A stretch of DNA of 64,000 nucleotides, taken from Halichondria panicea. Its lineage: Eukaryota; Porifera; Demospongiae; Suberitida; Halichondriidae. The notes beneath the pieces were generated by a model. The model worked only from the letters and a program-made list of their open reading frames with translations, was not told where the DNA came from and ran no database searches. How positions within the stretch are numbered: position 1 is the first letter of the stretch; each line of letters opens with the position of its first letter. Both the position numbers and the translations under genes were made by a program. The stretch covers positions 1,135,501 through 1,199,500 of the forward strand of contig NC_087390.1 of assembly GCF_963675165.1 (NCBI RefSeq), read 5' to 3'. Below are positions 1 to 64,000 of this stretch, one piece after another.

Positions 1-340
1 CAAGTCAACAGAGCCTTGCAGCTCTCTTCTCACTCTTGCAGCTACCAATAGCGTGCAGAACTAACTACTAAGTAGAGTAGCAACATTCGGTAAACAAGTT
101 TGGCTACGTGCATGCTCTTCTGAAAAGGCTGCAATGGCATTCCAAGTAGGCATAACTCGAGACAAAGCATTATTTTGCAAATCCACGAATTAAAATCTAA
201 TTAAACATGACTAGAAGCCTATAGAAACTCTTACTTGCACTTGATTCATCCTTGATCAGCTGTAGCAGTCTGCACAGACACACACACAAACACACTACCG
301 TATACCTCGCTTGCGCATGCACACCGAGGCATAACTATGG
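1..340 (+). repeat. Dispersed repeat family R1, copy a (left end outside window)
   Basis: The sequence matches 29.93-30.27 kb and 14.30-14.64 kb nearly base for base. Shared landmarks are the AGAGCCTTGCAGCTCTCTTC segment, a short CA tract, and an end at CACCGAGGCAT near 320-340. Complete copies elsewhere begin with ATGCCTCGGTG, so the family has 11-bp terminal inverted repeats. It lies in the last intron of SMARCAL1-A, exactly as copy c does in SMARCAL1-B, so it was present before the block was duplicated. No coding capacity was seen. Confidence 0.75.
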
Positions 341-609
341 CTTGCACAAATGCACAGTAGAATATAATAATTAAGCAACTGAATTGCTTGGGGAAATGGT
401 CTCTGTGTGTATACATTCGTAGTAGATTTGAAGCATCACAGATCTTGAATTATCAGACCTAAACACTTTATTCGTACTTTATAAGCTCTCTACTGTTAAT
501 ATTATTTGAACAGTCACACATGGAATAGCCACATAAGATAAGCCACATAAGATAAGCCATACAGTAGTTTCAGTAAGGGACCTATAATTATAGTGAAGTC
601 TTTGCTGAC

Positions 610-3600
610 CTTGGCTGTGAGTACTGCGCTCTCTGCACTGGAGAAGTCATCTTTAGCCAGACCAGCTTGACTCAACACTGACAGTTTGTTCTGAATCAAG
701 GGCCTGCATGTGTGAAGTGATGACATTGTGTTTAATGAATGGCTTGGTTCAAAACTAGATCTACATGTAATTAAATGCCACAACAAAATTACTTTCACAT
801 TACATAGTTACACTTACAGCATAAGACACTTATACATGTACTGTACATACGTTCTAATAAAACATTCAAGCACAACCTAGCTCTTACCATATAAAGTCAT
901 CCACTGTGTCCTTCGCAATGAGGTAATGGACATTGACTGACGACTTTTGGCCTATTCTGTACGCCCTGTCCTCAGCCTGTACCAGTATCTATATACAGAG
1001 ACCAAACCCATAATAACTATGACAAAGCAGAACCGCTGATAAAAAGGGGACCCTCTACGAGATACTGTATCAATATAACCTATGTAAGCATTGCAAAAAG
1101 GAAAACTTCTCAACAATGTATTTTCCCCGAAGTGTTCTAAGTACATCAAGCCTTCAAGAGTGTGTGCATGACTATACTTACTCCTGGGTTCCAGAACAAC
1201 TCAGCAAAGATAACAGTGGAGGCAGCAGTGAGGGTGAGTCCTGACCGTGAGGAGAGACAGTCAATTGTTAGAATACTTATACAATCCACTCGAGTTATTC
1301 AATTTCAAACATTTTATGATTTTCAGAAGGCTTTTTAGATGGTATGCTCAATTCTCACATTTGGGCACATTTGGAACGGACCATAATTTTCTTCATGGGC
1401 TATGGGGTCTATATAATAATACCTGCATTAGCCGTGGTGATGGAGAGTACAGCCACTTGACACTGCTCGCTGTGCTGGAACTGATCACACAGGGCCTGTC
1501 TCATATCAGCTGGGGTCTTGCCGTCGATACGAATGTAGGTGATGGCCTGTGTATGGGTGAAGTGGGTGGGTTGTGTGAGGGGGGTGGGTGGAGGATCAGC
1601 AATTGATAGCGATCAACCATTAGTGTGTGTGTGTGTGTGTGTTAGTGTCTACATAAGTACGTAATGCTCCTAGAAGATATAAATAGCTAGAGTAATAAGT
1701 TTTAGTTTGGATATAATTATAGTACGCAGGATGAAATGCTGAGTCAGCAACTCTTTCTCACAGGTGCCTGTACACACACTAATCCCAACCTTCTTGTCCA
1801 AAGCCTCACAGAGACCATTCAGTACAGACACGTGATGGCCGAACACGATGATCTTCCTACCACCCTCCAACATGTCCAGGATATAGTCCTTCACTGCCGG
1901 CAGCTTCATCTTGCCTGTCACATCAAACAGAGGGAGGAGGGCGGTCCGTCGCTCAAGCTTCTGTGGGTAATGGTGGGTGGGTGGATAAGTACACAACAGC
2001 AGGTCTGATGAACTTAAGTTCCTATAGACAACTTGGACACCATACAATAACATTGATTGTAACACATACATGTAGCAAAACGCTAAAAAAAAAAAGCAAA
2101 TTTGGTAAGCTAATCTGTTTAGAAACACTGTTTTTAGAGCCTCATAGCATACACTATATGAAGTGTATGAACTTACTTTGAGTTTGCCAGCATCGTTGAG
2201 TTGTCTTTTATAGTCTTTCCATTCTTTGCTGCCTCCCTTTGGTAACGAGAGATCCAACAACACCTGTCATATGAATCAATTGTCAATCTAATGGTTTCAA
2301 TTAACCGTGACTAGTTACCATCTTCCTTGTTTTAGAAGGAAGTTGATCGAGAACTTCGGACTTCATCCTCCTAAATAGAAATCATACAGTTAGTTAATAT
2401 ACGTTACAAATTAATAACACTACAGTGTGCACAACACTATAGACAGCATCACATGATGCATATATTATAGTAGGATGATGCTATTATTGTGTAGCTACGT
2501 ATGTACATGCTTTGATTAACACGGAAGTACGATGTTCTTGCACACCCAGTGACATCACATGATCCCATAGATACCTGATCATGATGGAGTCTTCTAGGTA
2601 GAGCTGCAGTTCTGACATGTTGGAAGCACCACTGAAGTCCCATCCAAACTGATTCTAATGCATAATTAATTATGGGATGGTATAATAATTTCAATGGTGT
2701 TACAGTACTCTGACAGACAAAAACAACAGGAAGAAAATATTATCAGTATTTACGTCAAACAACAGCAGTACACACACACACTGAAAACTAACAAGTTTCT
2801 AGAGTTCAATATCAAAATGATCCTTCATAAACGTCGAGACTGCATCACATAAAGAGTGTGTTAAGCTCCACAAAAAGTACATCAAATTTTTACACTGTTC
2901 GAAATAAAGATACGGATCGTCCGGATGGCTTGTTACACATCTGTATAAATATTCTAGATAATCTCCCGGGACTTCTCCTAGCAATTTTTGGAAGTGTACT
3001 TTTTGCGGATCTTGAAATAGTTTGCAATCGATGCTTGAAAAGTAGTTGAGGCTTTTCTTAGTTACAACACAGTGTATTCCATGATAGAGATGTAAGATAG
3101 TTGATAGACCATCAACTGAGGAGAGAACGAGATCAGTCACTTGATATTCTTTATGACAATACGATGCTTTGATTGGAATCACAGCACTAGAAAGGCTGAG
3201 TGTAGTACCAGTAGATTCAAAGATTTCCTTGAATGTCTCATCGATGCCATTGGCTCCATCGAACACGGGGACAACCTCATCACATTTGGCCAATAGATAC
3301 TGCTTGTAGCTATCGAAACTGTCCCTCCAAAGCTCTGGGTGAGGTAGGAGGTACGAGCTCATTTCAAAGGCTGCCTTTTTATCATCTTTGGAGGAGTGGT
3401 GTAGTAGAGAGTGTGCCACAACTTCTTGAAGATGGGGAGTTAGTTTGTTAGTTTCTTTGGATGTTGATGAAGCCAGAAGCTCTTTAAACACAATTTCTAC
3501 GGTTTCTTTCAGTAGATCTTTGATGAATATTTCCAACATTTCCATCAACTGATTAAAGTGAGGCCAAAGAATTTTTGAAAATACGTCTCTAGAAAATGTC

Positions 3601-6600
3601 TTCCGTCTTTCATTAAATAAGAGGACAATCTTTTTTTTAGAAGCATCAAATTCATTGACAAAATTCACTAGACAAGTGAATTTATTTGAAGCTTCTTTTG
3701 TTGCCATAATTATTACAACTATATAATTATACAGAAGGCCTCGTCTTGAAAATAAAATGTGCAACTGCATGCATGGTGTACTTTCTTATATACTGACCTA
3801 AAACACAGCAATGTAGTTAGTCAGCTTACTTAGCCAGCTAAGCAAGTGCAAATAAATTCACAGTTTACACGAAACTAATTATGGTATTGCACAAGCTTCA
3901 TGCAACTAGTCTATCAATATTCATGTAAACAGTCGTGCATTCCAAGAATAGAAACATGACTGAGATTCCAACAAAATAACATAGTATATCATGACACCGA
4001 GTGTTGTAGCGTGCTGCCTGTACACAATTTTCATGTTATATCACAATGACCCCGTACCAGAGGCTACGCGACCGTGTGATAAGAAAAAGTGAAACGCAGA
4101 AGGGCTGTATGTGGCTTCTATTACACGCTTATCGCTATAAAACAAGGCAATGAAAACACCAAACATAATGTCAGCCATAATTAGCCCTAGTTGCAGATTC
4201 TTCAATAATGGAGGTCACGATGGTTTTCATTACTCTTGATTCACCTTGACTCCATTGCAGTACCTCAGTCCGAACTGGGTGTGGGACACTAGTCTGAAGT
4301 TCTTGTCCACTGCAGTTATCTGTGTGTACAGCTCGATGGGTCGGGATAGGGCAGGTGTCCCTGACAACAGGACAGCCCTCCGAGCACTCTGGGGGGGGGG
4401 GCGGCGGGTGAACATACTGGTGTATAGTAACTAGGTATGTGTATGTATGTACAGCGTTTGTGTATGCATGCAATGCACTGTGTTTTCACAGAATGCCTTA
4501 AAAAATATGACTGGATGCTGTTTCAGAGAAAGCTGGCAATTAATATTCAATAGAGCTAATGAATTTACTTTGAGCCATCAAATCTACGTACTTGGAATCC
4601 TTTCAAGTAATCATAGCTTCTGGGCAACCCAGCATAACTACCAGACACTATACACTGTCTACTGTGTACCTTGATGACTGGAATGGCTGCTTTGGAGCGA
4701 GCAGTGCGATAGTTCTTGAGAAAGTGAGACTCATCCTACACAACAAAACACATCATGATTATACCAACTCCTCATTGTAGGACATTTACAAGTCAGAATT
4801 AAGCGATTCAATCTCCATTTTAGTTTGTAGAAGTGACTTTGATAAAAGTAGTTGCATATCATGGACCATTAAAAGTGGTCACTCAAACTCGAGTGGGTTA
4901 GTAATCTATCCCCCTCAGGTATTTAGCGATTAATTATAGCTGAATATGCATCATTGGCTGTTATGTAACATACAGTAACACAGGTGCACTAGATACCGCA
5001 ATGATGGCTGAGAATCTGTGCTCCGTGATGTCCTTGCTCATCCTGACCAGCAAGTCATAGCTAATGATATTCACGAGGCAGAACGAGCCACACCCCTTTG
5101 TCGTTAGGATGACATTAATATCAGCGACCACCAGTGAAGGAATCCATCGTTTGAATGCCTGCACAGGGGGTGGGCATAATATGAACTGTATGCTTACGCT
5201 ATACGTATATACACATCATACGAATGGTCAGTGAAACATCAGCACCACAACTCACTTAAAAAATTCATTTCCACATAAAGAGCAGAACACAGACTAGCGC
5301 TATTTCAACAACCCTCTATCTAAGCTCCTTTGGCCTTGAAATTAATAGTATTCGAGTCTCACTGACATACATGCAGCTACTTTAGCTATATACTAACTCA
5401 CACAATTCTACTACATGTATAATTATCTGAAATAATTGCTTAGTAGATAATAGTTTACGCTCAACAGAGATAGCCTCGCCCACTCACCTCAGCCCAGGTG
5501 AGTCTCACTGACGAGGGGCACACTACGAGGAGGGGCCAATCAGAGCGGTAGTAGGACATGACGGCTATGGCCTGAAGTGTCTTGCCTAGTCCCATATCAT
5601 CAGCTATCAACACTCGGCCATCACGCTTGATCGAGTATCTGTGGGGGGGGGGGTTAGAAGTACATTTGCATTAGTTGGGATAATTGTAGAAAGAATCTAT
5701 CAAGGAAATGAATGGGTGTATATAAAACTGTGTGTGTTTTGTGAGTATAACAAGTTCCTGATGACCTACAAGCTATGGCTGCCGCTCTAAAAGACAAAGT
5801 ACAGTGTCAGTATCAAGACAATAACTTACTCCACTCCTTCTTTTTGGAACTCCATCAGAGTGGTGCTCAACTTTGTCTCGATCCTGCTCCAGTCAATGAC
5901 ACTGGGATGGGACTTGGACTGTATGGAATGGTACTGTGCCTGTAGCTGTGATAGGAACAGGTTTATGACTGGTCTGGGTATGAGGTCCAACTCCACATGC
6001 TTGCAGCTGCTCTGGATAGCTTTAACTGCAGAGGGGAGGGGCTGTTACAGTGACATGGAATCAACAACATACCCAGTGAATTGTAGTCTTCTATTCCAAA
6101 GCTCCATAAGGACATTTTGGTATCTATAGAAAAATTTTTGAAATGAATGATATGAATGGCGTGGTCTGGGAGTGCTTCTGGTAAGCAGTCAATCCATGAT
6201 TTTTATTCAACAAAATACTTTTAGAGGTCATTCCATAATGCTTTGAAAATTTCACGTTTAAGGTAGAGAGGAGGATGAGGTAATTATATACCGGTATGTT
6301 TATACATAATTATGTTTACAATATTAGTCTAAAACATAATCTTACTGTAAGCTCTTGTAGGCATCTTCTTGAATATCTCAATGAGGTCATGATCGTACTG
6401 CACTTTGACCTCCAGCCTTGTCTTGGACACCATACAAACCCGTGCCTTCTTCTTGTCTCTCAGCTGGGTACACTTCACAGGGGGAGGGTGGTCAGGCGGT
6501 AGTGATGGTGATGGCTTGCGGCTCATCGCTGCTGCCACTTTAATGGAAGCATCCGGTACTGAGGTGACGAGATGAGGTGCATTCAGAGGTGGCTTAGAGT

Positions 6601-7152
6601 AGAACGAAGGAATTCTCGAATTTACTGGAACTGCTTTATTAGGTGCCGATTTCGGAGGAGAGTTATATGGGACAATGTAGACAAATGAGAAGTGGATGGT
6701 TTGGAATAAAATGGTGGTTGTTGGAGACCAGTTTGAGATGTCTTTGATGATGGGAGTTCATTGTGTAATGTTCCTGTTCTTGGTAATGATAGTGTCTTTG
6801 TGCTGCTGGAGCTTCCTTGGTGTGATATTAGAGGATTAGAGGATTTTGATTCTTGTACTTGATTTCCTGCACTGGAACTTGAGCTAGATTCAGCAGAATT
6901 AGGGTGAGATCTAACGTTGTCATAGGAACTCGAACTAGGAAATGTAGACGCCATCTTTGCCGTAGTAGCTGCAGACGTAATGTAAGTGTGTCTCTTTGCA
7001 AGAGGAGGTCCATGCACACCAGTGTGGGGTGGAGCCACTCTCCGCTTGGCTGTTAGTTTGGCTTGAGCTCTTCTTCTGTTTGCCTCCATTCTCTGCAGCT
7101 GCTCAGTAGACATTCCTCCACTGCCACTAGCTGATGGTCTACCAGGATGCAT
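610..7152 (-). pseudogene. SMARCAL1: SMARCAL1-like annealing helicase, copy A (frameshifted, 3' exon outside window)
   Basis: This copy carries the same exon series as the intact copy at 29.5-37.2 kb: an N-terminal RPA-binding-like segment ([17 protein letters not shown]), a HARP domain, the helicase motif I exon (ADDMGLGKT, about 5.49-5.64 kb), the DESHFLKN exon (about 4.7 kb) and the motif VI exon ([11 protein letters not shown], about 0.9-1.0 kb). The last visible exon starts at 610; the terminal exon would lie left of the window. The first exon has two extra bases near 6663-6675 (AGTTATATGGGACAATG against AGTTATGGAACAATG in copy B). They shift the frame upstream of the HARP and helicase domains, so the protein would end after about 176 residues. 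The splice sites I checked still look usable, so this is a young pseudogene, or a gene with a sequencing error at that point. SMARCAL1 re-anneals RPA-coated DNA at stalled replication forks in the nucleus. Confidence 0.8.
2799..3707 (-). CDS. Intron-nested intronless gene, unknown 302-aa protein (copy A)
   Basis: This single open reading frame lies wholly inside SMARCAL1-A intron 7, on the same strand. I chose the start at MATKEASNK rather than 21 codons upstream, because the upstream part is a low-complexity AT-rich leader and the two AIG1-like genes in this window also begin MATK in the same AATTATGGC-ACAAAA context. The protein is soluble-looking and helical. It contains an acidic/hydrophobic stretch ([20 protein letters not shown]) and a Tyr/Cys-rich C-terminus ([19 protein letters not shown]). 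I see no nucleotide-binding, zinc-finger or membrane motif and do not recognise the family. It differs from the block B copy at only about three residues by eye, although its host gene is frameshifted. Confidence 0.7.
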   Translation of the reverse strand: MATKEASNKFTCLVNFVNEFDASKKKIVLLFNERRKTFSRDVFSKILWPHFNQLMEMLEIFIKDLLKETVEIVFKELLASSTSKETNKLTPHLQEVVAHSLLHHSSKDDKKAAFEMSSYLLPHPELWRDSFDSYKQYLLAKCDEVVPVFDGANGIDETFKEIFESTGTTLSLSSAVIPIKASYCHKEYQVTDLVLSSVDGLSTILHLYHGIHCVVTKKSLNYFSSIDCKLFQDPQKVHFQKLLGEVPGDYLEYLYRCVTSHPDDPYLYFEQCKNLMYFLWSLTHSLCDAVSTFMKDHFDIEL

Positions 7153-7194
7153 GGTAGTCTCTTTAGTGTGAATAACTGGCTCTTAGTCTAGGAA

Positions 7195-7310
7195 CATGTA
7201 AATCTCTAATTGTTGTATATATTGAGTTTTAGACCCTCGATAATTAGAGACCAATCGGGAATATCCACCATGGTGGAGAACTAGCTGGGCGGAGCCCGGC
7301 ACCCGTTCCC
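7195..7310 (-). pseudogene. NLR 3'-end fragment
   Basis: The segment containing TTGAGTTTTAGACCCTCGAT and GGAATATCCACCAT matches the LRR C-terminal coding region of both full NLR exons (10.85-10.95 kb and 37.44-37.50 kb). In block B this position, just upstream of SMARCAL1, is the 3' end of an intact NLR exon. The fragment is therefore what remains of that NLR after deletion in block A. Confidence 0.7.
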
Positions 7311-7504
7311 AACGTACTATAGTAAACATCACTTCTAGACTATTCTAGATGTGTTGCAGTAGATCATGTGTTTTGTTAGTAGAACATTCTAGAAACAGGT
7401 GTTTAGTATTTAAGTGTTGAGTTTTGTATTAATTTTGTTGAGTGCCATGAATTGACTGTGAAAACTGAATCAATGTTATCTCTAAATCCCTGATCCCTCG
7501 AGCT

Positions 7505-7556
7505 CACACCACGCACAGGGGGTACGATTCTGATAACCCCCTCGCCGTTAGGGACA
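7505..7556 (+). pseudogene. Displaced fragment of MUT exon 5
   Basis: The segment around CAGGGGGTACGATTCTGATA followed by ACCCCCTCGC matches MUT-B exon 5 near 44547-44580, which codes for [16 protein letters not shown] itself lacks exon 5. This stray piece lies more than 15 kb from MUT-A, inside NLR debris. It is too short to function. Confidence 0.7.
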
Positions 7557-7879
7557 TCCAGCTCCAATGACCAATCTCAATGAAAAGTAGCTGCTCCTGT
7601 TTGGAGCATTTTCTCTATATAATTATGGATTGCAGAGAGTAACTCTAGAGATTGTAAGATGGAGAATTGATACTTCTTTTTATTGTTGATATTCTCTGTA
7701 AACTTTACTACAATATTAATTCTGGTAAAATTCAACAACAATATTATTCTGACATGAGATCTAGATATTATGGATTAGAGTTTAATTAATAGAGTCTAAT
7801 GTATATATTCACGTAGTAGGGAGCCCCATATTACGATTAACTGATCAATAAATTATTGGACTAGCCAATGGCTACACTA

Positions 7880-8580
7880 CACTGATAGCAGGTAGATCAC
7901 ATGTCGCCCAGGGCACGGTATTATATATACAATATTCATTCATGCTCTTTAGGAAATCTATATTCGTGACCAATTTCTTTTGTCGATAAACGTTTACCTT
8001 AAGGTGGCATATTTTCTGCTATTTCTGCGAATGAGAGTAAAATCGCAAAAATTGATACTAGCAAATAATTGGCTGCCCTCTTGTTCAGATCGACATTTCG
8101 CAAAAAATTATACCAGCAAAATGCACAAAACTGTAAAAACGCAAACAAATCTACCTGTGAAAATAATTTATGTCACCTTAAGGTATTTATATACATCCGC
8201 ACATTCTAAGTGTTTAGTGTACTGGAGAGGATATTTGTCATCAGCATGCAGGGAGGGATCTTGTATCGTAAATACACTGATAGCAGGTAGATCACATGTC
8301 TCCCATGGGCACGGTATAACATTCATTCATTGTAATTCTCTCTTTAGAAAATCTATTAGTGACCAAAACGCTTCAATTTCTTTGGTCGATAAACGTTTAC
8401 TTATACATCCGCACATTCTAGGTTAACAAAGTGCTTAGTGTACTGGAGAGGATATTTGTCATCAGCATCTTGTATTGGTAAATACCATGAAGTATGATCG
8501 ATAAGTTCCTATTGCTTCATCTGGTTAGAGATGCATGGTGGAACAATTATCGGATTTGGGTTTTGAAACGAAAATAATAA
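7880..8580 (-). pseudogene. Shredded NLR exon fragments (5' part of NACHT exon)
   Basis: Several short pieces match the 5' part of the NACHT exon out of order. Two copies of the AAACGTTTA / CATCCGCACATTCTA segment lie near 7.99/8.20 kb and 8.39-8.42 kb. Two copies of a GCAGGTAGATCACATGTC segment lie near 7.89 and 8.28 kb. A piece of the exon start (CAAATCCGATAATTGTTCC on the minus strand) lies near 8.54 kb. The reading frame is broken repeatedly. I read this as remains of the NLR exon that followed the DEATH exon at 9.0-9.3 kb. Confidence 0.65.
7997..8183. mobile_element. 187-bp MITE with CCTTAAGGTG ends and TA target duplication
   Basis: The ends CCTTAAGGTGGCAT and ATGTCACCTTAAGG are inverted repeats flanked by TA on both sides (7995-7996 and 8184-8185). 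The element interrupts an NLR fragment: the uninterrupted sequence is present 400 bp downstream at 8.39 kb. TA duplications fit the Tc1/mariner group. There is no transposase. Confidence 0.7.
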
Positions 8581-8768
8581 AGTGGAACATTCAACAACAT
8601 TGGGTCCTCCAAACTATGTATAGGTAAAAGTGAGAAATATACATTAATATATAGGACCAAACTTTCTTATACTTGAATAATGTATGTACAGTAATCTTTG
8701 AGATAATTATGTTTTATTCTATCACTATCAACATAAATTAAGCCGATTAACTAAGGTGATTCAATCAC

Positions 8769-10606
8769 TGCATGGTTGGTCCAGAAGACAATTGTTGCCT
8801 CTTCGATGGCCCAGGCAAAGTATCATCATCTGCATGAAAGTATAAAGATGGTACATGTATAATAGGATGGCAATTGCATGCTATAATTATAGTATCTAGT
8901 TTTACGTTCCTGACTATAGACTGTGGTCAATAATCCATTCACATGTCTCTAAGCTGCATGATGTCTACTCCTAGAAATTAATGTTTATATAATGTGGTCG
9001 AGGTTAACCTATTCTCACCTGTAAATTCCTCCTTTATAGCATCAGCGAGGGCATCTTGTCTAACTGCTGGTGCTCTGAGACTCTGACATATTTTAGAATA
9101 GGTGAGATTGGCAGTCTCCAAGCAAACAGTTAGCATTTCACGTAGATAGTCCTTGCTCTTGCGATAGTCTTGTTCTATATTTTTGAGGGTTCCAGAATGT
9201 AATCCCAGGGCAAGTCCTAGTTCCTTCCAGTTACCAGCGACTTTGATCAGTTTCTCATTAACAGACCCCAAATCATCGAGAGTCAGAATGGAGCCTTTTT
9301 ATAGGTACAATGGGATACATGCATGTGGTTTTACTATATGAAATAGCTGATAAATTACTTGTATACGCATATATATAGGAGACATCTGCTTACCAAGCGT
9401 TGGTCTTCCTGACTCGTCTTTTTTGTCCTCTTTTTTTCTCTTAACACCAATTATGGTTGATGGTTTGGACTCTTGAAAATATTTGTATGTAAACGTAGAG
9501 TATAATTATTATAGTTGAAATGCTAACTATAATTTATAGTGTTACTGTAATATAGCAGGTAATTTTCGTTGGTGAAAAATGAACTACCCAATTAAATAGT
9601 TCGTAATCTAAATATATTCATACAGCTCTTGGGGTAGAATAATTTCGCAGTTTTAATTTTCGTATGATGCTCTTCAATACGAAATGTATATACCATCATA
9701 CGAAAATAACCCGCTATATATATACGGTATAATATATGGCATGATTTGTACAGCTATAAAGACGATACAGAATCCACGTAGTAAGATGCTCCATTCTCTC
9801 ATGTGCTTCTGACGATATCAAGAGTTTATTAGGAAGAGTACACACATCCATTTAAAACCGTAGTATGGGGAAAATTCTGTACAGGAAATTCTGTACATTT
9901 AGAACTTAAAATTTATTTAGCTATGTACAGTATAATAACAAGGCCGTAGCGAGCAAGTTTAGAGTGGTCAGGTGGTCAGGCCAAGGTAAATTTTGAAAAA
10001 AACGTTAACACAACGACCATTACCAGGAAACCATCAGGCATTTTCAACAATGTAACGACTATTACCTACTTAGGTCCAAAAAGTGGTAAGACTAAAATCT
10101 GACCAGCCTGACCGCTTGCTATGGCCTTGAATAATTGTGCAATCTACGTTTTTGCATGGGGTTATAGTACTGGATTTGGACCTACGTACATTCTAATACT
10201 CAGATTACCAGGTTTCATATTTTATGTATCAAATCGAGGGTAGGTATAGGTGTATAGAGCAATATAATTATACTTAGTCGCATGTGATTAAGGTTGCATT
10301 GCTAATAGAAAGATTTGTAACACCTGTTAATTAGCACGCATCTATTATAATATCTGTGTAAAAAGTGAACAGTGACACATACATACATGCAGTACCGTCT
10401 ATACTGACATATTAAAGCTATAAACGATGCATGCAACATGCATGCAGTGAAGGGGGTTAATTAATACCTTCCTCAATAGAAGCACGAGTATCCGAGGTAT
10501 TATAATATGGCGTCTGCTGCATGGTCAACGATTGGCTCTCTCTCGTGGTCTCAGCCATATTGTATGGCAGCGGTTGATTAGATATACTAGACGGATATCC
10601 CTGCAT
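8769..10606 (-). pseudogene. DEATH-domain NLR remnant lacking its NACHT exon (NLR-A0)
   Basis: Exons, 5' to 3': 10468-10600/10606 (starts MQGYPSSISN), 9394-9471 (Lys-rich, VKRKKEDKKDE, ending GRPTL), 9019-9294 (DEATH domain, with W and L positions as in the other two DEATH exons), and a linker near 8769-8829. Phases agree up to the linker, which is 61 nt instead of the 66 nt seen in the sister linkers, so the frame is lost there; the NACHT exon that should follow survives only as debris. The 9394-9471 exon ends with the same CCAACGCTTG-GTAAG as the 2A exon of NLR-A2 but has lost the hydrophobic stretch and the 2A motif. It could still encode a small DEATH-only adaptor. Alternatively these exons are the 3' continuation of the NACHT-LRR exon upstream (see findings). 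Confidence 0.55.
9550..9731. mobile_element. Degenerate MITE of the CCGTAT / GGGTAATTTTCG type
   Basis: The left side reads AGCAGGTAATTTTCGTTGG and the right side CGAAAATAACCCGCTATATA, an imperfect inverted pair. It resembles the MITEs at 58.9 and 62.8 kb. It lies in the 1-kb intron between the exons at 9.4 and 10.5 kb, which otherwise shows nothing I recognise. Confidence 0.45.
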
Positions 10607-10706
10607 GGTGCATGTAGATCACATGTTTAGCTAAAAGCTGGTACTATATTATAGATCTACTATAGATTAGACATCTGTTACAGAGAGAGATATATATATA
10701 TACTGG

Positions 10707-13700
10707 TTAAATAAATAAACTTGCCTCGTCGGTAGACGACATCTCATGAATCTCATAGACCACCGCAAACTTTATTCTACTCCTAACATGAACATAGTCG
10801 ATGCATTTTATAGCACTTCCTCTTGCACTTAATGGAATATGTAATTCTTCAATTGTTTCATTGAGTTTTAGACCCTCGATAATCGGAGACCAGTCGGGAT
10901 TAGTTTTAGAGTTAGGGTTAGGGATATCCACCATCAGGTGGAGAAAACGAAGAGCCTTATTTTCTTCCAACATATCACCAACAGCTTTGATATCTTCTGA
11001 AGTGTAGAGTTCCAAGCTTTCTTCTGTAAGTTTAAACTCCAATATCAAAGTTGTGAGACTTGAATTCTTACTCAATGCTTTTGCGATAGGTAGTAAGAAA
11101 CGTTGGTCTGGTTTCACACACATAGTTGGCAAATGCAGATACTCAAGATTCTCATTATTCTCAAGTACATTGCAAATAGCTACAATTGTATCGTTGTTGG
11201 CTATCACTGGACTATGAAAATTAATTCTAATCACAAACTTCTTAAGCGTCGGCCTGCATACTGTCTCCATTATTTGTTCTAGCTTCGGATCACTTAATCT
11301 ATTAAGCACCTCAAGATCTATTTCCTCTAGAGAAGTGTTTTGCTGCAGCTTGGTACAGAAGTGATCGATAATTTCATTTGATGTGAAGCCCACTTTTATT
11401 TTACAAGATAATTCTCTAACTGAAGAATTTTCTTTGAGTGCAGTGAAAATACTATCAAGATTTTGCAGTGTTAAATCTTGTCCACTTGCAGCAATTGGAT
11501 CTGGTGATATAAAATCAATAGTTAGCTTTTCCAGCAAAGGACACTTTGAGAGGGAATGACAGACTAAGCGTTTTATTATAAAAGTGGGTAGTCGACTATA
11601 ACCAGTGAATAGTGCAAAATATTTCAAAAAGTCAGCAAAATGATCGGTAAATTTATTTGCCTGTTCGATAAAATCACCTGTGCATATTGGACCAAAATTC
11701 GAAGGGAATAATTGACAACGCTTTAGTTCTTTGAACCTTTTTATGTTCAATCCAAATAGTAGGTATTGTTCTGATTCTTCATCATGTCTATCATCAACGC
11801 TTATGGCTATCCTAACTTCCATATATTCCAAAGAGGTATAGAATAACGGAATTGTTTCATTCATAATGATAGGCATGTTCGAGTCATCAATATGACAATG
11901 TAATATCTTCAGAGTTATAAAATAGTTAATTACTTTTAATGAATTCAGCGAATTGGATGAGGGTATATTCTCTATATTATGTTGAATGTTTAATTGTGAA
12001 ATTAGGAATTGTGAAAATCTGCTTGCCATCGGATTGCAGCCAGCATTATATACACGTAGCACTCCTTGTTTTGCATCTGGAACATAGTTGAATAATTTGT
12101 ACAAACTATCAGGGAATGGGTGTTTACCCCACAGTATATCTAAGAATTTGATTTGTGAAGAGCATTTGTCTCTCTTGAGTCCAGCCATAAAATGAAGATG
12201 ATTTTGATCTTCCATTAATTTTTTGTTGGCGAACCTGACCTTTATTTCTAGCATGAATTTTCCTACTGCTATGCAATAGCCTAGAGCAAGGAAATACAAG
12301 GGATCCAAACCTGACTGTATTAGTTTCATAGGGAGTACAACATTCTCAAAAGAAGAAATTAGTTGTTTATTTTGAGTTTCATAAAGCCAGAGTATGTGTT
12401 CTCTATTGAGGTAAATCACCAACTCATTGTCTGATGATCTAACTCGTGGAGCAGGTAGAATACATTTTGTCCAGTCATCCGACAATTTTGTGAGACCAAC
12501 TAAAAATAAGATGATCATATTGTACTTTTCAGAATGTGTCTCAATGAACTGTAGCTGTTTCTGTTGGGGGTATGTTCTCCATATATGGAATGCAGCCAAG
12601 AACTCCTGCAGTGTTAGATGAAGGAAATTGTAAGATGGAGAACCGTTGCTTTTATTTGTAAATTTATGTAAAGGATGTACACTGTTCATGAATCCGAGTG
12701 TAGTGCTAGCATCAACAACATCTTCCTTGAAGAAAACCAATTGTTGTTTTTCTTTTGTTATTCCTTTGTACGCAATTCGGCAGAGTTTATCAAAATGTAC
12801 CTGAAGTGACGAAGGTAACTCACTCAGCTCACCACTCCAATCACTGTCTAAGTACACTGGATTTTCATGTAAATATCTTTCAATTAAAATTTGAGAGTAT
12901 GTGGTGTAAAGTTCGGTTGTTGTGTTAGGAAATATGCTATTGCTTTTTTTGTCATGGCAATCTTTGTCATGGCATTCTTGGTAAATTTCAACTACAATTC
13001 TGGCATAAAGAGGGTTATACATTGCACTAGATATTTGTGGATTAGAGTCAATGTATTCACGTAGTTCTGGTGGAGCTTTCCCATCTTTGATCATTAGATC
13101 AATATATTCTTGAATTTGTTTGGAAGAAAAACCTAAGATTTCAATGAACTGATCAACTCTTGAGCTACAAGTGACAGGTAGATCACATACAGCCCAGGGC
13201 CTAGTGGTAACAAGCACGGTACTAGCTGGCAGAAGACGTCCAGTTATTAGCTTCATAAACATGGACTTTTTTTCTCTAAGGGATGGTGGCAACTCATCCA
13301 GGCCTTCCAAAATGAAAAGAATACCGCGCCCATGATGATTTTGTATAGTAGTAGTAGCAACAATACTTGTGGAAGCATCAGTATTTTCACATTGAAATAG
13401 ATCAACTAATTCTACAGCTTCCTGAACATTCTTATCTCGAAGTCGGAGCAATATAACGAGGGAGTAATCTCTCCAAAAATCACCATTAGCCCATCGTCTG
13501 CACAGTTCCCATGACAAAGTCGTCTTACCTCCTCCAGGGGCCCCTTTAATGACAACTAGTTTCGAGAATTTGCCCTCTACTTTGGAAGCTAACTGGTCCA
13601 TTGTGATTCTCTCTCTAGGAAATCTATTCACTGGCAGCTCGCCCTGAACAATTTTTGACCAGGACTCTTCGATATCTTTTCTGGATAAATGTTTACTTAC

Positions 13701-13858
13701 ATCCACACATTCTAGGTTAACAAAGTGTTTAATGCACTGGAGAGGATATTTGTCGTCAGCAGGGAGAGATCTTGTATCGTAAATACTAGTTAAGTATGAT
13801 CGATAAATTCCTATTGCTTCATCTTGTTGGATGGTGGAATGATTATCGGATTTGGGTT
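10707..13858 (-). CDS. NLR-A1: large NACHT-LRR exon
   Basis: This is one exon of about 1,050 codons. Its acceptor TTATTATAG at 13859 leaves phase 1, as in the other two NACHT exons. Near the N-terminus are Walker A (KGAPGGGKTTLSWELC) and Walker B (ILFILEGLDELP), then the helical region NPLYARIVVE, the winged-helix/HD2 signature FLHLTLQEFLAAFHIW, and about 450 residues of LRR-like repeats (patterns such as LEYLHLP and SLTTLILEF). The family is STAND-class NLRs: cytosolic innate sensors that oligomerise when ATP binds. The only upstream exons with matching phase are those of NLR-A2 (DEATH and linkers at 19.7-21.8 kb), so it may be an alternative 3' exon of that gene, skipping the truncated NACHT exon between them. 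The 3' end is either the stop at 10707 or a GC donor (GACGAG-GCAAGT) at 10725. Confidence 0.8.
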
Positions 13859-14044
13859 CTATAATAAAAAAGATCATCATGAAACAATTAAAATACAAGA
13901 ATCTCAAATAATTGCCCCTCAAAACCTGTGCCAGAGCCATGCACGTACTGCTTTATCCCCAAATAAAATTATAACAAGAGAATAAACGTAAATTATGCTC
14001 ATTGTGGTCAAACATCAAAGGATTGTACTACTGAAATATATAGG

Positions 14045-14593
14045 TGTAACTATTACAATGAAAGCACCGCGGGTGCTGATGCCTCGGTGGAGGTGCCAAA
14101 GCTACATAACATAAAGCTACTAATAGCTTAATTTATATACACACATGATAAACATTTTTGCATTAACTGATTTCGTTGCATGCAAAGGCAGAACCACATG
14201 CACAGCGAAACTCAAAGAGCGGGTAATGATCGATCATGATTATTATTAAAAACGATCGATGCCAAAATCCATGTCTATAGTACATGTAAGTGAATGGCTG
14301 CATCATCAGTAGAGCCTTGCAGCTCTCTTCGATATCACTCTTGCAGCTACCGTGCAGAGCTAACTACTAAGTAGAGTATAGCAACACTCCATGGACAAGT
14401 TAATCTACGCACTCTTCTAAAAGGCCATTCCAAGTAAGCAAAACTAGGCATAACTCGAGGAACGAATGCAAATCCCCGAATTAAAATCCAAGAAAACATG
14501 ACTAGAAGCCTATAGAAACTCTTACTTGCACTTCATTGATCCTTGAGCAGCTGTAGCAGTCTACACAGACACAGACACACAGACAGACAGACA

Positions 14594-14626
<33 letters not shown>

Positions 14627-16650
14627 CCGTATACCTCGCTTGCGGGTCATTCCATATCAATTCAACGAAATTTAAAACGTGACGTCTTCAGAATTCCACG
14701 AAACTTGGTACATGTGTGAGGAATGGTATGGTAACATATCAGAACAAATTTTGGGTTTGTAAACAATATGGCTTCTGAGATTGAGTTAATTAAAAAATGC
14801 AGAAATTCTCCACTTTTAGAAACTGGCTGCTGTTAGTTAAACTGTAACTTTCTAACCATTAACATTCAAGACTAAGAATGTATATCATCTTGTTGCCTAA
14901 GAAATTCCGCATCATTTGGTATGTTGTACGGCTTCACTTAATACATTTTAGGTATTGCATCTAATTAGTATCCTTCGAACTCTGATTTCTCAAAAAACGC
15001 TGTTTTTTTCCTGTACTTTTTTAAGTATCATGTTCCTTATACCATTCTCTTGAAGTGTGACAAGTTTGATTCTGGGATTCCAATGGGATCATGAGATATG
15101 TTGTGGGATGTAGTGTGATTTGGGCAATATTTGTGGTTTCAGAGAATAAACAGTCCTTCTTTGTTGTGTAATGTACCTAAAATATGTGTGCTAACTTTCC
15201 TGAACTTATGTTATCACAAGGAAGAATTCGAACTTTCGGCCGAGTGACATTTTCAGCCGAGGAACTGTAAAACGACTGATAGCTAAAACAAGTTTACAGC
15301 GACCATACGAGCAGCAAAATAATACTGACACCACGCCAGCTATTTGATTGAGCGGCGACAAGCATATCAGCCATTTGAGTACTGCACTACAGAGGACTAT
15401 GAGAGAGAGCAGCATCATCTTGAACAATAATTTCTTGTTTTCTCAAACGATTCCAGATACATGCAAACTACACACATTATAAATTATTTGAACCATCTCT
15501 AGCTACTGATACAGTATAGTACTGCAGTCAGAAGATGGACACTGAGTAATTTCAGTAGAAACTGAAATGCCACCAGAGAATATTTCGTGATTGGTTTGCA
15601 CAAAAAAATGGGTGGTTAGCTAGGGTGTTTTCCAAGTAAACCACACAACTCACTAGTGTGTGTACAATTTCTTTACCCTCACGGGCCATAATGCAGCTTA
15701 TTCAAGTATCCCAGCCTCAGAAATAGATAATTTTATACGTTGCCTACATGATTTTATTTTTTTAAACAATTGATCATCAAATCAGAACAGGTCGAATTTA
15801 TCCAAAAAGGAGATTAAAGCTGCATCTGAAATACTGACCAAACATTTGGGCTAGGCTTGTTAATGTTTTTAAATGTTAATGCTAATGTTTTATACTGCTC
15901 AACTTTTATGAAATCACCATTGCTACAACTAAAACGTACAATTGTTAGCTTGAACGTAGGTAATGTCGTTCATCAACTTAAAACCTACGATATATTGCTA
16001 ATTGCAATATTGCCACAACAAAGGGCCTCACACACAGCTTACTTACTAAGGAAAAGTGCACAGTAACAATTGGGAATGCAGAAAGGCTTTGCAAAATTTT
16101 TTTAAGGACTGTTTATTCTCTAAAACCACAAATATTGCCCAAATCACACTACATATCTCATGATCCCATTGGAATCCCAGAATCAAACTTGTCACACTTC
16201 AAGAGAATTGTATAAGGAACATGATACTCAAAAAAGTACAGGAAAAAAACAGCGTTTTTTGAGAAGCCGGACTTCAAAGAACACTAATTAGATGGAATAC
16301 CCAAACTTTATCGAGTGAAGCCATACAACATGCCAAATGATGCGGAATTTCTTAGGCAACAAGATGATATACATTCTTAGTCTTGAATGTTAATGGTTAG
16401 AAAGTTACAGTTTAACTAACAGCAGCCAGTTTCTAAAAGTGGGGAAATTCTGCATTTTTTAATTAACTTAATCTCAGAAGCCATATTGTTTACAAACCCA
16501 ACATTTTTTCTGAGATGTTATCATACCATTCCTCACACATGTACCAAGTTTCGTGCAATTCTGAAGACGTCACGTTTTAAATTTCGTTGAATTGATATGG
16601 AATGACCCTTGCGCATGTGCACTGAGGCATAAATACCTGCATGCAGTACA
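14045..16650 (+). repeat. Dispersed repeat R1, copy b, split by a fold-back transposon
   Basis: The left part (about 14057-14644) begins ATGAAAGCACC-GCG-GGTGCTG then ATGCCTCGGTGG, and carries the AGAGCCTTGCAGCTC and CA-tract landmarks of copies a and c. The right part (from 16608) resumes CTTGCGCATGTGCACTGAGGCATAA. The break coincides exactly with the 1,963-bp inverted-repeat element. Confidence 0.75.
14645..16607. mobile_element. Fold-back DNA transposon, about 500-bp terminal inverted repeats
   Basis: The element starts GGTCATTCCATATCAATTCA and ends with its reverse complement. The arms match for roughly 500 bp (about 14645-15155 against 16100-16607). It is flanked by a 6-bp direct repeat CTTGCG (14639-14644 and 16608-16613), which occurs once in uninterrupted R1 copies, so the boundaries are firm. 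The centre has only short ORFs (about 70 residues, none recognised). It is a non-autonomous fold-back element; the superfamily is not determined. Confidence 0.88.
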
Positions 16651-16864
16651 TGTTTGCGTGCATGGGTGATATAGATGTAACCCAGAATATGATATTCCGA
16701 TGCAACCTAAAGCACCACCCTATTGCTTTTATAAGTGCATTGAATCCCAATGCAGTCAGGTAGAATCCTGCAATCTGATTGGTCCATATAAGGTAATGAT
16801 CCTTGAAACTATTACACAATCTAAGTTATTACGTCATGCCCTCGGGCTCGAGTTGTATTAGTAG

Positions 16865-19800
16865 CTATATAATATACGCGAAACTAATTAATAATACAGT
16901 GGAACCTTCAACAAGGCATTGGCCCTCAAAACTAAGGATTATCTTTCCATAGTTGAATAATTTGTACAAACTATCAGGGAATGGGTGTTTACCCCACAGT
17001 ATATCTAAGAATTTGATTTGTGAAGAGCATTTGTCTCTCTTGAGTCCAGCCATAAAATGAAGATGATTTTGATCTTCCATTTTGTTGGCGAACCTGACCT
17101 TTATTTCTAGCATGAATTTTCCTACTGCTATGCAATAGCCTAGAGCAAAGAAATACAAGGGATCCGGTTGTGACTGAATTAGTTTGATAGGGAGTACAAC
17201 ATTATCGAAAGAGGAAATTAGTTGTTTATTTTGAGTTTCATAAAGCCAGAGTATGTGTTCTCTATTGAGGTAAATCACCAACTCATTGTCTGATGATCTA
17301 ACTCGTGGAGCAGGTAGAATACATTTTGTCCAGTCATCCGACAATTTTGTGAGACAAAAGACTATATAAATAGGAAATATGCTTTTGCTTTTTTTGTCAA
17401 CTTCAGGTTCGGTTGTTGTGCGGATTGTGCAGCTATTGCTATTCTCATGATTTTCTCTGTACACTTCGACTACAATTCTGGCATGAAGAGGGTTATACAT
17501 TGCACTAGAGATACGTGGATTAGAGTCAATATATTTACGTAGTTCTGGTGGAGCCCCATCTTTGATCATTAGATCAATGTACTCTTGAATTTGTTTGGAA
17601 GAAAAACCTAAGATTTCAATGAACTGATCAAGTCTTGAGCTACAAGTAACAGGTAGATTACATACAGCCCAGGGCCTAGTGGTAACAAGCACGGTACTAG
17701 CTGGCAGAAGACATCCGGTTATTAGCTTCATAAATATGGAGTATTTTTGTCTAAGGGATGGTGGCAATTCATCCAGGCCTTCCAAAATGAAAAGAACGTC
17801 CTGCCCTTGATTCTTTCGGATAATAGTATGAACACTTTTAGAAACATCAGTATCTCCACATTGAAATAGATCAACTAATTCTACAGCTTCGTGAACATTC
17901 TCATCTCGAAGTCGGAGCAATACAACGAGGGAGTAATCTGTCCAGCCTTCACCATTAGCCCATCGTCTGCACAGTTCCCATGACAAAGTCGTCTTACCTC
18001 CTCCAGGGGCCCCCTTAATGACAACTAGTTTAGAGAATTTGCCATTTACTTTGGAAGCTATCTGGTCCATTGTGATTCTCTCTCTAGGAAATTTATACAG
18101 TTCGCCTTTAACTATTTTTGACCAGGAATCTTTGATTTCCTTTCTCGATAAATGTTTACTTACATCCGCACATTCTAGGTTAACAAAGTGTTTAACACAC
18201 TGGAGAGGATATTTGTCATCAGCAGGGAGGGATCTTGTATCGTAAATACTAGTTAAGTATGATCGATAAATTCCTATTGCTTCATCTGGTTGGATGGTGG
18301 AACGATCAGATTTGGATTCTAAGAATAATCATGAAGCGAAGGTAATAATACAGTGGAATCTTCAATAATGGGCCCTCCAAACTAGAGAAAAACATTACGC
18401 CTCTAAATAAACGACTACCGTATGGCGAGAAATTTTTGTGGGGTGCAACATTTTGTGTTTTTCGAGGGCAGACCAGTTGATGCGAATATTAAAACTTCCC
18501 ATCACACACCGGTCAGAGGAGGTATGACACGCGTGCCTTGATTTAGCAATTATAGCCTCTACAATAACGTTGAGTATGGGCGGATAATCGAGGCATAATT
18601 TAATTGCTAAATCCTGACACGCGTGTTTTACTTTAATTCTCTGCACACCGGTATTTCACATGTAAAGCTATTGGTGGGTGTGGTTTCCTGGCATTAAAAC
18701 GCAAATATTAAAACCCACGAAATTTTTTGCTGAGGGCTCTCTCTCACCTGCGAAAATTTCCCACCGTACGGTATGCTTCTATCCCTTTACATTATAGTTA
18801 TAATTACAGTTATAGTACATAGGCATGAGGTATCTATGTGTTATAGTGTCCCAAATCCCGAGGGATGAGGGACACTATATTCATAGATACCGAATGCAAA
18901 TACCCACTTTTCATTGGCTATATATATGTACTAGCCCTGCCTCAGGCAAAAAGTGTATCTATAAAAGCAGCAAGCCTTATAGCAACAGCTTCATATTTAA
19001 AAATGTCCTGTTCTGACAGGGGGATTTCTGCTTCTCAGCTAAAAAACCTTCGCATTGGTCCTGAATTGCCCTGCTTCAACATTGGAATGGACAAGCTAAT
19101 GGATTAACTATAGCTCCACCTTCTGCAGGAAGCGTTCTGCAACAAACGAGTCAAGCCTCCTTTTTTCTGTGCACTCGAGCCCCACCCCCAGCCCAAACTT
19201 CTCAGTTCTGTATACGGCTAGCTAGCAAGGAACAGCTTGCTACACTATTGTTCCCAAAAAGACACAAGAGTCTACTAAATGGGCAGTAAACAATTTTAAA
19301 ACATGGCTGCATGCAGGATTAGAAACAGAAGTCAGGAGGATCACAAATGCCTATAGAAGACCTGCTGCTTGTGACAATGGACCCAGAACAGTTAAATCAT
19401 TGGCTTTCAGTGTTCCTCGTAGAGACAAGGCTATACCATCAACCCAGCAAGCGCTATAGAAACTGAACAGCCACAGCTAATTATCATGGCTAGAGCTTCA
19501 TTTATCATTTCTAACATTAAAAAATTATACTTGTACTTTATACCCTCAAGTTTAATTCCCTGGGAAACTATGAAATTACGGCTCATAATTCCCTACTAAA
19601 CACACACAAGTGCATGGGATTAAAATGCACAGCAATCTTTCAAAGATGTGTCTTTTACTCTATCACCATCCACACTAACTAAACTGATTCTACTCACCGG
19701 TTGGTCCAGGAGTCGTTGTGGACAATTTCTGCCTCTTAGATGGCCCTGGTGAAGTATCCTCAACTGAAAGTAAGTAATTGGATGCTATAGAATTGTGTAT

Positions 19801-22800
19801 TTAAGTACAAGTTACGTTTCTGACCAGGATTAATAGACTATAATGTCTATCCATAGAATGCGTATAGTGGGAAATACAATACCTTGCACTGTGCTTTCTT
19901 CCCAAAAGCATTTCAAACTCTTCATATTAATAATTATTTCAGAGACATGTGTTTAAGTATTGTGATCTGCTACTGACGTAGCCAAATTTAATTGAGCGTG
20001 GGCAAGAGTAAACCGCAATATCTGTCCTCCAACACACTGTGACACAGTACTTGGAGCGTTTAGGAACTAGAGGCAAAGAGTGTGTGAAGCTACAGAACAG
20101 TATGTAGAAGTTAGCTCTACAAGATGAAGTATGAAAGGCTAGAGTACTACTGTATCTGATAATAGCCCTCGTCAAAAGGACCTGGTCAAAGAAGGAACCT
20201 ATCCCAGATCCTGGACAACTCACAGCAATACTTCTGACATGCCAAAATTGAAAAACCCTACAGATCCCTTCATGTCATCAGAAGGAATGTTTTAGTCCAA
20301 GTCATAATAAAGAAGAAGAAGCTATATAGATCTATATATAGATTGCCCTGGAAAAATCACACTATCCAACTAGAAGGGCAAGGGCAACCAATTTTATCCT
20401 AGGATAATTACAGTAGAACTACAGCAGAACATTCAACTACAGACTACAAGACTCGCCTTATCAAACTCAATGTGCTCCCACTCTCAAGACCTCACGTTCG
20501 ACCAAGTCGAGTGTCTCAAATTACAGCAGACAATGTAGACCTGAGTGCTTATCTGCAGGTATTATTTCCGTATCCACTATAGAGCTGGTTCTACTGCCAG
20601 AAAGTTTCCAAAAGGAGCAAAACCTCTAAAACTACTACAATAGGATTGCACGACTATGGAATTGACTGGACCCTATCGATCTAACATCAATACAATCTAT
20701 TACATGTATTGAACTAAGGGAAAATTCGACATTGGTGCTCGTGCCCCTGTGAAAACTGTCTCATGCACACAAATTAGTATGGTTTAATCTCACTCTGTCA
20801 GTATACTAATGAGATCACAACCTTGCAACATTGTCATGTCATTCTCAAATACTAGCTCAATAATAATACTCAAGCCTCAATTTGAGGCTTGAGGATAGGC
20901 TCAAAGATAGACCTTTAGTCTCAAGCTTCACTATGCTAGGTATTAAAGCCATCGTCTATGATAATATCTCCAGACTTGCATATAAAGTACATTAAGTCTG
21001 CAATGTGTAGGCATCCTGTGGCTTTGTTGCCTGTCAGGTTCCGCCCATCTACTGAAAGCCCACGCTCATTTTCACTGTGCCACCACTGTGCCACCGTCAC
21101 GCAACTTAGCGAGGCAGGCTCTCCTTTTTCTTGGACGGTTTGTTCTTTCTTTCTTTGTTCCTCCAATTCTTACCGTATTTTATCTTATTGACCGTGTGAC
21201 AAAAAACAGAAAAAGGAGCTAGAGGCTGCGAAGGAGGCTAATGTGTTTACTCTATCACCACCCACACAAACATTAAAGTGATTCACTCACTGGTTGGTTC
21301 GGGAGTCGTTGTGCATAATGTTGGCCTCACAGATGACCCAGGTGAAGTATCGTCAACTGAAAGTCAGTAATTGGTCGTTATACAATTGATTGAAGCAAAA
21401 TTAAACATTCCATCTAAGTTACATTCTAGTTATCCATTCACTATAGTTAAGTACCGTTGACTACTCATGCATAGAAATGCTTCTATGTGGTCAAGGTTAG
21501 CCTCATGACTATTCATACCTGTACATGCCTCCTCTATAGCCTCAGCGACATCATTCCGATCAACTGTTGGTGCACTGAGACTTTGACATATTTCAAAATA
21601 GGTGAGAGGGCCAGTCTTCAAGCGAGCAACTATCATTTCACGTAGACAGTCCTTGTTCCTGTGATAGTCATCCTTTATATCATCGAGGGTGCCATGACCT
21701 AATCCCAGAGCGAGTCCCAGATTAAACCAATTTCCAGCAGCTTCTATCAGTTTTTCATAAACAGAATTCAAATCACTGAGCATCAGAATTGAACCTATAT
21801 GCCAGTAAATGGTAAATTCTGTTAATCAATGGTATGTAGACTACATCCATGGCATCCATGTATACACCATAAAACAGCTGACAGCAATAAGTGTTATATA
21901 TACATACACAAGGAGACACCTACTTACCAAGCGTTGGTCCAGGGTTTGCTTCAACATCTCCTGACTGTAACAGTAAGCGGAATATCAGTAACAGTATACA
22001 CAGACTGAGAGTGGGGGGCAACATCAGTCCATTAGTGCTCTGAACTCTCACTTGGAACTTGGTCGGTTTCTCTTGAGTATCAAAAACTAGAAACCAAAAA
22101 GTAAAAAAGTAAGAGTGTTGTGGCAGCTAGCATTTGATTATACCTAATGTAGTGCAATACTGAATGTTCCATTGTTTCCGAGGGTTCCATCTCACCAAGC
22201 AGGCAGTGATGAGTGAGTAGCAGGTGATAAGCACAGCTGACAGAATGAGAACGACCAGTGCACTCCCCCTCCATCCCAGCTCACAAGGAAACACTCCGGT
22301 CCAACTCAAGTCAACCACAGGGCAAGCAGGATGTGGGGGAGCTGTGTAGAGTTGCATAAATATATTCATGTGCTGTGACATCACAATTGTGGTCATGACT
22401 CCGTGAATACCAAGCATGCAATGCACTATTAAGGCCATGCAAAGTCAATTTGTAGTTTCTCAGGCCCTCGCGCTTTGGAAATTGACTGCTTTCCAAATAT
22501 ATCACGTGACCTCAAATTAGAGGCACTAAAAGAAAAGACAATGATAAATTTGTATGGTTTTGTGGTCATGAATATAATTATGACTAAAATTAATTATGCA
22601 CTTCCGCTTATTGAGGAAGTTAGTGATGTGTTTTCAATTAAATTCTATGAATATCATTATCATGCCTCAAATCCGCTTGCTATTTTAGGAATAATAGCCT
22701 GAGAAACTACAAATTGACTTTGCATGGCCTAAATGGCTGTTTAAAACTTATATTGTGGCCTATGCCCGGTAATAATATACTCTGTACCAAAGGTTATGAT

Positions 22801-23079
22801 AAGAAATTATTGGCGAGTATACTTCACTGACTCACAGGAAAAAGTTTGTAAGAAGAGTATGTATCTGATGGTGACCATAATGAGGTAGAGTTGGTAGAGG
22901 ACAGGGGTGATCAACACAGAGGCAAGGCTGGCTCTGAGCTGCCAACTAGGCTTACGGAAAACCAGTGTAACATTATCTTCCAGATCTTCCGGGTAGTCAT
23001 TGCAGATTGGTTGTCTGATTTTTGGAGACCATTTTCCTTCGAAGGATCTTGCTGCTGATGACCTTAAAATCCACTGCAT
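16865..23079 (-). CDS. NLR-A2: transmembrane module - 2A - DEATH - truncated NACHT
   Basis: Seven exons join in frame: 22836-23079 and 22144-22341 (transmembrane module), 21928-22086 (hydrophobic stretch plus 2A motif), 21519-21794 (DEATH), 21291-21356 and 19698-19763 (66-nt Ser/Thr/Pro linkers), and 16865-18318 (NACHT). All junctions are phase 1, for a total of about 820 residues. The NACHT exon keeps Walker A (KGAPGGGKTTLSWELC) and Walker B (VLFILEGLDELP). Compared with NLR-A1 it lacks about 160 residues covering the winged helix and the LTLQEFLAAF signature, with the frame kept, and stops before the LRRs (after LYKLFNYG). Without LRRs it may be a decoy, a regulator or a decaying gene. The phase also allows splicing of linker 2 to the full NACHT-LRR exon at 13858. 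The start at MQWIL was chosen because block B has a stop just upstream of the same Met. Confidence 0.65.
18418..18771. mobile_element. 354-bp MITE, CCGTAYGG ends, TA target duplication
   Basis: The left end CCGTATGGCGAGAAATTTTT pairs with the right end CGAAAATTTCCCACCGTACGG. TA flanks both sides. It lies in the intron between linker 2 and the truncated NACHT exon of NLR-A2. No ORF of note. Confidence 0.7.
19240..19345 (+). pseudogene. Fragment resembling the N-terminal domain of a Crypton/DUF3504-type recombinase
   Basis: The plus-strand frame reads VPKKTQESTKWAVNNFKTWL and continues about 15 residues. The pattern P-K-x-T-x-x-S/A-T-K-W-A-V-x-x-F-x-x-W resembles the N-terminal part of the DUF3504 / Crypton tyrosine-recombinase-like proteins common in sponges and other animals. 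The frame soon breaks and no catalytic part is visible. The assignment comes from the motif alone and is tentative. The rest of 18.8-19.7 kb shows nothing I recognise. Confidence 0.35.
20400..20760 (+). pseudogene. Non-LTR retrotransposon (LINE) reverse-transcriptase 3' remnant
   Basis: The frame reads DYKTRLIKLNVLPLSR and, about 170 bp later in a shifted frame, YYNRIARLWN followed by a stop and LDPIDLTSIQS. These are typical of the C-terminal end of LINE reverse-transcriptase ORFs (Y-x-x-R-L-x-x-L-x-L-L-P-L, then N-R-x-x-R-L-W-N-x-L). Stops and shifts make it dead. The rest of 19.8-21.2 kb has only short shadow ORFs and a perfect palindrome near 20871-20893. Confidence 0.55.
21935..21958 (-). 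other. 2A-type ribosome-skipping motif in NLR-A2
   Basis: The minus strand codes S-G-D-V-E-A-N-P-G-P, which fits the D-x-E-x-N-P-G-P consensus. It is preceded by a strongly hydrophobic run (LSLCILLLIFRLLLQ). In 2A elements the Gly-Pro bond is not formed and the ribosome continues from Pro, giving two products. The motif is identical to the block B copy although the surrounding DNA has diverged. Confidence 0.8.
22433..22729. mobile_element. 297-bp MITE with about 30-bp inverted ends and TAA target duplication
   Basis: The ends GGCCATGCAAAGTCAATTTG and CAAATTGACTTTGCATGGCC are exact reverse complements, and the match runs further inward. TAA flanks both sides (22430-22432, 22730-22732). Three-base TAA/TWA duplications suggest a PIF/Harbinger-type MITE. 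It sits in the first intron of NLR-A2 and is absent from the matching intron in block B. Confidence 0.75.
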
Positions 23080-23322
23080 CTCTTCAGAATATTTATTTTC
23101 AGTTTCTAGTGAAAGAGTACGAGCTAGCTCAATTATATAGCTACACATTACGAGCCACTCCCACTTTTCTACTCCCACCTTGTCGCATTCTCCACTTTAT
23201 ACATGTATACCTCTCATGCCTCTTGTCCAGTGAGAGGAGATACAACAACACAACTCTTTGCAGCTAGCTCTGCTGATCCTAGGAGAGTGTTTGACTGAGG
23301 TCTCAAGTTGTTGATCTGAGCA
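23080..23322. promoter_or_regulatory. Divergent promoter region between NLR-A2 and MUT-A
   Basis: 243 bp separate the two start codons. The region contains CACTCCCACTTTTCTACTCC near 23155, which resembles motifs in the same position in block B (42.83 kb) and upstream of NDUFS1 (55.67 kb). That both genes share the region is inferred from the geometry, which is the same in both blocks. Confidence 0.45.
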
Positions 23323-24627
23323 ATGCTGAGGGGCAGCAAATATCTAAGGTGAGCCAGGTTTGATCAGTTGATCGATTGCCCTAGTGTACGTGTACACTAA
23401 ACCATACTGTTATGAGTATTCGATATGTATCTGTGTGTGTACTCCAGACTGGTGAGACTGAGGTGTGGAGGAGGGAGACCACTGACGGCCGGACTGTGTG
23501 GTGATCACCATGGCAAACACAGGCTATTGCACACCACCAGAACCAGGTATTAGTGGTATTATGTGTAGAACGAACATAGTTACACGTACAATGACTGATA
23601 ATGGTTTTCGTAAACGGTATGGCTGTTGAAATAATTTATGTTTTATACAACCCCTTCCCCCCCTTTAACCAATGGTTCGGGGAGAAATATAAACAATACC
23701 ATCTATACCCCCAGCTGAGATGACACTGTGGGGGGTGATGAAAGAGCCAAGCCGAAGGTTCCACTGGACGAGGAGTGGGCGGCTCTAGCCAGGAAGATGC
23801 TCAAGGGGGCTGATCCGGAGGAGAGGCTCATTCTGGAGAACCCCGAGGTGTGTGAGGGGGAGGGGTCTAGTCTAGAGTACCCTTACCACTTTCAGGATAC
23901 TATATACAACAGCTATTCCTAAATCACATAATTAAATATACATTACGCTTCCTGTGCTATGGAGGGGCTGTTAACTTTGCACTAGGAAGCGTAGAAATCA
24001 TCAGTGTCTAACTATTATACAATTCCCAGCACTAACAAGCACTAACTGACTGCACATGTGCTCCCTCCCTCCATCATGCACAGGGATTTGACCTGAAGCC
24101 ACTGTACACTGCAGAGGACACCGGGTCATGAGAAGGAGTTACCCGGGAAGTACCCGTTCACCAGAGGGCCCTACGCCACCATGTACACTCAGAGGCCCTG
24201 GACCATTAGACAGGTGATGAGTCACTGTCTCTAAGTGAAAGAAATCCGGTTCAATTCAATTCTAATTATTATTTATGCTTCACTTAGTACCAACAGTCAA
24301 TTAGTAGTTTCTGATTTTGAACCCATACAATAATTATGGCATATAAATTTTCTTGATTTTGGATATTAGGAAGAATTAAGAAAATAAGCACACCCTCACA
24401 CACCCCCCCCCATGGGTATTATTAATCATTACTGTTCTAAAAATTAATTTCGGTTAGCAATTAATTACCTACGTACGTAGCTGTATTAAAATTTAGATGT
24501 ACAGATGCAAATAAAATTATTAGTGGATACTTTTTGTTTTCCTGCAGATACTGTTTGATAGAATACCTCTCAACAAGATGTCTGTTTCCATGACAATGAA
24601 CGGAGCAGTACTCCCGGTACTAGCCAT

Positions 24628-25970
24628 ATACATGTTTCATGTACTCCTGATATAGCCCAAAGTTTATATCAATCAGTATAGATAGGTATTTCAAAGGACT
24701 ACAAACTTTAATTGCATAATCTTGACTTGATCACTCCATCAAAACGGGACCATTTTGGGAAAATCACCAAGGCTTTACATATGTACACCTGGTATATACC
24801 CTGATCTCAATGTCCTCACACAATATACATGACCCCAATGCATGAACCTTTAAATTATTAGCCCAGGACTTTCCCAAATTCAATTAGCTTATCAAACACT
24901 GTTCACACAGGACTTATACAGATTCCCAAATTCAATTAGCTTATCAAACCATAGATTGAAAAGGAAAGGAGATTAGAAACCACCTTGGGCCTCCCTGTCT
25001 AAGGTTGAAACACTCCCGTTATGATGTAGCGATCACGAAGTAGATTGACCGATCACGAAGTAGATTGACCATTCTGTGGTAGGTAGTATTTACTATAGCT
25101 CTCCATACCCACTATAGCCATCACTCAGGGGCTGGGAGGTACTCTAGAGAAGTATAAGGCTTACATCAATGACTAAATCCAATTTTTGTTGACTTTTAGC
25201 CTGTGTCAACTTTTCTCTTTCCTTGCTGTTAAGCCAAAACAGCGAAGGACATCGCTTGACTTGGTTATTATGTATCTAAGTGCTATATAGAATGGTTTCG
25301 TGCCATGGGTAAGCTGTACTGTTCATAAACGTTTGCAGTATAGTCCTTCAAACTGCTTTAGTATACTTTTAGACACACCACGGGCCTTGAGAGTATTGCC
25401 GCAGGGCAGGTGTGTACTGATTGCTTTAGAAGAGGAGAGTATGTGTACATGCAGTTTTTAAAGTTATTCTCAATGCTCATTAAATTAATGGTCTTGGAAT
25501 CATGGCACATTTGTACTCTCATGATTATAATTATAGTTATAGTAAACCAACTAGATGTGTGTGGAATGTGTGCAGTTATAGCATGCATGCAAAGTACTTA
25601 TATGTACTCCTGATGTAATAGTTAGACACTGTTTAGCTATAGGTTTGCTTACTAGTAATGCCATTGTAGCCTTTTCAGGAGAGTGCGTAGCAAAACTGGT
25701 CCATGCATGGAGTGTTGCTACTCTGCTTAGTTAGCTCTGCACTAGAACGCTAGCTATTAGTGGCTGCAAGAGTGAGAAAAGAGCTGTACTTAGCTCTTTT
25801 ATATGCATCAGCCATTAATTTTATGGACTTAATTGGTATCCAGCAATGATCATGGTCAATCATTTCCTACTTTTTGCACCAATGTAAATTTAATAGCTAT
25901 ATTCTAGTGGCTTCATGTTTGGTGTCTCCACCGAGGCATCAGCACCCACGGTGCTTTCATTACCCTGTGC
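24628..25970 (-). mobile_element. 1.34-kb repeat insertion in MUT-A exon 6
   Basis: The insertion is bounded by GTACTAGCCAT on both sides (24617-24627 and 25971-25981); the duplication extends imperfectly to about 17 bp. The right part carries R1 landmarks in reverse orientation (CCACCGAGGCATCAGCACCC, then GGTGCTTTCATTA). The left part (R2: ATATAGCCCAA-GTTTATATCA, and later GACTTGGTTATTATGTA) recurs at 26.39-27.47 kb and 27.73-28.29 kb. Confidence 0.7.
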
Positions 25971-26160
25971 GTACTAGCCATGTACATAGTGGCAGCTTAA
26001 GAACAAATGAGATTGACCTAGTACAGAAATTTTATTGCCTCTAGCTGTTTACACTATTCCTAAGATCTTTCACCACAAAAAATGTTGTGGCAATAGGGCC
26101 TATATTCTAGATGAAATAGTTCAAAGGCATGCATTAATTTTGTTTGCAACATGCAACATA

Positions 26161-26357
26161 CCGTATTACTAGAATGTTTTGCGAGCATCAAACATTTGCG
26201 AATTTTGCGAGGGTTGTTCAATAAAATCCGCAAAACCTAAATTAAATACACACGATCCTTGCCAGAACACAATAGTTAGATCGCAAAGGGTCAAATTTTC
26301 TGTTGATTTGGCTCATTCGCAAAGGTTTTTCACCTGCAAAATATTCTAGTAATACGG
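26161..26357. mobile_element. 197-bp MITE, CCGTATTACTAG ends, TA target duplication
   Basis: The left end CCGTATTACTAGAAT pairs with the right end ATTCTAGTAATACGG, flanked by TA on each side. The interior is rich in TTTGCGA/TCGCAAA motifs. No ORF. Confidence 0.75.
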
Positions 26358-26384
26358 TAATTACCTTTTTATCCTGCAGAAGCC

Positions 26385-27475
26385 AGGAGTTCATGAATAT
26401 TCATGTTCTCCTATGATATAGCCCAACGTTTATATCAAAGGTAATAATCATATAGATAGGTATTTCAAGGGACTACAAACTAACCTGTACATGTATGTGA
26501 CCACTCAAAATTAGCTAGCCCATTTTGAGATAATTACTAAGGCTATACATACAATGTACACCTGGTACCCATGATCTCAAGCACACTGGCCAATACATGA
26601 CCACAATCCATGAATCTGTACCAGGTCTTTCCCAAATAATTTATTCATCAAACACTGTTCACACAGGACTTATACAGATTCACAAATTCAATTAGCTTAT
26701 CAAACACTGTTCACACAGGACTTGTACAGATTCACAAATTCAATTAGCTTCTCAAAGGAAAGTGGATTGAAAACCACCAGGGCCTCCCTGTGTAACTGTT
26801 GAAACACTCCACGTATGATTTAGTGATCACGAATATTTTTTAGTAGGTTGACCATTCTGTAGTTGTATTTACTAGCTCTCCATACCCACTAGCCATCACT
26901 CAGGGGCTGCATGGGAGATACTCTAGAGAAGTAAGGTTTACATCTAAATCCGTTGTATTGACTTTTAGCCTGTGTCAATTTTTCTCTTTCCTTGCTGTTA
27001 AGCCAAAACAGCGAAGGATATTGCTTGACTTGGTTATTATGTACCTAAGTGCTATATAGAATGGCTTCATGCTATGGATAAGCTGTATTGTTCATAAACG
27101 TTTACAGTATATGTAGCCTTCAAACTTCTTTAGTATATATACTTTTAGACACACCACGTCGAACGGCCAAGACCCGAAAGTCCATTGTAAATGTCGTACG
27201 CTTATTTAAGTATGCATTATGCATTACATCATTGCTTGAGTTAGTTCGAGAAAGAGGGTTGACTTCAGTACTGCATTGTGCAGAAGAGAATATTCAAGAG
27301 CAACTGTGACTGTCATATCCAGATAATGTAGAATGCCATTGTAGCCTTTTCAGGAGAGTGCGCAGCAAAACTGGTCTATGTAGTGTTGCTACTCTGCTTA
27401 TAGTTAGCTCTGCACTAGAACGCTAGCTATATATTGGTGGCTGCAAAGTGAGAAAAGAGCTGTACTTATATATAT
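26385..27475. repeat. R2/R1 composite repeat, second unit
   Basis: This unit repeats the 24.63-25.8 kb insertion: GTTCTCCTATGATATAGCCC, the CAAATTCAATTAGCTTATCA tandem block near 26.62-26.76 kb, TTGACTTGGTTATTATGTA, and then reverse R1 landmarks (GAGTGTTGCTACTCTGC-like) up to 27.47 kb, immediately upstream of MUT-A exon 7. It accounts for most of the enlarged MUT-A intron. Confidence 0.65.
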
Positions 27476-27724
27476 AAACTTATACTCTGCCCCTCCACCT
27501 GCCCTGCCCACACAAGGAGTCAAGCTGGAGGAGCTTCAGGGGACTATCCAGAAGGACATCTTGAAGGAGTTCATGGTCCGCAACACGTACATCTACCCAC
27601 CAGAGTTCTCCATGCACATCACAGGTTAGAATGGGTGTGCATGGGTACTTAGGGGATTATGATTAATGTGCTTTGTTAAGTGATGGGTGGATCCTTGTAA
27701 GCAATAGCATCTGTACCTTTATCC

Positions 27725-28290
27725 TGCAGAAGCCAGGAGTTCATGAATATTCATGTTCTCCTATGATATAGCCCAACGTTTATATCAAAGGTAATAATCA
27801 TATAGATAGGTATTTCAAGGGACTACAAACTAACCTGTACATGTATGTGACCACTCAAAATTAGCTTCAAAACAGGCCCATTTGGGAACATTACTAAGGC
27901 TATACATAATGTACACCTGGTACCCATGATCTCAAACACACTGCACAATACACGACCACAATGCATGAATCTGTACCAGGACTTTCCCAAATTCAATTAG
28001 CTTATCAAAACACTGTTCACACAGGGCTTATACAGTTTCCCAAATTCAATTAGCTTATCAAACACTGCTCACACAGGGCTTATACAGTTTCCCAAATTCA
28101 ATTAGCTTATCAAAGCAAAGGAAAGGGGATTGGAAACCACCTGGGCCTCCCTGTGCAATGGTTGAAACACTCCCGTTATATGTAGCGATCACGAATATTT
28201 TTAGTAGGTTGACCGTTCTATTTAGCCCACTAGCCATCACTCAGGGGCTGGGAGGTACTCTAGAGAAGTAAGGTTTACATCAATGACTAG
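27725..28290. repeat. R2 repeat, third (truncated) unit with 52-bp tandem motif
   Basis: The first 170 bp are nearly identical to 26.385-26.55 kb. Within it a motif of about 52 bp (CAAATTCAATTAGCTTATCA plus ACACAGGGCTTATACAG) is repeated in tandem (27.99-28.10 kb). The unit ends near AAGTAAGGTTTACATCAATG. It occupies the place of MUT exons 8-10, which are missing here. 28.29-28.64 kb shows nothing recognisable. Confidence 0.65.
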
Positions 28291-29128
28291 CTCACTTTTT
28301 TAACTAAGACTACTATATTCCTTTGTTCAATATATTCATACTTTTGTACAGTGTAATTATTATATAATTATTATGTGAACACATTGAATAAAAATGGAAG
28401 CTTTAATATAACTTCCGAAAATTGTTTTGAAATGATGTATTAACCTTCATTTGTGTATGTAGGTCAGTGGATTTTAGTGCTATTCAATTTTCAATCAAAT
28501 GATAGGCAATTTGGGCTTGTTTCAATAAGAATCATGGAATGAATGTTTAATTTCTGCGTATATAGATGTTTGAAGACAGTGCATGTATGTGAATTTTATA
28601 CACGATAGAGCATTACAACTTTGCCCCCCCCCCCTTTCCAGATAGGTGATCCTTGGGGAGGGTCTTATCTGATGGAGGCCCTCACTGATCAGGTGTACGA
28701 GTCAGCACTCAACACCATCAATGAGGTACAAGGGTCACCTTGCAGTTGTATTCTCCTAATGTATAGTGCTTACTCAAGTTTAACCATTGAATTCCAACCC
28801 TATATATATATAAATGAATTGTACACTGCAACAGTTTTGTTCAGCCTCTGACTCTGATTGTATGTACAACTGTATGTAACTTATGTCACATCAGGAGTGC
28901 ATGGTCACGTGTATAGTAAAATTAGGTTTTATAATTAGCTATAACAACTTAATTGCTCTTGGGTACCGATTATACGTAATATGTGTGTGTTTATGTGTGT
29001 AGGTTGCTGAGATTGCAAAGCTGATGACAGCGTATATTCGTCTGGTGGTGGTCAGAATGAAGTGATAATCTAATTCAACAGAACATTTTTATGCTGATCA
29101 CACAGTTCCCCAAAACATGAGCTAGACT

Positions 29129-29287
29129 GTCAGTCTGCTTGGATTCATCCTGTACTGCCTCCTGGCTCGCTGGTACAAGACGAGAGTTAGAGACGAGGAC
29201 TACAATGCACACAGAGTGGTGGAGGAGGTCTATGATCGATATCTAGCTTCACTAGGCAGACTATTGTTATTGTATGGTGAATTGTAA
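29129..29287 (+). other. Orphan exon-like ORF, one membrane helix plus charged tail
   Basis: The open frame of 52 codons reads VSLLGFILYCLLARWYKTRV, then an acidic/basic tail (RDEDYNAHRVVEEVYDRYL), and ends at TAA, with AATAAA about 200 bp further on (near 29478-29490). A hydrophobic helix followed by Arg/Lys and an E-E-V-Y-D segment faintly recalls the region after the last membrane helix of LEM-domain/MAN1-type proteins. It may be the last exon of a gene lost when the blocks were joined. Confidence 0.3.
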
Positions 29288-29526
29288 TTTACTTTAATGC
29301 TTAATTATAATTATAGTCATCATCTCACATGCTGTTGTTTGCAAGCACATTCATATTCAGTTATAACCAATAATGATTCCATAAGAACTTTTCGATATAA
29401 AAACAATGCCAAAAATCATTGAACTTTGAAACTTTGACTACAGAAATTGAGCGATATAGAATTCCAGTGAAGCAGTAATAAATAAAGTAGTGATTAAATA
29501 GGTGACTGTGGTATGGTACTATAACG

Positions 29527-32500
29527 TTATGACACACTAGTACCTGGTGTGTCTAGTTCCAATGTATCGTCAAAGTTTGATAGCTGGTCCATTTCAGACT
29601 TTGATACGAAATCTCCAAAACAGTCCATCAGAGTCTTTTGTGTTGCATCCTACAGAGAAGTGAACATGCACGAGGATGATACATTTAACACAGTTGTAAG
29701 TTAAGCTGATTAAATGAAAGCACCACAGGTGCTGATGCCTCGGTGGAGGTGCCAAAGCTACATAACATAATTAAAGCTACTAAGCTACACACATTGATTA
29801 TAATTATCATGATAAACATTTTTTTCATGCAAAGTCCAGGGAAACTCAAGGAGTGGGTAATGATCGACGATGATTGTTGTTAAAAACGATGGATGCCAAA
29901 AGTTCAAGCCTAAAATTAATGGCTGCAAGTCAGCAGAGCCTTGCAGCTCTCTTCTCTCACTCTTGCAGCTACCAATAGCGTGCAGAACTATAACTGCTAA
30001 GTAGAGTAGCAACACTCGGTAAACAAGTTTGGCTACATGCTCTTCTGAAAAGGCTGCAATGGCATTCCAAGTAGGCATAACTCGAGAACGAAGCATTATT
30101 TTGCAAATCCACGAATTAAAATCTAAGTAAACATGACTAGAAGCCTATAGAAACTCTTACTTGCACTTGATTCATCCTTGAGCAGCTGTAGCAGTCTACA
30201 CAGACACACACACAAACACACTACCGTATACCTCGCTTGCGCATGCGCACCGAGGCATAACTATGGCTTGCACAGATGCACAGTAGAATATAATAATTAA
30301 GCAACTGAATTGCTTGGGGAAATGGTCTCTGTGTGTATACGTTCATAGTAGATTTGAAGCATCACAGATCTTGAATTATCAGACCTAAACACTTTATTCG
30401 TACTTTATAAGCTCTCCACTGTTAATATTATTTAAACGGAACAAACCATATCATCAGTTTCAGACCTATAATATAGTAAGCTATTATAATAATTACAAGT
30501 ACGTGCATGGCTTGCACTGAATGCATGGGAATAAAATAATGTATCTGTGTGTATACATTTGTGTTGATAACAGTGGAAGCATCACAGATCTTATCAGACC
30601 TAAACACTCTTTATAAGCTCTCTACTGTTTAAACGGTCACACATGGAATAGCCACGTAAGATAAGCACCAGTTTCAGTAAGGGACCTCTATAGTAAAGTC
30701 TTTGCTGACCTTGGCTGTGAGTACTGCGCTCTCTGCACTGGAGAAGTCATCTTTAGCCAGACCAGCTTGACTCAACACTGACAGTTTATTCTGAATCAAG
30801 GGCCTGTGCATGTGTGAAGTGATGACATCGTGTTTAATGAATTAAGTGAATGGGGTTCAAAACTACATGTAAACAAAATGCCACAAAAAAATTACTTCAC
30901 ATTACATAGTTACACCTTCATACGCCCTTGGTTACACTTACAGCATAAGACACTTATACATGTACTGTACATACGTTCTAATAAAACATTCAAGCACCTC
31001 TAGCTCTTACCATATAAAGTCATCCACTGTGTCCTTCGCAATGAGGTAATGGACATTGACTGACGACTTTTGGCCTATTCTGTACGCCCTGTCCTCAGCC
31101 TGTACCAGTATCTATAGAGAACAAATCCATAATAACTATGACAAAGCAAAACCGCTGATAAAAAGGGGACCCTCCTACTACGAGATACTGTATCAATATA
31201 ACCTATGTAAGCATTGCAAAAAGGAAAACTTCTCAACAATGTATTTTTCCCGAAGTGTTCTAAGTACATCAAGCTTTTAAGAATGTGTGCATGACTATAC
31301 TTACTCCTGGGTTCCAGAACAGCTCAGCAAAGATGACAGTGGAGGCAGCAGTGAGGGTGAGTCCTGCACGTGAGGAGAGACAGTCAATTGTTAGAATACT
31401 TATACAATCCGCTCGAGTTATTCAATTTCAAACATTTTATGATTTTCAGAAGGCTTTTTAGATGGTATGCTCAATTCTCACATTTGGGCACATTTGGAAC
31501 GGGCCATAATTTTCTTCATGGGCTATGGGCTCTATATAATAATACCTGCATTAGCCGTGGTGATGGAGAGTACAGCCACTTGACACTGCTCGCTGTGCTG
31601 GAACTGATCACACAGGGCCTGTCTCATATCAGCTGGGGTCTTGCCGTCAATACGAATGTAGGTGATGGCCTGTGTGTGGGTGGAGTGGGTGGGTTGTGTG
31701 AGGGGGGTGGGTGGAGGATCAGCAATTGATAGGGATCAACCATTAGTGTGTGTGTGTGTGTTAGTGTCTACATAAGTACGTAATGCTCCTAAAAAATAGT
31801 GTAATAAGTTTAAGTTTTGGATATAATTATAGTACGTAGGATGAAATGCTGAGTCAGCAACTCTTTCTCACAGGTGCCTGTACACACACTAATCCCAACC
31901 TTCTTGTCCAAAGCCTCACAGAGACCATTCAGTACAGACACGTGATGGCCGAACACGATGATCTTCCTACCACCCTCCAACATGTCCAGGATATAGTCCT
32001 TCACTGCCGGCAGCTTCATCTTGCCTGTCACATCAAACAGAGGGAGGAGGGCGGTCCGTCGCTCAAGCTTCTGTGGGTAATGGTGGGTGGGTGGATAAGT
32101 ACACAACAGCAGGTCTGATGAACTTAAGTTCCTATAGACAACTTGGACACCATACAATAACATTGATTGTAACACATACATGTAGCAAAACGCTAAAAAA
32201 AAAAGCAAATTTGGTAAGCTAATCTGTTTAGAAACACTGTTTTTAGAGCCTCATAGCATACACTATATGAAGTGTATGAACTTACTTTGAGTTTGCCAGC
32301 ATCGTTGAGTTGTCTTTTATAGTCTTTCCATTCTTTGCTGCCTCCCTTTGGTAACGAGAGATCCAACAACACCTGTCATATGAATCAATTGTCAATCTAA
32401 TGGTTTCAATTAACCGTGACTAGTTACCATCTTCCTTGTTTTAGAAGGAAGTTGATCGAGAACTTCGGACTTCATCCTCCTAAATAGAAATCATACAGTT

Positions 32501-35500
32501 AGTTAATATACGTTACAAATTAATAACACTACAGTGTGCACAACACTATAGACAGCATCACATGATGCATATATTATAGTAGGATGATGCTATTATTGTG
32601 TAGCTACGTATGTACATGCTTTGATTAACACGGAAGTACGATGTTCTTGCACACCCAGTGACATCACATGATCCCATAGATACCTGATCATGATGGAGTC
32701 TTCTAGGTAGAGCTGCAGTTCTGACATGTTGGAAGCACCACTGAAGTCCCATCCAAACTGATTCTAATGCATAATTAATTATGGGATGGTATAATAATTT
32801 CAATGGTGTTACAGTACTCTGACAGACAAAAACAACAGGAAGAAAATATTATCAGTATTTACGTCAAACAACAGCAGTACACACACACACTGAAAACTAA
32901 CAAGTTTCTAGAGTTCAATATCAAAATGATCCTTCATAAACGTCGAGACTGCATCACATAAAGAGTGTGTTAAGCTCCACAAAAAGTACATCAAATTTTT
33001 ACACTGTTCGAAATAAAGATACGGATCGTCCGGATGGCTTGTTACACATCTGTATAAGTATTCTAGATAATCTCCCGGGACTTCTCCTAGCAATTTTTGG
33101 AAGTGTACTTTTTGCGGATCTTGAAATAGTTTGCAATCGATGCTTGAAAAGTAGTTGAGGCTTTTCTTAGTTACAACACAGTGTATTCCATGATAGAGAT
33201 GTAAGATAGTTGATAGACCATCAACTGAGGAGAGAACGAGATCAGTCACTTGATATTCTTTATGACAATACGATGCTTTGATTGGAATCACAGCACTAGA
33301 AAGGCTGAGTGTAGTACCAGTAGATTCAAAGATTTCCTTGAATGTCTCATCGATGCCATTGGCTCCATCGAACACGGGGACAACCTCATCACATTTGGCC
33401 AATAGATACTGCTTGTAGCTATCGAAACTGTCCCTCCAAAGCTCTGGGTGAGGTAGGAGGTACGAGCTCATTTCAAAGGCTGCCTTTTTATCATCTTTGG
33501 AGGAGTGGTGTAGTAGAGAGTGTGCCACAACTTCTTGAAGATGGGGAGTTAGTTTGTTAGTTTCTTTGGATGTTGATGAAGCCAGAAGCTCTTTAAACAC
33601 AATTTCTACGGTTTCTTTCAGTAGATCTTTGATGAATATTTCCAACATTTCCATCAACTGATTAAAGTGAGGCCAAAGAATTTTTGAAAATACGTCTCTA
33701 GAAAATGTCTTCCGTCTTTCATTAAATAAGAGGACAACCTTTTTTTCAGAAGCATCAAATTCGTTGACAAAATTCACTAGACAAGTGAATTTATTTGAAA
33801 CTTCTTTTGTTGCCATAATTATTACAACTATATAATTATACAGAAGGCCTCGTCTTGAAAATAAAATGTGCAACTGCATGGTGTACTTTCTTATATACTG
33901 ACCTAAAACACAGCAATGTAGTTAGTCAGCTTACTTAGCCAGCTAAGCAAGTGCAAATAAATTCACAGTTTACACGAAACTAATTATGGTATTGCACAAG
34001 CTTCATGCAACTAGTCTAGCAATATTCATGTAAACAGTCGTGCATTCCAAGAATAGAAACATGACTGAGATTCCAACAAAATAACATAGTATATCATGAG
34101 ACCGAGTGTTGTAGTGTGCTGCCTGTACACAATTCTCATGTTATATCACAATGACCCCTTACCAGAGGCTACGCGACCGTGTGATAAGACAAAGAAGGGA
34201 CTGTATGTGGCTTCTATTACACGCTTATCGCTATGAAAACAAGGCAATGAAAACATCAAACACAATGTCAGCCATAATTAGCCCTAGCAGCAGATTCTTC
34301 AACAATGGAGGCCACGATGGTTTTCATTACTCTTGATTCACCTTGACTCCATTGCAGTACCTCAGTCCGAACTGGGTGTGGGACACTAGTCTGAAGTTCT
34401 TGTCCACTGCAGTGATCTGTGTGTACAGCTCGATGGGTCGGGATAGGGCAGGTGTCCCTGACAACAGGACAGCCCTCCGAGCACTCTGGGGGGGGGGCGG
34501 GTGAACATACTGGTGTATAGTAACTAGGTATGTATGTACATGTATGTATGTACAGCGTTTGTGTATGCATGCAATGCACTGTGTTTTCACAGAATGCCTT
34601 AAATATAATATGACTGGATGCTGTTTCAGAGAAAGCTGGCAATTAATATTCAGTAGAGGTAATGAATTTACTTTGAGCCATCAAATCTACGTACTTGGAA
34701 TCCTTTCAAGTAATCATAGCTTCTGGGCAACCCAGCATAACTACCAGACACTATACACTGTCTACTGTGTACCTTGATGACTGGAATGGCTGCTTTGGAG
34801 CGAGCAGTGCGATAGTTCTTGAGAAAGTGAGACTCATCCTACATAACAAAACACACTATCATGATTATAAACTCTAGCCAGAATTAAGCAAATCATTTAG
34901 TTAGTAGAGGTGGCCGCATATATAAATTAATTTTTAAATAAGGCAATTCGCAATTAAATGGCCCTCAGCTATACAATAATATCCAAGGTACATATTGCGA
35001 TTATAGCTGAATATGCAATTTGCTGTTATGTAATAGCACTAGATACCGCAATGATGGCTGAGAATCTGTGCTCTGTGATGTCCTTGCTCATCCTGACCAG
35101 CAAGTCATAGCTAATGATATTCACGAGGCAGAATGAGCCACACCCCTTTGTCGTTAGGATGACATTAATATCAGCGTCCACCAGTGAAGGAATCCATCGT
35201 TTGAATGCCTGCACACGGGGTGGGCATAATATGAATACTATATGCTTACGCTATATATATATACACATCATACGAATGGTCAGTAGAACATCAGCACCAC
35301 AACTCACTTAAAAAATTCATTTCCACATAAAGAGCAGAACACAGACTAGCGCTATTTCAACAACCCTCTATCTAAGCTCCTTTGGACTGACATACATGTA
35401 GCTATATACTAACTCACACAATTCTACTACATGTATAATTATCTTGAAATAATTGCTTAGTAGATAATAGTTTACGCTCAACAGAGAAAGCCTCGCCCAC

Positions 35501-37152
35501 TCACCTCAGCCCAGGTGAGTCTCACTGACGAGGGGCACACTACGAGGAGGGGCCAATCAGAGCGGTAGTAGGACATGACGGCTATGGCCTGAAGTGTCTT
35601 GCCTAGTCCCATATCATCAGCTATCAACACTCGGCCATCACGCTTGATCGAGTATCTGTGAGGGTGGGGTTAGAGGGTAATCAAATGAGTGTGATATTGC
35701 AGCGGTAATAATTGTCAAAACAACCTAACAGGGAAAATTGGATATATTAATAATCAACTGTGTGTGTTTTGTGAATATAGCAAGTTATGATAATAATACA
35801 GGCTATGGCTGCCGCTCTAAAATATTATCAGTACCCAGACATTAACTTACTCCACTCCTTCTTTTTGGAACTCCATCAGAGCAGTGCTCAACTTTGTCTC
35901 GATCCTGCTCCAATCAATAACACTGGAATGGGATTTGGCCTGTATGGAATGGGACTGGGCCTGTAGCTGTGATAGGAACAGGTTTATGACAGGTCTGGGT
36001 ATGAGGTCCAACTCCACATGCTTGCAGCTGCTCTGGATAGCTTTAACTGCAGAGGGGAGGGGCTGTTACAGTGACATGGAATCAACAACATACCCAGTGA
36101 ATTGTAGCCTTCTATTCCAAAGCTCCATAATGACGTTTTGGTATCTATAGAAAGAAATTTTGAAATGAATGATATGAATGGCGTGGCCTGGGAGTGCTTC
36201 CGGTAAAGCAGTCAAATAAATGCTTTCAGAGGCCATTCCACAAAACTTAAAAGCTTCGAAATTTTCGCGCTACACGGTAGATAGCAGGCTGAAGTAATTA
36301 CATAATTATGCGTACTATAAAATCGCTAGTCTAAAACACAATCTTACTGTAAGCTCTTGTAGGCATCTTCTTGAATATCTCAATGAGGTCATGATCGTAC
36401 TGCACCTTGACCTCCAGCCTTGTCTTGGACACCATACAAACCCGTGCCTTCTTCTTGTCTCTCAGCTGGGTACACTTCACAGGGGGAGGGTGGTCAGGCG
36501 GTAGTGATGGTGACGGCTTGCAGCTCATCGCTGCTGCCACTTTAATGGAAGCATCCGGTACCGAGGTGATGGGATGAGGTGCATTCAGAGGTGGCTTAGA
36601 GTAGAACAGAGGAATTCTCGAATTTACTGGAGATGCTTTATTAGGTGACAATTTCGGAGGAGAGTTATGGAACAATGTAGACAAATGAGGAGTGGACGGT
36701 TTGGAATAAAATGGTGGTTGTTGGAGACCAGTTTGAGATGTCATTGATGATGGGAGTTCATTGTGTAATGTTCTTGTTCTTGGTAATGATAGCGTCTTTG
36801 TGCTGCTGGAGCTTCCTTGGTGTGATATTAGAGGATTAGACCATTTTGATTCTTGTACTTGACTTGCTGCACTGGAACTTGAGCTAGCTTCAGCCGAATT
36901 AGGGTGAGATCTAACGTTGTCATAGGAACTCAAACTAGGGAATGTAGACGCCATCTTTGAGGTAGTAGCTGCAGACGTAGTGTAAGCGTGTCTCTTTGCA
37001 GGGGGAGATCCCTGCACACCAGTGTGGGGTGGATCCACTCTCCGCTTGGCTGTTAGTTTGGCTTGAGCTCTTCTTCTGTTTGCCTCCATTCTCTGCAGCT
37101 GCTCAGTAGACATTCCTCCACTGCCACTAGCTGAGGGTCTACCAGGATGCAT
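29527..37152 (-). CDS. SMARCAL1: SMARCAL1-like annealing helicase, copy B (intact, 16 exons, 821 aa)
   Basis: Exons, 5' to 3': 36348-37152, 36094-36144, 35851-36046, 35505-35655, 35047-35208, 34773-34838, 34342-34485, 32684-32763, 32428-32479, 32286-32372, 31900-32070, 31546-31669, 31305-31363, 31011-31111, 30710-30803, 29527-29649. All phases agree and no stop is met. The N-terminus has an RPA32-binding-like segment ([17 protein letters not shown], about residues 16-32). One HARP domain follows (AYSK-type sequence spliced to [16 protein letters not shown]); human SMARCAL1 has two. The SNF2 ATPase has motif I DMGLGKT (365-371), the D-E-S-H box (456-459) and [11 protein letters not shown]; the C-terminal lobe has [16 protein letters not shown] and [11 protein letters not shown] (720-730). 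It rewinds RPA-coated DNA at stalled forks. The exon 11 donor (AAG-GTTGGG) is weak and the last exon is less certain than the rest. Confidence 0.9.
29712..30270 (+). repeat. Dispersed repeat R1, copy c (complete)
   Basis: It begins ATGAAAGCACC-ACA-GGTGCTG, then ATGCCTCGGTGG, and ends GCGCACCGAGGCAT-AACTATGG. The 11-bp ends ATGCCTCGGTG and CACCGAGGCAT are exact inverted repeats. A small hairpin GCACC-ACA-GGTGC lies just outside the left end in all copies. The copy is in the last intron of SMARCAL1-B. No ORF of note. Confidence 0.75.
32908..33816 (-). CDS. Intron-nested intronless gene, unknown 302-aa protein (copy B)
   Basis: It lies inside SMARCAL1-B intron 7, same strand, no intron, starting at MATKEVSNK. 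It differs from the copy at 2799-3707 at about three residues near the N-terminus (Val for Ala, Glu for Lys, Val for Ile) and is otherwise identical by eye. The open frame is preserved in both copies, which argues that the protein is real. It may be transcribed on its own or processed from the host intron. The family is not recognised; no signal peptide, membrane span or P-loop is visible. Confidence 0.72.
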   Translation of the reverse strand: MATKEVSNKFTCLVNFVNEFDASEKKVVLLFNERRKTFSRDVFSKILWPHFNQLMEMLEIFIKDLLKETVEIVFKELLASSTSKETNKLTPHLQEVVAHSLLHHSSKDDKKAAFEMSSYLLPHPELWRDSFDSYKQYLLAKCDEVVPVFDGANGIDETFKEIFESTGTTLSLSSAVIPIKASYCHKEYQVTDLVLSSVDGLSTILHLYHGIHCVVTKKSLNYFSSIDCKLFQDPQKVHFQKLLGEVPGDYLEYLYRCVTSHPDDPYLYFEQCKNLMYFLWSLTHSLCDAVSTFMKDHFDIEL

Positions 37153-37334
37153 GGTGGTCTCTTTAGTCAGAATAGCTGGCTCTTAGTCTGAAACTGTCAT
37201 ACACTTTACATGAGCCCATGCCCACTACCCAGTTTTACACTATAATTATAATTATAATTGGAAATTGGAAATGATCATGAAACATACTAACATAACCTAG
37301 ACACCTAAAGTATAGACACACAATTCATTACACA

Positions 37335-40300
37335 TTATTGTGTGGGATACTTTATTCTACTCCTAACACTGTCATAGTCGATGCACTTTATAGCACTTTG
37401 TCTTGCACTTAATGGAATATGTAATTCTCTAATTGTTGTATTGAGTTTTAGACCCTCGATAATCGGAGACCAGTCGGGAATATCCGGCACCATCAGGTGG
37501 AGAACACAAAGAGTCTTATTTATTTTCAACATATCACCAACAGCTTTGGTATCTTCCGAAGTGATGAGTAGCTTCTGAAATTCAGAGTATGTGTATTTAC
37601 ATTCAAGTATCAACTCCAATATCAAAGTTGTGAGACTCGAATTCTTACTCAATGCATTTGCGATAGGTAGTAAGAAACGTTGGTCTGGTTCCACACACAG
37701 TGTTGGCAAATGCAGGTGCTCAAGATACTTTTTATTCTCAAGTACATTGCAAATAGCCATAATTGTATCGTTGCTGGCTATTAGATCTACTTGTTTATAT
37801 ATGTTTAGTCTAATCACAAACTTCTTTAGCGTCAGACTGCAAACAGTCTCCATTATTTGTTTCAAAAATGTTGATGAATGTATTGGAAGCAGACAATCTT
37901 GTCCGCCATACAAGTTTATGTCAGCGGTTTCAAGTTTAATACCATCACACACCTGAATACATATTTCTTCTAGAACACTGTTTTGTCGTAGCAGGGCACA
38001 GAAGTTTTCTATCATATCATCTGATGTGAACTCCACGTTACAATATAGTTGTTTAACTGAAGAGTTTTCTTCGAGTGCCTTGATAATGTTATTAGACTGA
38101 ACATTAACCTCTTGCAGGGTTTTATGTTTACATACTGCAGATGCTGTGATGTTTTGAGAAAGATCGGAGCCCACATCAACTGCTAGCTTTTCCAGCAATA
38201 GACACTTGGAGAGAGAAGAATGATAGATCGAGAGTGTTAAGGAACTTCTGCACAGTACGCCATCTAGTGGATCATCAGTAAATAGTCCGAAATAACTTAA
38301 AAAGATAGCGAAATGATCGATACATTTAATTACCTGCTCTGTAAAATCCCCTGCAAATATTGAACCCAAATTCGAAGGGAATAATTGAGGTAGATTTAGT
38401 TCTTTGAACCTTTTGATATTCAATCCAAAGTTTAGACGTGTATTGCAATCAGCTGATTCATAAATATCTAATATATCACCGTCAGCACCGCCTACGTATA
38501 TGGTAACTTCCAAATATTCTAAAGAAGAACAGAATTCTGTAATTGTATCATTTAAAATGCCAGTTATTTCTAAGTCATTAATATGAAAATGTAATGTCTT
38601 CAGAGTTCTCGAATATTTCAATACTTCTAATAAGATCGGCAACGATGAGATAGTAACCGTCTCAACATTCTCTAGGAATTTTGATAGTTTGCTTGCCAAC
38701 GGCATGTGTTGGCCATTATATACTTGTAGCACTCCTTGTGTTGCAGCTGGAATATAGTTTATTATGTCGCACCAACTATCAGGGAATGGGTACATATCAC
38801 ATATCACATTTAAAACTTTGATCTGTGAAGAACAATTAGATTTGTGTCTCCTGAGTCCAGCCATTAAAAAACGCATATTTTTCGAAATGGAGAACCAGTA
38901 ATTTAATTCTAACATGAAGTTCCCTACTGCTATGCAATAGCCTAGAGCAAGGAAATACAAGGGATCCAATTGTCGGTGCATTAGTTCGATAGGGAGTATA
39001 ACATTTTCGAAAGAGGTAATTAGTTGTTCATTTTGAGTTTCATACAGCCAGAGTATGTGTTTTGTATCGAGGTAAATCACCGTTTCATTGTCTTCTTCTC
39101 TAACCTGTGGAGCAGGCAAAACACACCTTGTCCAGGGATCAGAAAAATGTGTGAGACCAGCTAAAAATAAGATTATCATATTGCTTTCGGATTTAGATTG
39201 TGTTTCAATAAAAAATAGCTGTTTTGGTTGAGAGTATGTTCTCCATATATGGAATGCAGCCAAGAACTCTTGCAGCGTTAGATGAATGAAGTTGTATGAA
39301 GGAGATACGGTTTGTGTGATGGATTGATACAGTGGGTGGACACTGTTCATAAAACCAAGTGTAGTACTGCTTTCGGGAATGTCGTCCTCATAGAAAATAA
39401 GCTGATTTGCGTTCTGTATTGCTAATCCTTTGTGTGCAATTCGGCAGAGGTGAAGGAAATGAGGTTGAAGTGATTGAGGTAACTCTTGAAGATTACCATT
39501 CCACTCTTCTTGCACTGGGTGGTCAGTAAGGTATCGCTTTAGCAAAACACTGGAGTATGCAGTATAAAGTTCTGTTGTTGTGTTTGGAAAAATATTTTGT
39601 TTTCTGGTATGGCATTCCATGTAAACTTGAATAACAATACGAGCACAGAGAGGATTGTACATGGCACTGTTAATGTGTGGGTTGGCAGCAATATACGTTC
39701 GTAAATCATCTGGTGCTCCATCCTTAATTGCCTGATCAATGTACTCTTGTATCTGTATCTCTGTAAAACCAAGGACCACAATTTTTTGATCAATTCGACT
39801 GCTACATTTTTTAAGTGAATCTAAAGCCCATGGCCTGCTGGTTATGACAACAGTACTTGCTGGTAAAAGTTTTCCATGTATGAGTTTCATGATAACGGAG
39901 TATTTTCTACTAGTAAAACTTAGTGCTTGCGGAAATTCATCGAGACCCTCCAGAATAAACAACAATCCTTCACCTTCTGATTGAGATACTTCGTTACTAA
40001 CTTTCTGGGATCTAACTTTATCTCCACATTCAAAAAGGTCTGCCAAGTTATCAGCTTCTTGAGTGTACTTATCACGCAGTTGCAGCAATACAACGAGAGA
40101 GTAGTCTCTCCAAATCTTTCCTAAACTCCACCGTCTGCACAGTTCCCATGACAAGGTGGTCTTACCGACTCCTGGAGCTCCTTCGATGATAACTAGTTTG
40201 GGAAATGAGTCACCAATTTTACATGCAATTTGTTCAATACAAACTTGGCCTTTATCTACAAGATCAATTTTACCGTGCACTTGGTGTGTTTGAAGTTTGG

Positions 40301-42714
40301 GTTGAGCATTTCGATCACAATTATTAACGATCATCAGATTTATAAAATGTTTCACACAGCCAAGAGGACAGCGCTCATCAGCAGGAAGCTGTCTTACATT
40401 GTAAGTGCTAATAAGGTATGTTTTGTATGTTTCAATAGCACACAACTTTGGACTTCTTGATGGCTCAACCAAAGTATTGGAATCTGAGAAGATAGATTGT
40501 ACGCATAACTACACGCATAACTCTACACGCATAATTTACTGTCTTAGCCTATATGTAAATGAATTCATCTACTTCTGGTATATGTCATACAAGTCTATAC
40601 TATATACAGTATAATTATATAGCTCTGTATAGTATCTGGTATAGAAAGTAAATTGTAATGGACAAGAGCTAGCGTTGTAATGCATACTACAGCTGCATGA
40701 TATCATGCACTAAAATTAATGTATATACCGGTACATTCTTTCTTTATAGCCTCCGCGACATCATTCCGATCAACTGTTGATGCTCTGAGACTCTGACATA
40801 TTTCAGAATAGGTGAGAGGGCCAGTCTTCAAGCGAGCAGTTATCATGTCACGTAAACAGGTTTGATTATCTCGATGTTTATCACTGATATTATCGAGGAT
40901 GTGAAAGCCTAATCCCAGATCAAGTCCCAGGTCGAACCAGTTACCAGCAGCTTTTATCAAGTTCTTATAAACAGAATTCAAATCATCGAGAGTCAGAATT
41001 GAGGCTATAAAACAAATGATAAGTGCAATGTCGTACACATGGTTTACACATGTATGTTCTATAAAATAGCTGATGAGCAACTTGTATATTATATACGCAT
41101 ACATAAGGAGACACTGCTTACTAAACGTTGGTCCAGGGTTTGCTTCAACATCTCCTGACTGTAACAGTAAGCGGAATATCAGTAACAGTATACACAGACT
41201 GAGAGTGGGGGGCAACATCAGTCTATTAGTGCTCTGAACTCTCACTTGGAACTTGGTCGGCTTTTCTTGAGTATCTAAAACTAGAAAATAAGAGTGACGT
41301 TTATAATTATTGTGTTAGTCATTTGATTACCTGATGTTGTGCAATACTGAGTGTTCCATTGTTTCCGAGGGTTCCATCTCACCAAGCAGGCAGTGATGAG
41401 TGAGTAGCAGGTGATAAGCACAGCTGACAGAATGAGAGCGGCCAGTGCACTCCCCCTCCATCCCAGCTCACAAGGAAACACTCCGGTCCAAATCAAGTCA
41501 ACCACAGGGCAAGCAGGACGTGGGGGAGCTGCATGTGTAGAGTTGCACAAAATTAAAATTAATTCTGAGCGAATCGAGGCTCTAATCAGGTCACGTTAAG
41601 ACTTTAGACACACGAGAACTAGTGCCTCTGGTTGCTGCAGACTGTAACGGATTTCAAAGTTGAAGGACGTGTTAGTGATTGCACAGAGGCTCACAACTCT
41701 ACTGCTTAGAAGGGATTTGTTCAAGCATTCTGGTCATAATTATGGTTTTTATGTTTTTAAATTGACTATTAATTTTGTGACATTACCTACAATCATTACA
41801 GCTCTGCCGCCACCTCTGACACACCCCAGTATTATTGAATGTCAGACCTGATCAGAGTGATGAATATGCATATCTAGGTTGCAGTCCAGTATATTCACGT
41901 GCTGTGTCATCACAATTGTGGGTCATGAGATTTCGTGAATACCAAGCAATGCAAGCATGCTGTTTAAAACTGACCTAAGTTAAATATGTGGCCTATGCCC
42001 TGTAATATGCTCGGCATATACTAGTTGGGCATAGTACCAACCCTGGACGCTCACGTAGGGTTGGGAATCACTGCCATGTCAGGATTTGTGTCACTGCAGT
42101 TTACACGTAACAGCCCAATCAGATTGCAGCGTTCAAGTGCTGAAGGCGTGGTGAATGAGTGAATGAGCCAGAAAGTCAGTAATTCTGTCTGCCAAATCAA
42201 TAGTAGACAAGCCAGCTTGATCCAGGAACACGCCTAGTCAAGTTAGAGCTAATGGAATGCAAAATTGACTCTTGCAGTGGCATTCAAACTGAGCTCTTTG
42301 CGATTACCATCATATATAACTACACCTAAATACCGGTTGCACGAAAACCCTGACAGGGCAGTGGTTTCCAACCTTACACGAGCGTCCAGGGTTGGGCCAT
42401 GCCCAACTAGGTATATACCAAAGTGTATGATAAGAAATGTTATGCAATTATTGGCGAGTATGCTTCACTGACTCACAGGAAAAAGTTTGTAAGAAGAGTA
42501 TGTATCTGATGGTGACCATAATGAGGTAGAGTTGGTAGAGGACAGGGGTGATCAACACAGAGGCAAGGCAGGCTCTGAGCTGCCAACTAGGCTTACGGAA
42601 AACCAGGGTAACATCATCTTCCAGATCTTCTGGGTCTTCATAGGGTGGTCTGATTTTTGGAGACCATTTTCTTTCAAAGGAGCTTGCTGCTGATGACTTC
42701 AAAATCCACTGCAT
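37335..42714 (-). CDS. NLR-B: transmembrane module - 2A - DEATH - NACHT - LRR (intact, 5 exons, 1337 aa)
   Basis: Exons: 42477-42714, 41331-41528, 41122-41274, 40729-41004, 37335-40483; every junction is phase 1. The first two exons encode a membrane module of about 145 residues with hydrophobic helices (SVLITPVLYQLYLIMVTIRY and ALAALILSAVLITCYSLI). The third exon has a second hydrophobic run and the 2A motif (Gly193/Pro194). A DEATH domain follows (about 198-288; Trp and Leu core, GNWFDLGLDLGLG), then NACHT with Walker A (EGAPGVGKTTLSWELC, about 390) and Walker B (LLFILEGLDEFP), the FIHLTLQEFLAAFHIW signature, and about 450 residues of LRR-like repeats. The start at MQWIL is set by an in-frame TGA five codons upstream. 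If the 2A motif works, the transcript yields a membrane protein and a free DEATH-NACHT-LRR sensor; an internal Met (MLPPTL) could instead give an NLR led by a hydrophobic 2A signal. Confidence 0.8.
41129..41152 (-). other. 2A-type ribosome-skipping motif in NLR-B
   Basis: The codons for D-V-E-A-N-P-G-P, preceded by Ser-Gly and a Leu-rich hydrophobic run, lie at the 3' end of exon 3, two codons before the splice donor. The core fits the D-x-E-x-N-P-G-P consensus exactly. From the literature I recall 2A-like elements at the N-terminus of sea urchin NLRs that also act as signal sequences; whether this sponge arrangement is described I cannot check here. Confidence 0.82.
42022..42409. mobile_element. 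388-bp MITE with about 60-bp inverted ends
   Basis: The left end CTAGTTGGGCATAGTACCAA, followed by CCCTGGACGCTCAC, pairs with the right end, which has GAGCGTCCAGGGTTGG and then GCCATGCCCAACTAG. A GTTGGGAATCACTGCC / GGCAGTGGTTTCCAAC pair lies further in. It is in intron 1 of NLR-B and absent from block A. Flanks are TATA-like; the exact target duplication is unclear. Confidence 0.7.
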
Positions 42715-42984
42715 CTCTTCAGAATATTTTCAGGCTATTTGTAACAGTTTCCAGATGGATCTTGTAAGAGTACAAGCTAGCTTGTAAAGCCTACAAGCCA
42801 AATACGAGAGTAAACAAAATACAAGCCACTCCCCCTTTTCTGAGTAGAAACTTTACCCCACCTCGTCCTCCACCCTCCAGTGCAGTGAAAGTCTCAGAGA
42901 GGGAACAACACAACAATCTTTGCAGCTAGCTCTGCTGGTCCTAGGAGTGTGTTTGATTGAGGTCTTAAGTTGTTGAACTAAGCA
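42715..42984. promoter_or_regulatory. Divergent promoter region between NLR-B and MUT-B
   Basis: 270 bp separate the NLR and MUT start codons. The region contains CCACTCCCCCTTTTCTGAG near 42826. A very similar CCCTCCCCCTTTTCTGC lies between TMEM138 and NDUFS1 (55.67 kb), and a related motif at the block A counterpart. No TATA box in a convincing position. Co-regulation is inferred from geometry and the shared motif. Confidence 0.45.
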
Positions 42985-44351
42985 ATGCTGAGGGGCAGCA
43001 AATATCTAAGGTGAGCCAGGTTTGATCAGTTGATCGATTGCCCTAGTGTACACTAAACCAGAGTATTCGATATGTATCTGTGTGTGTACTCCAGACTGGT
43101 GAGACTGAGGTGTGGAGGAGGGAGACCACTGACGGCCGGACTGTGTGGTGATCACCATGGCAAACACAGGCTATTGCACACCACCAGAACAAGGTATTTA
43201 ATAGTGGTATTATGTAGAACGAACATATAGGTAGTTACAAATCAGTTCAATGACGATGCATGGTTTACACGGTTACTTTATCTTAATAACAACAAATAAA
43301 GTACTAAAGTTATGGCTATAAAAAGATGTTCAATTACTACATCCCCCCTCAATCAATTTAATTTTAATCATGGTTCGGAGATCTTTCAGCTGCCATATTA
43401 TTGAATTCCATGTATCCAATTTCAACGATTTTATGATTTTCTGAACGCTTAGAAAAAATGGTGTCATCAAAGTGATTACCATGCCCGTGGTCCAAGGCTG
43501 ATAACATTAATGACAATTATGGCCCCCATGCCCCCCAAAAAAATTATGATTTAAACATATCATTTGAATGGTTTCTTTCTAAGCTTTAGCATTGGATCAA
43601 CAGTACTAAAGTTATGGCTGTTGAAAGATGTACAACTACAACCCCCCTCCCTCTGTTTAATCAATGGTTCGGGGAGAAACAGAAACTCACCAGTTAGTGC
43701 ACTGTGTCTATCTATACCCCCAGCAGAGATGACACTGTAGGGGGTGATGAGAGAGCCAAGCCGAAGGTTCCACTGGACCAGGAGTGGGCGGCTCTAGCCA
43801 GGAAGATGCTCAAGGGGGCTGACCCGGAGGAGAGGCTCACCTGGAGAACCCCCGAGGTGTGTGTGGGGGAGGGGTCTAGTAGTACCATTACCACTCTCAG
43901 GATACTGCAACAGCTAGTATCCCTTTACATCCTAAATCACATAATTATAAATACCTCCATTATTCACTAGGAAGCGTAGAAATCATCTGTTATACAATTC
44001 CCAGCTCTAACAAGCTAACTGACTGCACATGTGCTCCCTCCCTCCATCATGCACAGGGATTTGACCTGAAGCCACTGTACACTGCCGAGGATACGGCGGG
44101 TCATGAGAAAGAGTTACCCGGGAAGTACCCGTTCACCAGAGGGCCCTACGCCACCATGTACACTCAGAGGCCCTGGACTATTAGACAGGTGATGAGTCGC
44201 TGTCAAAGCAGAAGTCCTGTTCAATAACAATTAGTGGTCAATTGTAGCTTCTGATTATAAACTATGGTGTATATAATTATTTGCTTGATTTTACTGTAAG
44301 AATCATTTAATAGCTATACACAATTAATATGAATAAGCACGCACACACACA

Positions 44352-44419
<68 letters not shown>

Positions 44420-47400
44420 ACCCACACATACACACACACACACAGTACGCAGGATTCAGTACAGTTGAGGAGAGCAACAAGTTCTACAAGGCCAACATAG
44501 CAGCCGGTCAGCAAGGGTTGAGTGTGGCCTTTGACCTTCCCACTCACAGGGGGTACGATTCTGATAACCCCCTCGCTGTGGGGGACGTGGGAATGGCAGG
44601 GGTCGCTGTGGACTCAGTGGAGGATATGAAGGTACCTAGCCTGTGTCTGTATAATGTATGGTCTGACTATAATGGTGTTTTAGAGTACTTAGTGTTGATG
44701 GAATTCTTGCTGCTAACTAAATATTGGTTATAGTTATCAAAGCACAACCTTTTTCACCTTATTTTTAATGCGCTATTCTACCAGCTTGATGAATAATTAG
44801 TCTAGCATTTCTGCTCTTTGCTAATTCCGTGAAAAGGGTTGTACACCTTTTGTAAAAATAATGATCAGTTACATGTCAGTATTAGGCATGTATACATAAT
44901 TTTCTGCAGATACTGTTTGATGGAATACCTCTCAACAAGATGTCTGTGTCCATGACAATGAACGGAGCAGTACTCCCGGTACTAGCCATGTACATAGTGG
45001 CAGCTGAAGAACAAGTGAGGTTTAGTTGACCTATAGTACAATCATCACTTGTTTGACCTTCTGTTTATACGTACTGTTTTTATCTCACCACATAAATTGT
45101 TATGGCATTCATTTGTTTGCAATACGGTATTATAATTATGTGTAAGAATATAATTTCTTCCTTTCTCTCTGATTCCTTTGCCCCTCCCCCTGCCCCGCCC
45201 ACACAGGGAGTCAAGCTGGAGGAGCTTCAGGGGACTATCCAGAACGACATCTTGAAGGAGTTCATGGTCCGCAACACGTACATCTACCCACCAGAGTTCT
45301 CCATGAAGATCATCGGAGATATCTTCACCTTCACATCACAGGTTAGAATGGGTGTGGCTTGCTGTGTTCAGGGTTGATTTGTTAATGTGTGGTGTAAGCA
45401 ATGCCATCTTCTACGTTTATCCTGCTGCATTAATTTTATTGATTGCAAAAAATAACCCATACTTTTCTCGCGAACCAAATATTTTGATAATTATCCTTAT
45501 AGATAGGTATTTCACAGGACCACTGCATAATTATTCGAATTGTGAAATCTTAATTCAAGTTACAATCACTCAAAATTAGTAATCAAAACAGGCCCATTGC
45601 CAGCTATAGGCTATACGTAGTGTGTTTTTATGCTGTACCTTGATTGTCTTCTGTATTAATGCTTCCTCTCTGTGTGCAGCACATGCCTCAGTACAATTCC
45701 ATCTCCATCTCTGGCTACCACATCATGGAGGCTGGTGCTGACCCTGTGCTAGAGTTAGCCTTCACTGTGGCTGATGGGCTAGAGTACTGCAGGACAGGTG
45801 TGTGAGGTGTGAGGGGTGTGGGAGGGGGTGTGGGTCTGAAGTTACTAGCTACTACATTGTGGAGTTAAAAGTTAAATTGGTGAGCATTCCTGTCAACAAT
45901 GTTCTATATTGCGTATGTGGGGGTGTGTAAGAAGAGGAGAATCTATGGTTGGTATAATTATACTGGTTTTAAATTAGCGTCGATCCCAGCCCCCTCACTA
46001 GAGGACCTGGTAACCACCGTTTGTGTGGGTGGACTCAATAGTAAATTTTTTCTTTATAATTAATCAATTAACCTTTAATTTGTCTATGGTCACCCACGTG
46101 GTTGATAACTTTAGACAGAAATCGCCATTACAACTCTAGGCTCATACGAGGAGCACTGATCTTACTGATATGGCATCAAACAAGCATCTAGAAGCAAGTA
46201 GACTTGCCAGAGCCGGTCAGTACTGACAGAAAAACGCCCCCACTCTATCACAGTACAAAACCAGACTTTTCAACACTGGAGAGAGCGTGAGCAAGAGCAG
46301 AAGAGAAGTGGAAACCATTATAGTCACTATAGTCTAGGCCATAAATGTTGTAAGTATCTTATTAAAACGTGCTATGATTTGTGCAATGACATCATTGTAA
46401 AATATATAATAATTAATTTACTAAGATATTTCGACCCCCAATAATCTGGGGGGGGGCAATTGACGCATGCGCAGACAGTGTATACCAGGTGGTCTTTGAG
46501 CGGCCTGGAATCGAGGCTAGTTTTAAATTTACTCATTAATTTTCTGCTAGTCTTGTGGCTCATCACATTTCATTAAGGCATGCATTCCTACTCTCATAAC
46601 ACTATACTAAATATATCTTTTGTGAAGAGGTCAGGGCCTTTATTCATAGTAAATTCATTTGGTTTGCTGTACTCCCGTTTGAGACCTCGTATTTTGAATG
46701 TCTTTCACACTGGTCCCAATAAGGGGGTGTGTCAGTCCGGCTGTTCAAAGTATTGTTAGCAAAGCTTGCAATGTGACTTAGCTAGATAGAGCAAGTTCTC
46801 AGATTAACAAATAAGGAAGATATCATGGACTGACTAAGCACATGGTCACAATGACCTAAATACATAACACAAGAAAGTTCTAGAATGTTCCAGACTAGTC
46901 TAAACATAGATATAACATCATTATCAACTAAGTGTACCCAAGGGCGTATACAGAGTATACGCCCTTGGTGTACCTATACTAACAGTATAGCTGTTGCAGG
47001 ATCACAGTGCTGTACATATATATATTTATATATATCGTGATTATGGCCACAAAATATGATCCTTCCATTGAAGAACAGGGACTACTTTCACCGATCGATT
47101 CGTTCCGTGAAGAAGATCCTGTTCCTGTTTCTGATGATGCTCTTAGGGTAGATACAGATGAGGAAAAAGACTATGATGAAAGAAAATTTTATCGATTTGT
47201 TGATAATTTCCCAGAAGAACTAAAAGGCAAATGCGACCCCTCACAAGTGAAGGCAGCATATAAAAATGCCAAACAGCTCAGAATTCTTGTGACTGGAAAA
47301 ACTGGATCTGGAAAATCTACTCTTATTAATGGGATTCTTGGAGTTGCTGTAGCTAAAGAAGGAGACAGTATCAGCAAGGCCTGCACAACAAAAGTCACAG

Positions 47401-50400
47401 ATTATCATGTCACTAAGTGGAAGGTTGACATGATAATTTGGGATAGCCCTGGTCTACAAGATAGCACCGATAATGAGCAGTATCTGAAACAAATGAAGAA
47501 GAAGTGTCAGGAGAGAGATTTGACGATGTACTGTATCGATGTGCGTCAGACGAGGTTGATCAGTGGGAGTAGCAACCCAGACATTGTTGCAATGAAGAAA
47601 CTGACGCAAAAATTTAGTTCTCAGTTTTGGAACAACACCGTGATTGTTCTGACATTTTTCAATTACATTGCTAAAGAGGAAAAGATTATAGATCTTCCAC
47701 CTGCAGATAAGAAAACAGCAGTCGAGGCTAAACTGCAGGAGTGGAAAAATCAGATCGTGCACATTTTAACTCATGATGTAGAGATTGACCAAGAAGCTGC
47801 TGAGAAGGTACTCATTGTTCCGGCTGGTTACTACCGTAAGCCACATCTTCTAGTCTGTGACTATTGGCTATCGAACCTCTGGTTTCATTGCTTTGCTGCT
47901 ATTTCTACTCAGGAAGGCCGGTTAGCATTACTCAAAGCGAATTTCTATCGCATGAAAAAGGACACCAGAGTACAAAAAGAGGATTTTGAAAAAAATATAG
48001 AGGATCAGCCGATTGTGAAGATAAGTAGTTGGTGGCAAAAGTTGGTGCAATTACTTTTGGATATTTTTATTTATATAATTTTGTGATTTCCAAGAATACT
48101 TGTGTAGTACGCAACATGTTAAGATTTGCCTTTTGTTGTATACATGCACATTCTTTGCACCATGGACATTTTGTTGTTGTTGTTTTTTTTACCATGAAAA
48201 CATTTTTTGCCTGCATAAATAATATCAGGTAATGTACTCCTAATAATATCAATGTACAATCTGCTGCCTTTATGGCTATATAAGAAGTAGTATACCCTAA
48301 AGAATATACTCCACTCCTTGCCTCCATATATAGGTGTGAGTGCTGGCATAGACATTGACTCATTTGCGCCTCGTCTCTCATTCTTCTGGGGCATTGGTAT
48401 GACCTTCTACACTGAGATAGCCAAGATGAGGGCAGCCAGGAGACTCTGGGCTCACCTCATGAAGGAGAAGATGGGAGCAAAGAACCCAAAGTCTATGATC
48501 CTGCGATGTCACAGTCAGACCTCTGGATGGTCTCTCACTGCTCAGGTATAGGTGTGCATGAGTGTTTTTATTTGTAGACAGATGAATATACTTTTAGCGA
48601 GAAATTGTGTGTTAATTTGTGCCAGCTTCAGTTTAACTGTATGTAGGAAGAAGTATACCACTGTTCCCAGCCCATATTATTGTAGCTATATTAAATGCAT
48701 TGCCATTTGAGCTCTAATCTCTTACAGGACCCCTACAACAATATAATGCGTACGTGTATTGAAGCAATGGCAGCTGTGTTTGGAGGCACTCAGTCGCTAC
48801 ACACTAACTCGTTTGACGAGGCCCTCGCTCTGCCCACTCCCTTCTCAGCTCGTATTGCCAGGAACACCCAGATCATACTTCAGGAGGAGACGGGGATCAC
48901 CAAGGTTAGTGGTCGGTTAGTAGGTTTTGTCTTACTGACTATATGCATGTAAAGCCAGCTAGGCGAGGCTAGCTAGGATTGGCACTATTTTTGTAGAAGT
49001 TTACATTGGGAGTCATGTTCAGAAAGCATATATTCAATAATTAGAACTTTACCCCCCCCCCTTCCTTCTAGATAGGTGATCCTTGGGGAGGGTCTTATCT
49101 GATGGAGGCCCTCACTGATCAGGTGTACGAGTCAGCACTCAAGATCATCAATGAGGCACGTACAAGGGACACCGGCCTTACAGTTGTATATTCGCTCTAA
49201 TGAAAAGTGCTGTCTCTAACTTTCAAGTTTAATCATTCAAATTTCAACTCTGTAACTTGTCACACTGCATTAGTAATTGTTTCCCTTCTATATAGATTGA
49301 GGACATGGGTGGTATGGCTAAAGCTGTTGCCTCAGGCATGCCCAAGCTGAGGATAGAAGAGTCAGCTGCTAGGAGACAGGCTCGGATTGACTCGAAAACG
49401 GGTGAGTGAGTGCATGGTCCTGGTTAAGGTTCGTGATGATTGAATCAGTATAGTCTTGAAAGCTATAAGCATATTGTGTAGGCCTATAGGCTGATTATGT
49501 TGGTACAGTGACTTTATACATGTACCTGATGCATGTAGTAGCTAGGGTAATGTACGCTTATATCGTTTGTGTACTCAACAATGTTTTTATTAAAAGTACG
49601 CTCCAATTGTTAGATATTACTTCCTGCCACAGACACGATAGTTGGTGTGAACAAGTACACTCTGGACAAGGAGGAGCCATTGGAGGTGCTCTCCATCGAC
49701 AACGCTAAGACCATTGAATCACAGGTGAGAGGAATAGTTGCCAGGGATACCTGTCTGTAGTGATATAGTTGCCAGGGATACCTGTCTATTAGCTATCCTC
49801 CTTACTAATTGGGCAGACCAACAGTGGCTGCAATAAAGAGGTCGCCCTGCAACGTATACAAGTATGGATGTATTACATATCTAAGATGAGGTGAGCACAG
49901 TAGACAGGTTCACCCTCCTTTAAGAAATTGTTAGGCACCGAAATCGGTTACTAATAAAAATTATGTCTCATATTATTCATGACGGAATGTGACAAACAAG
50001 TAAAGTATATTCACGTGCATACCTACACACGCACATGTACACCATCTGTTGCAATATGAATAGAGCAATAATTATAGGCCATAGTTTGGTCCCCACGCCC
50101 ACTTCCTCTCCTTCTTGGTAGAGGCCTGTGGAGGGGAGGAGCTTATAACTATTGTCTAATCAGACCCACCACCATTGCAGAAACGTAAACTGGAGACCCT
50201 CCGCTCCACCAGAGACCAATCAGCTGTCAGCTCTGCCCTAACCGCCCTCACTCAAGCTGCTGAGAGTGGGGACGGCAATCTCCTTCACTTGTCCATTCAG
50301 GCATCACGTGCTCGCTGTACCGTGGGGGAGATATCAGATGCTCTGGAGAAGGTTCATGGTCGCCATGTTGCTGTGCCGAGGATGGTCAGTGGAGCGTACG

Positions 50401-51553
50401 TGTCCGAGTATGGACAAGCAGAGGAAGTGGACAAAGCTATGAGGAGAGTGGAGGTGTGTAGTGTGTGAGGGGTGTGTAGTGTGTGAGGGGTGTGAAGGTG
50501 TGTAGTGTGTGAGGAGTGTGGTGTGTGATGTGTGAGAGCATTGTGTCAACCAGTATAAGGCAATTATTTCTTTGGAACGGACATGCAATGAATGTAAGAA
50601 TATTAATCGTTGTTTGGTAGCATCTTGTTTTGATTCCTGAAATTAATTCATCCTCTCCCCATGTGTGCAGGCGTTTGAGGTTAGAGAGGGGCGTCGTCCT
50701 CGTATCCTGGTAGCCAAAGTGGGGGAGGATGGTCATGACAGAGGATACAAGGTCATCGCCACAGGGTTCACTGACCTGGGGTTCGATGTGGACATTGGAC
50801 CACTCTTCACGGTGAGTACAGATGACTGTGTTGAATCTCTGTACTAGACCTGGCTGAAAGGTACGTACGTACGCTAGTGAACGAGGCAAGCCTATAGGTA
50901 GTAGTGGCTGATAATTAATTTTAAGCCACTGCGAACCTCTTCATACCTTTAAAACTTCCTTTAGAATAGCGTCAGCTTAATTCAGAAACAAATATGTTTG
51001 CTATCCTCCTTCCTTAATTTTCCTCCAGACCCCCGCCCAGGTGGCCCAACAGGCAGTGGATGCTGACGTCCATGTGGTGGGTATCAGCTCCCTCGCTGGA
51101 GGTCACAAAGTCCTCGTCCCCAAGGTGAGGTGCTATACCCACTCACTCCAGTGGAGCCTCTGATTATATAGTGGGATAATTCATCACCGTTAATTGTCCT
51201 ATACTTAAACAGAGGTCCAATTCCTTCGATTAATTCCCTTTCTTTCCTAAACTCTATAGTCTTTAGAAACATTCCATGCAGTATAGCTGCATGGAATCGT
51301 AATATTGAGCTGATTTTCTTTGCTACAGGTAATTGAGGAGCTGGGGTCCCTGGGTCGCCCTAACATCCTGGTGGTGTGCGGGGGAGTTATCCCTCCCCAA
51401 GACTACGCTGCTCTCTACCAGTCTGGAGTGACGGCTATCTACGGCCCTGGTACCAGCATCCCTCTGGCTGCCTATGACCTGCTTGATGTTATTGAGAGTG
51501 CTCTTGACAATGGTGGCAGTGGGGGAGGAGGGAACGATAGACAGAAACTGTGA
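42985..51553 (+). CDS. MUT: Methylmalonyl-CoA mutase, mitochondrial (MUT-B, intact, 17 exons, 779 aa)
   Basis: Exons: 42985-43010, 43095-43193, 43724-43856, 44057-44188, 44446-44631, 44910-45014, 45207-45341, 45680-45797, 48334-48545, 48728-48904, 49072-49155, 49296-49401, 49633-49724, 50181-50453, 50671-50811, 51029-51124, 51329-51553. Phases agree throughout. The enzyme converts (R)-methylmalonyl-CoA to succinyl-CoA with adenosylcobalamin in the mitochondrial matrix (propionate breakdown). The N-terminus is Arg-rich and uncharged-acidic (MLRGSKYLR), fitting a mitochondrial presequence. Family landmarks include [51 protein letters not shown] and [16 protein letters not shown]. The cobalamin-binding DGHDRG is at about 646-651, with the axial His at 648. 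The C-terminus has a Gly-rich extension. Exon 11 uses a GC donor. Intron 8 (2.5 kb) contains an AIG1-like gene. Confidence 0.95.
44338..44445. repeat. (CA)n microsatellite with CGCA variants
   Basis: About 100 bp of CA repeats lead directly into the splice acceptor of MUT-B exon 5. The ORFs of His-Thr or Val-Cys repeats predicted here are artefacts of the repeat. Confidence 0.9.
46934..46973. promoter_or_regulatory. Perfect hairpin upstream of the nested GTPase
   Basis: CCAAGGGCGTATAC and GTATACGCCCTTGG form an exact 14-bp inverted pair around a 3-base loop; the arms extend to GTAC with one extra base. It lies about 70-110 bp upstream of the start of the GTPase at 47043, so it could be in its promoter or 5' UTR. 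No matching hairpin is seen upstream of the second GTPase at 52680. Function is unknown. Confidence 0.5.
47043..48086 (+). CDS. AIG1/GIMAP-like GTPase nested in MUT-B intron 8 (347 aa)
   Basis: Intronless, same strand as MUT. The start was chosen at MATKYDPS, matching the MATKNDSC start of the second copy; a Met 12 codons upstream only adds an AT-rich leader. After an acidic N-terminal region of about 80 residues come the P-loop [18 protein letters not shown] (about 97-114), a Thr-rich switch (ACTTKV), and G3 as [10 protein letters not shown]. The usual T-K-x-D base-recognition motif is not evident; [13 protein letters not shown] takes its place. This fits septin/AIG1-type (TRAFAC) GTPases, which act on intracellular membranes and in immune cells of other animals; the role here is inferred. 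Compared with the 52680 copy, the C-terminus diverges after QPIV and ends in [18 protein letters not shown], so the glycine-zipper tail is lost, probably by frameshift. Confidence 0.82.
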   Translation: MATKYDPSIEEQGLLSPIDSFREEDPVPVSDDALRVDTDEEKDYDERKFYRFVDNFPEELKGKCDPSQVKAAYKNAKQLRILVTGKTGSGKSTLINGILGVAVAKEGDSISKACTTKVTDYHVTKWKVDMIIWDSPGLQDSTDNEQYLKQMKKKCQERDLTMYCIDVRQTRLISGSSNPDIVAMKKLTQKFSSQFWNNTVIVLTFFNYIAKEEKIIDLPPADKKTAVEAKLQEWKNQIVHILTHDVEIDQEAAEKVLIVPAGYYRKPHLLVCDYWLSNLWFHCFAAISTQEGRLALLKANFYRMKKDTRVQKEDFEKNIEDQPIVKISSWWQKLVQLLLDIFIYIIL

Positions 51554-51954
51554 ACATGACTCCGTATATAGTTAATGTTCATACTTATGTGACATTATAA
51601 TTTATTTCTGTTTGTTTCATTCAGTATTATTTTAATTATGATCAACTTATATAATCACGATTGCTCATGATTGCATTATCATGCGGAAACACTTCAGAGC
51701 TATGAGAGATCAAATTTTACACGGCCAAAATCCATATATAGGTTTGTTTCAGGCTATTAGTATTAGGTGCTATCACATGTACATATTCTTCACTAATACT
51801 TGGAGTTTTCATATTCTCAGTACATTTTTTATCCCCCCCCCTAGCCTCGAGATCAGGCCGATTAAAATACGTGCAGGCTTTGAGGTTACAATATATATAT
51901 GTACATGTATATCGTATAGCCATGCATGCATGCATGCATAATTATAATTATCTG

Positions 51955-54722
51955 CAGATATTGTTTGATGGAGTCATGACTCAACCTTCAACAAGATGTC
52001 TGTTTCATCTGTCAACTGAAAGGTCAGCAGCATTATAGGTATTGAACCTGTTGCAGAATCCATGAGAATCTGGCACACACAACAACCCTCCTTCAGAACC
52101 ATAGCTGAAAAGGAGGCTGGTGGTGACCTTGTACTGGAGAGTTGGCCTTTCTGTGGCTGAAGGGCTAGAATTGCAGGACAGGTGTGTGAGGTATGCATGG
52201 GTGTGGGGTGTGGGGTGTGTTGGTGTGTGGGTGTGAAGCTATATATACTATACATGGTATTTAATAGTCATCAATGTGTTCTAGGGTGCTTCCCGGCCTG
52301 CACTGCCCTGCAGTAAATGCATGTGGGTGTGTATATATATATATATATATATAGTGCTATATAGCAAAGCACCCCTGGTAGTTTTAGAAGAGAAGATGTG
52401 TAGATCTAACTGTTTCAATATCTTTCTAATGGTCATGTGACTCATCGCACATTCATAAGGATATTGAAGGCATGTATTCGTACTTATAAAATTATAGTTA
52501 TTGTAAAATATGTGTGTATAACCACATGGGTTCATAGTTCATAATATTCATTAGTTTCGCTATACTCCCCTTTGAGAGCTCATTCTTTGAATGTATTTAA
52601 CACTGATCACAATAATAAGGAGAGTGTGTGTTAGTCAGTCAGAGTCTGTTTGAGTATAGTATACATACTATAGCTAATTATGGCCACAAAAAACGACTCT
52701 TGCATAGAAAAGTTTGAACGTTTATCAACCGATGACAAGGTAGTCTCTGATAAGACGGATACAGATGACGACACATCTGAAATTTCTGCTGGTACTCAAC
52801 AGCAAGGCAGCTCAAAAACTAAAGTTCGAACTAAAGTTGAAAACGAGTTCTACAAATTTCTCAAAAATTTACCAGAAGAATTAAAAGGTAAAATTGACCC
52901 CAAACAAATGAAGACAGTGTACGAAAATGCTAAATCTTTCAAACTTCTTGTGACTGGAAAAACTGGCTCTGGGAAGTCTACTCTTGTTAATGGAATTCTT
53001 GGAGTTACTTTACCTAAAGCTAAAGAAGGAAGCAGTATTACCAAGGCCTGCACAACTGATGTCGAAGCCTTTTATACCAAAAAGGAGGACATCGACATGA
53101 CGATTTGGGACAGCCCTGGTCTACAAGATGGCACCGATAACGAGGATTACCTGCAACAAATGAAGGAGATGTGCCAGGAGAGAGATTTGACCATGTACTG
53201 TATCGATGTACACCAGACAAGATTCATCAGTGGTGGGGATGACAACCCAGATGTTGTTGCGATGAAGAAACTTACGAGAGAATTTGGTCCTCAGTTTTGG
53301 AGCAACACCGTCATTGTTCTGACCTTTTCCAATTACATTGCCGATGATGTTCACATCAAATATCTCCCACTCGCAGAAAAGAAAATAGCAGTCGAGGCTA
53401 AACTGCAGGAATGGAAAAATCAGATCGTGCACATTTTAACCCATGATGTAGAGATTGACCAACAAGTTGCTGAGAAGATACTCATTGTTCCGGCTGGGTA
53501 TTATCGTGAACCAGATCTTCCAGTCTGCAAGTATTGGCTATCGAACCTCTGGTTTCATTGCTTTGCTGCTATTTCTACTTGGGAAGGCCGGTTAGTGTTA
53601 CTCAAAACAAATGCTGATCGCATGAAAAGAGACACTGATGTACAAGAAGATGATTTTAAAAAGCCTATAGGGCAGCAGCCGATTGTGTATGACAATAAAA
53701 AGATAGAGTATATGCTACGTAAAGCAAATGTAATAGGGGGTGTGGGTGGGTTTATTACACTTGGCACTATTGGAGCTCTTATTGGTATTGTTGGAGGCCC
53801 TCCTGGAATAATAGTTGGTTTGATCGTTGGAGCGTACGTTGGAGCCGTGAGTGGTGCTGTCGCTGGCACAGCTATCGCAGCAAAGTTAGACTAAACAACT
53901 CTTAGAATTATGTATGTATAAATAATGGTGTTTGTCCTGTTGCACGTATATATACTTAATTAATTGCTTTCGTTGTATCATGCACTCCTGGTTGTATCCA
54001 TTCATTGCTTTTTTACCCTGATAAAGAAATTAATGTTGTTGTTGCTGAAACATTTGTAATTACAGAGCCTGTTATCAAAAATGCTATAATCTCTATAAAG
54101 CTGTTGCTTCAGGCATGGCCAAGCTGCATGAGGATAGAAGAGTCAGCTGCCAGGAGGTGCTCTCCATAGACAACGCTAAGACCATGAAACACAGGTGAGC
54201 GGAAAACAGTTGCCATGCATGCATGCGCAGTAATATACCATAGTATATATATAGTGTTCCCCCTTGTTTGGGCAGACCAACAGTGGCTGCTAGGTTTCTT
54301 GTTTTTTGTGTGTGTTTACATAACTTCAAACTGTAATTATTCATAACTTAATGTGACAAACAATAATTGAAGTCTATATTCACGTGCATACGTACATTGT
54401 ACATGTATACCACCTGCTTTAAATGAAAGAGGTGGTATATAGCCTATAATTATATGCATGTTGTCAAATCAGATCACCACTCCCCCACCATTGCAGAAAT
54501 GTAAAGGAGAACGTTTAAGAGGAAATGCATGGATAAGGCTATGAGAAGAGTGTAGGTGTGCATGTAGAGTGTTGACGGCTATAATATACGGCCCTGCATG
54601 GTACTAGCACCCCTCTGGCTGCCTATGATCTGCTTGATGTTGATTATTTGTCACGTTGAAAGTGCTCTGGACAATGGTGGCAGTGGAGGAGGGAACGATA
54701 GCTAGACAGAAATTGTAAACAT
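51955..54722 (+). pseudogene. MUT: Methylmalonyl-CoA mutase, degraded third copy (MUT-C)
   Basis: Fragments occur in gene order and orientation. An exon 6 piece lies at about 51957-52008 (TTGTTTGATGGAGTCATGAC, then AACAAGATGTCTGTTTC) and an exon 8 piece at about 52045-52185, ending AGGACAGGTGTGTGAGG as in MUT-B. Exon 12 is joined directly to exon 13 at 54098-54195. An exon 14 scrap lies near 54525-54560, and exon 17 at about 54590-54722. All frames are broken. Intron sequence is retained, so this is a DNA-level duplicate, not a retrocopy. The AIG1-like gene at 52680 lies between the exon 8 and exon 12 pieces, matching the nested gene in MUT-B. Confidence 0.82.
52680..53894 (+). CDS. AIG1/GIMAP-like GTPase with glycine-zipper tail (404 aa)
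   Basis: Intronless. P-loop [18 protein letters not shown] (about 98-115), switch region with ITKACTTDV, G3 [14 protein letters not shown], and VIVLTFSNYIADD where G4 would be. The middle part is closely similar to the 47043 protein ([28 protein letters not shown]). The C-terminal 55 residues are Gly/Ala/Ile-rich (GGVGGFITLGTIGALIG, VGAYVGAVSGAVAGTAIAA), a glycine-zipper hairpin that could insert in or bridge membranes. The upstream DNA resembles that of the other copy (ACTCCC-TTTGAGA and TTTGAATGT near 52.57-52.59 kb against 46.67-46.70 kb), so promoter and gene were duplicated together. Family function in membrane or immune processes is established elsewhere; here it is inference. Confidence 0.88.
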   Translation: MATKNDSCIEKFERLSTDDKVVSDKTDTDDDTSEISAGTQQQGSSKTKVRTKVENEFYKFLKNLPEELKGKIDPKQMKTVYENAKSFKLLVTGKTGSGKSTLVNGILGVTLPKAKEGSSITKACTTDVEAFYTKKEDIDMTIWDSPGLQDGTDNEDYLQQMKEMCQERDLTMYCIDVHQTRFISGGDDNPDVVAMKKLTREFGPQFWSNTVIVLTFSNYIADDVHIKYLPLAEKKIAVEAKLQEWKNQIVHILTHDVEIDQQVAEKILIVPAGYYREPDLPVCKYWLSNLWFHCFAAISTWEGRLVLLKTNADRMKRDTDVQEDDFKKPIGQQPIVYDNKKIEYMLRKANVIGGVGGFITLGTIGALIGIVGGPPGIIVGLIVGAYVGAVSGAVAGTAIAAKLD

Positions 54723-54949
54723 GACTCAATTAATGTTCGTACTTATGTAACAGCAATTATAATTATATCCAGGCATGTGTGGATCCATGTTTGTGTTCAT
54801 GCATCTGTGCTCATTATGCATGCAAAACTGACACAATCAATTTGAGAACTTATTCTGAACCTATGCATGAGTATAATTATAATTATATAACATACTTTCA
54901 AAGAATGAAACAAATTTATAAGTGATGATTGAAATGTATTTCCTGTTAG

Positions 54950-55435
54950 CTATCTAGCATTCAATTGTTTTCTCATCCACTCTGAGTCCTCGTAATATTT
55001 GTTATCACCTAGCCTCAGGGCGGCTCGTTTGTAGAAGTAGTAGAATATCACCGCTATAAGCTTCTGAAGTACGTACACAGCTTGAAGACCCTCAGTCCAA
55101 TGGTACATGATGGGCTGCTCCCACCTTACGGCTAAATTCCATATTTGGTATGCAACCGTTAGCGACAGGTACAGTAGTCCAATGAGTAGAGACGCAGAGA
55201 ATTTCTTGATGAGACTTGAAATTAGTCCAGCCTTGAATGCGAACGTGCTAAAGAAGGCAACAAATAGGAGAATGATGGAGAAGACGAGGGCAATATCTTG
55301 TACCATGTAGAGGACTAACAGAACGATTGTGTTCTGTCCCAGTAGGATTGAGAATGAGTTACAGACCAGGTCCACCAGTAGAAGCAGTAGTTGAAGCGTG
55401 AGGATGATCGTATAGCCAGAATTAAGTAACACCAT
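54950..55435 (-). CDS. TMEM138: Transmembrane protein 138
   Basis: Intronless ORF of 161 residues; the family is about 162. It has four hydrophobic segments (roughly 8-28, 37-62, 77-97, 115-140) and the family's conserved end: YFYKRAALRLGDNKYYEDSE and WMRKQL. The pattern L-x-L-Q-L-L-L-L-x-x-D-L-x-x-N-S-F near the start also matches. TMEM138 works at the ciliary base and transition zone in animals, so a flagellated cell type such as a sponge choanocyte is a sensible site. It is head to head with NDUFS1, 343 bp apart. An intronless form next to multi-exon genes may reflect intron loss or an old retrocopy. Confidence 0.93.
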   Translation of the reverse strand: MVLLNSGYTIILTLQLLLLLVDLVCNSFSILLGQNTIVLLVLYMVQDIALVFSIILLFVAFFSTFAFKAGLISSLIKKFSASLLIGLLYLSLTVAYQIWNLAVRWEQPIMYHWTEGLQAVYVLQKLIAVIFYYFYKRAALRLGDNKYYEDSEWMRKQLNAR

Positions 55436-55778
55436 CTCTCAGCTCATGTTTTGTAGTAGGAGGTACAGTTGTTATGGATACAAGAAAAGTTCTATTTCAG
55501 GAGCACCTCTGTTCATCTGTTCTTTGGATTTGCTGTTCCACAACGTCCACAGAAGTCTTTACAGCAGCATAGGGCACTGTCTGAGATTGCACACACCATT
55601 GACCAAACAAATGAAGCTAGACTTGGATAATATCCCACCTCCAAAACCTGCATCTGCAGCAATGGTCAGCCCCTCCCCCTTTTCTGCACACGTGAATTTA
55701 GCTAGAAACACATGACACAGTGAGATCCACAAGATCAGAAGAAGAGTTTCTGATCTTCTCTTGTCTCTCTTCCTAAGG
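55436..55778. promoter_or_regulatory. Divergent promoter region between TMEM138 and NDUFS1
   Basis: The two start codons are 343 bp apart on opposite strands. The segment GCCCCTCCCCCTTTTCTGCA lies near 55670-55688, similar to motifs in the NLR/MUT divergent regions. Also present is an inverted pair AAGATCAGAAGA / TCTGATCTTCTC near 55730-55760. The promoter role is inferred. Confidence 0.4.
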
Positions 55779-58207
55779 ATGCTACGTCACTTGGCAAGGA
55801 GAGCTTGTAGCCTACCCAGGGCTATAGGTAAGAACATTTGTGCTTACTGCTAAACCTTGATGTACATGAACTAAATAAAAATACAAATAATTCCAAGAAA
55901 TTTCATAATTTAATTTTATCCATTTCCGTGCACACACAGGTGGTACCCAGCATGCATACAGTGCTGCGGCTGGAGAGCCTCCCAAGAAAGTCGAAGTGTT
56001 TGTGGACGATAAGCAAGTGATGGTCGACCCAGGTACCACAGTCCTACAGGCGTGTGCGATGGTTGGCGTGGAGATACCGAGGTATTGTTATCACGAAAGG
56101 CTCTCAATTGCCGGGAACTGTCGAATGTGTTTGGTGGAGATTGAGAAGTCCCCTAAACCAGTGGCAGCCTGTGCAATGCCTGTCATGGCTGGCTGGAGGA
56201 TCAAGACCAACTCTGAAATCACAAGGAAGGCAAGGTTAGAGATGTTCTCCTACTAACTGTACGGCTATTTGTGTAGGTCATAAAGCATACCACTAGTATC
56301 TGCATACAGTGTGCATTTCTACACTTTTGCTAGCTATTGAGTATTTTTCTTTTAGTCATGTTCACACAAATCCCTACCCACCGTTTGCATAAGAAGCTCT
56401 GAGCAAAGACTGTGTACAGATATTCCTATAGAGATTCCTTCCACACACCACCCACACCACACACACTTAGGGAGGGTGTGATGGAGTTCCTGCTAGTGAA
56501 CCATCCACTGGACTGCCCCATCTGTGACCAAGGTGGAGAGTGTGACCTACAAGACCAGTCAATGGTGTTCGGGAGCGATAGAAGTCGATTCGTGGACAAT
56601 CAGTACTCAGGGAAGAGGGCGGTGGAGGATAAGAACATTGGTCCCCTCGTGAAGACCATCATGACTCGCTGCATCCACTGCACCAGGTGTATCAGGTAAG
56701 TGTGTGTGTGGGGGAGGGGGGTTAGTTCATTCAACTGCGTAGTGGTGTCAATCGTGATGGCGTAGTACTGTATTTAACGAAAATTACAAAATTCTCTTCA
56801 TACTCTCAGTATGTACTGTGAGAGCCATAGCGCCTAAACTTACTGTACGCCGTCGTTACGATTAGTCAATTACTTCGATTACTGTACATGTCATGATAAT
56901 TGTCTGTACGCAAAATATACAGTGGCTTAAGTTAAGTTGGTTCAATACATTTTACTGTACAAATAGTACGTACATGTATACAGTGGCTAAAAAAGTAATG
57001 CTAATAGCTCAGTACTTACAGCACCAACTTTAGTCTGAGTTGCCCATTCTCTGCCCCTCCTCAGGTTTGGCACAGAGGTGGCTGGAGTGGAGGACCTGGG
57101 CACCACTGGCAGAGGGGGGGACATGCAGGTCGGCACTTATGTTGAGAAGATGTTCAGGTCCGAACTATCGGGAAATGTCATCGGTGAGTTGTGGAGTGAA
57201 CTTTGCAATACAGATTATTGTAGGACTTGTAAAGACTCACTCCAGTTATGTCTGTACTGTAATTTTAGCTAACGTAAAGCGGAGTAGGATCTTTGTTAGG
57301 CCATAACTTGCGTTCTGGTCGTCCAATTCCTATAAATTTTTGAACTTTTGAAAGCCTGAAATGATATCTTTGAAATGGTGGGTTTGAAACAGAGGTCATT
57401 TTGGGGCCATTTTCGACAAGGAGGGAACAGTGAAAAATAATTATAGTGAGAGCCCTCTCAATGAGTTCACATCGTACAGACACTGTAGCTAATGAGATTC
57501 CTCTGATTCCCTGCAGACTTGTGTCCGGTTGGAGCGCTTACGTCCAAACCTTACTCCTTCACTGCCAGACCCTGGGAGCTCAGGTAACTATCACTCAGCC
57601 TTTGTGCAGCTATACATACGTTTAATATAAACGATTACCCTGCTGTGTTTTTGAGCTTCCTCAAGGTAGCTCATACTTACTTACTCAGTTGTCTATAATT
57701 CATTCTCTTGAAACCCCTCCCCCCTTGTCCCTGTAGGAAGACTGACTCAGTGGATGTGCTGGATGCAGTAGGTAGTAACATAGTAGTCAACACTCGTGGT
57801 GGAGAGGTGATGAGGATCCTGCCTCGGCTTAATGAAGACATCAATGAGGAGTGGATCTCAGACAAGACACGGTGGGTCACATGACTACCTGGTATATACA
57901 CCACACTAGATGCTTAGTGCACAGTGTAGTGTGTTGTAGCTATCAAGGCTACTGTAGGTACCTCTGATGATAGTATTGCTTGAGCAGGCTAACTCCATTG
58001 ATGTAGTGTGCAGTATTAATAATAAGTACAGTCTAAAAATTTACGCTACTCCCGTTTATGCATGTAGCATGTTTATGGTGTACATAATTGTACATGTACA
58101 TTGTATGTTGTTGAGTCCTTTTTTTCAACTAAATGCTATGAACTATCTAACTTGTATTCCTTAATTTTGTGTTTTTAGTGTGTTTTGACAACCCCCACCC
58201 CACACAC

Positions 58208-58290
<83 letters not shown>

Positions 58291-61200
58291 TGCAGGTTTG
58301 CCTATGATGGTCTCAAGAGTCAGCGTCTAACAGTCCCCATGGTGAAGAATGAGTCGGGTCAGCTGACAGAGGCCAGCTGGGAGGAGGCTCTCATGTCTGC
58401 AGCTGCTGGGGTACGTTTCTGCTCCATTAATTTGTACAGTGGATTTCAGTGCACACCTTAAACTTGCACCAAGCAAGAGTACTCTTTCTTGCAGGTAATG
58501 TAGAAAGAATAGGGCCAAACTGACCGTTTCAACAGACCAAACTCGTGTATTTATTCTGTTCATGGGGTTTTAGAGTATCAAAATGTAGAGAAGCAGATTT
58601 ACATTTTATCTTCAGCATAATTGTATCTTCGTATACGTGTAGCTCCTTTGCAGTACTTGTCCTGCCCCCCCCCCACACACACCCTCCCACACACACACAC
58701 ACACACACACACACAGATGAGCACGAGTGAGGGTGACCAGCTGGTGGGTGTGGTGGGTGATCTAGTGGACGCAGAGTCACTGGTCTCCCTCAAAGACCTG
58801 CTCAACAAGATGGGATCGGAGAGACTCCACACGGAAGAGGCCTTCCCCTCCATTGGACCAGGGACTGACCTGAGATCCAGCTATATCCTCAACTCTGGCA
58901 TTGCTGGCATTGAGGTGTGTGTATACCGTATAGCGGGTAATTTTCGTGGGGTAAAATATTCCTTATTTTGTGGGCAAGCTGACCTCCACGAAATTTTAAC
59001 GTAGGCGTGGCTTACCATAACGTACATGTATGAATGCAGTTCAGGCAACGAGACTAAACGAAATTTTAATTCACGAATACCACCGTTTTTCGAGTTGAAA
59101 GAATTTTTACCCCACGAAAATTACCCGCTATGTTGTGAAAACACATGGTCTGATGCATGTACAAGTAGCATACCTACATGTACATACCTCATCAGCGTAC
59201 AAAACACATTTACGTTTTTGCTTGGCTGTATTTTTCTCCATGTTTTTGCATCACATGCAGCATGTTTAATGGTTGCATTATCCCCTATACAGGAAGCTGA
59301 CTTGTTGCTGCTGGTTGGGACTAACCCACGCTTTGAGGCTCCTCTTATCAATGCCAGAATCAGGAAGAGGTATGTGGTTGAGGGATGGCCTTACAATTTG
59401 ATGCTCCTTACCCAATCTCAGTGTAACTCATTTAACTTCATGTACATGTACTACCTAAGACTTAGGAATAAATTATACAGATAGATACAAAAGAAATGCT
59501 TTATCCATATTTTCATGCAGGCCGTGAAAAGTGTGACATGTTGACACTTGTACACAATAGTACTTTGTGTATCCCTTAATCGTATACAGTACTTACTGTC
59601 TTTATCTGTGTGTATGTAGCTTCATCCACAATGAACTGGAGGTGGCCATGATCGGTCCCAAGCTGGACCTCACCTACGAATATGAGGTGAACCACATTCT
59701 CTGTATTCACTGTGGTGTGGTCAACTCCCATGTGTGTACTATCGGCTAACACTACATGTCTGCACACACACACACACACAGCATCTTGGTGACTCAACTA
59801 CCGTCCTACAAGACATTGCCAGTGGAAAGCATCCTTTCAGCAAGGTGAGACAGATATCCACGATTTTCCATTCACTGGTGTGCATAAATTATATTCTACT
59901 GTGAATAACCTCCCTCCCCCCCCCTCCCCCCAGAAACTGTCCTTGGCTAAGAGACCACTCATCGTGGTTGGTAGCTCTTGTCTCCAGAGGGAGGATGGTG
60001 GAGGGCTACTATCAGTGGTGACCGGGATCACTAGCGCTCTCTCTGGGTCAGACCAAGGCTGGACCCCACTCAACATTCTGCACAGGGTGAGGAGGTGGTG
60101 AGGGGGGCTGAAATATGGGTCTGTAATACTGCAAAGTTAGTGACTTGGTATTACAATGATTATTACACAGAAACGGATATTTTGTGTGTGTTTTTTCACG
60201 GAGTATTAAGGGGGCTTCTATATAGGTCTAAAATACGTGACTTAGTATAATAATAATACATAGAAACAGGTGTTTTTTGTACGTGCGTGTTATTTGAAGG
60301 GGAGTCTTCCATATCACATTAAATATTAGTAAATTTCCTTGTTTATGGGCTCCTAGTGTTACAGTATAATTATTGAGTAGATCTATTACACAGAAACTTG
60401 TATTTGTGTATGTTCTTTGACCATTGGCTTATTTATAATGGCTAGGAAAATATGTATACTGAGTGTGCGTGTGTTTTGTGTCCAGGTTGCCAGTCAGGTG
60501 GGTGCACTGGACCTTGGCTACACGGCTGGACTAACAGCGGACAGTCTCAGTGCAGCCAAGTGCCTCTATCTACTAGGAGCAGTAAGTAGCTATACTAGTT
60601 AGCATTTCACATGCACATGCATGATAGCATAATTATGTAGAAGTGAAGTCATGTACTGTAATTGGAGCATAATTATTATTAGTGTCCCTGACATTAAACC
60701 AATCCCAACTGTATGGAACAGCCACTCGAGTTATCAAAAACATACATACATACATACAGCCACTCGCATGTACATGTAGTTTGTCCTCAAGTTTTCACTC
60801 TTTATGTAGGACGGAGACAAACTGAAGAAGGAAGACATTCCTGAAGGTTGCTTTGTCATCTATCAAGGTACATTGAGTACATTTAGTTTCACTTGGCATT
60901 GTATAATGTACTACTGTATGCTCATTGCCGTGTTGGTCATGTGACTAGGTCACCATGGCGATCGTGGTGCCTACCTTGCGGACGTTGTTCTGCCTGGTGC
61001 TGCCTACACTGAGAAGAATGCCACCTATATCAACACAGAGGGAAGGGCACAGCAGACCAGGTGGGTACAGTTGATCCATTCCATACAAATGCTCGTTTCC
61101 TAGAGAACAGTTTTAACTAATGACTGGATTGGAATGTGTTTCATTGTTTGTACCAGGAGTGCATTCATGCACTCCTGTTAGTACATATAGTGTTATGTTG

Positions 61201-62181
61201 TCATCTTCTTTCTCTTGTGTGTGCCCATGTTTGAACTCTGCTAGCTACGTGTACTAGATGTGAGTTGCATGCCCTCTCCTTTATACAACCTTGATTTTAT
61301 ACACCCTTGATGTTACAATGTCATCTTCTTTCCCTTGTGTGTGTGTGTGTGTGTTCAGAGTGGCAGTGACTCCACCTGGACAGGCAAGGGAGGACTGGAA
61401 GATCATCAGAGCTCTCTCTGAGGTTGGTATACCACTCTATAGCCACACTACTGTTACATGTATAATGTAATAACTTTATAACTTAATTGTTAATGTAATG
61501 ATGCTTACCCGTTTGGTGTTGTACAGCTACTGCACCAAGCTTATAATGAGAACAGCTTTAAAAACCCTTGGTACAGTACTCGATGTAGCATTGCATGTAC
61601 TATATATAGCTGCACGTATGCATGTACAGGGTTGGTGTTTAATTCTTTGGTTCATGATATTCCCCCCCCCCCCCTACAGATATCTGGATTCACGCTTCCC
61701 TACGATGAGTTGCCGGGGGTGAGGAAAAGACTGGCGGAGGTCGCCCCGCACATGGTACGATACGACGACCTGCAACCAGCCAACTTCTTTGCTCTGGCAG
61801 GAAAACTACTCAAAGTGAGCGCTTATTATGCTGTGTACTGAGAAATGTACATGTATACATGTGGATGAAGCCAGTCGCCCATAATACCTTACTATAATTG
61901 TGTCTGTATACCGTGTTCAACTTAGTTTGATATACATAATTATACTTGTACATGTATGATTGTACTTTTGTATCCTCTTGTCCTTCTTTGTCTCCATATA
62001 TATTTAACCTCTACCCCCCCCCCCCACACACACACAGTCTTCCCAAGCGTCCCTCAAGCCCACCCCCCTCTCCGTGAACCAGGAGAGGCTGGACCAGTTC
62101 TATATGACAGACTCCATTAGTCGATCATCGCTCACAATGGCTAAGTGTGTGAGCGCTGTCAAGGCAGACTCAAGCGAGTGA
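55779..62181 (+). CDS. NDUFS1: NADH:ubiquinone oxidoreductase 75-kDa subunit (NDUFS1, 18 exons, 723 aa)
   Basis: Exons: 55779-55827, 55940-56234, 56471-56695, 57065-57183, 57517-57583, 57737-57871, 58296-58410, 58717-58914, 59293-59369, 59620-59686, 59782-59844, 59934-60086, 60486-60581, 60810-60867, 60949-61060, 61359-61422, 61680-61814, 62038-62181. Phases sum to 724 codons with the stop; the human protein has 727 residues. This is the largest complex I subunit, in the matrix arm of the mitochondrial complex, passing electrons along Fe-S clusters. Cluster ligands are visible: 2Fe-2S C66, C77, C80, C94; N5 H126, C130, C133, C139; N4 C182, C185, C188, C232. The N-terminus [16 protein letters not shown] is a typical mitochondrial presequence. 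The C-terminal half has the molybdopterin-oxidoreductase-like fold ([20 protein letters not shown]). Introns hold a MITE (58.9 kb) and long CA tracts. Confidence 0.96.
58198..58287. repeat. (CA)n microsatellite in NDUFS1 intron 6
   Basis: A nearly pure CA tract of about 90 bp lies just before the acceptor of exon 7. A shorter one precedes exon 8 (about 58676-58716). Confidence 0.95.
58924..59134. mobile_element. MITE, CCGTATAGCGGGTAATTTTCG family, copy 1
   Basis: The left end CCGTATAGCGGGTAATTTTC and the right end GAAAATTACCCGCTAT are inverted; the last bases of the right end are mutated. It is nearly identical to the element at 62.78-62.99 kb. It lies within NDUFS1 intron 8. Confidence 0.8.
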
Positions 62182-62227
62182 CTCATCATCACTGTTGTAC
62201 TGTATTAGTGTCCATCTATGTTGTACT

Positions 62228-62256
62228 GTATGTATGTATGTATGTATGTATGTATG
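62228..62256. repeat. (TATG)n microsatellite
   Basis: About seven TATG units lie in the 3' flank of NDUFS1, roughly 50 bp after the stop codon. Confidence 0.9.
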
Positions 62257-62618
62257 TTAGTTATAATTGTCAGTTGCTTTTGTGCTACACACATTCTTCA
62301 ATAATTGTATATTAACATAATTATTATAGCACGACGGCATGACCTCATACGGTTTGGTACAGTTTCTGCCCCCAAAATAGGATTGTATAGGGTCCTTCTA
62401 TTCGTAATTAACACATCTTCAAACAGCCATTTTATATTAATGATGTAACAGGTGCATGATGGTCCAATGGAAGTGCCAATAGTTGAACTTTCAGTACCTA
62501 GCGCTGCACTAAATCACTTTTAATTACTTCAGCATAAAAATGTGTATAATTATTATACTCTCATTGTTGCACTATATATAAGTAAACAATAATCTACAGT
62601 CCAATTGTTAATGATTAG

Positions 62619-62665
62619 GTAGCCTCGATTCAAGGCGGCCTGGAATCGAGGCTACCTATCAGGCA
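62619..62665. repeat. Hairpin repeat TAGCCTCGATTC / GAATCGAGGCTA
   Basis: GTAGCCTCGATTC and GGAATCGAGGCTAC form an inverted pair around GGCGGCCT. The right half (GCGGCCTGGAATCGAGGCTA) also occurs at 46.50 kb in MUT-B intron 8, so it is a dispersed short repeat. Confidence 0.55.
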
Positions 62666-62784
62666 GCTGTGGGCCGGAGTGGTATAGGGAGGAGTTCGTT
62701 CCTCAAAAACATAAAGTCCTACATGAAAGAGAGCAGAACAATATAAGCTCACTGACTTGCATATACATTTATCTATTATAATTA

Positions 62785-62990
62785 CCGTATAGCGGGTAAT
62801 TTTCGTGGGGTAAAATATTCGTTATTTTCGTGGGCAGGCTGACCTCAACGAAATCTTATCGTAGGCGTGGCTTATCTGAACGTAGGAATGCCGTGCAGCC
62901 ACGAGACTAAACGAAATTTTTACTCACGAAAACTACCGTTTCTCGAGTTTAACGAATTTTTTTACCCCACGAAACTTACCCGCTATACGG
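62785..62990. mobile_element. MITE, CCGTATAGCGGGTAATTTTCG family, copy 2 (complete)
   Basis: The ends CCGTATAGCGGG and CCCGCTATACGG are exact inverted repeats, extended by TTTTCGTGGGGTAAA and TTTACCCCACGAAA. TA flanks both sides. About 206 bp, no ORF. TA duplication suggests a Tc1/mariner-type source. Confidence 0.85.
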
Positions 62991-63214
62991 TATACCATGT
63001 ACCAGGCGGCATGCATCGATCTTCAGTGCAGCCTGGGATAGAGGCTAAAAATCCCCTTCCTCCTACGTTTTTGAGTTGTTGCAGTTTACCCCAGAGGAGG
63101 TACGACAGGCGCGGTGCAGCTCAAACAATAATATTAGCCTTTGATCTATATCTGTGTACCTTTGCCCTATTTATTTGCATAAACTTGTTTTAAAAAAAAA
63201 ACCACTGTAGCTGG

Positions 63215-63980
63215 GCCTGTTGCCTATAATGAAAGACATCTCTGCTGTTGTCTAATGAAAGGCAGCATGCAGGAGGCTGCATGTTGTCTAATGAAAGACA
63301 GCAGGAGGCTGTTACCTATAATGAAAGGCAGCAGGAAGCTCAAGCAATTAGCCTTTGATTAATATTAGCTCTATATAAATCTATATAGTTTCTGTGTACC
63401 TTTGCCCTATAAACTTGTTTTAGTAAAAAAAACAAAAAAAAAAACGACCACTGTAGCCGGGGCTGTTGCCTAATGAAAGAAGCTATCTATTCAAGTACCA
63501 TGCATGCATGCATGTACTATATACATGTAATTATTATAATTATTATGCTGTTTCTGCATGTATTATCATATGTTATTATGCCTCGAGCACCTACAGTACT
63601 TCTTTCATTACTGAGCCAGCAGCCCTGTTGTCTTTCATTACGGGTAGCAGCCCTATACTGTCTTTCATTAGGCAGTAGCCCTACTACACTGCACTGGGAT
63701 TAGTAGCACCTAATGTCTTCAGCAGTAGCAATTACGGTTTATTTTTTATAGTATTTAATACTCGAAGTATAAAAAAAAAACTACTGGCCAGTAGCAACTA
63801 AGGAACTACTACCACTGTAGTAGGGCTGCTGACTTTCAAATGAAAGACAGTAGGGCTGCCACCTAATGAAAGGCACCAGGAAGGAGCCTACTGACTGACA
63901 TAAAATGAAAGCCAGTAGGGGCTGCCACCTAATGAAAGGCACCAGGAGCCTACTGACTGACATAAACCAGTAGGACGTGG
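63215..63980. repeat. Repeat array built on TAATGAAAGGCAGCAGG-type units, both orientations
   Basis: The core TAATGAAAG (or AAATGAAAG), followed by a CAGCAGGAGGCTG-like tail, occurs about a dozen times: direct near 63228, 63254, 63289, 63319 and 63471; inverted (CTTTCATTA) near 63602, 63632 and 63662; direct again near 63839, 63863, 63904 and 63930. Spacing is irregular (25-40 bp within clusters). There are no spacers of constant length and no protein genes, so it is not CRISPR. The array may continue past the window. Confidence 0.75.
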
Positions 63981-64000
63981 CCTGGATGACCAGTTTCCCG

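Follow-up and report, generated by a model that had tools for sequence, protein, structure and literature searches.

Does the NACHT-type receptor gene at this locus of the sponge Halichondria panicea stand on its own, or does a StopGo/2A ribosome-skipping signal tie it, within one reading frame, to a membrane protein encoded upstream? Here, we analyzed a window of 64,000 nt (G000:C14:1135501-1199500, NC_087390.1) of the 131-Mb genome, and "the window" refers throughout to this whole stretch. Five minus-strand exons between 42714 and 37335 join into a 1,339-codon frame with all junctions in phase 1 and no internal stop, and we refer to this gene as NLR-B (Table 1). Its predicted product opens with a membrane module of 195 residues, the last of which are LLLQSGDVEANPG, with Pro as the next residue; a death domain, a NACHT domain, and an LRR-like tail come after it in this order. 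The splice sites are complete, including the phase 1 donors of exon 1 (gtgagt) and exon 3 (gtaagc). A preliminary description of the locus had placed the module, DEATH, and NACHT-LRR exons in one phase 1 frame, with the exact 2A core SGDVEANPGP closing exon 3, and both claims were borne out by the five-exon join. Hydropathy likewise agreed with its description of the upstream exons as a membrane module, with spans at about residues 49–80 and 111–129 and a third run (166–184) that belongs to the 2A region; the membrane protein, put there at roughly 193 residues, measures 195 residues through NPG. At the level of sequence, the observation of a 2A-joined membrane module and NLR in one frame is thus confirmed, and the interpretation first given to it (a joined gene, an exact 2A core, and an upstream part of membrane character) is supported.

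The NACHT domain of NLR-B was recovered by Pfam above the cut-off (PF05729, E 7.7e-20). Pfam made no call in the death-domain exon, which supplies the N-terminal death domain by which NLR-B is placed among the NLRs, and the C-terminal tail displayed LxxLxL-like spacing only, with no Pfam LRR at E≤1. Among the 120 of 681 matches listed, there was no NCBI model of NLR-B itself; as proteins encoded by the window appear there without a name, this is evidence neither for nor against the gene. An Rfam scan of the 64-kb window returned no hits.

Table 1. Exons and landmarks of the two NLR genes of the window (window coordinates)
Gene	Feature	Position	Strand
NLR-B	Exon 1, membrane module: start codon, acidic N-terminus, first hydrophobic stretch (residues 49–80)	42477..42714	-
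NLR-B	Exon 2, membrane module: signature PVVDL.WTG.F..LGWRGSAL and second hydrophobic stretch (residues 111–129)	41331..41528	-
NLR-B	Exon 3: basic linker, third hydrophobic run (residues 166–184), 2A	41122..41280	-
NLR-B	2A core DVEANPG/P after LLLQSG; predicted break Gly195/Pro196	41129..41152	-
NLR-B	Death-domain exon, first domain of the predicted released product	40729..41004	-
NLR-B	NACHT and C-terminal LRR-like exon, including stop codon	37335..40483	-
LOC135347305	Module exon 1	22837..23079	-
LOC135347305	Module exon 2	22148..22339	-
LOC135347305	2A exon, SGDVEANPGP	21929..22081	-
LOC135347305	Death-domain exon	21520..21792	-
LOC135347305	Frame with NACHT-LRR exon, joined to the 2A module in P0003	10707..13952	-
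LOC135347305	C-terminal death-domain exon (NCBI model)	9020..9292	-

The second NLR of the window corresponds to LOC135347305 (protein P0003), whose exons span 23079 to 8768. Between its 2A exon and its main NACHT exon lies a truncated NACHT-LRR copy (16865-18328, minus strand), which P0003 skips. The surroundings contain a 4.2-kb segmental duplication that is 96% identical (541-4763 and 30650-34869) and further duplicated blocks near both NLR genes, e.g. 5383-7189 and 35399-37189. A minus-strand frame at 36331-37182 gave a weak HARP match just below the cut-off (2.1e-5), and a similar frame is found at 6622-7182. Beside the NLR cluster are two plus-strand AIG1/GIMAP-type GTPase frames (46983-48086, E 7e-12, and 52674-53894, E 5.5e-13), and a TMEM138 homologue (54950-55438, minus strand, E 1.3e-41) adjoins the immune cluster.

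The 2A core is far more frequent than chance would allow. Given the base composition of the window, the expected number of 23-base degenerate cores is 5e-5 for the window and 0.11 for the genome, against two and 116 found, respectively, and the reversed pattern gave none genome-wide; a chance origin of the motif was rejected on these genomic counts. All 30 fetched 2A exons retain NPGP, with the core reading DVEANPGP in 23, DIEANPGP in four, NVEANPGP in two, and DVEVNPGP in one. L014 and L024 are the two in which N replaces D as the first residue of the core (SGNVEANPGP), and this variant is termed probably functional in the accessible text of PMC12846837. The same text identifies D12, E14, and N16 as 2A residues that make rRNA contacts or whose replacement abolishes activity, and it ties an L-rich hexapeptide ending in (A/S/C)G to D at position 12. 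NLR-B possesses D12, E14, N16, and PGP, and its LLLQSG before D12, compared by eye, fits the L-rich motifs; among the upstream hexapeptides, LLLQSG, LLLLAG, and LLLQCG fall into this class, and the LLLQRG of a diverged chromosome-2 copy (L051) nearly does. Cores reading DVELNPGP or DIELNPGP are, among the places listed, dispersed on C1, C2, C3, C4, C6, C11, C12, and C13, and these could be retrotransposon copies.

Exon matches counted genome-wide at E≤10, weak ones included, revealed 74 stretches related to the 2A exon and 48 related to each of exons 1 and 2. At 45 of the 74 2A-exon matches, exons 1 and 2 lie upstream in order, and these complete cassettes are distributed over chromosomes C14 (37), C2 (6), C7 (1), and C16 (1); a further three matches have a partial set (two of them at one place on C6), and 26 have neither module exon. 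Conversely, a 2A exon follows 47/48 exon-2 and 45/48 exon-1 matches, with all exceptions at E≥0.005. Stop codons occur in none of the 74 exon-3 matches, in 2/48 exon-1 matches, and in one weak exon-2 match; one C14 paralogue has its stop within exon 1. At one place (L035), three 2A exons lie inside about 4.4 kb. Judged by this genomic arrangement, the upstream module exons belong to the same gene family as the 2A exon. A profile search for the module, in which the 7,997 best word-sharing candidates were scored, identified 38 proteins, with H. panicea as the only named species; P0147 and P0148, which have a diverged exon 2, may come from another sponge.

The joined arrangement of module, 2A, and death domain also appears in the NCBI models of nine other genes (LOC135347306, 305, 256, 310, 242, 244, 394, 261, and 321), and we take the naming of several isoforms of one gene to mean that RNA-seq support probably lies behind the models. 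What follows the first death domain differs among them. NACHT-LRR follows in P0003 and P0007–P0009, and P0001, P0002, P0004, and P0006 continue into a Roc-like GTPase (below the Pfam cut-off in P0001 and P0006, the two scanned), in some cases accompanied by additional death domains. In P0005 the death domain is followed by a ZU5-like protein, and P0127 and P0128 are short and contain a second death domain, that of P0128 being just below the Pfam cut-off. The labels Roc, Dynamin_N, and Death derive from Pfam; EHD, ZU5, and CARD are our own reading by eye. The three isoforms P0002, P0004, and P0007 retain the small intron 2 in frame.

Pfam placed no domain above the cut-off on the module, and an AlphaFold model of P0128 including it was too poor for use (pLDDT 38.7). 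The module of L051 is about half identical (48–50%) to that of the main family; over the aligned parts, exon 1 displayed a pN of 0.24 at saturated synonymous sites (infinite dS), and exon 2 a pN of 0.21, a dS of 1.42, and a dN/dS of 0.17. Measured in this way against the half-identical chromosome-2 relative, the module evolves under purifying selection. Compared with the C7 copy, its dN/dS was 0.49 and 0.40; against the C14 outlier L014, it was 0.79 for exon 2, with 1.42 for exon 3, at small dS (0.11 and 0.04). Pooled over the fetched main-family copies without L051, the module gave 0.70 and 0.63 and the death domain 0.65, suggesting mild recent constraint on the module, similar to that on the death domain.

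The three-exon module is one of several upstream parts joined by a 2A. In L051, where all junctions are again in phase 1, the module and the 2A RGDVESNPGP lead into a 91-residue exon, CARD-like by eye (no Pfam hit and no CARD in a PDB profile search), and then into a C-terminal membrane segment. Chromosome 2 also encodes a short 2A of the signal type that has an ATG of its own, MSPLNVSLLVLAFCLLLQCGDVKPNPGPT. On chromosome 5, a single exon (L052) encodes an unrelated membrane peptide with the 2A AGDVESNPGP, followed in phase 1 by the start of an exon that appears death-domain-like by eye over the 651 bases read; L052 sits in a group of at least 12 2A cores on C5. Seven main-family 2A exons are without the module. 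Five of these (L007, L010, L013, L015, and L025) have an EHD-GTPase-like piece that continues in frame into the 2A exon, an arrangement represented by the NCBI model P0010, and in L018 and L022 no partner piece was found upstream of the 2A exon. L045 has an EHD piece downstream of its 2A exon.

The frame, the exact 2A, and the cassette with its copy number and selection can be read from the DNA itself. We consider it probable that NLR-B is one spliced gene with active 2A skipping, and we infer that skipping occurs, how efficient it is, the topology, and what the module does, as follows. One message would encode a two-part polyprotein, namely the three-exon membrane module (two membrane spans and a third hydrophobic run) with its StopGo/2A end and then the death-domain NACHT receptor. 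In most rounds of translation, the 195-residue membrane protein would come off at Gly195 and a free cytosolic receptor beginning at Pro196 would follow; ribosomes that do not skip would produce a fused receptor, drawn into the secretory pathway by the module; with partial skipping, as in the sea urchin, this fused membrane form would also be made. By the positive-inside rule, the basic residues before the third run would leave the receptor of an unskipped chain on the non-cytosolic side, again as in the sea urchin. Within the one-gene, active-skipping reading, we tentatively propose a dual-targeting role of the 2A, which would set the receptor's division between cytosol and membrane and supply the membrane protein in step. 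Many death-fold proteins have received a copy of the phase 1 cassette. It is conceivable, although we stop short of calling it likely, that a more general 2A polyprotein system serves death-fold immunity, in which several unrelated membrane N-termini (the three-exon module, the chromosome-5 membrane peptide, the short signal, and the EHD-GTPase piece) are joined by 2A to signaling proteins. Skipping would then set, gene by gene, a cytosolic versus a membrane-fixed receptor or adaptor together with a matched membrane partner.

If the 2A were instead a poor or dead skipper, the products would mainly be membrane-anchored NLRs, as published for other sponges, whose transmembrane segments are read as putative membrane-bound NLRs in the accessible part of PMC12909245. 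The pattern of conservation makes this unlikely. Between the main family and L051 (one chromosome-2 copy), 12/14 residues of the 2A 14-mer are kept, versus 4/17 in the hydrophobic run before it and 3/19 in the linker, so that the conserved item in this exon is the 2A itself. Within the main family (30 copies), the 14-mer gave a pN of 0.016 against a pS of 0.078; in the hydrophobic run, pN exceeded pS (0.034 and 0.012), and the linker gave 0.047 and 0.132. The window copy, moreover, retains all the critical 2A residues named above. Translation might otherwise begin at the exon-3 Met, with the 2A exon first, as a signal-type arrangement for which the own-ATG 2A on chromosome 2 offers a precedent; a Met is indeed present in 25/30 fetched 2A exons, including that of NLR-B. 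The other five (L026–L030) have no Met anywhere in this exon, nor do 7/11 NCBI proteins with the module, and in such copies translation must start upstream; for the Met-less members, a start at the exon-3 Met was rejected. An AG acceptor precedes the 2A exon in 27/30 copies (shifted by a short deletion in L017, L018, L020, and L021, and absent in L009, L019, and L023, with P0006, the NCBI model matching L019, using a later AG), and a GT donor follows it in all 30. The Met-less copies and the splice acceptors together indicate that at least part of the family is read through from the module. With module exons tied to 2A exons genome-wide and paralogue NCBI models joining the two, we regard the exon-3 start as very unlikely.

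A narrower question, lying within the probable reading of one spliced gene with active skipping, is whether the module is made alongside the receptor as a membrane protein in its own right (partner, decoy, or regulator) rather than as a targeting device, with skipping so nearly complete that a fused form has no importance. Between families, the module retains half identity at the protein level, and it exceeds the length needed for a signal sequence; for the tested 2A classes, the accessible text of PMC12846837 gives in vitro separation of about 93% up to almost 100%. We nevertheless find this role somewhat unlikely, as the chromosome-5 peptide, the chromosome-2 signal, and the EHD piece are alike in membrane association but not in sequence, which speaks for targeting. 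The exons could also be remnants in a duplicated array, with no product from this gene, and the truncated NLR within the window and the paralogue with an exon-1 stop are what such decay would leave; the intact splice sites and frame of NLR-B make it highly improbable here.

If the proposed skipping is real, sponge receptors read as membrane-bound may be mostly cytosolic and accompanied by a separate membrane partner, and the localization of sponge immune proteins would need rereading. The 116 exact cores in one animal genome also contrast with the description of cellular StopGo/2A use as rare in the accessible text of PMC12846837. With one and the same 2A in front of many different receptors, the family offers a clean test of why animals would use ribosome skipping. 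The literature matches listed, in which subscription journals are mostly outside coverage, did not include any description of a sponge NLR with a 2A; a 2A-like text match in PMC5890393 proved, in the text available, to be the name of an SH3/PX protein. A spliced multi-span module before a 2A was not found there either (the preliminary description, too, knew of no account of the upstream membrane partner), and the same literature gave no report of its amplification, its reuse across receptor classes, or its presence in a sponge. What is already known is the signal-type N-terminal 2A on sea urchin NLRs, which that description had correctly named (PMC4981915, accessible text).

Among the closest known counterparts is this sea urchin SpNLR2A, which shares with the sponge genes an L-rich SGDVExNPGP 2A directly before a death-domain/NACHT receptor (PMC4981915, accessible text). 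According to the same text, the sea urchin 2A is a 26-residue N-terminal sequence that is itself the signal, and it skips in about 80% of cases in vitro (a qualitative estimate), with the remainder exocytic, so that partial skipping yields cytosolic and exocytic forms. In SpNLR2A, the 2A stands at the very N-terminus, whereas the predicted NLR-B frame places the three-exon module ahead of it (195 residues through NPG) and, unlike in SpNLR2A, the 2A exon of some sponge paralogues lacks a Met. The sponge 2A also resembles the viral L-rich StopGo/2A class, with a D(V/I)ExNPGP core and an L-rich stretch ending in (A/S/C)G (PMC12846837, accessible text), but it resides in a spliced animal gene family rather than in a viral polyprotein. 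Animal non-LTR retrotransposons, mentioned in the accessible text of PMC4981915, likewise carry a cellular 2A sequence, and such an element could be the source of the sponge 2A exon, although the next domain in the sponge gene is a death domain and not a retrotransposon protein. Among sponges, the NLRs of Dysidea avara resemble those of H. panicea in their death-domain–NACHT–LRR order, large expansions, and occasional membrane segments, and the same likeness extends to the Amphimedon queenslandica NLRs cited in that work, which ranks H. panicea first in NLR expansion relative to assembly span (PMC12909245, accessible text). The D. avara and A. queenslandica receptors are read there as membrane-bound, whereas in H. 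panicea a 2A lies between the membrane part and the receptor, and our finding may provide an alternative reading of the NLR membrane segments in those species.
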